The notes under the pieces: model-generated
The model's input: only the letters and a program-made list of their open reading frames with translations
Databases searched by the model: none
What the model was told of the DNA's origin: nothing
Translations under genes and position numbers: made by a program
Source of the DNA: Thuidium tamariscinum
Lineage: Eukaryota > Streptophyta > Bryopsida > Hypnales > Thuidiaceae
Assembly: GCA_947034885.2 (NCBI GenBank)
Contig: OX344751.2
Location: 44,483,082 to 44,547,081, forward strand
Direction of reading: 5' to 3'
DNA length: 64,000 nucleotides
Shown here: in pieces, positions 1 through 64,000 of the stretch
How positions within the stretch are numbered: the stretch's first letter is position 1
Layout: every line of letters starts with the position of its first letter

Positions 1-711
1 CAAAGAAATACTATTTAATTTTCGTGATGTTGGGTTATTGATCTTATTTCTGCCATGAATATATAATTCAACGAATGTCCATATATAAAACATAAACAAG
101 CAGCTAACACTATGATCGGCTCTGTCCCTGTAGCATTGGCACGCTTTTCAAGTACGGTACCTCCTGAAGCTTCCTCACATGGAGCTTCTACTTTAGCATT
201 GGCACGCTTTTCAAGTAAGGTACCTAAGTTACTCCAGCTTCCTCAGCATGTAGCTTCTATTCTAGCATTGGCACACTTTTCAAGTAAGGTGCCTACTCAA
301 GCTTCCTCACCTGTAGATGTTGCCAATGCAAAGCCTCCTCTTGCGGTAAAGAGCAAATAAACTGTAGCGCTAGTTGGCTATGCGAGTAGGCCCTCTCAAA
401 CTTCCTCAAAATCACCATGAATGTAGCTTCTATCAATCTAGAGCCTTCTTCCCCTTGATCCCCAAGCTAACAACTATGCAAACAATTATGCTAGGAGAGG
501 CTCGATCCTTCTAGCACTCACTCAGTTTTCGAGTTAAGGTCGTCATCAACCTTCCTCACATTCAATGTAAACGTTGCCTTTGTCAACGCAAAGCCTTCAG
601 TCCAGAGTCAATAAATAAGTATTGAATAATTTATTTTCCAAAATGGCACAGCAGATTCACCGTCTAATCTACACACTCTCTCTCTCTAATAGTTGATAGA
701 AGCAAAGCAAA
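1..711. other. AT-rich flank with decayed repeat units, no clear gene
   Basis: No gene is recognisable. The stretch contains the minisatellite listed separately. It also has scattered blocks resembling GTTGCCAAYGCMAAGCC near 328 and 570, and again at about 1907, which suggests an old duplicated sequence. Confidence 0.4.
112..360 (+). repeat. Three imperfect ~66-bp tandem repeats forming an 82-aa ORF
   Basis: The core TAGCATTGGCACRCTTTTCA recurs at 131, 194 and 263, so the units are about 63-69 bp. All three stay open in one ATG-started frame that translates as repeats of LALARFSSKVP separated by a Q/A/S-rich linker. The unit length is nearly a multiple of three, which alone can keep a frame open, so this is not proof of coding. 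I recognise no protein family. It could be an exon of a repeat protein or a chance ORF in a minisatellite. Confidence 0.45.
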
Positions 712-2250
712 TGATTAAGGTATGGGACACCCATAATCGCTATTGACCAAAAATCCACACCCTAAAACCAAAGACGGTGGATTATAATTCAACAGGAGGA
801 TTGTAGACCACCTTAACTTAACTTCGTAATTCAGTGTCGGTTGTGCACCTCCCTAACTTTTGCATAAGGTGTTCAAATAATGCACTCTTTGGTGCATCGG
901 GAAGCTGCTTTCACTTGCTAACAAGAACAAATCAAGATTAAAAATTTGACCGACAGCAACTATACTACCTTACTGTTGAGAAAGGGGGTCCAGGCGTCAT
1001 TTGCTCACTGTTTTGTTTCTCCACCCCACCCCTTGGGAGCCTGATATAGTGTGCAGATTCACCAAGATGTTCGTCCTTCGCTTGCTGGTGGTCGGTTAAA
1101 ATTGTGGGCTGGTTGCCTAGAGCTTGCACAATTCCCCTGCTTCACAGTCCACAAGAATGATCGATCAGAGTCTCCAGATGAAGACTGTAAATAACTGAAG
1201 GTAGGGACTCCCATAATTGCCAATGACTCAAAATCGTCACATCATAAACCCCAATGACATTATTAAGCATTGCAGGGGACAGGGGGTGTCATACATGCAT
1301 GAAGACAAATATTTTGCAATTCCTAGGCTACAAGAATCATTAGGTGGATTGCATGTCAGGTTTAGGCATTAGAAATGCCCATACAAGATAATTCGGGTGA
1401 AATGCAAGGTTCTATCGCTTAGTAGAAATCGTGACATACATTTCCTGAATGAAAAAAGTACATCCTGAAAGTTACTATAAATCAACTATTAGTTTTCAAA
1501 GCGGGGTTTCTATTTTCAGATTGGCTTAAAGACTATGTAATGGTTTAAGGGCATTTAGAAACCAAAACTTTGAGCCGTCATAACTTTTGCATACTTTATC
1601 CAAAAAACGCATTCGTTGTTGCCTTCTATCATTTGCTAAGAAGAACACAAAAAACTTCGACCAGGAACTACGCTCAGTCCCCAAAGTGTCGATTGCTTTT
1701 GGGTGTCCCTACCTGAGAGAAAATGGGAGAACTTGGGAGAGCGTGTCAGAGCTCCTGCTCACTCTCTCGACCATGTCGGCTTGACCTGTCGCCCTGGAAA
1801 TCGACGACACGGAACACAACAAGCTCGGCCATCGAACGGAGCTCCGGCACTGTCTTTAAGAACTCGAGCTGCAGCAGCAGCAGCAGCAGCAGCAGCAGTC
1901 GTTGGAGTTGCCAACGCCAAGCCCCAACGCCGAACCTTCGACGAACTAAGCCTTGAAAAGTGCACGCCTAGCCGCAATTCCAGGGACTAGCTCTCAGACT
2001 TTTGTCGACGACTCATCCTTGTCGAAATGTAGATTGTAGACGACAGATTGTGTGTGCACTGAAGGTAGGGACAGCCAAAATCAATCGCCACTTTTGGCGC
2101 TGTGAGCAAAATTGCTGTTGTTAGACTGATCAATTTTTTTCATTATTCTTGTTAGCAAATGAAAGTGGTTTCCAACGCACCAAAGAAAGTGTTATTTGGA
2201 TACCGTATGCAAAAGTTATGAAGATTCAAAGTCAATTTTTATTGATAAAT
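712..2250. repeat. Degenerate TIR-element cluster (AGGTAGGGACACCC-type ends)
   Basis: Related ends occur at about 718 (AGGTATGGGACACCC), 1199 (GAAGGTAGGGACTCCC), 2061 (GAAGGTAGGGACAGCC), and in the opposite orientation at about 1700-1714 (GGGTGTCCCTACCT). Internal blocks such as AACTTTTGCATA followed by CACTTGCTAACAAGA recur near 856-925, 1580-1640 and 2150-2215. The same blocks occur inside the better-preserved elements at 56.3 and 59.1 kb, so this is an older, rearranged cluster of that family. Exact element borders cannot be set. Confidence 0.5.
1871..1898 (+). repeat. (GCA)9 microsatellite
   Basis: Nine uninterrupted GCA units. Depending on frame they read as poly-Ala, poly-Gln or poly-Ser in short overlapping ORFs. 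None of these ORFs resembles a known protein, so I treat this as a simple repeat. Confidence 0.85.
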
Positions 2251-2586
2251 GAACCACTGCCAACACTACAAACCGCAGATATTTAGATGATTTGTACCCT
2301 CACCGTCATCAAGGATTTTAGGTTGGCAAGGTCAAAGATATATGTGTTTTCATACAATAATCTAGGATTATTGAGTGGAGAGATTATGGGAGTCTTATGT
2401 AATTGTGAAGATGTAGACTATTAGAACCCTCATTCGGAACACTAACGCAGCAGCCCACACAGAAGGAAAGAAAAAGTCTCACCTGTTTTCAAAGTCACCG
2501 ACACGTGAAGATTTCGAGTTCCAGAGTCATCAAATTTCTGACAAAAAGAACACACGCCGACCTTGTGACTCGCGAAGATTGCGTAA

Positions 2587-2790
2587 AATTACACAATCAG
2601 CAAAGAGTCAAAGATTGCACGTATTACAGAAAAGAGAGCTACAGTCTCGGAAGATCTAACATCAAGACTGTTGTACCACGCTTCAAATAATGACTTTGGC
2701 GAGGAGTTTGCTCAATACGAAGGTGTTGTGGCCGAGGTCAGTAAGATGGCTCTTGCCAACAAGGTGCCCACAAAGCCGGATTGGGTTTAG
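2587..2790 (+). other. Unrecognised open frame of 67 codons, possible exon or gene remnant
   Basis: The frame opens after a TAA at 2584-2586 and closes at a TAG at 2788. It has no initial ATG. Its second half is rich in charged residues and looks protein-like: SEDLTSRLLYHASNN, FGEEFAQYEGVVAEVSKMA, then NKVPTKPDWV. Codons are more GC-balanced than the surroundings. I could not assign a family. It may be an orphan exon of a decayed gene, or chance. Confidence 0.25.
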
Positions 2791-3348
2791 TACAAGCTAA
2801 TTAAATCTGCAACTGATGCCCCCATGTAGCAGACAAGCTCCTGTGCTTAATAGATAAACTAGACCTCGACTAACCGAGGCTGCAGAGCGCCACAGTAAGA
2901 CCCGTCACATTTTCCGGTAGACATAGAAACGGGAGAAACCAAATTAATTCAGGTCAGGAACATCCAGGAAAAACGTACCTGATCAAATGACATCCATTTA
3001 GGTTACAACTCCAACGTGTATTAGGAGGGCTCCACCATTAGCTTCAACGGCACACAGTTATCTCTCCAAAATGCAGAAGAATTGACATTGATTTGATATA
3101 AAAGTGCTCTCACCCACCACTTAAAAATCAATTGAAAGCACGAACACCATCGAAACGTTGAAGATCTTCCTCAGTTTTATTAGTATGTGGATACTTTACA
3201 GAGAACCTGAATCATCTTACAAAATATGCACAACCACTACTTTCACTGCTCAATTCCATTCTGTTCAGATTTGGAAGCGGTATCAACCCAAATGATATGC
3301 AAATGGCCAGTGTTTCGAGCTGAAAGTCGAGAATTTGCAATCTCTACT
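2791..3348. other. Intergenic stretch downstream of the dioxygenase gene
   Basis: No gene, tandem repeat or element ends seen. It probably contains the 3' UTR and terminator of the minus-strand dioxygenase gene that ends at 3349. Confidence 0.4.
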
Positions 3349-6300
3349 TCACGCTAGCGGTACAGAGTCACTTGAAACCCCTTGGTCCGCCAACTTATTG
3401 CCAGAATCAAACCCTTTGTGCGTCTGTTGGTACTTGCTCAGAAGGTGCTCACCACTTGTCATCGGTGGATATCTGCAGAAAACAGGAGGTTGTCATCTTT
3501 CACATCATCACAAACGTAAGCAAAAGATTGATTTAAGTTACTCTATAGAAGTTTAATCAACCAAGAGTTTGTGGACTCAAAGGTAGATACGGTGATTTGT
3601 CCTAATAGTGCGTGTGACACTACTTTAACAAAGTCACTATTTTGAATTAGTAGAATTGAAATGATACCGTACTGTACCAATATACACAAATAAAATTTTG
3701 TGGAGACACTGATTTTCAAGGTGACGCTAATTTCCCCCCCTCACTATTAGGACAAATCGATGTAGAGCACTATGTGACGAAGATAGCTGTAAGATTAAAA
3801 GGTTAAATCAATAGTAGGTGCACGGAAAGCTTGTACATCCCTACACATTCTATGGAATGTAGGAAGACACCAAAATAATATCAATAATTCCATGGGTGAA
3901 GGAATACACCTGTGCAAATCTCTGAATATCCCTCTTCTATTCCAACAAAGATAATGCACACAAAAGCAAGCAATGCAGCAAAACAAGTAAGCTCTCCACT
4001 CTCTATTCTCCGATCGTTGTTGGGACTTGACGGGTCAAAATTGGAAGACTCAAGCAGGGACAGACATTCGTAAGGTAAATCAAAAGGGCATTCTCTACAT
4101 GGTTGAAAAGACCCGGAACCTCATAAGGTCACCACTTACTTGGGAGGATTGTCCTCAGAACAGCAGGTTGGAAGACATTCCACCCAGCAGTCATAATTGG
4201 GCTCAAAGAAGAAAGGTATCTGCAATTCAATCAGTAAGGAAAGTGAGCAATTTCCAGGTGACGAGGTCACCATACTTTCGAGATTCTAAGAAAAGTAGAT
4301 TGGAAAATGAGCCAAAGAAGGAGCGATATTTGAAATATGGAAAATCACCGAGTATCGTTCGACGCCCAGTTTATTTATGACTCGATGTAGGGTTGAACTG
4401 CAGTCACACAAGCAGTGGAACTGTAAGGTACAAGGATTCTACAAACTACGCCAAGCACATTTCAGTTCCAGCAAGGGAATCCTGCTAAAAGTTACATGAA
4501 GAGAGTCCGGCACTCATGAGAAAAAAGTAAGCATTACCGAAATAGTCCGTTACTCCACCTCTCAAGCATGTCTCCCAGATTCACAATGTAAGCTCTGTAA
4601 AACAAACGACAATGACTCTCGTCAAAACAGTCAGTCACACAAGAGCAACTTCCAATAGCTGAAAAGGAGAAACAGGACCTTATTTATGTTACGTACCCCT
4701 TCATTGGTGGAACCTCCTCCCACACCCGAGGCACTGCATCTTTATCCCTACATATCTGTTGGAGGCATCCGAAACGTATTGTTAAAGAAGTTACATCATT
4801 TATGTTCGACATTGCCACACGCAGAAACAATTGAGATAGACGATAAGCAGGCAATATAGCAGGAGCTTGAGAGCTCCACATCCACTTATTGGCAAATTAT
4901 GTGCAACAAAGTACAAGGAGATGCATGGAGAATTGGATCTCCTGTAGGACCAAGAAGCCCAAGTTGTTCTATTCAGCAGTTTTGAGGTCTAATAGGGGAT
5001 GATATTTCGTCCGATTTTATTTCCTTGTTGACCAACACGTGCACTGTTCATCACTAATTCTAGTGATACAATAATTTGAGTTCTATGTTTGTCACAATAT
5101 CATCAAACGAGTTGGTCATTTGATAGCCATAAATCCTTGGGTCCTTTAGGAATAAAGTGCTCTCAAACAATACGTGATAGTTCTGAACCTGGAGGCCAGG
5201 CACGCCATCCGTAGCAAGAAGAGTAATTAAGCCATAATCAGAATGAGCACCCGTTCCGTATATTCCAAGCTCGACGTTCGATTTCTCCGCTGCTTATCCC
5301 AAGTTTCTCTGTAAGTTCGACCAAGAATTCTAAACAAGTTGAAGCAACAGAACGAAGCACAAATTTTGAACTCCTAGTTGTGGAACAAGCATGTGACAAG
5401 GTCAGGCCGAGAAGTGGGACGGACTGACCAGAATAATGGAGGAGTCGCAGAGTGGCCATGGCATCATCAGTGATGCCCGGCTTCTCGAAGTACGTTTCTT
5501 CTAGGTTCAGTGCTAACGCAATCAATCGAGCCACATCTTTCGACAAATTCCTGCAATTCAAACTTGGTGACTGTTTATGCCACACTGATGGAAAAACCCT
5601 AATATCCTCAGCAACGTCGAGAGACCCTATATCCTGCATCTCTCACCATGCTAAAATAGAAATTTCATAAGCCAATTATAGTATATATAACTTTCAAGCA
5701 TATTCCTATTGTCCATAATAGTGGGTGTCAAGACTGGAAAGTAGAGTAGGTTTTCAAAACGCTGAGTATTCTAAATTCTTTCTTCTTTCAAGAAGGGCCG
5801 ACCAACAAACAAAACCTGTGGTTTCACAAAAATCAGCCCATAGGGCAAGATTTGACCATTTTCTTTGATTTTGGCATTCTCCTAGTTGTAAGCCTCTGTC
5901 CTTTGCCTCCCTCCTGTTGTACCTCTTCCCGTTCATGTTGTACATCTTGTGATCGAGCATTCTAAAGTATCAGAGCTTCATACTTGGTTCCTTATCCTAG
6001 AGTGCCACATGTCTCAACCAATATTTGAAATCTACACCAACTTCCAATCTTGATGCCCACAAATGTAGGGTAGGGTTTCTTCTTTTTACAGGGTGATTGG
6101 AATATTCTGTTACATTCTTTGAGCTCCCTCGCTAGTTTATTACAGATATGGAAGCAACCACTTTTAAATAATTGGACACTTTGGGGTTAGTGCATACAGA
6201 CCACAAGAAATGTGCATTGGTAACTTACGTGAGCTTGCTGTGGTAATGGTCCATGGTCTTTTGCCATCCTGGTAACACATCTGCATCCCCCAGAAGTTCA

Positions 6301-7955
6301 GAATTCTAAACTGTTCGCCAGGGAAGTGCCATTGTCACGTGTCTAACAATCACTAACTCCAAGTTCATCGCACCTTGAGATTCTCGGGACTGGCCCAAGG
6401 TAAAGTGCTAGAAATTTACCTGAGGAAGGATACTGATTAGGCCCATGCAAAGGCTTCTTTGAGCGTGGATCGCTCTCCGGGACAGCCACCCCAATGTAGT
6501 AACCCTCCTTTGAATCCCCTGGTCAGAGAATCACCAATCTTTGTCACCTTTGTTACAAGAAGAGGATTATTATTAGAATGATATTATTATTCCACCAGTA
6601 TTAGAAGCAAGATACTGTGGTTAGCTACTCTACTAGCAAGCAAGTCTCGACAGGAGACCACAGCAACGATGATATAATGACGAATTGATATCTGCGTGCG
6701 AATGTAAACAAGTATACCGTGTGACCGAAAACCACCAACGGGAAAGCCACGAATGATGGTAAGCAAGCTTCTAAGACGAGGCATTAAAGGAAAAATGTCA
6801 ACCCATAAGACATTCCCGTTGTTTCGTGAGCTATAGCACTATTTCTTCCAATCAGTCTTCTCAACAGTGTTCCATTCAAATAGAACCGCCTATTCACTTA
6901 ACAATGCTACTGTTTTACAAAGATTGTGAAGTCTTATGTACAACGGGTACCATTCTTTGCAAAAATTGCTCTAATTAGAGATATGGAAAATGAGTGTCAC
7001 CTTTAGATTGTGTATCTGGGTCCAGAACCTCCTCCTCAAATGGTGTATAACCACGATGATTTTTATCATGAATCACCTTCTCCTTCTCCTCCAAGGGTAG
7101 AGAGAAAAATTTCTTGCTCTGTGCAAAGACTTCCTCTAGCAACTCCGGGGTTATGCCATGGTTCACCAGATAGAAAAATCCTGAGGTCATACACGCCTAC
7201 ACAAATGCACAACAATAATTCACAGACTGCACATAAAAACCAAGACACCAAGCAGCCCTAAACCGAAACCATAATCTTCGAAGAATAATTCAACCTGGAA
7301 CCCCGTGTTGGCCCTGGAAACCAAACACAGCCTAATCAAACCTTGCTTTCAAATTTCAAATTTAAGATATTGTGCTCAATTCCCAACTAAATGATTTGAG
7401 TGATATATTGTTGGAAAGTTACTGCAAAATGTGCTTCTCATGAAGTAAGAAATGCCTCTTAACTTGATGTATTGACATCACTGCAGGCAATCAAAGGTGC
7501 GTCGGGATATGACAGTCAATTACACCCACCACAGAGAGTCAACAAGCAGATTAATTTTTAAAATCTCCTCCTCATTTCTGGGCCAATCCATGCGAGTGAC
7601 AACTTCGTTGGAATGCTATGAACAATAAACTTCAAACAAACCAACACCCTTCTTCTGATCATTCAAATCACGTCGATCAATTGCAGTTCTCTGGCTAGGG
7701 TTTAAAATGACCCAATCCCGTATGAAAGAAACGCAAGATACCATAAGCATCGTCAAAATCCGTGGCTATAACCACCAATATTTTGCTGCTTCCGGGTGAC
7801 CTAACGAACCCCAAACAAAATTCAACCGAAACTGACATAATTTAGAACTGGAAAGGAACGTTTCTTACCTCCCGCACTCGAGCTGCAGTGGCGAGCTTGT
7901 CTGGAGAGGCCATGTCGATGCACTCCAACGCTTGTTGAGCTCCGTCCACCCGCAT
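3349..7955 (-). CDS. 2-oxoglutarate/Fe(II)-dependent dioxygenase, 11 exons, 341 aa
   Basis: Plant DOXC-type 2OG dioxygenase; such soluble enzymes couple decarboxylation of 2-oxoglutarate to oxidation of a small metabolite. Substrate unknown. Exons in transcript order: 7955-7869, 7196-7001, 6518-6420, 6280-6229, 5550-5429, 5289-5189, 4755-4697, 4594-4538, 4397-4349, 4219-4140, 3472-3349. All introns are GT-AG and phases give 342 codons. The N-terminal DIOX_N part reads GFFYLVNHGI and later RGYTPFEEEVLDP (about 40-90). The catalytic core has GAHSDYG with Fe ligands H201 and D203, then RSTLHRV with H262, and R272 of RYS for 2-oxoglutarate. The C terminus carries YPPMTSGEHLLSKY. Length and motifs fit the group around Arabidopsis At3g19000 (about 350 aa), recalled without alignment. 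The start is the only ATG in exon 1 consistent with the family. No break seen, so probably functional. Confidence 0.9.
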
Positions 7956-8355
7956 TTTGACCACAACAGCAGCCCTTACTTTCTCAAAGACGCTTCGAGA
8001 TTCTACGTCAAGCAAGAGACAACCCTAGATTACTCTGATCTTGAATGCAATGGGTTTCCCCCGTCTGTTTCCAAGAAAAAGACGAACCTAAATTTGGTGG
8101 GGAGATTCAGAATTCTGAGAGAATTGAGCTCGGAGACCAAGATAGAATTGGAGGGCAGATGACCATATCAGGCAAATTGAAGCAACAAGCAATGCTACGC
8201 GAGGCTCTGTCACTGTAAGTAAGTTAGTAGAAAGCCAAAAGTTTCCTGCAAATTTTTTAGAGAGGGGTGCAAATTTTTTAGAGAGGGGATCAATGATATT
8301 TTTTTGGAGTTGGAACTGGATGAAAGGAAGTGAATGGGACGATACCGTAAGTTAC

Positions 8356-8479
8356 TAGAGAACGTTCCACATCTGGCGGATCCGTGCTGAGGCCGCTGGC
8401 GAGGCCGCGGGTGAGCCCGAAGGGCGAGCCAGCTGGTCTAACCGCGATGCAGAATCCGCCAGATGCGGAACGTTCCCTA
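8356..8479. repeat. GC-rich hairpin: 25-bp inverted arms around a 74-bp loop
   Basis: Arms 8356-8380 and 8455-8479 are inverted copies with 23 of 25 positions paired; the core is AACGTTCC followed by CATCTGGCGGA. The loop is strongly GC-rich inside AT-rich DNA. It lies about 400 bp upstream of the dioxygenase start codon on the minus strand. It could be a tiny foldback element, a gene-derived fragment, or a structured RNA. No host duplication is evident. Confidence 0.6.
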
Positions 8480-9832
8480 ACAAGAATACATTGAGAACTT
8501 TGGAATCGTCCTCTCCACGGCATATTTGGCTTCTCAACCACGGGTGAGTGTAGAAGTGTGAGTTTATGAGCCTCGAAGATGATACACCTATAATATAAGT
8601 GCTTATACTGTAAAAAATTTCTATGATAAAAATATATTTATATTATAAATATTTATATTGTTGATATTTTTACCATAAACACCTTCAAAGGTGGTAGTAT
8701 ATTTATTTATATACATATTAGAAGCTTACATGCTCGCATGTTCATGCTCACACACTAGCATCGTTGGCTTCTCAATAGAACCTTCAAACGTACCGAATCA
8801 AACATTGAGGCTCTTAACATACTAATATCATGTAAAATGCGATGAAAATTTTTGTCAATAAGAAAAGAGGAATTGAAGTGCCTCAAGAGACCAAAAGTGT
8901 CCTCACAGTTTAGGAGTCCAATTTGAAGTGTTGTAACTTTTGCATCCAATATCCAAATTCAATAAAGCTTGTTGGAAAATTTGCACTCTCTCTTCTAGTT
9001 TTTGTGGTAAAATTTTTAGATCGATTCAAGATATAATGATTTTTTGAAATCCAATCAAAGTTCATAGGTTCAATTTGAGTTCACCAAACTACATTTGATG
9101 GTTGTAACTTTGGGGGCTTGTAAGGTAGAACCACCTATAATGAATCATTTAAGGTATTTTAGACATGATCTGGTGTAGTGCAAGGCAAAGCAAATATTTT
9201 TAGAGGTGCTATGATAGAAATGATTGGGATTGCAAAAACTTTGGTAATTTTATTGCATGAATTGAAATTACTATGAATTTTAAAAGGCAAATGTTTTAGT
9301 GTTCATAGTAATTTCATTGCAATCCAAAAATCCAAAATCCAAAATTCAAAATTTAAACATTTTTGGATTGTAATGAACTTTAGCAGCTTGTTTCTTCTTC
9401 ATACAATGTCTATTTTGGATTCATTTTTTTATAAAAATTGCGCATATTAGTCTAGTTTGTATGGCTAAAATTTCATATTGATCCAAGAGGTTAAAAATGA
9501 CTATGAAGCATTTTAGTAGAAGGAGGTTCAACCATAGGTGTGTTTTTTGCAACTACTTTTTGATATTTCAAAGTCGGTTTGCAAACACAATGAGTCAATT
9601 GAATATTTTCTTTCGCCAATGTGTTTGTATCCAAGTTTTGAAGCACTTTCTAGTTCAATGTTTTTTCATTTTAGTAGGTTTAGAAATCCATTTGACCTCC
9701 AAATGTCATTATAGGAATATTTCAAAATCCTTTTTCAACACTAAAACATTATAATTTCTCAATCTATTTGGTCAAATGACTCTAAATTTAATTCATGACA
9801 TCTACAATATATACACTATAAGATTGTATGAT

Positions 9833-9834
<2 letters not shown>

Positions 9835-9883
<49 letters not shown>
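9835..9883. repeat. (AT)n microsatellite
   Basis: An uninterrupted AT dinucleotide run of about 48 bp. Confidence 0.95.
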
Positions 9884-9887
<4 letters not shown>

Positions 9888-10890
9888 AAACCTATAACAC
9901 TTCAAAAGCAATGATGTTTTTGACCCCATAGGGCCTTGGCTTTAGGAGCTAATATGGAAAAAAAAAATAGATTTTGAACTTTTTTGACAAATCATTAAAA
10001 GAGATTTGAGGCCTCTAAGAGTTTGCGAGTTTCTATAGTTTAGGAATGCAAAAACTATAGAATCAAAGGAATTTGACATCGTTGTGACTATGCAACATTA
10101 TTAATCTTTTTAAATTTCTTTGTGCATTTCAAGACCTAAATTTTTTATTTAAAAAATAATAATTTTAAATGTGGATGTCATAGCAACCAGTTGTTTCAGC
10201 AACTGTTTTGGGAATAGCCCTGCAATGATCCTTTGGAGGCCTCAAATATCATCTAATGTTATGTTTTCTAAAATTAAGCTACATCTAAGCTTCATTTTTT
10301 CTAAATTTTCATAATTCCCACTTACCTAGTAAATTAGGGGATCCACAAAACAACTATTTATCAACTGATGACATTTAGGGAAAAACTCAAATCCTTGAAA
10401 TTTTTTCCTACAATTTTTTCTTGAAAAATAAATAAAAATAGAATTAATCCAAGTTGTTTTATATAATTTTTTGAAAATTTGTGGAATTTGTTATGAATTG
10501 ATTAGAGTGAAATGGCATAGGATTCTAAAAGCATGATGTTCATTATTTGTGTATCATAATTTGGTAGCGAGGTTAGGCAAAAAATATTTTCAATAATAAA
10601 TATAGGAATTTTGAGATTTTAAAATTTCAATAAAAAATTGCATTAAAAAAATGAATCTTTTTATTTTTAAGCATATGTAGAATCACATTTACCAACACTC
10701 ATTATTTCTTTGGCAAAAAATGTTAAATTTGATGAAAAGGTACAATATTCAAAACTCCATAAAGTACCTCTCTATTAAAAAGTCTTTCTAAACCTCAACA
10801 TTTTGAACACCTCCTACCTTGATATCCTTATTTTAGCTAATGAAAAATCATCAACAATGACTTCTATTTTTTGGTAACTATGCTAAATTA

Positions 10891-11072
10891 TGCTCAATTT
10901 CGTTAAAATGGCAGTATTTTGAGTGCCATTTTGACATATTCCGTGTGCCACTTTGACAAATTTCAAGTGCCATTTTGACATAGAGGCTTAGTGGTAGAAG
11001 AAGAAAATGTGCCATTTTAACGGAATGTCATGCCATTTTATTGGAGTACCGCCATTTTAACGATATTGACCA
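10891..11072. mobile_element. Small TIR element, TTCGTTAAAATGG family
   Basis: The left end reads CAATTTCGTTAAAATGGCAG and the right end is its imperfect inverse, CCGCCATTTTAACGATATTG. About 180 bp, non-coding. It belongs to the same family as the elements at 21.1 and 24.0-24.3 kb. The superfamily is not clear. Confidence 0.55.
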
Positions 11073-12699
11073 TAATTTTGACTAAGACATTGTTTTCTTA
11101 TTACAAATTTTTTTTGGCTATTTAAATGTGTTTTATCCATTTCAAATATTTTGTTATCTAATTAACCATTTTCCTTATAGTTCAAGTACAAAGTGATTGA
11201 TTTATACCTTAGGTATATTTTCTCTTACTCAAATGTAATTATCTAGTAAAAAGATTTTCAAATGTTGTCAACCAATGTAGAGAAGATTCTTAATATCTTT
11301 AATCATCATAATAGATGATTATTAGGTAAGTTACCTCTTATAGACAATTCCAATGATGATTTAGTACTTTTACACTTATATGATATCATTTCTAGTAAGG
11401 TTAATATTCCAAATTCATCATTTAGTTTACAAAAATCATTACAATCACTACAAGGGAAATGGGCCCTAATCTACAAAAATTTTGACAGAATAGTGTCCGA
11501 AATGACAGCCACAACTTGTGAAATTTTGTTTTTTGTCAATACAATCAATATTACAATGTTTGTCAAATTTCGTGTCAATTTTCTTGTGAAAATCTCAATC
11601 AATTTTGACAAACAAAGTTAATGTTTTTTTAGAAATCCAAGAAATTTTTATATATAATTTTTGTTTTAGATACAAAATGATGTAGCTATCATTAACTAAC
11701 TTTATAAAGAATTATACCTCATTGCAATCTTTAACTATTCACCATCAACATCTTACCATTATTTTTTTTTAAAGGAGAGAAACTCCCTCTATATATGCAG
11801 AGGTAGGAAATCAATCAATCCATATGGGATATGTGAATTCTTGAAATCGTGAGAGCTCATAGTGAAGTTAAAAATCCGTAATTTTGTAATAAAACTAAGA
11901 TTTTAAACCTCATTTGAGCATAGTAGAATGTCTTTTTTCAAAACACTTTGAATTAAGACTAATTAGATTATGAATTGGAGTTTCAAGTTCAAAAATAAGT
12001 TTGACATTTCAAGTTTTCAATCAAAAGTTATAGGCAGATTTCAAAGAAGAAGTTTCAAAAAATATAATAAGAACATTTTCAAACTGTATCCAATTTCAAA
12101 TAGTTCAAAATATTGAGGTGAAGTCACAATCCAAAACCACCCACCTTTGTATCCATTGCCAATGAAAGATTGATGCATTATTTCTTTTGGTATTAATGCA
12201 CTAAAAGTATTAGAAAGATGAATGGATTTGCACAATGGACTAAATGGAATTGGTACCAAATATAAGATGACAAAATTAGGAAGATCACAATAATGAACCT
12301 TATTGCTTGATATCAAAGATTTTGATATTGGGTCAACAATTGGGTTTATATGTAGAATGTTCCTAAGTAAGAAAGAAGGTTTAAAGACCTAAAACATTCT
12401 TGACTAATGAAGCTAGGGTCCCTCATCTACAATGTCACCTATTCATGTTACATGTTAAAGTGGAAATTACTTTTTCTCAATGGCTTGCAATGCTTGACAA
12501 CCTTTTCTTTCAGACTTTCCTCTGAATTGACCCCTTCATTCCCCTTGCAGTTTACTCTTGAGAAAACAAGAGAATTTTTTATTTTCCACGCATCAAGTAA
12601 CTCCAAAATTTTGAATTCATATTTTGAATCAGAAGACCCAAATTTTGAAGGAGACGTGAAGAAATACTAAATTGACGCGGCACAAAATAGGGGCAGTTT

Positions 12700-13259
12700 T
12701 CACATTTAGGCTTCAGTTAACTTACCTTTGGCTTGAGGAATGAGGGGTCAATTCACCGGATATTCATATTCGCGTCACACGGACTTAGTCGTCGAGACTA
12801 AGGCAGTGATCGAGATGCATTATCTCGGCACCTGGTTTTGTCATATTCGGGTGCCCCATTGCTTGATTTGCCCGTGGCTTTTGCGTAGGGTTGGTGGAGT
12901 TTTTCGCTACCTTAGCTGTAGATTTTTGTGTATGGAAGCGGAGTGTTTGCGGTGGCGGCATGGCCAGAGTGTGGAGGATGCGCGGAGCCATTTGGCGTTT
13001 GTTGGTGGTTTGAGCTTTGTAAGGGGAGGACTGCAGGCTCTTGGAATTCGATCGGTGGGGGGGAATCTGTTGTGACTGTGTGTGCCTCATTTTCATTTGG
13101 GGTGAAATCCGCTGCTATCAAAGGTGAAAATTGCGATGCTAATCATTTGCCGCGATGTTCATGAGAAAATAATAAACGGTCTAGGTTTTGTTCAAGTAAG
13201 AAATTCAAGCTTAGAAGTTAACTGGAAGTTGTTGTTTTCATGGCAGGGTTTTAGCGAAG
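12700..13259 (+). promoter_or_regulatory. Presumed promoter and 5' UTR of the F-box gene
   Basis: GC content rises sharply from about 12.73 kb compared with the AT-rich DNA before it. The open frames here in both directions resemble nothing and have poor codon character. A short 5' UTR intron is possible (donor at 13196, acceptor ending 13246), placing the spliced leader just before the ATG at 13260. No TATA box is obvious. Confidence 0.35.
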
Positions 13260-14848
13260 ATGCTGCCAGATCCACCGCTGTTTTTTGAGAGTACTTTTGA
13301 TTATCCTATTCGTTTTGTTGATCCTTCTAGTTGGCTGTTTCATCGCCGTGGTGAGTACCTTCCTGCAAGCCTTTCCATGTAGAATTATGTTCAAGTTTGT
13401 AGGTCTTTCATTGTTGGTGGATGCTTCTTAATTCTGGGTGTAGTTGATTGAGTACTTTTCGAGCGACAAGCTTGCGTACATCTGACTTTCGTTTCGGGAT
13501 GTCCTAGACCTAATCTATTTATCGATCTTCAGGAATCCCATCGCCACATAACGTTCAGAGGCCACACCTTGAAATCCCTCCTCATGTGGAGGGCACGGCC
13601 CGGCGTCAGCCTGAGACGCCAGCGGTCGATCCACCAGCGGTCGATCCACCAGCGGCAGATCCACCAGTTGAACTAGACACAGTTGTGACTTCACCTCAAT
13701 ATTTTGAACCTAACCTACTGATAAGGATTCTCTCTTGTTGCCCTCTGGCAGAAGTTTTTAAAGCTCGTCTTCTTTGCAAGAGCCTCCGAGACTACTTAAG
13801 TTTTAGTTCCTTTCTTGACACACGTGCTAGAATATACCCCGTTGAGTCGAATTCTCTAGCTCCTCTAGTGTTTTATGAGCAGGATGGCGAATTGTTCTTG
13901 ATGGGGTACGATAGCAGTGTCACGAACACCTGGATAAGAACTCCACCATTGCCATGTTTTTTTTCAGGCAATACTAAATCGGTTGCTGGACACTTGGGCC
14001 TCTTGTGTGTGTTTGTAAAAGAGCCGAATGGAGCAGGGATGCACTTTGCATTTAATCCCTTGACGCAGAAAGAGCGAAAGCTTTCTCCTATGAGATTCCC
14101 ACGGTCACCTTGCGTTACCAATCTGCACGTGACTGTAGATGAGAAGCGATACCAGGTAATTGCTGTTGGAAGCCAAACAAGTGGGACTCATTCAAGGAAG
14201 ACAGAGGTTTACGACTCTAAGTCGAATCAATGGACGGAGGCTGCGGAGTTGCCGCAGGGCTATTTAATTGATAACCAAAGTGGAGTCCGTCTCGAGGGCC
14301 GTTTGTATGTTACAGGGTCGAGGGAACTATATAGCCCCAAAGAAGTCATGGTTCTGAATGTGAAAAACCGCAACTGGTTAGACCCGATCGCTTTGCCGCA
14401 CGCGCCACCTATGACAATGCTTCCTACAGTGCAGCTTCTTCAGTGTAACGGCAAGATCTACCTTTTCTCCCAAGATGTAATTGCATCAGAAATCACCCAT
14501 TGCATTTACAGGTTCAATCCTGGGAGCGAAGGAGAATACAGATGGATAAAAAAGGTGAACGACAAGTTCAAAAAGAAGGAAACTTTTTCTCGTACTGAGT
14601 ATACATGTGTGCCAGTTAAGGGAAAACAGGGGACAAAGCTGGGCATCTTCAAGGCAAGCTGCTCAGTCAGTGCTGTCAACGAGAGTGTTTGTCGGGTTTA
14701 TGATATTACAGAGGACGATTTCAAAATTGAGACTGCGGCGTCTCAATTTCTGCCTTGCCCGCCCTTTGCCTCCGAAAATGCTGTTCTGTTTCACCCCGAG
14801 AATCCTGTCGGATATTCTTTCGCGCCAAGCTTCTCTGTGGACGCATGA
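13260..14848 (+). CDS. F-box protein with Kelch-like C-terminal repeats, 2 exons, 468 aa
   Basis: Likely substrate-receptor subunit of an SCF ubiquitin ligase: the F-box binds SKP1 and the C-terminal part recruits a target. Exons are 13260-13350 and 13533-14848, and the phases give 469 codons. A D/P/A-rich linker made of 15-bp DNA repeats (about 13619-13665, PAVDPP units) precedes the F-box. The F-box lies at about residues 84-125 and contains LLIRILSCCPLAEVFKARLLCKSLRDY split by AEVF. Kelch/FBA-like blades follow: KTEVYDSKSNQWTEA, KEVMVLNVKNRNW, and IYRFNPGSEGEYRW. The frame could be opened at 13586 only from a GTG, so the spliced ATG start is preferred. The 3' end has been copied four times downstream. 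Target unknown. Confidence 0.8.
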
Positions 14849-15385
14849 TTTGTCAAAGCGTTTGGATTTGCCCAGATCATGGGTGTTCCGCCTACTTACA
14901 GCAAACCTGCTATGCCAACCAGCATAAGTTCTGTATATATGTGCATTCAAGTTGGAGGACTGTGGGTTCATGCTTGCTGGATTCTCATAGCTCTCGTTCC
15001 TTGGTTACTGAGCTGCGAAATATGATAGTTTCGAGCAAATTCAACTGAAATTCATCATCTGTACAAGAATAATTTCTTACGCTTGCACAATGTACGACGT
15101 GCATGATTATGCCTAGCGTCCGTCTGCAATTTTCCGGCTTCTGGCTGCCGATTGAGGAGTCGTTCATTGATTGACATCTTGATATTGCGCAAGTATTGCG
15201 AGGCTGGTGTTCTTCGGATATTACTTTGCGACAGCTACTACTGTTTTCCAATGCGTTGTTAGAGAAATTTTGTGCTGCTTCGCAGTTCTCGATTAGCATT
15301 GGAGTGGTACGCTCACAAGTAGAGTGTCATACTAGATCCTGTTTTGGCCTCTCGCTAGACCAGGGCTAGGGAGGAGATTCTTTGC
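14849..15385 (+). other. 3' flank of the F-box gene, progenitor of the repeat spacer
   Basis: This stretch follows the F-box stop codon and is the sequence repeated, with variations, in each downstream unit. It includes the blocks GATATTGCGCAAGTATTGCG and CTCGCTAGACCAGGGCTAGG. It probably holds the real 3' UTR. Confidence 0.55.
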
Positions 15386-16260
15386 TTGTATCTTAGGTGC
15401 GAGATTTACCTTTTCTCCCATGATGTATTTGGATTAGAAACCACCCATAGCATGTACAGGATGAACCTTGGGAGCGGAGGCTGTAGATCGACAATAAAGG
15501 CGAACGACAAGTTCGTAAACGAGGGACCTTTCTCTTATGTCGAATACACATGTGTGCCAGTGAAGGGAAAGCAGGGGGCAAGCTGGGTATTTTCAAGGAC
15601 AGTCGAAAATACTGCGGCATCTCGATCTGTTTCTGCCATGCCCACCCTTTGCCTCGGAAATTGCTGTTCTGTTTCACGCCGAGAGCCGCGTCGGATATGC
15701 TTTCGAGCCAAGCTTCTTTGTGGACGCATGATTTGTCAAAGCGTTTGGATTTGCCCAGAGCATGGGTGTTCCCGCCTACATACAGCAAACCTGCTATGCC
15801 AACCGACATGTAAGTTTTGTATGTGCATTCAAGTTGGAGCACTGTGGGTTCATGCTTTGCTGGATTCTCATAGCTCTCGTTCCTTGGTTACTGAGCTGCA
15901 AAATACGATAGTTTCGAGCAAATTCAACTGAAATTCATCATGACTAATCCCTTACGCTTGAACAATGTACCACGTGCATGATTATGCCTAGCGTCCGGCT
16001 CCAATTTTGCGGCTCCTGGCTGCCGATTGAGGAGCCGCTTACTGACTGACGTCTTGATATTGCGCAGGTATTGTGAGGTTGGTGTTCTTCGGATATTACT
16101 TTGCGACAGCTACTACTGTTTTCCAATGCGTTGTTAGAGAAATTTTGTGCTGCTTCGCAGTTCTCGATTAGCATTGGAGTGGTACGCTCACAAGCAGAGT
16201 GTCATACTAGATCCTGTTTTGGCCTCTCGCTAGACCAGGGCTAGGGAGGAGATTCTTTGC
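15386..16260 (+). pseudogene. Partial F-box copy, unit B (875 bp)
   Basis: Tandem copy of the last ~400 bp of the F-box exon plus its 3' flank. Homology starts at GATTTACCTTTTCTCCCA, matching 14455 in the gene. The F-box and first Kelch blades are absent. Small indels move the C-terminal frame, so only pieces of the original reading frame remain. The distance to the next unit is 875 bp because this unit keeps a ~230-bp spacer block that units C and D lack. Confidence 0.85.
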
Positions 16261-16905
16261 TTGTATTTTAGGTGCGAGATTTACCTTTTCTCCCATGATG
16301 TATTTGGATTAGAAACCACCCATAGCATGTACAGGATGAACCTTGGGAGCGAAGGAGGCTGTAGATCGACAATAAAGGCGAACGACAAGTTCGTAAACGA
16401 GGGACCTTTCTCTTATGTCGAATACACATGTGTGCCAGTGAAGGGAAAGCAGGGGGCAAGCTGGGTATTTTCAAGGACAGTCGAAAATACTGCGGCATCT
16501 CGATCTGTTTCTGCCATGCCCACCCTTTCCTCGGAAATTGCTGTTCTGTTTCACGCCGAGAGCCGCGTCGGATATGCTTTCGAGCCAAGCTTCTTTGTGG
16601 ACACATGATTTGTCAAAGCGTTTGGATTTGCCCAGAGCATGGGTGTTCCGCCTACTTACAGCAAACCTGCTATGCCAACCAGCATAAGTTCTGTATATAT
16701 GATATTGCGCAAGTATTGCGAGGCTGGTGTTCTTCGGATATTACTTTGCGACAGCTACTACTGTTTTCCAATGCGTTGCTAGAGAAATTTTGTGCTGCTT
16801 CGCAGTTCTCGATTAGCATTGGAGTAGTACGCTCACAAGCAGAGTGTCATACTAGATCCTGTTTTGGCCTCTCGCTAGACCAGGGCTAGGGAGGAGATTC
16901 TTTGC
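16261..16905 (+). pseudogene. Partial F-box copy, unit C (645 bp)
   Basis: Same 3'-end copy as unit B but with a ~230-bp deletion joining TTCTGTATATAT directly to GATATTGCGCAAG. A one-base loss (TTTCCTC for TTTGCCTC) restores the gene's C-terminal frame, so the 115-codon frame ends SFFVDT, like SFSVDA in the parent. No F-box is present. Confidence 0.85.
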
Positions 16906-17550
16906 TTGTATTTTAGGTGCGAGATTTACCTTTTCTCCCATGATGTATTTGGATTAGAAACCACCCATAGCATGTACAGGATGAACCTTGGGAGCGAAGG
17001 AGGCTGTAGATCGACAATAAAGGCGAACGACAAGTTCGTAAACGAGGGACCTTTCTCTTATGTCGAATACACATGTGTGCCAGTGAAGGGAAAGCAGGGG
17101 GCAAGCTGGGTATTTTCAAGGACAGTCGAAAATACTGCGGCATCTCGATCTGTTTCTGCCATGCCCACCCTTTCCTCGGAAATTGCTGTTCTGTTTCACG
17201 CCGAGAGCCGCGTCGGATATGCTTTCGAGCCAAGCTTCTTTGTGGACACATGATTTGTCAAAGCGTTTGGATTTGCCCAGAGCATGGGTGTTCCGCCTAC
17301 TTACAGCAAACCTGCTATGCCAACCAGCATAAGTTCTGTATATATGATATTGCGCAAGTATTGCGAGGCTGGTGTTCTTCGGATATTACTTTGCGACAGC
17401 TACTACTGTTTTCCAATGCGTTGCTAGAGAAATTTTGTGCTGCTTCGCAGTTCTCGATTAGCATTGGAGTAGTACGCTCACAAGCAGAGTGTCATACTAG
17501 ATCCTGTTTTGGCCTCTCGCTAGACCAGGGCTAGGGAGGAGATTCTTTGC
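16906..17550 (+). pseudogene. Partial F-box copy, unit D (645 bp), matching unit C
   Basis: The offset from unit C is exactly 645 bp. Every variant that marks unit C is shared (230-bp deletion, TTTCCTC, GACACATG, GTTGCTAG, GAGTAGTA), and the open frames translate identically. I saw no difference between C and D, which points to a very recent duplication or gene conversion. Confidence 0.85.
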
Positions 17551-18240
17551 TTGTATTTTAGGTGCGAGATTTACCTTTTCTCCCATGATGTATTTGGATT
17601 AGAAACCACCCATAGCATGTACAGGATGAACCTTGGGAGCGAAGGAGGCTGTAGATCGACAATAAAGGCGAACGACAAGTTCGTAAACGAGGGACCTTTC
17701 TCTTATGTCGAATACACATGTGTGCCAGTGAAGGGAAAGCAGGGGGCAAGCTGGGTATTTTCAAGGACAGTCGAAAATACTGCGGCATCTCGATCTGTTT
17801 CTGCCATGCCCACCCTTTGCCTCGGAAATTGCTGTTCTGTTTCACGCCGAGAGCCGCGTCGGATATGCTTTCGAGCCAAGCTTCTTTGTGGACGCATGAT
17901 TTGTCAAAGCGTTTGGATTTGCCCAGAGCATGGGTGTTCCGCCTACTTACAGCAAACCTGCTATGCCAACCAGCATATAAGTTCTGTATATATGTGCATT
18001 CAAGTTGGAGCACTGTGGGTTCATGCTTTGCTGGATTCTCATAGTTCTCGTTCCTTGGTTACTGAGCTGCAAAATATGATAGTCGGTTTCGATCAAATTG
18101 AACTGAAATTCATCATGTGTACAAGATTAATTTCATACGCGTGCACAATGTACGACGTGCATCATTATGCCTAGTGTCGGCTCCAATTTTCCGGCTGGTG
18201 TCGTGCATCGCGCGAGGAGTCGTTCATTGACTGACATCTT
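17551..18240 (+). pseudogene. Partial F-box copy, unit E, long-spacer type
   Basis: Like unit B: it has TTTGCCTC, GACGCATG and the long spacer block starting GTGCATTCAAGTTGGAGCA. The last part, from about 18090, has more differences and fades out near 18.3 kb. It is the terminal unit of the array. Confidence 0.8.
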
Positions 18241-19479
18241 GATATTGCGCAGATATTGCGAGGTTGGTGTCTTCGGATATTACTGTTTTCCAATGCATTG
18301 CTAGAAATTTTTTTTGCTGCTTCACTGTTCCGATTAGCATTCCAGTGGTACGCTTGCTTTCCGTTTCTGGACTTTCTGTTGGAAACATTTTATGCTCAGG
18401 ATTCAACCGTTTGAAGAGCATATCTTTTCTGGAATGAAGTCAACGGTGATATCATATTTGGTAATGATGCTTAGCTATGACTTATCGGCTTCGACACTGC
18501 GATTGTTGCACAAGACACTGCATTCCGGTACTAATTCAATCTGAACCTGGTTTTTCTACTAGCAATTTTTATTTAGTGAATCCTTTTCCACTGCACTGAC
18601 TGTGGTTGTTCAGATTCTGGTATTATTAAAACTTTGGAATCCATGTTTGATGCATGAAACTATGTTTTCATACAACAGGATAGCCATTCTATGCTGAGTT
18701 TACAAATGCCACGGGACACATGGCGTGACAAATTTCTTTTGTAAACCCTGTCCAGTATCGTTGTCGACATTTATCAAGAGTAACCTTCCTAGATAGTTAA
18801 TGTAGATGGACATATTTGATATGCTCGAGCGTGTTTGTTCTATTCCGATGCAGAAATCCTCTTATTGACTGTGGACGGTAGGCTAGGAGGCAATATACCA
18901 TCTACAGAAGTTACATCTACAGTGAAGTGAGAGAGCTTGAGTAGGTTCTTTTTTACAATGCTTGTTTCTACTTTTATTCCCTAATCCTTAGCAAGACGAG
19001 CTAAACCTATGTTGATAAGCTGTCACACACTAAGCTATAGACCCTGTCTTAGCTTTGGAGTTGCATAATGAAAGCCACAGAGCTTCCTGTAGTGTAGCAG
19101 CTTGTTTCCGAGTGTATTTATGCAAACAGAATGCAAGCAGTGCAAATTGAATGTGAGACAATTTTGAGCTGATTGCCTCGATGCAAGCTTTCTTGTAGAG
19201 TATAGTACTGTCAGAGTTCACCAATTCAGAGGCTGTGCGATCATGCGCTCTACAGCTGTGCAAGGACTAGTCACGAAGGAGTTGAGGCTGATGAGCAAAC
19301 CACACGGCAGTGCGATTTGAATTGTTTCGCACCTCCAGCATGCCTGGTGCATGCATGTCGCGCTTGCTGTCCTCACCAGGCGAATTTTTTCCTTGTTTCT
19401 AAGGACTCGAGTGAATTATTTGATTTCATGGAGGATTTCAAAGTGCCAATGATGTGATGTTCAAAGCTCAAAACTCTGA

Positions 19480-20155
19480 AACGTGCACCGTCATTTAACC
19501 GAAACAACAAAATTTGGTGTTTGCAAAACTTTGAAGTTATATAAAACCTAAACAAGTTGCTATTGTTAGTAGTTTACATTTTGGGAAACTTCTTTTTGAA
19601 GTCTAGATTTAGCATCGAAAACCTGATTTTGAAATTGGTTGATTATGATTTTTCTATTCAAGATTTTGTACAAGGGTGTCCATTGTAATCTTCACTTTCT
19701 ATAGTGTTGAGGATTCTTGGATTTGAGCCTCAAGTAAACTAATTATTTAATTCTTGGAGAAGAAGTCACATTGACAATTTATTTAAGAAAATTGTAGAGT
19801 AGATTTTGAGAAGCCATCAATAGATTGGATTTAATAATGTTGGGTCCTTTGACCTCATATTTTTTTGGTGACCAACCTTTTTGATTTGACATGTTAATGG
19901 AAGAAGATCAAAAAACTTCAACTCACTTTTGCAATTTTAACACCCTCTTGATCAAACATTATAATTTTTCAATTTATAAATGATGTTGTTGTGTTTTCTT
20001 TTCCTAAGTGATCTCTAACAACATGTCTAGTTTGAACTTGTATAGTTACATTTTTTTTTAAATTCAGTAAAGCTTATCAAAATGTTGTCTTTTATGTTCA
20101 ATTTAGAATAAATTCCCAAGAGCTCAAAAAAGGCCTTGGGCATTTAGGGGTTAAG
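19480..20155. repeat. Copy 1 of a ~650-bp dispersed repeat
   Basis: Shares long colinear blocks (TTTTTGAAGTCTA, TTCTATTCAAGATTTTGT, GTGTTGAGG, AAAAAGGCCTTGG) with 26.42-27.01 kb and 45.39-46.03 kb. The right end is GGCCTTGGGCATTTAGGGG followed by TTAAG. It keeps the uninterrupted site that is split by a MITE in the 46-kb copy. Confidence 0.7.
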
Positions 20156-20544
20156 TGCCTTGAATGTCAATTTTGCTATAGTGGTGTGATTATGACGCCA
20201 ACAATTGCTCAAAACTCAAAACTAGAGAAAGTGTTCTAAAAGATGTCAAAATAATGGAATACTACCAATTTAAGGAAATGGACACTTTGGAGCTTTAAAA
20301 CTTTTGGAATTCTTTTTGTCAATTGATCAAATCCTTGAAATGTGCACCAAAGTGACAGCTCATTGTCATTGTGAAACTGTGTCACAATGAGTTCAAAAAC
20401 TAAAAAAATTTTAAATTTTAATTATTTTGTGCCCCCTCCCATCTCATCAATTTGATTTAAGTATTAAATTAAAAAAATTTTGAATCTGCCCCTCTTCCAT
20501 CCCCCTTATAATTCTGAGAGGGTGGGCATTCTTACAATGCATAT

Positions 20545-20715
20545 GGGATAATTCTCATATTCCATACACATACTTGTATTTCATATTTGTACTTAGTATT
20601 CATATCCATATATATATATTCGTATCCCGTATTTACATTTAGTATTCATATTCATATTTGTACCACGTATCCATATCTCATATCTCATATCCCGTACTCG
20701 TACTTGTATTCAATA
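20545..20715. repeat. Degenerate CATATT/CGTATT tandem repeat
   Basis: Dozens of short near-repeats of CATATT, CGTATT and TTGTATT. The region at 30590-30730 is a similar array in inverse orientation, with matching flanks (CCTTAGGGGTA here, TACCCCTTAGG there). Confidence 0.7.
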
Positions 20716-21076
20716 CATATATCAATGGCTGCTGATTTTCCTTAGGGGTAGGTGGGATTTTTTAAATTTCAAATCTAATGGTTCATCATTTTTCGATGAA
20801 GTAGGGGGACCATGGAAATTGAAAACCAGTCTTGCTGCCTCTTTTCGTCACATTGACATTGTGACAGCTATAGTATTCAATGTTGTATTCTGCATTTGTG
20901 TCAATCAATATTGATATCATCTGTTCTTGTAAAATGCCCTTACTTGGACAGAGAGAAGTGATGAAACTTCAATGTACATTTTTTGTTCATTCAATCATGT
21001 ATGTTTCACTTGGAGCTAAGAGTGGTGTTAACAAAGGTTTTAGGTGATTGAATTTACAAGAGTTACAAGCAAATAG

Positions 21077-21310
21077 TGAAGTTTGTTAAAATGGTAGTAT
21101 TCCAAATGCCATTTTTCAAATCACATGGTTAGAACTAAAAAGTGACATCTAGGATTGATGTAGATTTTTAGACATCTAGGACATATAGGTTCTTAAAATC
21201 TATGATGTATTTAGATTTCAAACCATGTGGTGTAAAACATCTTGGACAAGTATAGATTTCATAAATCTACAACACTTATAGATGTCAAAAGTCTATTATG
21301 CTTCAACATT
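21077..21310. mobile_element. Truncated TIR element, TTCGTTAAAATGG family
   Basis: The left end GTTAAAATGGTAGTATTCC and the interior (GACATCTAGG, TAGATTTC, AACATCTTGGACAAG) match the nested element at 23993-24261. The right end is missing. Confidence 0.5.
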
Positions 21311-23061
21311 TTAATTTATAGAAAATAAGAAAAAACATTTTCAAAATAAATAAAAATTGGCCATTTGGGGAGACTTTTTGATGATGATACTTGACCAAAA
21401 AATTGAGGTCAAAATCCTTTTTAATGTTTGGAATTGTTCACACAAAGGAGGCCTGTCTAGACAAATGTGGAGGATGTAAAATAATACATTTTTAAATGCC
21501 CTCTAGTAGGAATATGTATACCTATAAGGAAAATATACCATAGAAATTTCATTGAAAATCATTAATTTCAACCACTCAATAGTATAAAACCCCTCTATAT
21601 CAAAGTGTGACAAATCAACAAAATTAACTTTTAAATATAAAATGATTTTTAAATTTTTTTGAAAATAAGGGATATAATTTCTGTCAAGATATCTTGAAAA
21701 TTAATATTTTGGTTTGGGCATTGTATTCATTCTTCAAAAGTTGTAGCACTCCAAAATCAAACCGCAATCCAACTACCAAGTGTTTCTTGAACAAACATCT
21801 AATTTCAAGCCACACATTATGACAGTCATCACTACCTAGTGTAAACTTACATGCCAACACTCCTCCAATGACCATGCATATTTGTCAACTTGGCCAATTT
21901 TTTATGAGACGGCTCATGTATAACTTAGACATAACTTCGATTTTGCACTCAGAATGTAGAAATTTCAAGACACCAATTTAGTACTAGATCTCTGAAACTC
22001 TTACATTTCAACTCTAAGATTTTAGGTTTAAAAGGGGCATTAAAGAAAATTTGGATTCTCTAGAGGGCCCCAAGCTTTGACGAGCCACTTTATATAGAGA
22101 GTGCTATAAAGCTACTAAAAGGACAAAATTGCTAACACAAATGTACTTGAGCTTGTGTCAATATCTTGAACATCTTTCAACTTTAAAAAAAAATTATAAA
22201 TCTATGAGAGGAGGGCACTTGCTTCCCCCCTCCCCCCTTCCATTTAACTAATATTTCTTTGTAAATCAAAGTTCTGATGATTGCAAAATTGACAGTAAGC
22301 AACAATAGGGGAAAAAACTTTATCAAGTCAAAATAAATGTTCTACAAGGGTTCTTCTGGCACTTCTTATTGGACCTCTCAAGAGTCTAGATTTTCTCTAT
22401 TAATGAAATGGACGCTTTGGAGCTTTAAAACTTTTTGGATTTCTTTGTCAACTGATTGAATCTTTGAAATCTATAGCAAAGTGATACTGCTATAGTATTC
22501 AATGCTGTGTTCTGCATTTGAATGTGTCGATCTGTTGGTATCATCTATTCTTATAAAATGCCCTTACTTGGATACAAAGAAGTGATGAAACTTTAATGTA
22601 CATTTTTTGCTCATTCATGTATATTTCACTTGGAGCTAAGAGTGGTGTAGCAAGGGTCTTAGGATTGAATTTACAAGAGTTACAAGCAACCATTACTGCC
22701 AGTCACTTAATTTATGTATTGCATAATTGTTTGAAATTTGAGTAATGGGATAAGTATGCATATTTATTTTCAATGAGAAATGAATGGTTGATGAAGTGGA
22801 GTAGAACACTTTCATTGGTTGAAAAATATAGAGATATTTACTTCCATCCATTATACATTTCAACGGTGCCCTGTTGATAATAAGGTCATTCAAAATTTAA
22901 GCTAAAGTGCTGCAAATAATGTAATAAGCATCAAAATTATCAATTTTATTTATTTGCCTCAATTTTGGTGTCCAAAATTTCATACATAGACCTTCACAAA
23001 GGTCTAATTTCAAGTCACAAATTGGGAAAATCATCACTACCTAGTTAGAACTTATGTGCCA

Positions 23062-24282
23062 TGGTGAATGCAAGAAGCACTTTTCCTATTTTGCATCACA
23101 CAACATGTGTTGAATTGTTTTTTGGCCATAACTTTTGTGTTTTGACTTTAAATGACTCAAAATTTACAAAGAAGGTGTTCATGACTATAATACACCTTGA
23201 TTGATTTTTTTGTAATATTAAAAAAATTATTATTTAAAAATAGACCATGGTTGAATGTCACACTTGCCAATTTGGAGTTTTTTTATACTATTGGCCAGGG
23301 TAAATGCAAGAAATACTTGTACTATTTTACACCTTGTATTGATTTATTTTTTGGCCACCATTTTTGTGTTTTGACTTTAAGTGACTCAAAATTTATAGGG
23401 AAGGTACTCATAACTATAATACACTTTGATTAATTTTTTAATAATTTTTAAAAATAATTAATTATTTAAAAATAGACCCCAATTGATTGTCATACTTGCC
23501 AATTTGGAGGTTTTTAGTACTATTTAGCACCCAGAAAAACAAATTTCAAGTTGAAATTTCAAGGAGATGGTCTTCTAGTAGACTTGTAGCTAAGAGTTGA
23601 AGGAATTTTAAAAATAATTATTTGTATGTAGTGTAGAAGTCTACAAAAATGAGCCTTCTTTTGCGTGCATTTTGAAACATGTAAAAAATGATTTTGGTGA
23701 ATTTTTTGGTGATTGACCATCTCCATAAAGCTTTTGCAAATGGTCAATTTTTATTTTTATTTTTATTTTTAAATTCTACTTTTTACTAATTAAAACATCA
23801 AAGTATGTATTTTTTTGAGGTCAAATGGCACTCTTCAAGTTCTCCTAGTTAGAAATTTCTTAAACACTTTCTTCCAATGATTTTCTTCATCTTAAAGGTG
23901 TATACATTAGTCATATTTTTTAAATTAAAAAAAAATCTAGTTTTAAAGTACTCTTAAAAAAATCATGCAAACCCAACAAATAGTACAAGTATGGTGAATT
24001 TCGTTAAAATGGAGGTATTCCTTATGCCAAACTAAAAATTGACATCTAGGAAAGGGTATAGATTTCAAACATCTAGGCCGTATACAGATTTTCAAAATCT
24101 ACGACTAGTTTAGATTTCAGATCACACAATCTAAAACATCTTGGACAAGTGTAGATTTCAAACATCTACAACACAATGAACACATGTAGTTTTTAGACCA
24201 TGTGGTTTGAACTGTCAAAAATGTCAAACTAATGGATACCGCCATTTTAACGAAATTCGCCAAGTGTTTCTTGCATTCACCC
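23062..24282. mobile_element. 4-bp-TSD TIR element, copy 1 (1221 bp, contains a nested element)
   Basis: Ends are GGTGAATGCAAGAAGCAC and GTGTTTCTTGCATTCACCC. It is flanked by GCCA on both sides (23058-23061 and 24283-24286). The interior carries the family block CCATAACTTTTGTGTTTTG. A second left-type end, GGGTAAATGCAAGAAATAC, lies inside at 23298. A related uninterrupted site exists at about 21.85 kb. No transposase is visible. Confidence 0.75.
23993..24261. mobile_element. TIR element nested in the 23-kb element
   Basis: Ends GGTGAATTTCGTTAAAATGG and CCATTTTAACGAAATTCGCC are inverse to each other. It splits the right end of the surrounding element (TAGTACAAG before, AAGTGTTTCTTGC after). 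About 270 bp, non-coding. Confidence 0.65.
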
Positions 24283-25100
24283 GCCAACACTCCTCCAATG
24301 ACCACGCATGTTTGTCAACTTGGCCAATTTCCATAAGACGGCTCTAGGGTTCCAGGTTTCGAAGGGGCAACTAAAAACCCATTTGAACAATTGGAAATTC
24401 TAACTTCCAAACACTTGAATACACATTAACAAGGTTGATCCGAGTCAAACAGGCATTTTGGAATGCTGGTGAGGTGGCCTAATCGTCTTGAAAACTCAAA
24501 TCTACAGCAGTCTTAGTTCTTAGTATTTTCTGCAATTTGGGCTCTCTGAATCGCACCCATAAAACATAAATTAACCTTCACATTCAGAACATATGCTCAC
24601 GATACCTGATTTCGAGCATGAATTGCACCAGACGTGGCATGAATGCATGAGCATCCCTGATGTTACCGATCCACAAAATTAGTCTGCCAGTGATCGTGTT
24701 AGAATTGTTGTCGTCAATCGTCACGGAAACATCCATTACAATGCCAAATTTCAGTAAAGGTGGCAATTTTTTGTACAATCACCCAGAACTTTAATCTGTA
24801 TGTGACCCAGTTATGAAAAAGAAAACAAATTACAGTATGATTTCGTCAAATTCGAATAAATTGTCACAAATATGAGCTCTCAATTTGTGCTTCCTCATCT
24901 ATGCAACGCTTCAGTTAAAAACTAGGACCTGTGTAGATTTACGCCTGAGACCAAGCACCCTGAAGCCTGCAGGGCCAAAGTCGTAAAATCAACCGCCATT
25001 TTAATTCACGAAATTGGAGTTTTTCTGCATCTCATTTTCAGCTACTAATCTGTCTAATCTATGCAATTGAAATTTCGATCTTTCCAATCAATATCTTTTC

Positions 25101-25270
25101 TACTTCCCGTTGCATGATCTCTCCGGCCTACAAAAAGGAGCTGGTGTCTGCTACTCGATCCCATCATCTCTTTATCATTTGCAACTTCCAAACTCACTCA
25201 CCTCAACACCACTACCTTGCAATTCGATCAACAGAGTGTTAGTTACACACAAGCTCCGATCCGATCCATT
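25101..25270 (+). promoter_or_regulatory. Presumed promoter/5' UTR of the small secreted protein gene
   Basis: This is the 170 bp before the start codon, C/T-rich like many plant leaders. A TATA-like CTACAAAAAG lies at about 25129. Weak evidence only. Confidence 0.25.
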
Positions 25271-25669
25271 ATGGCGAAGCCTCTCCTTCTGATTCTCACG
25301 CTGACAACCCTCGTCGTCGCTGCCTCAGCGGCGTCGGTGACAGTCTACAACCCAGCCACGTTACCCGTGAACATCGCCATTCTGGCAGCCGGCGATCACC
25401 CCCGTGACGGTGCCGACTACGGAGACGACGACGTCGTGAAGCCGTCGACGACGATGATGACGACCGTGAACCTCACTGCAGCCGAGCAGGACGTTTGGAT
25501 CAAGTCGACGACGGGCGAGGAGCACGAGGTGGAAGTGCATGTGCGAGACGGCGACGTGCTTGTGGTCGTTCCTGACGCAGGTGGCGATGGCGGACTGCTG
25601 GGCTTCAAGATCGATATCCTCCGCCACACAGCGAGCCTCAGCCGCGTTGTTCCCCCGGGCCCCAGGTAA
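25271..25669 (+). CDS. Small predicted secreted protein of unknown function, 132 aa, single exon
   Basis: I do not recognise the family. The ATG at 25271 is followed by MAKPLLLILTLTTLVVAASA, a clear signal peptide with probable cleavage after ASA, giving a mature protein of about 110 residues. The mature part starts SVTVYNPATLPVNIAIL, has no cysteine, one N-glycosylation sequon (NLT), alternating beta-like segments (EVEVHVRDGDVLVVV) and a D/G-rich loop. A short beta-sandwich outside the cell is possible but only inferred. Codons are very GC-rich at the third position, unlike the AT-rich DNA on both sides, which supports coding. The longer frame upstream has no ATG. It is isolated from other genes. 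Confidence 0.65.
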   Translation: MAKPLLLILTLTTLVVAASAASVTVYNPATLPVNIAILAAGDHPRDGADYGDDDVVKPSTTMMTTVNLTAAEQDVWIKSTTGEEHEVEVHVRDGDVLVVVPDAGGDGGLLGFKIDILRHTASLSRVVPPGPR

Positions 25670-27096
25670 TCGAAAACCGCCCGGACGCCGACCGACGTAC
25701 GTGTTACTATCGATCGATCTGCTGTTACATACATACAAATGTCTGTCCGTGGAGCTTCGTTTCTGGTGGAATTGAAGGCTTCTCTAGTACTGTATAGAGC
25801 TTCAATCAGTCCCGATCCAGGCGGCAGGTTTCAGTTTCGTGTATGGAATAATTGTGTCGATCGATCTAGCTTTTCGATCGATCGATCTACTGGTTTTGTG
25901 CCTAGATGGTCGATGTATTGTGTCTAGACTCTTGACGGTATTGGAAAATTGTGGCTAGATGATTGATGTGTTGTGTCTAGACTCTAGACTGAAGAAGAAT
26001 ATTGTGTCTCGAAGGTGTTGCGTCTACAGTAGGCGATTGATGTCGATCGCGTTAACCCGCCTACATGCCCGAGGCATCAAATTCTGGTTTCAAGTTAAAT
26101 AAAAGCTTACTAAGTTACTATTTTTAATTCATTAGAAGGGATTTGAGGGCAAAAGAAGCCCATTTCAAGTTTATTCTCAAAACTACTCTGGAAGCTGTTG
26201 GTTGCAGTCAGCAATTACTAAAAAAAATTTCAAGAAAATTTTAGTGAACCTTGAAATGCAAAAAAAAGTTTTTTTGTTTTTGTTTTTTTCTAATTTTTTT
26301 TGATGATGTGGCATTCTCTTGACCACATTGAATCTGCATTTCTGTAGTAGTTTTTGCGTTCTTGCAATTTGGGAACTTGCAATCTTCTGGAGGCCTCAAA
26401 TCTCCTCTAATGAATGTAGTTGTTTTATAGCAAATTATTTTTGAAGTCTACTTTTAGCATCAAGAATCTTATATTGAAAATGAATGGTAATGAGTTTTTG
26501 GTTAAAGATTTTTTGCATGGGTATTCAGCATAGCAAATCTTTATTTTTTTGGAAAATGAAAATGAGCCTAAAATACACTAGTTTATAAAGAAAAAATCAC
26601 ATCTTAGACATTCATTTTTAAGAAGTTGTAGAGTAGATTTTAAGAAGTTGTAAATTGATTGGAATTATGTAAGTTATGTACTTAAACCTTTTTTAAATAA
26701 TTCAAATTTGACATGTGAAAAGAGGATTGAAACACTTTCAATCACTTTTTCCAAATCAACAGATGTATCAAAACCCTCATGCATGACCAAACATTACAAT
26801 CTTTCAATCCAAAAATGATACTGTTGCCTTTTCTTTTTGCATGTTATATCTATTATCTAACATGTCTAGTCTAAAACTTTGAATTTGTTCGTTTACAATT
26901 TTCTTAAATCATGATAAAATTTATCATTTGAAATGTTGGCTTTTGTATAATTTTAAACAAAGTCTTGGAAGAAGCTCAAAAAGGCCTTGGGCATTAGGGA
27001 TTAATATAATAATGAGTCCTAGTAGCAATATTATTTGTGTATAGTAAGTGGATCCTATTCTTGAATTATAAATATATGCAATTGAAAGCATTAGCA
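25670..27096. other. Downstream flank and dispersed repeat copy 2
   Basis: The first 400 bp carry GATCGATCGATC runs and a repeated TTGTGTCTAGACTCT block. From about 26420 to 27010 there is a second copy of the 19.5-kb repeat, ending AAAAAGGCCTTGGGCATTAG. No gene. Confidence 0.5.
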
Positions 27097-28191
27097 GGGT
27101 GAATGCAAGAAACACTTAAAGCCTTTTGTGTCACACCCTATTTTTTTATTTTTCTTTTAGCCATAACTTTTGTGTTTTAGCTCCAAATGACTCAAAATTT
27201 ATAGGGAAGCTACTCATGGCTATTATGTATCTAAAATGAATTTTGGAGATTTTTTTTAAAATAATTTATTATTTTTAAATAGCCCCGAAAATTTCTCACA
27301 GTACTCAATTTAAGGATTTTTAGCACCTTATTTCTCCAAAAAAACGAATTTTCACCTAAAATTTGGAGAGAATGGTCTCCTAGTAGACTTATACCTACTG
27401 TCCAGTGGAATTCTAAAAATACTTATTTTTAAGTGTTGTAGAAGTCCTCAAAGAGAGCTTCACTCTGCATTTTTTTCAAAAGGTATAAAACATTATTTTG
27501 GTGAGCTTTTTGGTCAAATCTCATCACCAAAAAGTTTTTTCAAGTTTTTTATTTTAATGTATTTTTCAAAAAAATAATATTATTTTTAACAAATTAAAAT
27601 GTCACAAGTTGTATTTTGTTCATCGGAATTCTATGAGAATTCTATGTCCAAAGTTCCGGTGAAGAAAATACAACTTGTGACATTTTAATTTGTTAAAAAT
27701 ATTATTATTTTTTTGAAATATAAATAAAAATAAAAAACTTGAAAAAACTATTTAGTGATGAGATTTGACCAAAAAACTCGTCAAAATAATGTTTTATACC
27801 TTTGGAAAAAAATGTAGAGTGAAGCTCTCTTTGTGGACTTCTATGACATTTAAAAATAAGTATTTTAAAAATTCCTTTGGATAGTAGGTATAAGTCTACT
27901 AGGAGACCATTCTCTCCAAATTTTAGGTCAAAATTCGTTTTTTTGGAGAAATGGGGTGCTAAAAACCCTTAAATTGAGTACTGTGAGAAATTTTTGGGGC
28001 TATTTAAAAATAATAAATTATTTTTGAAAAATCTCCAAAATTCATTTTAGATACATAATAGCCATGAGTAGCTTCTACATAAATTTTGAGTCATTTGGAG
28101 CTAAAACATAAAAATTATGGCTAAAAGAAAAAGAAAAAAATAGGGTGTGACGAAACGCAACAAATAGTACTAGTGTTTCTTGCATTCACCC
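27097..28191. mobile_element. 4-bp-TSD TIR element, copy 2: 1.1-kb palindrome (foldback)
   Basis: Flanked by AGCA on both sides (27093-27096 and 28192-28195). Ends are GGGTGAATGCAAGAAACACT and its inverse. The two halves are inverted copies almost from end to end: the left arm runs to about 27629, the right arm from about 27654, with a 24-bp spacer. The arms contain the family block GCCATAACTTTTGTGTTTT. A read-through transcript would fold into a ~530-bp hairpin. No coding capacity. Confidence 0.85.
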
Positions 28192-28329
28192 AGCAATTGA
28201 ACACAAAACATGACTCACTACACTAGATTGCATATTACTTGCTATCTTTTGATTTGTTTCAATGGGATAAATAAGATTTAGAGATTACTATCTTTGAAAG
28301 CACATCAAAAATCACTTGCAATAGGTACA

Positions 28330-29061
28330 GGGTCATTGCAAGAAACACCTATACTATTTTGAGTCACACATTGCATGCTGATCTGTTTTTTGGCCATAAC
28401 TTTTGTGTTTTGGCTTCAAATGACTCAAGATTTATAAAGAAGGTACTCATAACTATTATACACCATCCTTGATTTTTTCATAATTTTCAAAAATATTTTA
28501 CTATCCAAAAATAGACCCCAATTGAATGTCACACTTTATAGTTTAGGGATTTTTAGTACTATGGAATACCTTTTTTTAATGATTTTGAGATGAAATTTGG
28601 ATGAGATGGACTTCTAATAGACTTCTAGCTTTCCAGCAAAGGATTTTCAAAAATAGTTAATTTTATGTGGTGTGGAGGTCTACAAAGTGAGCATATTTCT
28701 GCTTATATTTTGAAACATATAAAATATGATTTTCGTGGGTTTTTTGCTGAATGACCATCTCCATAAAGTTGTTGTGAATGGCCACTTTTTATTTTTTGAA
28801 AATACTTATTTTTATTATTTTTCCTTAATTTTTGAATCAAAGTACCTATTTTCTTGAGATTTGGCACTTTTCAAGTTCTCCTACTTAGAGAATTTTCCTA
28901 TCAATTTCCTTTGGTGAAAACCTTCAATTTAGAGGTATATACATTATTCATATTTTTTCTTAAATTTTAAATTACTTTTCTAATTTTATAGTACTCCTGA
29001 AAAAGTTATGAGTACTATTGCAAAACGCAACAAAATTGACAAGTGTTTCTTGCAATGACCC
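28330..29061. mobile_element. 4-bp-TSD TIR element, copy 3 (732 bp)
   Basis: Flanked by TACA on both sides (28326-28329 and 29062-29065). Ends are GGGTCATTGCAAGAAACACC and GTGTTTCTTGCAATGACCC. The interior is non-coding and is homologous, in inverse orientation, to the element at 33640-34361. Confidence 0.85.
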
Positions 29062-32000
29062 TACAAAGTTTTTTTTTTGGATTTCGATTTTGGTTGACAA
29101 ACAAAAAGTCCATTAGAAAGAAGCTGAAAGTCAAAAAATAGAATGCATTGTGGTGAAGATGAGACCCATCACTAAAGTGCTTTTCTATAAGTGATTTGAT
29201 TTTTTTATCAATAGGTGCATTTTTACAATAATCATGAAAGTTATTCATTGACCAATTTTGGTCCCACCTCCATGTCATGTCAAGATTAAGATACAAAAAA
29301 TATAAAATAGTGCAACAAATTCTAAAAATTAGATTACAACTTTTAACTCCTATAGCCTTTAGGCAATATTTTCATCAAAATCACTCAAATCAACCTTTTC
29401 TATAGTAGTGTACAAAAGTTTTAATAAAAAGTTCCTTGATGCATATTTAATTATAGATTCATGCATTCTATTATCATTTTATATGGTAGGACTAGCATTT
29501 CTTATGCAATAGCTTTGTTTTTTTTTGAAAAATGAGGTTTAATAGATGCTAAATAGTAAAAAAAACTTGTCAAAATTTTGTCAACAATTTAATTTAATTT
29601 ATCATACAATTCTTCTGGAAAAAAATAATTTTCCTAAAATTTTGGCATCTATTTTTTGAATTGTTTTTTGCCAATCCTATCTTACAAATCTTGTAATTGG
29701 TATGAGAATGTATTGAAAAAAATTCAAAAACTTTGACCACATGGATTGAAAGACAATATTTTATAGTTAATTCTTGAAGGCTTTTGACTATATTTTCACC
29801 AAAAACACTTCTAGAACAAATACCAACTTTTAACAAAAAAACATTTTTTGACACATGTAATTGTAGGATGTTGTTGTGAATTGGTTCAAGAACATATAGA
29901 AAAAATTTCAAAAATTTCTTCCATATAGATTGCAACATATGAACATTTGAATCGACAAATATTTTTTTTAAGCCTTCCAAAACCTCTGGAAGCTACATTG
30001 AAGATGGTCACACTTGTACGAAAAAATGTCTAAAATCGTGGTTATTCTTTAGATTTGTTCTTCAAAGCAAGTTGGCTAGATGCTTGGAAATTTTCAAATC
30101 ATTTAGAATTGTACAGTATATAAGAAAAAAATAATAAGTAGAAAAAAATAGAGTATGATCCTAAATGTTAAATTATTAAAAATTTATTTATAGAATTGAA
30201 AAATGTCAATTCCAACGGCTGTTACATTGTAACAAACAATCTACACCTAATGTATTTTATTGTTAATTTCAAAAATTGAATTAATAACTTTTGAATCACT
30301 TATCAAAATAGAACGATTAAAAGCTTTTTACTTAGATATACATCTAAAAAACCAATATCAAATTTTTAGTTCTTTAGAAAAGAGTCTTAAAGAATTTTTT
30401 TTTATTGTGTGGATTGCCTACCAAGCAATGAAAACTACATATCATACAATGTATTGAAAAGTGACAACCAGGGTTTTGCCATTAATTAACAGGCCCCCTC
30501 TCTTCAAAAAATTGTGAGCCGTTGGATTGGAGGGAAAAAATTGCACCCCCCCCTTCTAAGAATTTTTTACAGCCATTGGATCAAATACAAATACGGTTGA
30601 ATGTATATATGGCAGAATACAAATACGAATACGACTGATATGTACACTTATGAGTACAAATATGTCTGAATACGAATATGAATACGTCTGCAAATACGTC
30701 TAAATATGAATACGAATACAGTTGGATGTGTACACAGGTGTACATTGGATTTGTCCCATATTGTTTGGAGTCCTTCCCCCTTCCAAAAATTACAGTTACC
30801 CCTTAGGAAAATGCTGTGTGAAAAATTCAAAAATAATAATAAATTAAAACTCCATTTGTAGTGAACTACCTAAAATTGCTATGTTGCCAAAAAAACATAG
30901 TTTAGTACTTTAGGGGTTAAAGTGAAGAAACATGATTTTTTATACTCTTTGCCTAACTAGATTATAAGATTTTGAATCTTCTTAACTTAAAATTTTTGCA
31001 CTATAACTTTTGATTAAAAAGAATTTGTTGAAAAATCAAAATTTAAAATTAAGAAAATCAATTAAAAAACCCTTGATTTTCATTTTAAAAAATTTGTTCA
31101 ATAGATGTAGGTACAAGATCAAAGAAGAAAGAACATTGAATTGTTCATAACTTTGAGATGGAATTGAAATACATTTATCTCCATAGTAAGATTGCTTTAG
31201 ATAAGCAAGTGAATTAAAACCTTTGCATTTTTTTTAAATTGAAAAAATTAAGTTAAAAAGAAAACCAATGCATTAGTTTCTTAGGAAGATGCTATAATTT
31301 TATGCAATATATGATGTTGCATAATTTTAGATGAATATTACAAATGAAATGATAAAAAAAAACCTATATATATAAATGTATAATCTATAAAAAAACATAT
31401 TTTTGAAGTTCAGTCTTTTTTTCTATTTGGATTTGACTACTTTTAGTTTAGGTGGTATAACTTTTGCCTCGAGGACCAACTAAAATAAAATTTATGTTCT
31501 TCACAAGATATTCTATTTTTCTATCTTTATATGAAGTTTAAAAAGAACATGCAAAAAATTTTAATTTATGGAATCTTGAAATTACTTTGTTTTGTTCTTC
31601 AAGGATACAAATGGGACTTTAGGGGACACAATCCATTGTTCACACACACATGCACATTTTAGCAAGGTAAGGTGGGCTATTTTCGATTAGTCCTAATGCA
31701 TCATAATTGAAAAGAATTATTTAACTTAGGAAGGTGATACATAGAAATGAACATTCTTGATTGGTGCTAAAATTTTTCTATCACAATTTTGAAGCACTTT
31801 CAATCCTACAATTAGTACTTGGTTGAAAATAGAATGACCAATATAACAAGTATAGAATGAACAAATTTTCACCTAGAAAATTCATGATAGTTTTGTTTTG
31901 GGAAATAAAATTTTGAAAAAATATGGAACCCTTTCGAGTCTATTTCTACACATGTAAAAAATTTCCCCCTCAACATTTGTGCATTCCATATATGCTCAAT

Positions 32001-32294
32001 TGCTTATTTGGTCAGAAATCAGTTGCTTCCCCTAAAAATCGAACCAAAGCTAAATACGCTTGAAAAAAAAAATGGAGAAACTTCAAATATTCATTTAATC
32101 AATGTACAGAATTTATACTAAAGGAGCTAATAAGTTTCAAATGATAGCACATTAAGAGATGGTTGCCCTTCCTTGTTCCTATGGGAAGGTCTAAACAATT
32201 TTACTTTGATATGATATAAAGAAGCCCTTGAGCAAAAAAGAGCCTAAATTCAATTTTGACTTCAAAGTTTTAAAGGACCTTGTTACCTAAAACC
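29062..32294. other. AT-rich intergenic DNA, no gene recognised
   Basis: A/T-rich with long homopolymer runs. The only structured piece is the GTATTC-type array near 30590-30730. No coding exon or complete element seen. Confidence 0.45.
30590..30730. repeat. Degenerate AATACG tandem repeat
   Basis: Near-repeats of AATACGAATACG and AATACGTCTG. Inverse counterpart of the array at 20545-20715. Confidence 0.7.
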
Positions 32295-32519
32295 AATCAC
32301 AATGATTTGAGGAGCGATGGTGAAGGCCGGAGCAGCGCGGTGCCGCTGTAACTACGTTCTGCGTTAAATCATACCTAGATACATTGTCGCTCTAGTGTAG
32401 TTCGATCGAATTGTCTAAGTTTGCGTTCATGTTTTGCATGCAGTTGATAATCCTGCTTAAAGTTAGATTATTCAAACCTAATTTCTCGAATTGTTTTAGT
32501 TTAACCTAATCTTCTAACA

Positions 32520-35500
32520 ATGTCAGGCGTTAACTATGCGGCTGTACTTCGCAAGGATAGTAAAGTCGTCAGTTCTTCGTCACTCCCGCGTACTGTTACC
32601 TCCACGAGAAGCAGGAAATGTGTGTCAACAATGGAGTTAGCAAGGTCAGATCTGCCAAACCAGCTAGGTGATCAATAGGGTTTCAGAGACACTAATCTCC
32701 CCTCATGAGTCACCAAAAACCCTAATGGATATCTCGTACGGGACTACGTCGTCGTCCCCACCACGAAGTTCAACATGCTGGAGTTACGTAGAGAGGCAGC
32801 CTACCTCAAGCAGCATGTCATCATTGTAAGGTTTGCGGTTGATCTTCCTTCCTCTAGCCGTCATGAATTGTGGATCAAGGAGTTAGAATCCTTGATCAAT
32901 GCTAAAATTTCTCTTCATCGTGAAGCGGGAGGTGGGTTTCATTTTATCAAGCTAGCGTCTATTGATCTTGTCCGCCAAGTCCTTGCTCTGTCCCCTTACT
33001 GCCTGCATGCGGGTACGGCCGTTTTTCAACGGTGGATCCCGGTGTTCAATCCTAGCCAGCCTTCTGGCCTCGGCGTTCTTTGCTGAATTAATCTCAAGAA
33101 TTTGCCCCTTGAGTTCCACCACCCGGAAGCCAAAAACTTGGCTAGCTTAGTCGGGACTGTCCTTGAGGAAGATCAACAGGCAACCTCAACTGCTGATCCA
33201 AGGTTCTGCGTTTCTATTGATCTTGCCCGGGGTTACGTCTCTACTCTCTCAGTGGCGAACGTGGCTGGTCAATTTTCAAAAATCACCATTGAATATGAAG
33301 TTGAGGATAAGTTGTGCAGCAGGTGTTTTGACCCCTCTCACGAAGAGATCAATTATCCTAATCGAGGCATTTTAGATGTGCCTCCGTTTCATTCTCGAAG
33401 GTCTGCTTCGGGTAGACCTAAAGCCTTTCCTTCGAAGCCGTGCCACTCCCATCGCCCTGGCAGAATCTCCCATCCCAACAGAGGTGACTCTCGTCATGAA
33501 CCGTCCCCTCAACATGCCCCAACTAGAGAGGATGGTTTTACTGTGGTCTCACGTCGCCCTCGAAAACCCAGCCCATCGATGAACAACCTCCCCAAAGCAT
33601 GGCAAATTAAACTAGTTGTCATCGTTGTGGAGGACACATGGGTGATTGCAAGAAACACCTGTCGATTTTGTTGCGTTTGGCTGATTTTTTCGGGAGTACT
33701 TTAAAATTAGAAAATTAATTTTAAAAAAAATTTAAAAATATGAATAGTGTATATACCTCTAAGATGAAGGTTTTCACCAAAGGAAATGGATAGAAAAATT
33801 CTCTAAGTAGGAGAACTTGAAAAGTGCCAAACCTCCAGAAAATACATATCTTCATGTTTTAATTAGGGAAAAATAGTAAAAATATATATTTTCAAAAAAT
33901 AAAAAGTGTGCATTTGCAAAAACTTTATGGAGATGGTCATTCACCAAAAAAACCACCAAAATAATATTTTATATGTTTCAAAATACAAGCAGAAGGGAGC
34001 TCACTTTGTAGACCTCCACACCACATAAAATTAACTATTTTTAAAAATCCTTCCCTGGAGAGCTAGAAGTCTATTAGAAGACCATCTCATCCAAATTTCA
34101 TCGTAAAATAATTTAAAAAAGGTACTCCATAGTACTAAAAAACCCTAAACTGCCAAATGTGACATCCAATTGGGGTCTATTTTTGAATAGTAAATTATTT
34201 TTTAAAATTATGAAAAAATTATGGAAGGTTTATGATAGTTATGAGTACCTTCCCTACAAATCTTGAATCAATAGGAGCCAAAATACAAAAATTATGGCCA
34301 AAAAACAGATCAGCACACTTAGTGTGACACAAAATAGGACAAGTGTTTCTTGCAATCACCCACATGATGCCCTAGCCCGACTGCTATGGATATTGAATCG
34401 CCCCAAGCCAAAACGCCCAGCAATCCTAGAATCATTGACAATCAGAATATTGATTCTTTTTGCCGCCCTAGCGTTGTCGATTCCCCATCTGTGTAGGAAA
34501 TCAATCTGCCGTTACAAGCCTCCCAAATCCCGAGCTCTTCCTCTCTCACCCTTAGATCTTCCAAGCTATTCATAGATCCCGTTGTAGAGGCCCTCTTGCC
34601 CTTAGCTTCGCCATTGCTCCCCTCCGACAACCTAGTTTACATTTCTGATATCACTGATGAACCTAGTCCATCCGATGACGTCGATATGGAACTAGAGGCA
34701 GAGATAGAACAATACATGCTTCACCTCGTCAAGGAATAAGATGCCATTCAAGCTTCTCAGAATGATGAAGCGATTATACTAGCATCTCCCTCCATATCAG
34801 TGAGTCAACCACTTATTACATTAGTTGGTAGACCCAGTCGCGACCTTGAGTCGAGTCTAGCACTGTGCTTCACGCCAGTCTCTGAGGCCAATACGACATT
34901 CCCCATACAGCAACTGTCCCAGGCACTAATTTGCCCAAGGCCTTTAGAACCGACAAGTATTACCCTAGAACTCCTTGGGATTGATATTCACAAGGGTAAA
35001 CAGTTTGCATTCTCAGATGACTCTGACGACATAGTTCCCTAGAACCCCTCTGACGATTTAACTGACGAGATTGAGGAAGGACCTTTACAACATGAGGAAG
35101 AGGCCTTCGAGGACGCGCAATGCAAACAATTTTCCCCAGTCCAAGTTGGAGATAAAAACCCAAAACCTAATCCATCATCCCACTTGCAGCCAAGAGCAAT
35201 ATTCATCGAGCCAGTCTTACAACCTGATCCCAGCCAAATACCAACGTTGGAACATATTGGACAAGTACCTCGCATTAGCAAAGCTGAAGCTAGGGACAAT
35301 GAGCGAGCGTACAAAGCAATCCAAATGCTTATGGCTGATAGAGTAAGACCAAGCCAGGGAACGCAATTGACTTCAATCCCCCAACACAAGTCCAATTCCA
35401 TTCCCCCAACTCCAGCAGCTGAGCAAACATCGTCAGTTCGCAGTGCTCGGGTGGCGGCTCGATCAATCAGCTCTTCTCCAATCACTCCCCCTTCTAATCC

Positions 35501-35603
35501 TTCTCCCCCCGGGCAGTTAGAACGGTGGGGTTATAGCGATGGAAAATCTCGCAAAAGCGAAGAGGCTGTCGCAAATAGAGCCTCAACTCCCATCCCTCGT
35601 TAA
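32520..35603 (+). pseudogene. LINE ORF1 (RNA-binding, zinc-knuckle protein), broken
   Basis: Starts at the ATG at 32520 (MSGVNYAAVLRKDSK), then is closed by a stop and resumes at about 32775. That segment, with VIIVRFAVDLPSS and GGGFHFIKLASIDLVRQVL, resembles the DUF4283-like domain of plant LINE ORF1. After a frameshift near 33.09 kb, the part with PRFCVSIDLARGY and YEVEDKLCSRCFDPSH matches the usual region before the knuckle. A degenerate knuckle, CHRCGGH, is interrupted at 33640 by the TIR element. The proline/serine-rich tail continues to 35603. Confidence 0.75.
33640..34361. mobile_element. 4-bp-TSD TIR element, copy 4, inside LINE ORF1 (722 bp)
   Basis: Flanked by ACAT on both sides (33636-33639 and 34362-34365). 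Ends are GGGTGATTGCAAGAAACACC and GTGTTTCTTGCAATCACCC. The interior is the reverse of the 28.3-kb copy (for example, CCTCTAAGATGAAGGTTTTC here). It sits within the zinc-knuckle coding part, so it is younger than the LINE insertion. Confidence 0.85.
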
Positions 35604-35606
35604 TGA

Positions 35607-38600
35607 CTTTACGACTTATCTTTTAACGTTAGAGGCCTTAACGACAAAGCCTCAGTTCCTTTATTTTGCAACTACCTTCAATCTATCTCTCCGCTCGACA
35701 TAGTTCTTTTATAAGAGCACAAATTGAGAAACCAAGATTTACTTAGCCTGGAGAAAACACTTTGGCCGCAGGCAGCTGCATGGTCTGCCGACACTAGCGT
35801 AGGATACAACAACAATTTATTTAGACCAGGAGCTGGCAAGGAGGGATCTTAACATTAGTGGCTTCCAGGCTCTCACATATGGTTACCAGGTCTAGTACTA
35901 TAATGAATAATAGAGCTTTATGGATCACACTACAAGGCTACCCTGGAGGAGAGGTGGGCATTGTCAACGTTTATGCTCCAAACGACTTGTATTCTAGATG
36001 CTCGTTGTGGAAAGCCTTAATACATGAACTACCATCAGGATGTAGATGGATCTTAGGGGGAGACTTCAACATGGTCGAAGCTCGTCAAGATAAAACCAAC
36101 CTGTGCGGTCGTCTTGTCCCTGTTGCCGAGCGTGCTTTGTTTTCAAACCTTAAGCGGCATCTTCAAGTTGAAGACAACGTACGCTCTCCTGGGAGCCTTC
36201 CCTTCTCATGGGATAATCTCAGGACCAACGGCAATCGCGTTATGGCTCGTCTCGACCGATTCTACATTTTCAAGAACGCGGCTGGATCGACGATCCGCAA
36301 GCTAACGGAGTACTTGATTAAGAGTGACAGCGTCGGGTCTGATTACTTTTCCATTTCCATTACAATTGAGCTACACAACTCAACACATCATTCGTTACGG
36401 TGGAAAATGAGCAACCATTGGCTCGATGCTGTGAGATTCCAAATTGAGCAAGCCTGGTATGGTTCTTCCCCTGATTCACCATTTTTTAGAAAGTTGAAAA
36501 ATATCACCAAGGTTTATCTAGCTTTCTGTAAGAAACAAGCACAGCATTTCAAAGTATAGGAAATTGATGCTTGCAAAAGATATTCTGATACCTCAGCTAC
36601 CCTACAAGCCAACCCTGATGACCTTGACTTCCAAAGTCAACATGGCGCTGCAAGGGTCCACCTTCAAGATATCGAATCTAAGAAATTAGCCGGGCAGTAG
36701 GTGTGATCACGTCTCAGGTGGAAGATCAAAGGCGACCAAGTCTCAACTGAATTCTTCAAAGCTGTTCGAGAGAAGTCAGCCTTGTCAAATCTAACAAATC
36801 TGCAAAATGCAAGCGGCCAACTCATTGAAGATTCGGCGGAATTACGGCAAGTTTGCTCGGACTTTTACAGTAAACTATATTCGGCATCGGAATCCAGCCT
36901 TGACAACCTCAACGCAATGGATGAGTTCTCCAGCCTGCTAACAAATCGGGTTCCTGTAGAGGCAAAAACTCTTTTAGCCAGCCAAGTGTCGGAACAGGAG
37001 CGTAAGCAAGCCTTGGATGCAATGGCATCGAACAAAAGTCCAGAACCCGACGGACCGATTACTGAATTCTTCCAAAAATATTGGTACTTGATCGGAAGCA
37101 AATTCTCCACTATGATTCTCGACTCGATTAGTCAAAACTCCTTTCCAAAGGGCATGAATCATGGAGTAATTGCCTTATTACGTAAAGGAAGCCCTCGAGA
37201 AGAAATTGGCAACTGGCGACCTATCAGCTTGTTAAACGTCGCGTACAAAATTTTTGCCAAGGCACTTCAAAGACGTCTCCAACCAATTCTAGCTGAGGTA
37301 ATTAACTCTCATCAAACAGCGTTTATTCCTACTCGTTACATTCTTGATAACATTTTGCTACTTCACGAAACTATTTCCTGGGCTAAAGAGTCTAATCAGG
37401 ACGCGATTTTGATCAAGCTAGATTTTCAGAAGGCATATGATATTGTTCATCTTCCCTTCCTTTTCAAAGTAATGGTGACTATGGGCGTTCCTGCAAACTT
37501 CGTGGACCTAGTCAAATTATTTTTTGTTAACGCAGAGGCCTCAGTATGTGTAAATGGTGTAGCATCAAAATCCTTCCCTGTGCATCGTGGGGTCAGGCAA
37601 GGGTGCCCACTGGCCCCTTATCTTTTCCTCTTTGTCGGAGAGGCCCTAAACGTTGCGGCTAAGTGCTTACTCAATGAAGGCGAACTAGCTGGTATTTCCC
37701 TTCCTTTGGATGTTGCTCAACAACTTATAAGCCAATACGCAGACGATGTCAACTTTACGATCAAAGGAGAAGAACGATACTTCCAGCGCCTCTCCCGATT
37801 ACTTTCTCGCTATGGAGAAGCCTCAGGGCTACTGATTAATTGGTCGAAAAGCTTAGCATATTGGCTTTTTCCCAATCCTGCTCCTCCTTGGCTGGTCCAA
37901 CTTGGTTGTCTGTGGGCCGTCGAACACTAGCTATTCAAACTACTTGGATCGCCTTTCGGCATTGATCCTCAAACGGTAGATGTCGATGAATTTCTAGCCT
38001 CAAAGGTGCGCAAAAAACTGGACTATCGGTCGACTGTTCATCTCTCTTTAGCCGGGCGTGCTGTTATCGTAAATTCGGTCTTACTCAGCACATTATAGTA
38101 CTTCATTGCCATCTGGGGTGGATCACTAGCTATCATCCGCAAAATATGAGCATCTTTACGTAATTTTCTCTAGTCAAGATCAGCGCACCGCAGCCACACC
38201 AGGGTTAGCTGGACTGATTGTTGCGCAGCTCGACATGTTGGAGGTCTAAACCTAGTCGATCTTGAAGAAGCACTTTATGCTTTGATGGCTAAATGGATGC
38301 TTAAGGCCATGCTTCCCTGAGCCTCCAATCTCCAATTCATTCTCAGATATTGTATATTACAATGCAAACCAGCTGCAGCTGGGTCTTGGCCTCTGATGCC
38401 TCAGTGACTCATGTTACCAAAATTCACAGCCAGTAAAGGCTCTAGAGCTTGGGATCGAATTGTCAGAGCATGGAGACAACTTAACCAACACATTGTTGCT
38501 GTGCCCGTGATGAACTATGACAAACTCCATTGTGGTGGACTACTCGATTTTTAGATGGTTATCATGGTTTCTCTGCTAAAAGAACCACCATTCTCATGTT

Positions 38601-39822
38601 GAAGGGCCTGAGCCAAATCCAACACATTTTGGGCACAGTTACTTCTACTTTTATATCATGGTCGATAGCCAAGGATCTCTTCAATCTGATGGAAGACGAA
38701 TTTGTTGCTTACACACAGATGGTCGACTCAATTCCAAGAGCATGGATTAGCCTTCTTAGAGAATATAGATTCGTCACCAAATCCAAGGAACACATTCGGT
38801 TTTTTGTAAACGAAGATGATACGATCCCGACCTTAGTTTTCTCCACCTCAACGAAATTCAAGCCCAGGTTATCTCGCGATCAACAACTATTAGAGCTTCC
38901 TAATGATTCTCAGACTTACTCCGTTGGTCTAGCTTCCTCTATCTTGACAGAGAGACTACAATAGGTGCTACCGGAAGGTCTTCTGGTGCAAAGGTGGCTT
39001 CGTTGAATCAAAACTGCGAAATCTAAAACAGGCTCCCCTTTATACGTTAGTATATTATCTGAGCTTGACTTCGATCCACCTAGAGAGATGGGCGTAGGGC
39101 GACTCAGGTTCGATTCACTCCTATACTACTAAACTTGGCCACTCCTTGCTTACAAATAGATTGAAACTAGCTAAACCCATCCATGAAAAATGGCATGGTG
39201 ATATTGTTGTAGGATACAAGCCACGGTGGAGTGAGGTGTGGCAAAAATCTCGTCCTCGAAAGGATGCGGGTTTTTTATGGTCAGTCTATCATGGTGCCGT
39301 CGCGGTTCACTGTTGGCGAAGGATTGCCAACCCCAATATTCCAACAATCTGCTAGAGCTGCCAGTTAGGACTCGATGAGACTATCTTACACATATTTCAT
39401 CACTATGTTAAGACCCGCCACGCCTGGAACTTCACCCTCTCCATCCTATACCAAGCCCTAAAAATTCCCTACTCTTCAAGATCATGGCCATCCCTTACTT
39501 GGCAGCAATGCCTGCTTGGTTCCAAACTCCCAAGAAGCCTCAAGAGGGTACAACGATGTGGTCGTTATTTAGAGGCTCAGTTATCTGGACGGTGTGGCTC
39601 GACAAAAACGCGATCTATTTTAACAACAATCCTTGGCCTCCACAGAAGTTAGAGAAGGTTTTTTGGGAGGCTTGCGTTGATCACATCAGAACCGCCTGGA
39701 TCAGAACGACCAAACTGTGCGTTCTCTACCCGAACAATGCTGGTGTGTTTCTCAGGAGATTCGACTCCATATGGCTTCAGACTAACTTTTTCGGTGAGAG
39801 GTCCCACCATAAGGTGTACTAG
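35607..39822 (+). pseudogene. LINE ORF2 (AP endonuclease + reverse transcriptase), broken
   Basis: The endonuclease part starts DLSFNVRGLND at about 35613, followed by an in-frame stop replacing the residue before EHKLR. It continues with VNVYAPND and WILGGDFNMVE near 36.05 kb and MARLDRFYI near 36.24 kb. The reverse transcriptase (about 36.78-37.93 kb) shows NWRPISLLNVAYKIFAK, the catalytic-region motif DFQKAYDIV, GVRQGCPLAPYLF, and YADD at about 37735. Downstream pieces to 39.82 kb match the C-terminal zf-RVT-like region (for example, FLWSVYHGAVAVHCWRRI). Multiple stops and shifts separate the pieces. Confidence 0.85.
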
Positions 39823-40696
39823 AATCTAGCACACCCAAAGATGGGACTTTCCACTTAAGGTGGCTCTGCTTCGTCGAGTTGCTTTTCCTCCTTCGTGGCT
39901 TCGTTCCGTGGTCAGCCTGGTTGTTGTCCATCTGCGTTGGTGGGTTGAGCTACGCCTGCTCGGCCTGTTGGTCTCCTTGTGTTAATTAGGCATTAGTTGT
40001 TAGTCAGAAAAAAAAAACATTCATTTGATTTCTCGTTGGAATTTTGGCCTCTGGTTCCGTGTACTTTTTCCTTGCAATGGAATTTGTCCTTGTGTTTCAA
40101 AAAAAAAAAAAAAACACAATCACAAGATGAAATGTAATATATTTTGACAAAAGTTTCTTAATTTTTGTCAATTGTAAGCCTTGCAAATTGCAAGGTGAAA
40201 GATGTTGAAATTGGTTCTTTTTTGAAAGCATCCTTTAAAATATAGAATATATATATTGGAAGTTTTACAATATCCATAGTGAACACAAGAATGGATATTT
40301 TAAGGTAGGGATAATTTTGGAGCAACTTCAAAAATCTATAATCAATTCAATAAAAGCCTAATAAATGTGTAGATAAGTGCAATTCAATAGTTGCATGTCA
40401 TCTTTTAAAAGAAAATTAGTGAAAGTTGAATTGAATTGTTAATGTATCTTTCTTAGAAATTCTAAATTCTATAAGACCTAGATTCACCTATTTTGATTGC
40501 TTTACATATTTTTGTTGAAGAATTTTGTACAGATACATTATTTACCTCAATTAAATCAAATTCATTTTAAAGAACTTGTAATTTGAAAAATTTCAAGCAT
40601 TACATTGGATAAATGGGGATATATATCATCCAAAGCTTTTGGTTCATCTTTTAAAATATGAACTTCAAAATAAATTCAAATTTTTCCTCCTACTTT

Positions 40697-40918
40697 CACT
40701 ACAAGAGAAAGGGGTGTTTTAATTGAGTTTTTAAGTAATGTCCTAGACATCAAACTATAAGTAATGACTTTTAAGGCAATTTTCATTAATAATTTACTAA
40801 AAGTACATGTATATCTAGTAAATTTTTGTTAAAAATTGCCTTAAAGGTCATTACTTATAATGTGATGCCTAGGACTATACTTAAAAACTCAATTAAAACA
40901 CCCCTTTCTCTTGTAGTG
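40697..40918. mobile_element. CACTA-type MITE, 222 bp, with TTT target duplication
   Basis: Begins CACTACAAGAGAAAGGGGTG and ends with the inverse, CACCCCTTTCTCTTGTAGTG. The inverted arms extend about 90 bp inward with few mismatches. It is flanked by TTT on both sides. CACTA ends with 3-bp duplications are typical of the CACTA (En/Spm) superfamily. Non-coding. Confidence 0.8.
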
Positions 40919-43900
40919 TTTTTTCATATATTGTTCAATAAAGTAGCCAATCCCTTTTTAATTAGCCCCCTATTTCCAAAGTCTAGACTATATTCATGGG
41001 GTTTACACCCTATATATTTATATAACTACATACGATAACGGGGTATTTAATGGGGGGGGTATTTATTTCTTTCCAATTTTTTTCCCTCCCTATAGGTAGG
41101 TAGAAAAAAAGCTACCTATTTGTATTTTTCAAGATTCTATTCTTTTGTAAAGTCTTAGAGAGACTAATTTTTCACACCCTATTTTTTTAATACATTTTAC
41201 AATTACAAAACTTTGCAAAGATCATGAACACTCTAAGAGCAAGCACGTGCGATCCCGGCATTCCAATGTATTACATGTATAAAAAGATGCAACAGATACT
41301 ACCATTCAAAGGGCCATGATCAAGAACTATACATACACGTTAATTATGTAATTGCCTCCCAAAGAAACTCTAATATAACAAAGTTCACAACTATAACATG
41401 AAACCATGCTTTAAAATCCTTTCATAAATAGCCTAACACTTTCAAACACGTCGTAGATAAAGAAAAACAACTACAATACAAAATTCAAAGAAAAAAATCA
41501 CATTCAAATACACAATATACAAACTTAGAGAATTTGTATATTAGAAAGTGTATTTACAAATACAATTGTTGTGGAATGTTAGTGCCAATGTATTCCGACC
41601 ACATGTTGCTGCCACATATTCTATAAGATATGTGTAGCTGGGAGATGGTATTCTATCAGAAAGGAAATTCCATAAATTAACCTATGAGCGCTTTGACATC
41701 CAATTTCTAGACGATGTATAGATTGAAATCCAAATTTCTTTCTCATTATAGATTGGATGAAAGTCATTCTAATTTTTAAAGATACTTTATGAAGTTGTGG
41801 TCCTATATTCTTCTAAAATTATAAATGTGAAAGTATATCAAGTGGTTGACTTAGGTTGACTTGGGTTGACTCTAGTTCAAACTTAGAATTGCAAAAATGA
41901 AGTCATAGAATCAAAGAACATAAAAATTCCAAAAAATCACCATGTCTTGAAGATAACTTCATTTCAAATCCTTTCCTACAAAATTTATTCAAAAAGTGAC
42001 AAAATTTTGTTTGTAATTGAATTTAGAATGAATTTAGAATTTTTCCTTTTAAAATTTATAGAAAATATTGGTGATAGCATTGACAAATTTAACCGTATAA
42101 ATAGAATCTAAAACTCAAATTCTACAAATTATTTCCATCTCAACTCCAAAATAGACTTCCAAATAGCTCTTTATAATGATTCTTGACCTCTTTTAATTCC
42201 TAAGTGTTTGGACTCACCTCCAGAATTGATAATCAAATTAATTCTATAAAGTGATAAGAATAGATTTGCCAATTAAATAAGCTCAATTCTAGAGTATGTC
42301 AGTGGCTGCACTTAAACTCTTTTTGCTATACTACTAATCTCAATTTCTCTATAATTTACAAAGTTAGAATATTAAGGCATCCATACTCCATCGACCATCC
42401 CACTTCATACGTTGTCATAGAGGAATTGGGTCTAAGTATAAAATGATATAGGTATTATCTATTTTCATGGAAATATTCCCCTAAATAAATAAATAAAAGA
42501 ATTTATCCAAAAATGTAACAATTACTAGTGTTATCACTAGTATACAGATGCTTTAATTTGTTCAATTATAGCACAATAATGATTGGTAAATAGAATTCAA
42601 CCCTCCAATAAAGCAGCATGCACCAGATAAGGAATATGCTAGACTAGAAGACAACTTGGGGTCTTCAATTCCGAGTTTTTCATTGTGGTTAGGTGCTTCA
42701 TTTTAATTCAAAATTAGGACAGCTTTTCTACTAGGGGAGGACACTTCCCATTTTTTAATAACCTACGTGCAGTGGAATATAGGGTACATTTAAATAATCT
42801 TAGGTAAAATTTATAAGAAATTTACATATAAAATAGGGGACATTAAAAAGGCAAAGTGTTTTAAAAATAAAATAGGGATGATAATATGGCTAATTTTTCT
42901 GTTTTATGGTAAAATAGGGACTCTTTTAATGTTGCCAAGTAATGATTACAAGTGATTGATAGCCCCCCTAAAAATACCCCACCGCTGTACGTGGGTCCCC
43001 TAAATATACAAGAAGTGTCCTCCCTGGGCTTTTCTAACTACCCCTTAACTCCTCATTAAAAAACTGAACCTACTAAGCACTTCTAAGGGGATCCGACCTT
43101 TGTCATCCTCCTAGGGAGATTATTCATGGTTTTAAGAAAATTAGGTGAGTTAAAAGATAGGGTCCATTTAATTCAAAGGAGATAAATTTTATATAATACA
43201 TAGGGCTACTATAGGGTCCTTGAAATGCTACATATCCTATTATATATAAATTAGGCTCTATAAAAATATTATTTAGTAGGCATTTTTATTAATAAATTAG
43301 CCTTTACAAATAGGGTCCATACAAATTTTTTGTAATATAATGAGTATAAATGTAGGCAATTTTTTTAAATGAATGATAAAACCTACACAATCTAGCAAAT
43401 AATTGTAGCCTATATATACAAATCTTTCCATAAGTATGCCAACTATGTAGCAACATGTAAGAATCTATTGTTCCAAGACAAAAGAGTTAAGCTATAAATT
43501 TACAATGAGGTTGCACTATGGGGATTTGTGTCCATACAAAGTACTTGTTAAGAAATTATTGTAGGGTTTGGATACTGTCACTTCCATGTGGCTAGGGTTG
43601 CTAAGAACATTGGTCTTGTTGTCTTAAACTCAAACCATTGCAAATGCATAAATATAGATAAAATATATATGGTCTTTATATTATAATAGAGGTCATATTT
43701 AGGTGTTAATGTACACTGTTTTTAGAGTGTTGGTTTCTCATGTTATTGATGTTATATTGCTAGTATTAGTGTTTTTTTGGTTTCAACATCATAATTATGT
43801 TTAATATTTTATGATGCGGGTTCTGATGTTATTTGTTATTCACTATATCATGTTGTTTGGAATACATGGTATAGAATTTTTTCAAATTTAAAACTAATGC

Positions 43901-44072
43901 TACATTTCACTCTTTTATTTGTCATTTGAAATTTTACTACAATACAAGTAGTACATATATGTGTGTATATATAAAAGCGTATATGTATGATACTAGTTTT
44001 ATAGTGTCTATTGTTTATAGGTATGAAAAAATTAAACATGTAAGTTTTGTATATAAAATAGCCCAACTATAA

Positions 44073-44817
44073 GGGTCATTGCAAGAAAGACCTGCGGAAA
44101 AGTGTAGCGTTTTGTACAGTACTCACTTTTTTCTTTGGGAGTACTATATAAATAGTAAATGAATTTTTTTTAAAAGTGAAAAATATGTTTGATGTATATA
44201 CCTTTAAGAAGAAGATTCCCTAGAAAGGAAAAGCATAGAAAAATTCTCTAAGCAAGAAAACTAGAAAAGTGCTTAATTTCGTAAAAATTGTAACTTTCAC
44301 TATAGTTTCACATTTTAATTTGTAAAAAATAGGGAAAGTAATTTTTCTTAAAACTAAAAATTGGAAATTTGGGAAGACTTTATGGTAAAGGTATTTCACC
44401 AAAATAATGATCCGAAAACTATCTTGATTGTTCAAAAATGTGCGTGCAAGGGAGGCCTGTTAGCACACATGTAGAGGAAAGAGAATAATGTTTTTTTAAA
44501 TTTCCTTTGGTGGAAACATGCCTACATATTGTAGGAATAAACCCTAGAAATCTCAGCTCTAAATTATTAATTTAAAGTACTCCCCAGTACTAAAAAACCC
44601 TAAACCGCAAAGTGTGACAAATTAGAGAAATTAGAATTTAAATATAAAATGATTTTTGAAAATTTCTGAAAAATAAGGGTTTTGATAACTATCAAGTCAG
44701 TCATCTTCAATAAAAATTTCAAGTTCAAAGAGTTAATGCTTCAAAAGTTATAGCTCATGACAACTCCGTCACTCAAAGTGTGACACCAAATAGTACAAGT
44801 CTTTCTTGGATTCACCC
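44073..44817. mobile_element. 4-bp-TSD TIR element, copy 5 (745 bp), more diverged
   Basis: Ends are GGGTCATTGCAAGAAAGACC and GTCTTTCTTGGATTCACCC. Flanks ATAA and ATGA match at three of four bases. The interior block TGTATATACCTTTAAGAAGA matches the 33.6-kb copy. It is older than the other copies, judging by the mismatched ends. Confidence 0.75.
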
Positions 44818-45384
44818 ATGAAAACAATATGAATGAATTTATGAAAAATCATAGGATATTAAAAATATGCCTTTGATATCTTTATATGTAAAAATACAAT
44901 CATCTTAATTATTATAATGAAGGTAAATAGCTCCATGTTAAATATCTTGTTCATGCACATGTATACTTAAAATTACAAAGAGTGATCTCCATGGGGTCAT
45001 CCTATTTTTTTCTACTATATTTAAAAATGAAGTCTTTTTTCTATATCCTATTTTTCTTAATAATAATCTTAAGAATATATTACCAATGCTATGATAGATC
45101 TACCAGAATTACAAATTTTACCTTTAGTGAATTAAATTGATCCTACTTTTTATCTCGTGCCATTTTCTACTGTAGCGCTAGTCTCCCCCCCAAGAGACTA
45201 TTCTATTTTTGAGCATAGGATGTGGAAGTAACCGGCCCATAATGATGCATTATGAGCTATTGATTTGCTTTTCATTTCCTAGCCAACCTACAATCGGAAT
45301 TAGACATACCTATATGTCAAGAATTCCAAATCCATCTTAAATCTATTCCCCAAACCAAACTCAACTAGGAACTATGTTGAATTT

Positions 45385-46465
45385 CTTAACCCCCTAAATG
45401 TCTAAGGCACCCAAATCTGGTGTTTATCAAACTTTGAAGTTTGTGAAAATTTAACAAAATTGCTATTTTTAGTAGTTTGTACTTTTGGAGAATTCTTTTT
45501 GAAGTCTACTTTAAGCATCAAAAATCCTATCTTAAAAATGATAGATTGTTATTTTTCTATTCAAGATTTTATGCATGTGTACCCATTGCAATCTTGATTT
45601 TCTCTAGTGTTGAGGGGTCTTGGAAATGAGCCCCCAATACAATAGATCTTGGAGAAAAAATCACATTAGAAATTCACTTAAAAAAATTGTAGAGTAAATT
45701 TTGAAAAGCCATAAATTGATTGGGGTTATGTATGTTAAGTCCTTTCACCTCATATTTTTTGATTACCAACATTTTAGATTTTACTTGTGAAAAGAGGATT
45801 GAAAGGCTTCACATTACTTTTGCAATTTTAACACCTTCATGATTAGACAGTATAATCTTTCAACCCATAAGTGATATTGATGTGTTTTCTTTTCTTAAAT
45901 GATCACTAACATATTTGGTTAGAATTTGTATAGTTACATTTCAAAAAAATTGATAAAGCTCATCATAAAGTTGACTTTTTGTTCACTTTAGAGCAAATTC
46001 CTAGAAGCTCAAAAAAGGCCTTGGACATTTAAGGTAGAACCACCTATTCCCGATCAAGGATCCATACCCAACCTATAGGATGTGGCTATTTCTAACCAAG
46101 GCTAGAAGAGATTTACAATTAAAGCTTGGAATGTACTTTTCCCCCATTATCAAGGTTGGGACTAATAAGCTCATGACACATGTTCCAAAGTGTTATAACG
46201 TGTGAGGGAAGTACCAATTTGGAAAGTAGTCTCGGCTATGATCCAAATTAGAAGACTCTAAACATTGGCTATAGGTTCAAAACACTTTTGGGTTTCCAAA
46301 AATCATAGTAATTTCAATTTTGGGGATAAAATTATGAAAAATTTGCAATCCCCATCTTTCCTATCTTGCTACATGAGAAAACTTTGCATAGCCTCATATT
46401 CGTCACGATTTGTTCCAGAATTGCTTAAGTGATCGGGTATAAGTGGTTCTACCTTAGGGGTTAAG
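45385..46465. mobile_element. TIR element, copy 3 of the dispersed repeat, with nested MITE
   Basis: The left end CTTAACCCCCTAAATGTC and the right end GACATTTA + GGGGTTAAG are inverse to each other once the nested MITE (46032-46454) is removed. The interior is colinear with the repeats at 19.5 and 26.4 kb. This makes all three copies likely members of one non-autonomous TIR family. Confidence 0.65.
46032..46454. mobile_element. Stowaway-like MITE (TA target site), 423 bp
   Basis: Ends are AGGTAGAACCACC and the inverse TGGTTCTACCT, with TA on both sides. The related site at 20.14 kb reads GGCATTTAGGGGTTAAG without the insertion, so TA was duplicated on entry. That is the mark of the Tc1/mariner group. 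It ends about 530 bp upstream of the histone deacetylase start codon. Confidence 0.8.
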
Positions 46466-46987
46466 TGAGCGGAAATGGGTTGCAAGCTTCTACTAAGAGA
46501 AAGAACAGGGCAACTGCACACCATTTCTTCTTTTTCTTGTAGCATGGACAGCATGGAGTAATTTCGGCGATGGCGGAGACTCCCAATTTTGAGTTGACCC
46601 CAGTCAGCGCTGCCGGCAGAGGGGAAGAAGACGAAGAAGGAGACGACGAAGCGGCAGACGGCGTCAGCAAACCCTAAAGTGAGAAATGGTTCCCATTGCG
46701 CAATTGTAAGATGCGGGAACGACGCACGCGCGCACCATGATGATCGCGCCACACACGCACTCTATGCCACAAGGCTCACATCAACGCCGGCGCCCGCTCC
46801 CATCAATCTCATCAGGCGCCTTCTGATCAAGGCATCCGCAGTGCGGTGTGCGATCCGTCGCCAGCTCAGTTTGTGCGCCTCACTGTCGTAGGATTCTGGG
46901 TGCTGGGCCGGCGAGCAGGAGCATGCGCCACAACAGCCTTCGCGATCATCCTCTTTCTGATTCTCGGACGCTTCGTCCTCGCTAAAC
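46466..46987 (+). promoter_or_regulatory. Presumed promoter/5' UTR of the histone deacetylase gene
   Basis: GC content rises from about 46.55 kb and stays high to the ATG at 46988. The open frames on both strands show no family resemblance. No clear TATA box was found, as is common for housekeeping plant genes. Confidence 0.35.
46570..46677 (+). other. 35-codon acidic small ORF upstream of the deacetylase gene
   Basis: The ATG lies in a good context (GCGATGG). The peptide begins MAETPNFELTPVSAAGRG and continues as a Glu/Asp-rich tail ending DGVSKP. It lies in the GC-rich block before the deacetylase. It may be an upstream ORF, a first exon of something else, or chance. Confidence 0.25.
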
Positions 46988-49900
46988 ATGCCTGCCAAAG
47001 ACCGTGTCTCCTATTTCTACGATGGTGAGCTTCCGTAGGGTTCCGGTGTTGGTGGATCGTTCCGAGTTTAAGGAGCTCGTAGTGTTTTTGAGTGGTGGAA
47101 TTTGTTGGGTTTTTGTGGGGTTTTCTGGGATTGTGGGTTTAGGGATTCCTCATGTGATGTAGCTGAACGCTGAAGTTCTGTCCGAGAAGGCCGCGTTATG
47201 TTTCTTAGGAGCCTTTGGATCGGAAGTAGCAGCAATATGGTGTCGGTATGCCTTTACGGCGTGAGCCTATTTCCACGATATTGTGCTTCCCTAGGAGTTG
47301 GATTACGTGATGTTTTGGTGGATCGTTTTGAGCATTGCGAGCTTGGGAGCGTTGGTGTGTTGTGGAATTTGGCGGGGTTTTGTGGGTTTGTATGGTTTTG
47401 GTGGGTTTTGCGGGGTTTGTGGGTTTAGGGATGTTGGTGGTTTTCCGGAGGTTTATGGTTCGCACCTGTGATGAAGCTGAACTCTTCAGTTCCATCCGAG
47501 GAGGTCGCGTAATCGTTTCAGTGCCTTGGGTCGGATGTTGTAGCAATGTAGTGTCGGTATGCCTTTTACGGCACGAGCTTTTAAGTATGTTTTGGATTTC
47601 TTATGTGTCATGTCGCCATTTTGAGTTTCTGTCCATTCAGAGGTTTTAGGGTAAGGGGTTCCAGTGTGGGAGTTTGTGTGCTTGTTTCTCAGCCTTTGGA
47701 TATTTGAGCAATATGGTGTCTGTGCTTGTACGGAATGAGGTCTTGAGTTGAGTTCTGTGATTTTCTTCGGAGGAATGTCGTGATTATTGGTGGCTGTTCG
47801 TTGAGGGGTTTTGGGTGAGTAGTGTTTCGGTTTTGCGAGCTTGTTTTATTATTCGTTTCCATAATTTTCTGTGGGAGTGTTGGATTATGCTTTTGGTGAT
47901 GAAAGGGTTTCGTGACGTGCAGGGGATGTGGGGAGTGTGTACTATGGACCGAACCACCCCATGAAGCCCCATCGGCTCTGCATGACTAACAGCCTTGTCC
48001 TTGCTTATGGACTCCACAACAAAATGGAGATTTACGTAAGTGCTTACAGATGAGAACTCGTGTTAAAGTACTTCAAGGGTGTGTGTGGAAGTTGTTTGTG
48101 TACTTCTAATTCGAAGATCAGCATAAATTTAAACTCTCTGCTGTGATCACTTGTCGTGTACATGGAGAAACGTGCTCGAAACGTGCTCCTCTATAAGTTG
48201 TTGTTTCATTAATAGGGACTCTATTCTCTCAATAATCCTATCCACTAATCGTATTAATCGTTCTTCGTTTCAACAATGCCATTTTCTTCTTATCTCAACA
48301 ATGTCTCTAAATAGTGTTGCCTGGCAGAGATTGTGAAGTTTGTGTTGTGTTCAACTTGTCACTTCTGTACACATGAACTTATTTTAATGAGAGGAACTTC
48401 TCACGGTCCGAAACCTTCCTATTCTGTATACTGTCATCTATCAACAGAAACCTTTCCAGAGGTCGTTGTGAGCAGCATTTGTTTTCTAGGGTCTTTTGAC
48501 TTGAACTGATCCTTTTTCTTGTGTTCTCTCTGTTTCAGCGACCTCACAAAGCGTACCCTATGGAGATGGCACAGTTCCACTCTGTTGACTACGTGGAGTT
48601 CCTCGGCCGAATTACCCCTGAATCGCAGGACAAGTATGCTGCAGAGTTGATAAGATGTACGTTGTCATAGTTTTGTGATTGTTTCCCTAGAATCTGTGTG
48701 TACCAGGGGAAGTTCAAGTGGGCTAGATCACCAGGTTGAAGGTGATAGGCTAGACTTATTTATCATCTTTTGGGCTGTTCTTCGAAAATGCACGGATTCA
48801 AACGTCCCTCCAGATTTATCATAATGATTTGATCAATTTTGAACACGTTGATGTTTTCTTTAACCGATGATGAATTGGCTTGATCGATGACTTGCAGATA
48901 ACATGGGGGAGGATTGCCCAGTATTTGACAACCTTTTTGAGTTTTGTCAGATATATGCTGGTGGTACAATTGGTGCGTCCATCACTCTATATATACGTTG
49001 TCATTGCGTTTCTCTTGTTTAACTTTTAGTGCTTATACGGCCAACAGTGGCTGCTTACGAAAGTTTTATGGAGGTAGTAAATCGTACCAATGGAAAGAAC
49101 ATCCATTCCCTACGTTCATGAATGAGAGAAATATGTTTTGAAAGTTACTATTGTTATAGTCTATTGGCTTTCATAGTGGATTATCTATTTTCATCTTGGG
49201 CAATTAGGGTTTAAGTATTGCATTGCCGTATACATAGTTCGATATCTCTGACGACTTCTCGAGTGCATGTTGTGCAAATTCGCTCATACTTGGTGGGTTC
49301 AACATCATGCTTGTTGGATACAGATGCGGCTCATCGTCTGAACCACGGTTTATGTGATATTGCAATTAATTGGGCTGGTGGATTACATCACGCAAAGAAA
49401 TGTGAAGCCTCTGGATTCTGTTATGTGAATGACCTGGTTCTGGGCATCCTGGAGCTTTTGAAGTATCATGCTCGAGTACTGTACATTGACATAGATATCC
49501 ACCATGGAGACGGAGTAGAGGAAGCTTTTTATCTCACGGACAGGTACCTTGTATAGGTTTACAGATTTCACATTTTTTCGTACCAAGCTCTTGTTATTTT
49601 TAGCTCCTAAGGGACAACTATTTCATGGTTTAAATTGATCGATTTGATTGATCGGATTTTGAGAAATACGATTTAGACACGACCAAATTTACGTCACCAA
49701 GATTAGTGAAGAATGTCGCTTGTTTTGTTTTGTTTAATAGAAATATCAAATTCAACACAAGAAAATTCGCATATGACAAGCTCAGTAGTGCTAATTTAAG
49801 CATGAGGGCCCGATTTGGGGGTTGTTGTACTGGTTCCACGCTTTCTTTGTTTAGTGCTCATTATTTTCACCTACAGAATTCACGTTGGGTTTAGTGTTAC

Positions 49901-52900
49901 TCATGATGGATCTTGTTGATGTATGTGTTTGTGCAGAGTGATGACTGTCAGTTTTCATAAGTTTGGAGACTACTTTTTCCCAGGCACTGGGGATGTGAAG
50001 GTAAATTTACAAGCCTTGTCATTGAGTCAGCATCAACGAAACTTTGAGATTCATCATAGGATTTGGACTGACAGATTTCAAAGAACTGTGAGAATATTGT
50101 TATCTTATTAACAATACCAGTGAAATACGTTTTCAGGATGTTGGTGAGAAGGAAGGAAAATATTATGCAATTAATGTACCATTAAAGGATGGTATCGATG
50201 ACGCAAACTTTGTGCGCATGTTTCGTGTGGTAAGCATCATCGTGACGGGGTTTTGTCCTTAAGTAGAAAGTTTTGGAAGATATTGAACCATCTTTAGTTG
50301 ACATCAAAGCTTTGTAGCTGGACGGATGCAATAAAACTTTGCATGTGTTATTTTTTAACCAAGTGTGGAATGACAGGTCATTCAAAAGGTCGTGGAAGTT
50401 TATCAACCTGGTGCCATTGTCCTGCAATGTGGAGCTGACTCACTTGCAGGGGATCGTTTGGGCTGCTTTAATCTTTCGATTGACGGTATGAATCTTTGAA
50501 TCTATGATTGATTGAAGCACCCTAAAAGTTATCATTAGCAAGCCACTAAACTGGACTTGGGAAGTTAAAAGGATGAGCACAAAAACCCTTGCTCTAGAAT
50601 GTCTCATTTGTGCTGTTTATCGAGAGATACAAGGTCCATTGTAGCTTGGGTATGTGGGCGCAATAAACAGAGAGCTGCTACGTCTGAAAATTTGTAAAAA
50701 CTAATCGTTCAAGATGCAGGACAGATCGTTTTTATAGGAATTAGAAATTGATGTGTAGGATCAATTGGATTAGTTAATGAGGTCCTCTCGAACAAATGAT
50801 ATCTTTTATACTGCAATCGGTTAAGTGCGTCTTCTAACGTGCCTCAGTAATGTTTTGTTTTTTTTGAAATTACATAGGACATTCAGAATGTGTGAAGTTT
50901 GTGAAAAAGTTCAACATTCCTCTGCTGGTAAGATTTGAGCCACTTTCTTCGTCAGTTTGTTGAGAATATTTTTCGATCCTGGCATTCATAGGATATACTT
51001 GCAAAGAGGGATCATTATTGGATGTCCTTCCAAACGCTTAGGGTTCGCTCCTCTGCTTATTTCGCAAACTTTTGTATCGATGGTAGCCTGTTTGGACTGG
51101 GAATTGTCTGGATTGTTTGAACAAGTCTTGGAGCTGCATTGCTCAGTGAATCTATTGGGGTCTTTCTGATTGAGCATCCCATTTCTTTTGTGCTTGTCTA
51201 TTTCCTTATTCAGGTCACAGGTGGAGGGGGATACACGAAGGAGAATGTTGCACGCTGTTGGACAGTGGAGACTGGTGTACTGGTCGATACTGAGCTGCCG
51301 AATGGTATTCTTGAACTTTCCTTTGTTTTTCTTTACGAAGACTCCGTTTCTTGTGAATCTTTTGATTTAGAGATTTTGAAATTGAGCGCTCATGAATTAC
51401 ATCTCTACACAGTGGACTTAGTAGGCTTTGTTTTCTTTACTCTTGGTAATCAATCTCGATCACATGAATATTATTCATGCCACCTTTCCTTTTTGTTTTA
51501 TAACGAGTTAAAAAAAAACTGGACCTGCAGAAATTCCTGATAACGACTACCTGAAATATTTCAAACCCGATTGCACTTTGAAGACTACATCGGGGAATCA
51601 TATGGTACTGCACTGTTGTGTTCGTTTATTTTTTGGATTTTTTCAATTTGCTTTCAGTACTCCCTGCCCTCAAATCCTAGCAAAATTATGGATAGACCGT
51701 GCAAACTTTGCCCATTCGTTGAAATGGTTGAGGAACTTTCCCATGCAATTTTTGCATCAGGAGAACTTGAATGGAAAAACATACCTGAGTACCATCAAGC
51801 AGCAGGTCATGGAGAATTTGCGAAGAATCGCTCATGCACCTAGTGTTCAAATGCACGAGGTATTGTTCGACCTTTTTTGGCTGACTTCCAGTTGTGACTG
51901 GTATTTGTGTTGACTTGTACGGAGTATCAAGCTGTGAATCTACTGTAGCTGAACATCCTCAGTATATTGTTCTACTGGTCTTTACATTTTAGCCCCGAGT
52001 AGCCCGAAATAGAAATAGCTAATACGAAAATAGCCAAAAATCGAAATTCCACTTTGGAAGCTAATATGTTAGTTTATCAAGCCACTGCCAAATCACATTT
52101 CCATTGTTTAATAATGTAGGTTATAATTTTTTTGTTTCCATTTTTACATCTTGTCACAATCCTTGAAATGTCCTTGATTGTTTATTTCAGCTGCTATGGA
52201 TATGGAAGCAAACACTTTTGCCTATTTGGAAACTGCGGGTTTAAAAGGTTTCTAGATGCAGAAATTACAATATGGAGAATCAGAACTTGCTAATTTGCTT
52301 TAATTCTGTTTTTTCGTATTTGAACAGGTACCCCCAGACACATACATACCTGAGTTTGACGAGGATGAATTGAATCCTGACGAGCGATTGGATCGTAAGT
52401 ATCCTCTATTGCACTTCACATTCGTCTGCTACTTCACTGCAGTCTTTATTAGGTCTGGGTGAGCATTCAAATAGGAAGTGTCCTGAGGTCTTACATACTT
52501 TTGAAAAGCGATTTACAAAGTTCACAATGTTTCTCGCAGATAGGTCTCACAGATTTGTGAAATAGAATGGTCCACATGATTAGGACTGTTGTATACTACC
52601 TGAGTTCATTGTATTGACTGAACTACAGATTTCAGCTTCTTGTAGTGCTAAACCAGATCCCTTGTTGATGAATCTATTTGTCATGTAATTCATTAGGGTC
52701 GCTTTCGTGTACATCATATTTAGACTGCAATTGGTGCAAAATAGTTTGTTTATTTTTCGTCAGTAAGCGTTTTATGTGGGAGTATGGATCTATGGTGAGC
52801 TCATATTGTGAATTTTGGTGTGATTGCAGAGCACACACAAGACAAGCACATCCAAAGGGATGAGGAATACTATGATGACGACAATGATAACGATCATGAG

Positions 52901-52915
52901 ATGGATGACTCATAG
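46988..52915 (+). CDS. HDA9: Class I (RPD3-type) histone deacetylase, HDA9-like, 14 exons, 431 aa
   Basis: Zinc hydrolase that removes acetyl groups from histone lysines in nuclear co-repressor complexes. Exons: 46988-47024, 47923-48035, 48539-48656, 48898-48972, 49324-49543, 49937-50000, 50137-50229, 50377-50485, 50878-50927, 51214-51304, 51531-51604, 51761-51859, 52328-52394, 52830-52915. All introns are GT-AG and phases give 432 codons. The protein begins [20 protein letters not shown]. Catalytic features are the His pair H136/H137 (GGLHHAKK), zinc ligands D172, H174 (DIDIHHGDG) and D261 (CGADSL), and Y300 ([14 protein letters not shown]). IYAGGTIDAA and the short acidic tail [13 protein letters not shown] match HDA9 rather than HDA19 or HDA6, which have long C termini. 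Arabidopsis HDA9 is 426 aa. No break; probably functional. Confidence 0.95.
47168..47582 (+). repeat. Two diverged ~305-bp repeats in deacetylase intron 1
   Basis: Blocks around 47168-47275 and 47473-47582 share GCTGAA..., RTCCGAG, AGCAATRTRGTGTCGGTATG and CCTTT.ACGGC. The repeated region is G/T-rich on the plus strand. Small ORFs over it are a by-product. Confidence 0.6.
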
Positions 52916-55900
52916 TGTTCCTTTGGTTTAGAAGAGGATTATTCGAGGCATTTTACCCATTTGTACACTAGATTTTTTCTGTACAGGCAAACCCATTGAA
53001 TGAAAGAGTTGTTTACTCGCCTAGTCGCCTATTTTATGCACTACGCTCTTTTTGTGCAGGCCGTGATGGGTGCGTGGTTGTGGGAAGTATGCAGCTTTGT
53101 TGAAAATGTTTTGATTTGGCTCGGAAGTGAATATTTTGTCAGTGACCAACTGACCAAATTTATAATTAGAAACTAATATTGAAGTAATCTAGATGACTTG
53201 TATATTGTTCTTGGATACCCTAAAGGTCCATCCCCATCTAACTCTAGTTTTAACCTCTAAAGTTTGGTGTTCTGAGGCTCTAATGGCTTGAAAATGGCAC
53301 CTCTTCATGATATGATCATCATGAACAGAATATTTTTCTTTTTTTGAGCTTTGACTGTTGCATCCTTTTCTTGCTAGGTTGAGATAATAAATGAAACATG
53401 GTGCAAATTTTTTGGAAGGGTTGTTAAGAGTCTCTATTTCTTTCATGATTCAAAACTCCAATTTTTTCATATGAAGTGCTTGTGGAATTTGTTAAAGACC
53501 TAGTTGCTTATACATGTGCTGAATTTGACAATCATTTGATGCACTTAACACACATAAAAGAAGTTCATGAATATCATGTGGTTTCAGCTCAAATGGGACT
53601 GTTCTTTTGCATCGCCCTTGCCATTTTTTCTTACTCTTTACTGAGATGTCCCTAAGTCTACCACGCTTGCTTCTATATATCCAAATAATGTCTCTTCACT
53701 CCTAGTTCATGAATTTTGTCTATCATTTTGCCCATCCATCTCCAAACCCAATCTTGTATTGGAAAGTAATCTTCTATTGTGTTGAACCAAGTTCCCACCC
53801 ATCATTGCTTTTGTATTTACTACCAAATCTTCCCTAGTTTATGTTTTCCAACTTTTCCCTCTTCAAGCCTTTGTGCATCCTATACAAGCTTCCCTAGCCA
53901 ATCACCTACCTACTATCGTTCTTTTAGGGCCAGCTTCCATGTGAGCCGGGCCGGTAGAACTTGCAAGGGAGAGCTACAGTGACAAGTGAGTGATGACACT
54001 TCTATGTGAACCCAATGGGTGGGGAGATGTCGAGTAAGAAGAGCACATGTAACAATTCCCTTGAAGTTCGATCGCTCTCCACCAATCCCATCTTCCACCG
54101 ATATCAGTGAAGCTGCTGCTCCTGCTTCTCCGCTCACCAAGGCCGGCAAGAGAATCGGCAGCACTTGCTTATCGTCTTCCTGCTCTCTTACCGGCCTGAC
54201 TCACATGGAAGGTGGCCCTTACACCCATCTCCTTTAAACAAGTTGTGGTCCCTATGTCTATGCCCTTCGCTAGGTCTTCCCCAAATAAGCATACTTGTCT
54301 TTTTTGTCTCATTTTCATGTTCTTAGGTATGCACATCAAATTTATTGTTATAGCCATAGTATCTAGCATTGCATAAGCACTAATAGATGCACACAAAAGA
54401 ATCTTGCAATATCATTAGTGAAAGCAACCATATTCACTTGTTAGTGTAGGTGGACTATATAGAAGAGCTCTATCAACCAAATCATGTCTTCAAGACTTTT
54501 TCTTTCTTCCTCATCTATTTTTTTTTATCTTCGCCTAAATTTTTTTTCATTTTCATTAGAAGACAAATCTCTCATATAAGATCCTATTGTCTCTTAGATT
54601 GAGTAGAAATCAAGGTTCATTTCTCGAATAGCATTGGCCATTGTATGCTTGAAGTTTCCAACCTCTTCTTGTCTACAAGGCACTAAGACAACTGAGGTAT
54701 GTGGTGCATGTGCCTTTATGAATGGTACATTTGGAGGTGGTACTAGTGGAGATTGTAGTTGGCTTGTCTCCCCTTCTTCCTCGTTGTTTTATGTTATATT
54801 GCTTCTAATTGTATCTCTATTGGAATTGAATGCTATCCATAGTGGCTTGTTATACTAAAAAAATTTGTAAGTGTAAAAAATGTTAGCATTTTTCTTGTGC
54901 ATTACCAACAAGTTCTCATTATTGCTCCACTTTGTATTTTCAAAATCAATTGTTCAATAACAAGATAATCCCAATTTTTTGTTCAATTCTACATACATTC
55001 AAATTATTTTTTTGAAAACTTCAACTATTGGATGTTGAAAAGTCTTCCTATAAAATATGCTTGTGCATTTATTTTGCAATTATTTTTTCACTAAAAATAT
55101 ATATATTTATATGCTTTGAACATATCTAATACTTAACCAAATCAATTTCTATCTTTGATAAACACATAGGTGGTCCAAGAATTCAATTTCTTCCAAAGTT
55201 TGCCTAAAGTGTCCTATAGGCTATTGGAGGGTTGCTATTTTGTGAGCTTAGAAGTGTGAGCCCACGAGCCTAGAAGACTAAACACCATGATATAATTGTC
55301 TATATTATAGTAATCTTTTATGATAATAGTGCATATATGCTATAAATACCTATATTATAGGTGTATTTATTATAAACACCCAAATGGTTGCATAATACTT
55401 ATTACAATCATTTTCAAAAGATAGATTTGCATAAAGTTGATTTTAAGCATGTCTAATGTAACTTGCAAAATAAACACTATTTTTTATGAAATAATGATAC
55501 ATAAAAGTCCTTTCTTCAAAGAATAATATAAATTCTATTAAAATACACAACAATTCTATTTATACTAATGCACTTTCATATTCTTCAAAAATAAAAAAGA
55601 TATTTTTTGTTTTTGTGTAAATTCAAGAGTCATTTCATAAACATCAATGGATTGTGATAGTCCTTAAGTGAAGACTATATAGTCTATAATACATAAAATA
55701 TTGAAAATTTATTTGATTCACTTATTGAAGGTTGTAATCTATTCAGTATAAAACATATAAATGAATCCATTTGATTACAATTATACCATATGTTTGTTTT
55801 AATCTTCAAAAATAAAATTATAACTAGAAAAATATGGACTATGACAATCCATTGTGGGTCACCCTATAGTCTTCTCTAAAATTGACAATTTTGGAAATTA

Positions 55901-56263
55901 TTATCATAAAAAAAAACTATTTGGAGGAATAATTTGGAATTGATATACAAATGAAAATTGTAGACTTTGAGTTTTAGATTGCATCTACATAGTTAGATTC
56001 ACCAATGCTATCTCCAATATATTTTAGTAAATTTTGTTGGAATGGATTTAAAAATGAGGTTTTCTTGATTTGGTGATTTTTAAAAAAAAGTTGTGTTCCT
56101 GAAGCCTTCGACCTCATTTTTGCAAATCTAGTTTTGAACTAGAGTCAACACAATTTTGAATTTTGGGTTTGGTCATTTGGTCAACTACTTGACATACTTC
56201 CACACTTATAATTTTAGGAAAACATGTACTCTGGTAACATCAAATCCAATCATTAATGTAGGT
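52916..56263. other. Intergenic DNA between the deacetylase and prenyltransferase genes
   Basis: The first ~150 bp are probably the deacetylase 3' UTR. Beyond that it is AT-rich, with one Harbinger-like MITE (53927-54218). The weak open frames at 53.8-54.9 kb show no clear family. The two flanking genes converge on this region. Confidence 0.45.
53927..54218. mobile_element. PIF/Harbinger (Tourist-like) MITE, 292 bp
   Basis: Starts GGGCCAGCTTCCATGTGAG and ends CTCACATGGAAGGTGGCCC, and the arms extend about 32 bp. Flanked by TTA on both sides (53924-53926 and 54219-54221). A GGGCC end with a TTA duplication fits PIF/Harbinger. The interior is GC-richer than the flanks and non-coding. Confidence 0.8.
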
Positions 56264-56264
56264 A

Positions 56265-56530
56265 CCTCCAAAAGCGCACCATTCCTAAAAGCACCATCTA
56301 CAATGTGCATACATTTCCAAAATCATTCATGTACATAGGGTGTAGATGGCGCTTTCAGAGGCACACTTTGACTGTTAATAACTTTTGCATACGGTATTCA
56401 AATCCTACGTTCTTTGGTGTGTTGGAATGCGCTTTCACTTGCCCACAAGACTCTATGAAAATCTGAATAGCCTAATCATAGTAGCTAGGCACAATATGAA
56501 TAAGTGGTGCTTTTAGGTGTACCCACCTTA
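56265..56530. mobile_element. Stowaway-like MITE, subfamily AGGTAGGTACACC, downstream of the prenyltransferase gene
   Basis: Ends TGTAGGTACCTCCAAAAGCG and CTTTTAGGTGTACCCACCT, with TA at both borders. Inside are repeats of the end motif (CACCATCTAC and GTAGATGGCGC) and the block ACTGTTAATAACTTTTGCATA. It lies about 225 bp past the prenyltransferase stop codon. Confidence 0.75.
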
Positions 56531-56754
56531 GATAGAACAACTTGATCAGATATCTTCACAAATTAGGTTGACTTTCATGCAAGCAAGCAATACTTAACGA
56601 GAAAGAAAACTGATTTACAATCTGTTCATTGTCTAGAAATTGGATGTCGGAGCTCTTCAAGGTTAAAACTGCCAAGAAATTCTACAGAATTCCTGGATCT
56701 ATTTGCCAGAGGAGGATTTTGCTTGAATGGCAGACTGGGTGTCCTTACAGCTGA

Positions 56755-59700
56755 TCATGCAAGAAGCTTCCCACATACAATTCCTCCAAATACAAATGCA
56801 CCCACCCAGATGTTGGAGCGAAACCTGTTAAGAAACAAAGTAAGTTACCAACAGCAGCTGATCACATGGCATCCCAAACTCAAATTTATAGTGCATAATT
56901 TTTGCACAGCATTCAACACAAGCAATTTGGAAATTGGAACAAACTTTTTGGAGAGTGACCTAGGATAATTAAACCTAAATGAAATCATTCAAACAAGTAT
57001 ATGAGCCTGGTTCCTATGATTCTTGAATTGGATCTTAACTTACTAGCAATTAAGAGAGGATTCCAAATTCACTTAGACGACTTTTTTGGACACCAAATGA
57101 ATGCATAAAGAAGATCATACATGCCAGCGGAGAACTCTCACTCAATGTGGAAGAACTTTTGTCTTCACCTAAACCTAAACATCAGTTTAAGGGTTGCAAA
57201 AGAAGTTGCAAAATTCAAAGAGCACCATACAAAGTCAAATGAAATGAAAGGCTCCAATCTTTGAATGAATTGGAGCAAAATATTAGGAACTGCGAATCCC
57301 AACTACAATGAAATATGTTGTGAAATTGTAGCCAATGTAGGAAAGACCCTACACCTAATTCAACTATGCAAATATTCATTTGTATTTTTAGTTTGAAATT
57401 AGTTTCTTAGCTAGTGTCAATTCTAATTTGGAAGAAATTGGTCAATGGAAAAAATTGATTTTGCAAAAAATTACCCGTTAAATTTTGTGGTTGAGAGGAT
57501 GCAACCAGTGACCATTGAAGAAAAACTAGACTATCATTTTTATAGAAGGAAGAAATCAACTAAGGAGGCTCCAAAAGTTTCCTAAATAGTAATATAATCA
57601 AGTTTGATCCTATTTCCAAATTTAGGTTTAACTAGATATTGAAAGAAGATTCCAAATTCACTTACAAGTCTCATTTCTTAGACACTAAATGAATAAAATG
57701 AAAATCCTTTAAGTGTTGATCATAGATGTTACCAAAACCAATTCTAAACTTTCATGTTTAGATGTAGTACAATTTAGGCAAGAATCTTGTAAAGGTCAAC
57801 TTTGCCAAAGGATTGCAATTAGGTGTAGTTTCTTAGAAAAAAAATTTAAATCACCAATTACTTTAATCATCATATTTATAGCAAATGAACTTTAAAGCAT
57901 CATGGCGATGTTTAGTTGCCATAGATGGTAGTGTTTTTTAGATTGGTAAGTGTTTAAGATTGTTCTACATTAGATGAACTTTCTAGATCTCTGTCAATAA
58001 TAAAGGGAGTTAGAAAATTTCTTACTTAGCTACACAATCCAGTGGATTTTTGATGTCCACAGTAGAAATTTGCCAAACCACGTGGATTGCTGAAGCTACA
58101 ACACTTGCATAGAACAGTCCCCCTGATGTATGGTAATGTACAAATTCAATACTCAAGCAACACAATTGGCAACAGTTGTTATTACATTGTACCTAAAAAC
58201 CTCAATCAACACTATCAACACTCTATTTCAACAAACATGACAATAATTGTATCCAATATTGCAATTCAATCTATTTATATGAAACAAATTAGATTCTCTC
58301 CTTCAAATCAATCAACCTTCCTTGACCATAAATTACACCTGATAGAAGTTTTCACATTTAAAAAAAATCTCTTATGGTATAAATAATATAGGGTGCATTC
58401 TTAAAATGTAATTTATATTTGATTCTTAGTGATAAAATTCAAATAAACTCCAAAGCCTTTGAGATTAAAGTTGGTTTAATGTTTAAACTGTAGGAGCCTA
58501 TTCAAATTAAATCCATTTGATCTACTGCAAGGACAATGGAAATTTAGGGTTAGGGTTATGGGTTATAGGGTTTCAAAGTATTATACCAAGTGCTGCAATG
58601 TGCCCGGCAATGCCAAGGCAAGCAACAAATGCAGTGCCAAAGACGGTGAGCCAAAGCTTGGTATCGTTGCCCAATAAAATGGCCATGGACTTGACCCCCG
58701 CCTCCACATCATCCTTGAGGTCTTGGTGGGCGTAGATCGTCTCATACACAAGGGTCCAACAGCAAGCAGCGAAGAAAACCAAAGCAGGAAGGAGCGCAGG
58801 GGGGCCAAGGACCACGGGACCTCTCATGGCGGACCACCCGAGGAACACACCCCAGTTGATGGCTGGCCCCAACACCACGGGGGTCTGCATGCCATGATCA
58901 TAGTGAACTTTATAAAATAGGAAAGGACAAGATCTATCACCAAGGTATTTGAGATTGCCAAAACAAATTATCTGAATTTTGGACTTATTTGAGTTATTTG
59001 TAAAGTGCCCCCCCACTTTCGGCATGACTTTTGTTGAAGTTGAGAAGGCAACTAAGGTAGGTACACCCAAAAGTGCCATGTTCCTAAAAGCGCCATCTAT
59101 AGTGCACATACATTTCCAAAATCAGTCATGTTCACAGATTGTAGATGGCGCTTTCGAAAACAAACTTTGACTGTTAATGACTTCTGCATACAATATCCAA
59201 ATCCTACGTACTTTGGTGCGTTGGAACATGCTTTCACTTGCCAACAAGACTACATAAAAATTTGAACTAATTAATAGCAGGAACTAGGCTCAGTATAAAT
59301 AAGTGGCGCTTTTGGGTGTACCTACCTTATAGTTGAAGCATCAAACTTTTTTGCAAGACACTTATATCACATGACTTCAAAAGTGGGGACCAAACTTTTT
59401 TAGGCACCATTTTGATGAAAAAATAAGTTTCATACCCACTTTTATTTCGACTTTTTTAACTCAACCAGCTCTTTTACAAAACTCATGGGTTTAAACCCCG
59501 GTTTAGTATACTTTACGAATAACTCAATTATCATAACATTTAGTAGCACATTGTGGCTTTGCCTTTTCACTACAATGAAGGGTCTGGCATATTCCACATC
59601 CAACAAACTCTCCATCCTCTACATGTCTACTTACTTTAGTAGTTACTAATGAAGCACTATTGGGGTGTTAAATATTCCACACATTCCAAAAGACAAAGGC

Positions 59701-62700
59701 ACCCAATGCTACTTAATGTTAGGATAGATGCATTTTTCATTTCTACATTGATTTGAAAAGTCATCTATTGGCCACTTTTTGGCCTCATTGTCATGGTCTT
59801 TACAAGGTTAACCAAGATCAACCATGATGAACATGGTTCACTTGCATTTGGTTCAAAAAAATTTAGAATTAAGGATTTCTAAAGTTGCTACAAAATAAGA
59901 GGGGTGAAATAAGAGGGGTGTTTTCAACACTCATTTCAAGATTAATCAAGTAATATCATCTCTAACAATGACAATAACAATGAAAGGCAAAATACTTGCA
60001 CTTGTCGCACTCATAACCTAAGCAAATAAAAACCAACAACTTTATAGAATCATTATTCCATTGTAAAATTTAATACAGTTTATGAGTGATTTCAAAGAAA
60101 GATTAAAAGGTACGGCATTGTGATAGAATGCTTACCAAATGTGTCCAACGCTTTGCAAGAGGATAAGTGCAATTGAGGAGCAATTGAATAGCTACAAGAA
60201 CTTGAAATTGGTTCCAAAGTCTACTCAACAACATAGCAAGGAAAAAACTAGTTAGATCTAAGTCATGCATTTATTGTTTATTGGAATATTAATTAAAGAT
60301 TCACATTCATTGTTATAAGGCATTGCAACAACTTTGGAAAGAAGATGAAAGAGGTTATTCTTCAATTCTTCATCTAATTTAGTAAAGGCTTGAAACAACA
60401 ACTACAAAGTATAGGCAATAAGATTGAAATTTTACCTAAAAGCCTTCAATTGAGATAGTACCACCGTATACAACAGTATGAGGGCTCCCAAAAAAGTCCA
60501 TCCTTGGGAAGGAGTCACTACACCAGTTACAAGTGGTCGTAGTTTAGTTCTCTCCACCTGCAAAGAAATAAATGTCAAAAATCTTAATTTTCAACTCATC
60601 TATAGTTAAGATAATTCCTTAATTGACTCCTTAGCTCCATATTTCTAATGATGAAAAGAATGTTTCATCAACCTATTTTCTTCAAAAAAATTTGACTTAG
60701 AAAAATGATGCTTGAATTTTTTTTTAAATTGCCTTTCTTTAAGACCAATGTAGTCGCCAAGTTGTGGTAAAAATAACATTTTTGCACAAAAAATAAGCAA
60801 AATTTTCAAATTTTCAAATAAGGAGTGGACTCTCATAGATTAATATGGCATTGAGACAATTTAGATGATGATTCAAATGCAATAATTGGCAAATTATGTA
60901 GAAGACCAACATCTCTTTTGAATATTTCACTAGTAGAAGGCTACCAACAATTAGAAGTAGTAAAACTCAAAAAGGGTTCTAAAAGTGTCTTCTAATCCAC
61001 GGCATCTAATGGGGTGATATTTCATTCTTCAATTTACTCATTGCAAATGTTCAAAATTGACAATGCCTTCAACAAACTATTGTAAAAAAATCTTTAAAAT
61101 ATAAAAAGTTCATAATTATTAATAATAAAACAAAAAATAATGTACAAAAATGGATTTCATATTTTAAACTCTTATTTAAAATATACTAGTTACTTCTATT
61201 CAAAAGAGCCAAAGGTTAGTTTAAGTACACCACCTATTTAATTTCTAGCACTTTAATAGTTTATTTTTTATCACTGTGCTTTTCAAAACATACTTGATAA
61301 AAAAAATCTAAAATCCTCTTTTGAGTTTTGACTTCCAACAAGATCCAACAAAAACATAGACAATTTCATTGAATAATAGGAACAATGTTTGATTGCTTAT
61401 TTGGATACATTTTGATGAACAAAGATTACATTGCTAGACCCAAATGGGTGTTCTAAACAATTTGAGTTTGCTATACTAGTAAGATTTAGAGTACCAAAAT
61501 GGTGACATTCAAAGCATAAAGCTCTAAAACCAACCCAAGAGTGGCATTGATTTACATTGCGCAGAAACCCACTTTCCAAAGTAGCAACCTCAAGAAATTC
61601 TACCAATTTTATGAAATTGACAATAGATTGCTAAAAGGGCTTGTACATGATCCTTTTCATAGAACTTAAATAGAGCATGCTCTAAAATGGAGCACCTCCT
61701 TAAATATACCTTGTTTCTACATGTTGCTTTTTCATAGCCCTTGTGTACATTTTAGGAGGTAATCCAATTTAGAGCCCTAGGCCACTTCAACTTCAAAATT
61801 TTATAACTAATTCTGCCAAACTCCAAAAAATATGAAACGACTTGGGTTAGATGCCAATTCCACTTGCCTTTTTAGGAAATTTTATTGAAAATATTTCAAG
61901 ATGTTTCACCTCCCTATAATTCAGTTCCAGCCCTTAGATGAGCCATTTAAGGACCTCGTACCTTACATACAAGTGTAAGGGTTCAAGTAAACTCATAGAC
62001 CCAGACATGCAGGTGAAAAGTACTGAGGTTGCGCAAGTGCTTGCCTTTCCGTCGAAGTCCTTGTCGCACAAGTCGTTGACAGTGCAAGCGGCACTGCGAA
62101 GAAGCGCAGCTGCAACGGCAAGCAGTGCCAAGATTCTCCAATCAGGCAATCTTCCGTTTTCGGTTGCCAAAGCGACCCCCCTGCAAGATGGAATCAACAA
62201 TCGGCATGTCCGAATTCAATTATTAGGCCAGTGAAAAACAACAAGCATCATGACTCAATGGATGGTCACAATTGTTGAGCAAGATGGCGGTTTCCAAAGG
62301 GACAAAGCTGTGAGACTCAAAGTGCGTGTGCAGAGCTTTGATTACTAGAATTGCTATATAGATCTGGAACATCCATTTCGTTCAAGTGACGCGATTCCAG
62401 CACCAAAAATGGTGACATTGTAAGGATTTATATTTCAGAACAGGTGTTGGGGAAGGAGCCAAGTATTGGAATACCGCCAATTTGAACGAAATTCACATTC
62501 TGAGGTCTCAGACAAGTACCAATTTCAAGAAACGGTGCCGACCCATATTGTCGAATATGATGATAGTCATGATGCTTGAATGTCAAGTGCTCGAAGATCG
62601 AAATGGACTCAATGGACGCAGCCCAAATTAAATGAATACGGTACCCCTCTGAATCAGGTGATGTTAATGTTGACTCATCTAAATTAATTACCGGTATATC

Positions 62701-63567
62701 AATCGAATTACTCAATGAATCTAAAAACAGAATTCCATGGTCTTTCCTGCATAACGATGATTATATGATGGCAAACGCAAGCAGATGACTTTGGCCACCA
62801 GGGGTGCTTCTTTTTTTTAGCAAATAACTACAATTTGACTCTGAATGGCACGGATTCAGTCATCTAACCCATTACATGCGTCCTGGTTTTCCGAGAGTAC
62901 GTGTCGACAGCTTTTCAGAGCACAGGGAGCTCTGAGGATTCCTGAGAGCAACTCAGTAACGACATGGTACACATCTGAGCATTTGAAGGCCGCCAGGACG
63001 TCACATTCCAGCACTGGCCACGGCACCGATATATGCCAAAAGAGAGAAAAACGGAGAATGATTGTTCTCCGACGAAACATGCACGGCATTCAATCTTAGA
63101 AAATGTGCCCGTATTTGAAATTAACAAATTGTCTACACAGACTGTACGTTTTCAAATTCGAATAGGTAATTGGCTCACCAGTAAAACGGCCATAAAAAGA
63201 GCAACCACGGTCCATCCAGCCACCGCTTGTCCACCCTTGCCAGTTGCAAATACGGCTGCAGGCTCTCGGACACCGCATCCATCAACCGGGGCGCAGATTC
63301 CTCCGGCACTCTCGTCTGGACAGCACTTCGTGCAGACGCCTCCTCTTCTTCCTCCCCTCTCACTGCCGAACATGTCGTAGTCAAATTCACGCGTCGCGAG
63401 ATGCTGAGCTTGGCAGGGGACTGTCTCCCGAACAGCTGAGCTCTGACGATCCGGACTCTGAACGTCGACTGACGTGCTCGGAGAGCGGAGGACATACTTG
63501 ATCTAGCGATCATGGAAGCATCGTTGCTTCGGCTCGCGGTCAGGGAATAGCCAAACGATAATGCCAT
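56755..63567 (-). CDS. COQ2: 4-hydroxybenzoate polyprenyltransferase-like protein (UbiA family), 7 exons, 398 aa
   Basis: UbiA membrane prenyltransferase; the best match is COQ2/PPT1, which attaches the polyprenyl tail to 4-hydroxybenzoate in mitochondrial ubiquinone synthesis. Exons in transcript order: 63567-63179, 62180-62045, 60557-60436, 60220-60136, 58884-58587, 58122-58026, 56824-56755. Phases give 399 codons. The start is the first ATG after an in-frame stop. Residues 1-80, rich in Arg and Ser, look like an organelle transit peptide. The first Asp motif is N165-D166-xx-D169-xxx-D173 (TVNDLCDKDFDGK) and the second is D299-xx-D302-D303 (YAHQDLKDDVEAG). NWGVFLGWSA, WQISTVD and the C-terminal membrane segment also match. 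Intron 2 has a GC donor. The usual DKPIGTWLL segment reads DKRWLDGPWLL (113-123), so a specialised UbiA paralogue is possible. Arabidopsis PPT1 is about 407 aa. Confidence 0.85.
58543..58573. repeat. Short interstitial telomere-like repeat in intron 5
   Basis: Reads TTTAGGGTTAGGGTTATGGG and continues TTATAGGGTTT. On the gene's strand it is the plant telo-box sense (AACCCTAAA), starting 14 nt past the exon 5 end. Confidence 0.7.
59053..59329. mobile_element. Stowaway-like MITE, subfamily AGGTAGGTACACC, in prenyltransferase intron 4
   Basis: Ends AGGTAGGTACACCCAAAAG and CTTTTGGGTGTACCTACCT, with TA on both sides. About 275 bp, colinear over its whole length with the copy at 56265-56530 (ATACATTTCCAAAATCA, GTAGATGGCGCTTTC, TTTGACTGTTAATGACTT). 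Non-coding. Confidence 0.8.
62461..62495. repeat. Solo end of a TTCGTTAAAATGG-type element
   Basis: GGAATACCGCCAATTTGAAC followed by GAAATTCAC resembles the right end of the family at 24 kb with one substitution. No partner end was found nearby. It lies in prenyltransferase intron 1. Confidence 0.4.
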
Positions 63568-64000
63568 GAGAGTGGACACAGTTAGCTCCAACTACACAGA
63601 GTTTCCAGTTCAGTCCCTAGAACAACTAGAAGGCTGAAGTTCCAAACGGCTTGGCAACGGTCTCGCAGTGACTGCCAGAAATCTGCTAACAATTTTGCAA
63701 TGGTTTGGTACAACGTTGTGCAAGCTAAGTTATACTCAACGATTTGAGGTTGCACTAGAGATTGCATTAGTTTAATTAATTTGGAACAGTTGTGGGCAAA
63801 AAAAATTCAATATGCGTGAATGGGTTCCGTGTCCAAGATTTCTGCAAAAAGTTTCGAGCATTCTTGTTTGCAAATGGATCGCATACAGTAGACCATGGTT
63901 GATTCTTTGCCGAAGTCCACTTATACTTCAAGAAAGGTTATAGTTGAAGGTTCCCTCCCGGGTTCCATCGATCAACAGGTCGTGCAATATCTATACTTTA
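63568..64000. promoter_or_regulatory. Presumed promoter/5' UTR of the prenyltransferase gene
   Basis: Upstream of the minus-strand start. No gene is visible to the window edge. No TATA box or other motif can be named with confidence. Confidence 0.3.

Follow-up and report, generated by a model that had tools for sequence, protein, structure and literature searches.

Abundant TIR elements with 4-bp target duplications, very probably a family of large MITEs, whose superfamily is left open

The window, i.e., the whole stretch of 64,000 nucleotides analysed here (G000:C3:44483082-44547081), belongs to a genome of 363 Mb in 19 contigs, whose gene content, with UbiA, Kelch and K+ transporter matches, is compatible with a plant. 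In the window, a Kelch-repeat gene (13586-14848) adjoins a repeat array at 14451-18330 with steps of ~645 and ~877 bp. A dispersed repeat is present at 19505-20020 and 45408-45911 (77-82% alike), with a part of it at 26432-26699 (61-75%), and an inverted repeat of two adjoining 111-nt arms, 88% complementary and lacking a spacer, is located at 40697-40918. A LINE-like element occupies 33102-37930, in which the reverse transcriptase frame (RVT_1, 2.6e-33) extends from 36782 to 37930. Scattered among these features are the members of a family of elements with shared terminal inverted repeats (TIRs) and 4-bp target site duplications (TSDs), one of which is hosted by the ORF1-like part of the LINE-like element (table).

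Table. Members of the TIR family in the window (positions are those of the 64,000-nt stretch).
Position	Strand	Feature	Details
21301..21748	.	degenerate partial sixth copy	covered in blastn by family elements of other loci; direct repeat D17
23058..23061	.	4-bp duplication GCCA	more GCCA at 23294-23297 and 24283-24286
23062..24282	.	two family members forming a composite	fragment of a left end (23062-23293), then element 23298-24282
27097..28191	.	fold-back member, 1095 bp	exact TIRs at both ends; TSD AGCA/AGCA
28330..29061	-	732-bp element	exact TIRs; TSD TACA/TACA; reverse alignment against the 33640 copy
33640..34361	+	722-bp element in LINE ORF1-like sequence	exact TIRs; TSD ACAT/ACAT
44073..44817	+	745-bp element, ends more diverged	TIR mismatches 1 and 2; TSD ATAA/ATGA, one mismatch

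The elements have in common a TIR of ~19 bp, 5'-GGGTSAWTGCAAGAAACAC, and end in GGGT..ACCC. Eleven matches to this TIR with up to 3 mismatches occur in the window; 100 dinucleotide shuffles gave 0.03 on average. The original prediction counted five copies in 22 kb, and each of these intervals has the ends claimed for it, together with the very flanks listed (GCCA/GCCA for the 23062 copy, the others as in the table), which are identical in four cases and differ by one base in the fifth. The ends are real, and what required revision is the count, since the 23062 copy is composite and a degenerate sixth copy is present, in which no TIR match with up to 3 mismatches was found. Within the 23062 copy, TIRs are located at 23062 (+, 2 mismatches), at 23298 (+, 2 mismatches) and at 24264-24282 (-, exact). 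Because of this second inward TIR, the third GCCA and left-end stretches at 23062 and 23298 that are only 63% alike (repeat family D5), this copy looks like two elements with one common target 4-mer, rather than a single 1221-bp element. The stretch 23058-24286 reads as two members head to tail, an arrangement that would result if the target duplication of the first had served as the insertion site of the second. The fold-back member has two arms of 378 nt (27251-27628 and 27654-28031; inverted repeat I2) that are 92% complementary. When the flanks of the 33640 insertion are joined, frame 0 continues from one flank into the other, although it contains a stop at the joint itself and more stops beyond.

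Genome-wide, the TIR has 13,163 matches in forward orientation and 13,137 in the opposite one (up to 3 mismatches), against 24 + 32 matches for a control in which the pattern was read backwards. As each element has two ends, these 26,300 matches would correspond to a family of ~13,000 elements which, at ~730 bp per element, may make up ~2.6% of the genome. The family is spread over the contigs listed, and its insertions include one into a LINE and one into its own kind. A search of viral contigs, among which records close to the genome of the window may be absent, found no exact copy of the TIR.

The flanks of these elements were tabulated in a set of pairs, each made of a forward TIR with up to 4 mismatches and the next reverse TIR, irrespective of the flanking bases. 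The pairs came from the window, including the inner pair of the composite copy at 23298, and from 58 loci (L001-L058) centred on mismatch-free TIR matches that were listed for contig C1 within its first 7 Mb, and thus represent a non-random sample. Identical 4-bp flanks were found in 49 of the 64 pairs and a one-base difference in another 10, while the remaining five agree at 0-2 of 4 bases. Exact flank identity over 2 bp was found in 7/64 pairs, over 3 bp in 2/64, and over each length of 5-10 bp in 0/64. Three of the five failing pairs, L008, L014 (501-904) and L016 (501-1256), have mismatch-free TIRs at both ends and may be recombinant or mispaired. Matching 4-bp flanks are also absent from L014 501-3150 and L016 5325-6922, and present at L047 and L050, two copies with degenerate right ends that lie outside the 64 pairs. 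Among sites with enough flank, A/T occupies the first base of the TSD in 42/48 and the last base in 40/48.

An independent genome-wide listing was obtained by searching for a mismatch-free TIR next to an SWWS flank, a class that is closed under reverse complement. This search yielded 174 matches, 100 of which were listed, against 0 for the control. All 20 neighbouring inward pairs (up to 20 kb apart) among the matches listed have matching TSDs, where 1 pair in 16 would match by chance. For the remaining 60 places of the 100, the listing contains no partner within 20 kb, a partner being listed only if it too combines a mismatch-free TIR with an SWWS flank. In addition, locus L035 contains a nested insertion, in which an element at 1989-2720 (TSD ATTT) lies within another at 1001-2818 (TSD AACT). 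Transposition, which the original prediction had deduced from the window copies, is strongly supported by these TSD statistics and by the nested insertion, in which each element has its own TSD. A lack of any consistent duplication of 4 bp among genome-wide copies, the outcome that would have spoken against the proposal, was not observed in the pairs examined. That the shared ends are no transposon termini at all and reflect dispersed duplications or chance has in its favour the five pairs lacking flank identity; in view of the shuffles, the backwards-pattern controls and the exact TSDs in both pair sets, the probability of such an origin is negligible.

In structure, the family resembles plant MITEs (Tourist, Stowaway and others), which are likewise short, non-coding, bounded by TIRs and TSDs and present in very high copy number. 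TIRs with TSDs were found in the 64 neighbouring and the 20 listed pairs, and abundance is evident from the TIR match counts and from the 6588 first-look candidates returned by one query. No transposase gene was found in the 32 elements examined, in which no stop-to-stop frame exceeds 103 aa. The prediction of a non-autonomous TIR family is thereby supported, and we consider it very likely that the elements constitute a very abundant, long-lived, non-autonomous family of TIR DNA transposons, i.e., a large MITE. According to passages of a review, some plant MITE families exceed 10,000 copies and most are shorter than 500 bp (PMC10741241). The present family differs from plant MITEs in being longer (mostly ~730 bp) and in having a 4-bp TSD instead of TA, 3 or 8-9 bp.

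Most of the pairs (52/64) span 676-763 bp. Of the rest, two are short (389-404 bp), five measure 1075-1095 bp and another five fall between 804 and 1598 bp. A copy of 1082 bp at L025 carries the same subterminal sequence at both ends. Mean pairwise identity is 62% (29 of 32 elements), and both deep and shallow clades appear in a tree built from those 37 elements, out of 41, that measure 650-770 bp. These 37 elements are 728 +/- 12 bp long, a spread that is partly set by the 650-770-bp filter. Gaps per substitution amount to 0.04-0.06 at all distances, so that no special constraint on length has to be invoked. The mean AT skew (a strand skew) is 0.11, and neither the skew nor the indel rate demands a special mechanism. 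When the 33640 copy was used as query, 40 of the 6588 first-look candidates were scored. Besides the query copy, they include 39 full-length copies, all at 95-96% identity and none closer, and next to one of these an additional match at 82%. In one subfamily the end match extends over 32 bp at 94%. The many copies at 95-96% identity would fit a burst. A non-autonomous ancestor of ~730 bp may have given rise to several subfamilies in which this length was mostly kept, and to fold-back derivatives of ~1080 bp. The similar length across deep subfamilies makes the family a test case for non-autonomous persistence without re-derivation from autonomous copies.

Because the elements combine TIRs, a 4-bp duplication of variable sequence and no coding capacity, cut-and-paste transposition by a trans-acting DDE/D enzyme is the mechanism proposed here. 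Insertion is accompanied by a 4-bp duplication. In the proposed pathway, a DDE/D transposase acting in trans would recognise the TIRs, the element would be excised and inserted at a target cut with a 4-nt stagger, and repair of the resulting gaps would create the duplication. As had been predicted, the autonomous partner was not found in the window. Nor was an autonomous or long copy with the ends of the family found in the 59 loci sampled, all in the first 9.2 Mb of contig C1, a sample in which copies at ~1% or less of the family are easily missed. Likewise, the 20 pairs among the SWWS matches listed span only 645-1092 bp, with no autonomous copy among them. Orphan TIRs at L017, L018, L027 and L044 were inspected as possible long copies and appear truncated or decayed; others were scored at L006, L012 and L023. 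At L044 an inverted repeat (229-593) adjoins a family TIR, and the same locus (393-1032) shares with the window (11470-12084) a repeat that is 89-91% alike. As the ends of the family are clear, the partner enzyme should be traceable in the full assembly; a set of superfamily DDE alignments with which such an enzyme can be compared was used in PMC10294476.

The length of the target duplication is a strong signature of the transposase, and so abundant a family with a 4-bp TSD suggests a superfamily seldom or never reported from plants. The duplications of five plant superfamilies conflict with this signature. hAT elements duplicate 8 bp, and CACTA and Harbinger elements 3 bp. According to passages of PMC10741241, Mutator duplicates 7-12 bp and mariner TA. 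The five were rejected, given the exact 4-bp TSDs in 49/64 pairs and the lack of any exact pair at 5-10 bp. Ginger, GingerRoot and IS3EU are likewise TIR elements with TSDs, and some of them occur in plants. Ginger makes a TSD of 4-6 bp and is described in part of the review as having TG..CA ends (PMC10741241), and GingerRoot and IS3EU are assigned 6-bp duplications and mostly TA..TA ends in part of another (PMC10045372). Neither type of end is seen here. Ginger is rejected on its 5'-TG..CA-3' ends, as opposed to GGGT..ACCC in this family, and GingerRoot and IS3EU on the 6-bp TSD they require, which is exact in 0/64 pairs. IS481EU, for which 4-bp duplications are possible, has TNT..AYA ends as described in the same part of PMC10045372, and these too are at odds with GGGT..ACCC.

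Since duplication length, target or ends conflict for the others, Sola alone is left, on the features tested, of the superfamilies compared. Sola ends may begin GRG. In passages of PMC10741241, Sola is characterised by 4-bp TSDs, very variable ends and TIRs of 11-1124 bp, and is reported from the moss Physcomitrella and as uncommon in flowering plants; a review table adds Capsicum (PMC9033089, in part). The family is like Sola1-3 in its 4-bp TSD, its TIRs and its variable ends, and of the Sola features tested, the 4-bp TSD and the TIR length (~19 bp, within the range) agree. Sola is defined by its DDD transposase, whereas this family is known from non-coding copies, presumably ~13,000 of them. 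Sola is therefore put forward tentatively as the most likely source superfamily, the other choice being another or an undescribed 4-bp-TSD lineage, and the family is not filed as Sola here, as the fit consists of TSD length and TIR range only. The Sola-like affinity guessed at in the original prediction hence fits in duplication length and is otherwise neither supported nor refuted.

A transposase from an undescribed DDE/D superfamily, or from a 4-bp-TSD lineage unreported in plants, is quite conceivable as the driver instead. Academ and Chapaev are 4-bp-TSD lineages, and the latter kind of driver might be Academ- or Chapaev-like. The combination of GGGT..ACCC ends and variable targets with A/T outermost matches none of the seven TIR superfamilies given for plants in the relevant part of PMC10741241, Sola's TSD and TIR range excepted, and the sole match to the TIR core in the open-licence literature is a tomato eIF4E paper judged to be unrelated. 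The failure to find a transposase is no evidence of a new one, and the reported variability of Sola ends (PMC10741241, in part) leaves room for GGGT..ACCC within Sola. It appears doubtful that the family, with its GGGT..ACCC ends and 4-bp stagger, constitutes a plant lineage that belongs to none of the superfamilies so far described there, whose non-autonomous members reached ~13,000 copies and largely kept a ~730-bp architecture through deep diversification; such a lineage would imply an undescribed transposase in the same genome.

A different candidate driver is encoded in the same genome. The target of piggyBac is TTAA. piggyBac makes 4-bp TSDs and has 5'-CC..GG-3' ends, as described in part of PMC10045372, and is absent from the set of seven plant superfamilies in the part of PMC10741241 referred to above. 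piggyBac transposases are abundant in this genome, where a search gave 659 first-look candidates, of which 116 were scored, and at L015 the distance between a decayed relative and one family copy is 3.7 kb. A piggyBac-like transposase that has lost its TTAA specificity might hence have mobilised the family. TTAA was found in 0/49 exact TSDs and on a single side of one of the 10 near-exact pairs (TTAA/TTAG), and the ends of the family are 5'-GGG..CCC with varied targets; membership of piggyBac was rejected on both counts. The long-frame copy examined, at L059, has TTAA flanks and CCC ends, its best GGGT-type end reaching only 13/19, and the L015 type is represented by three related loci at 71-75% (among the best 40 of 2052) with no recognisable ends. 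An explanation of the family by the piggyBac copies examined, i.e., the L059 long-frame copy and the L015 type, is consequently disfavoured, and mobilisation by a piggyBac-like transposase of this genome that has lost TTAA specificity is improbable.

The genome contains a piggyBac family that has multiplied. Among the matches listed in a genome search, 11 have a 1023-aa open frame, ten of them with equal score, which suggests recent activity. At L059 (G000:C1:9134300-9140200) such a 1023-aa frame lies between two CCC ends that are flanked by TTAA and separated by 5,088 bp; this candidate pair, defined in one copy, has 12/16 inverted bases and was chosen over an equal pair on the basis of TTAA and CCC. 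L015:4876-7540 carries a decayed piggyBac-like gene of a second type (PF13843, 2.7e-42), which in a structure database matches a piggyBat chain (1.2e-18) and a piggyBac chain (7.5e-16). The same locus contains, at 8767-8966, a repeat of ~200 bp with at least 35 matches at 90-94% identity, which is probably another short transposon family.
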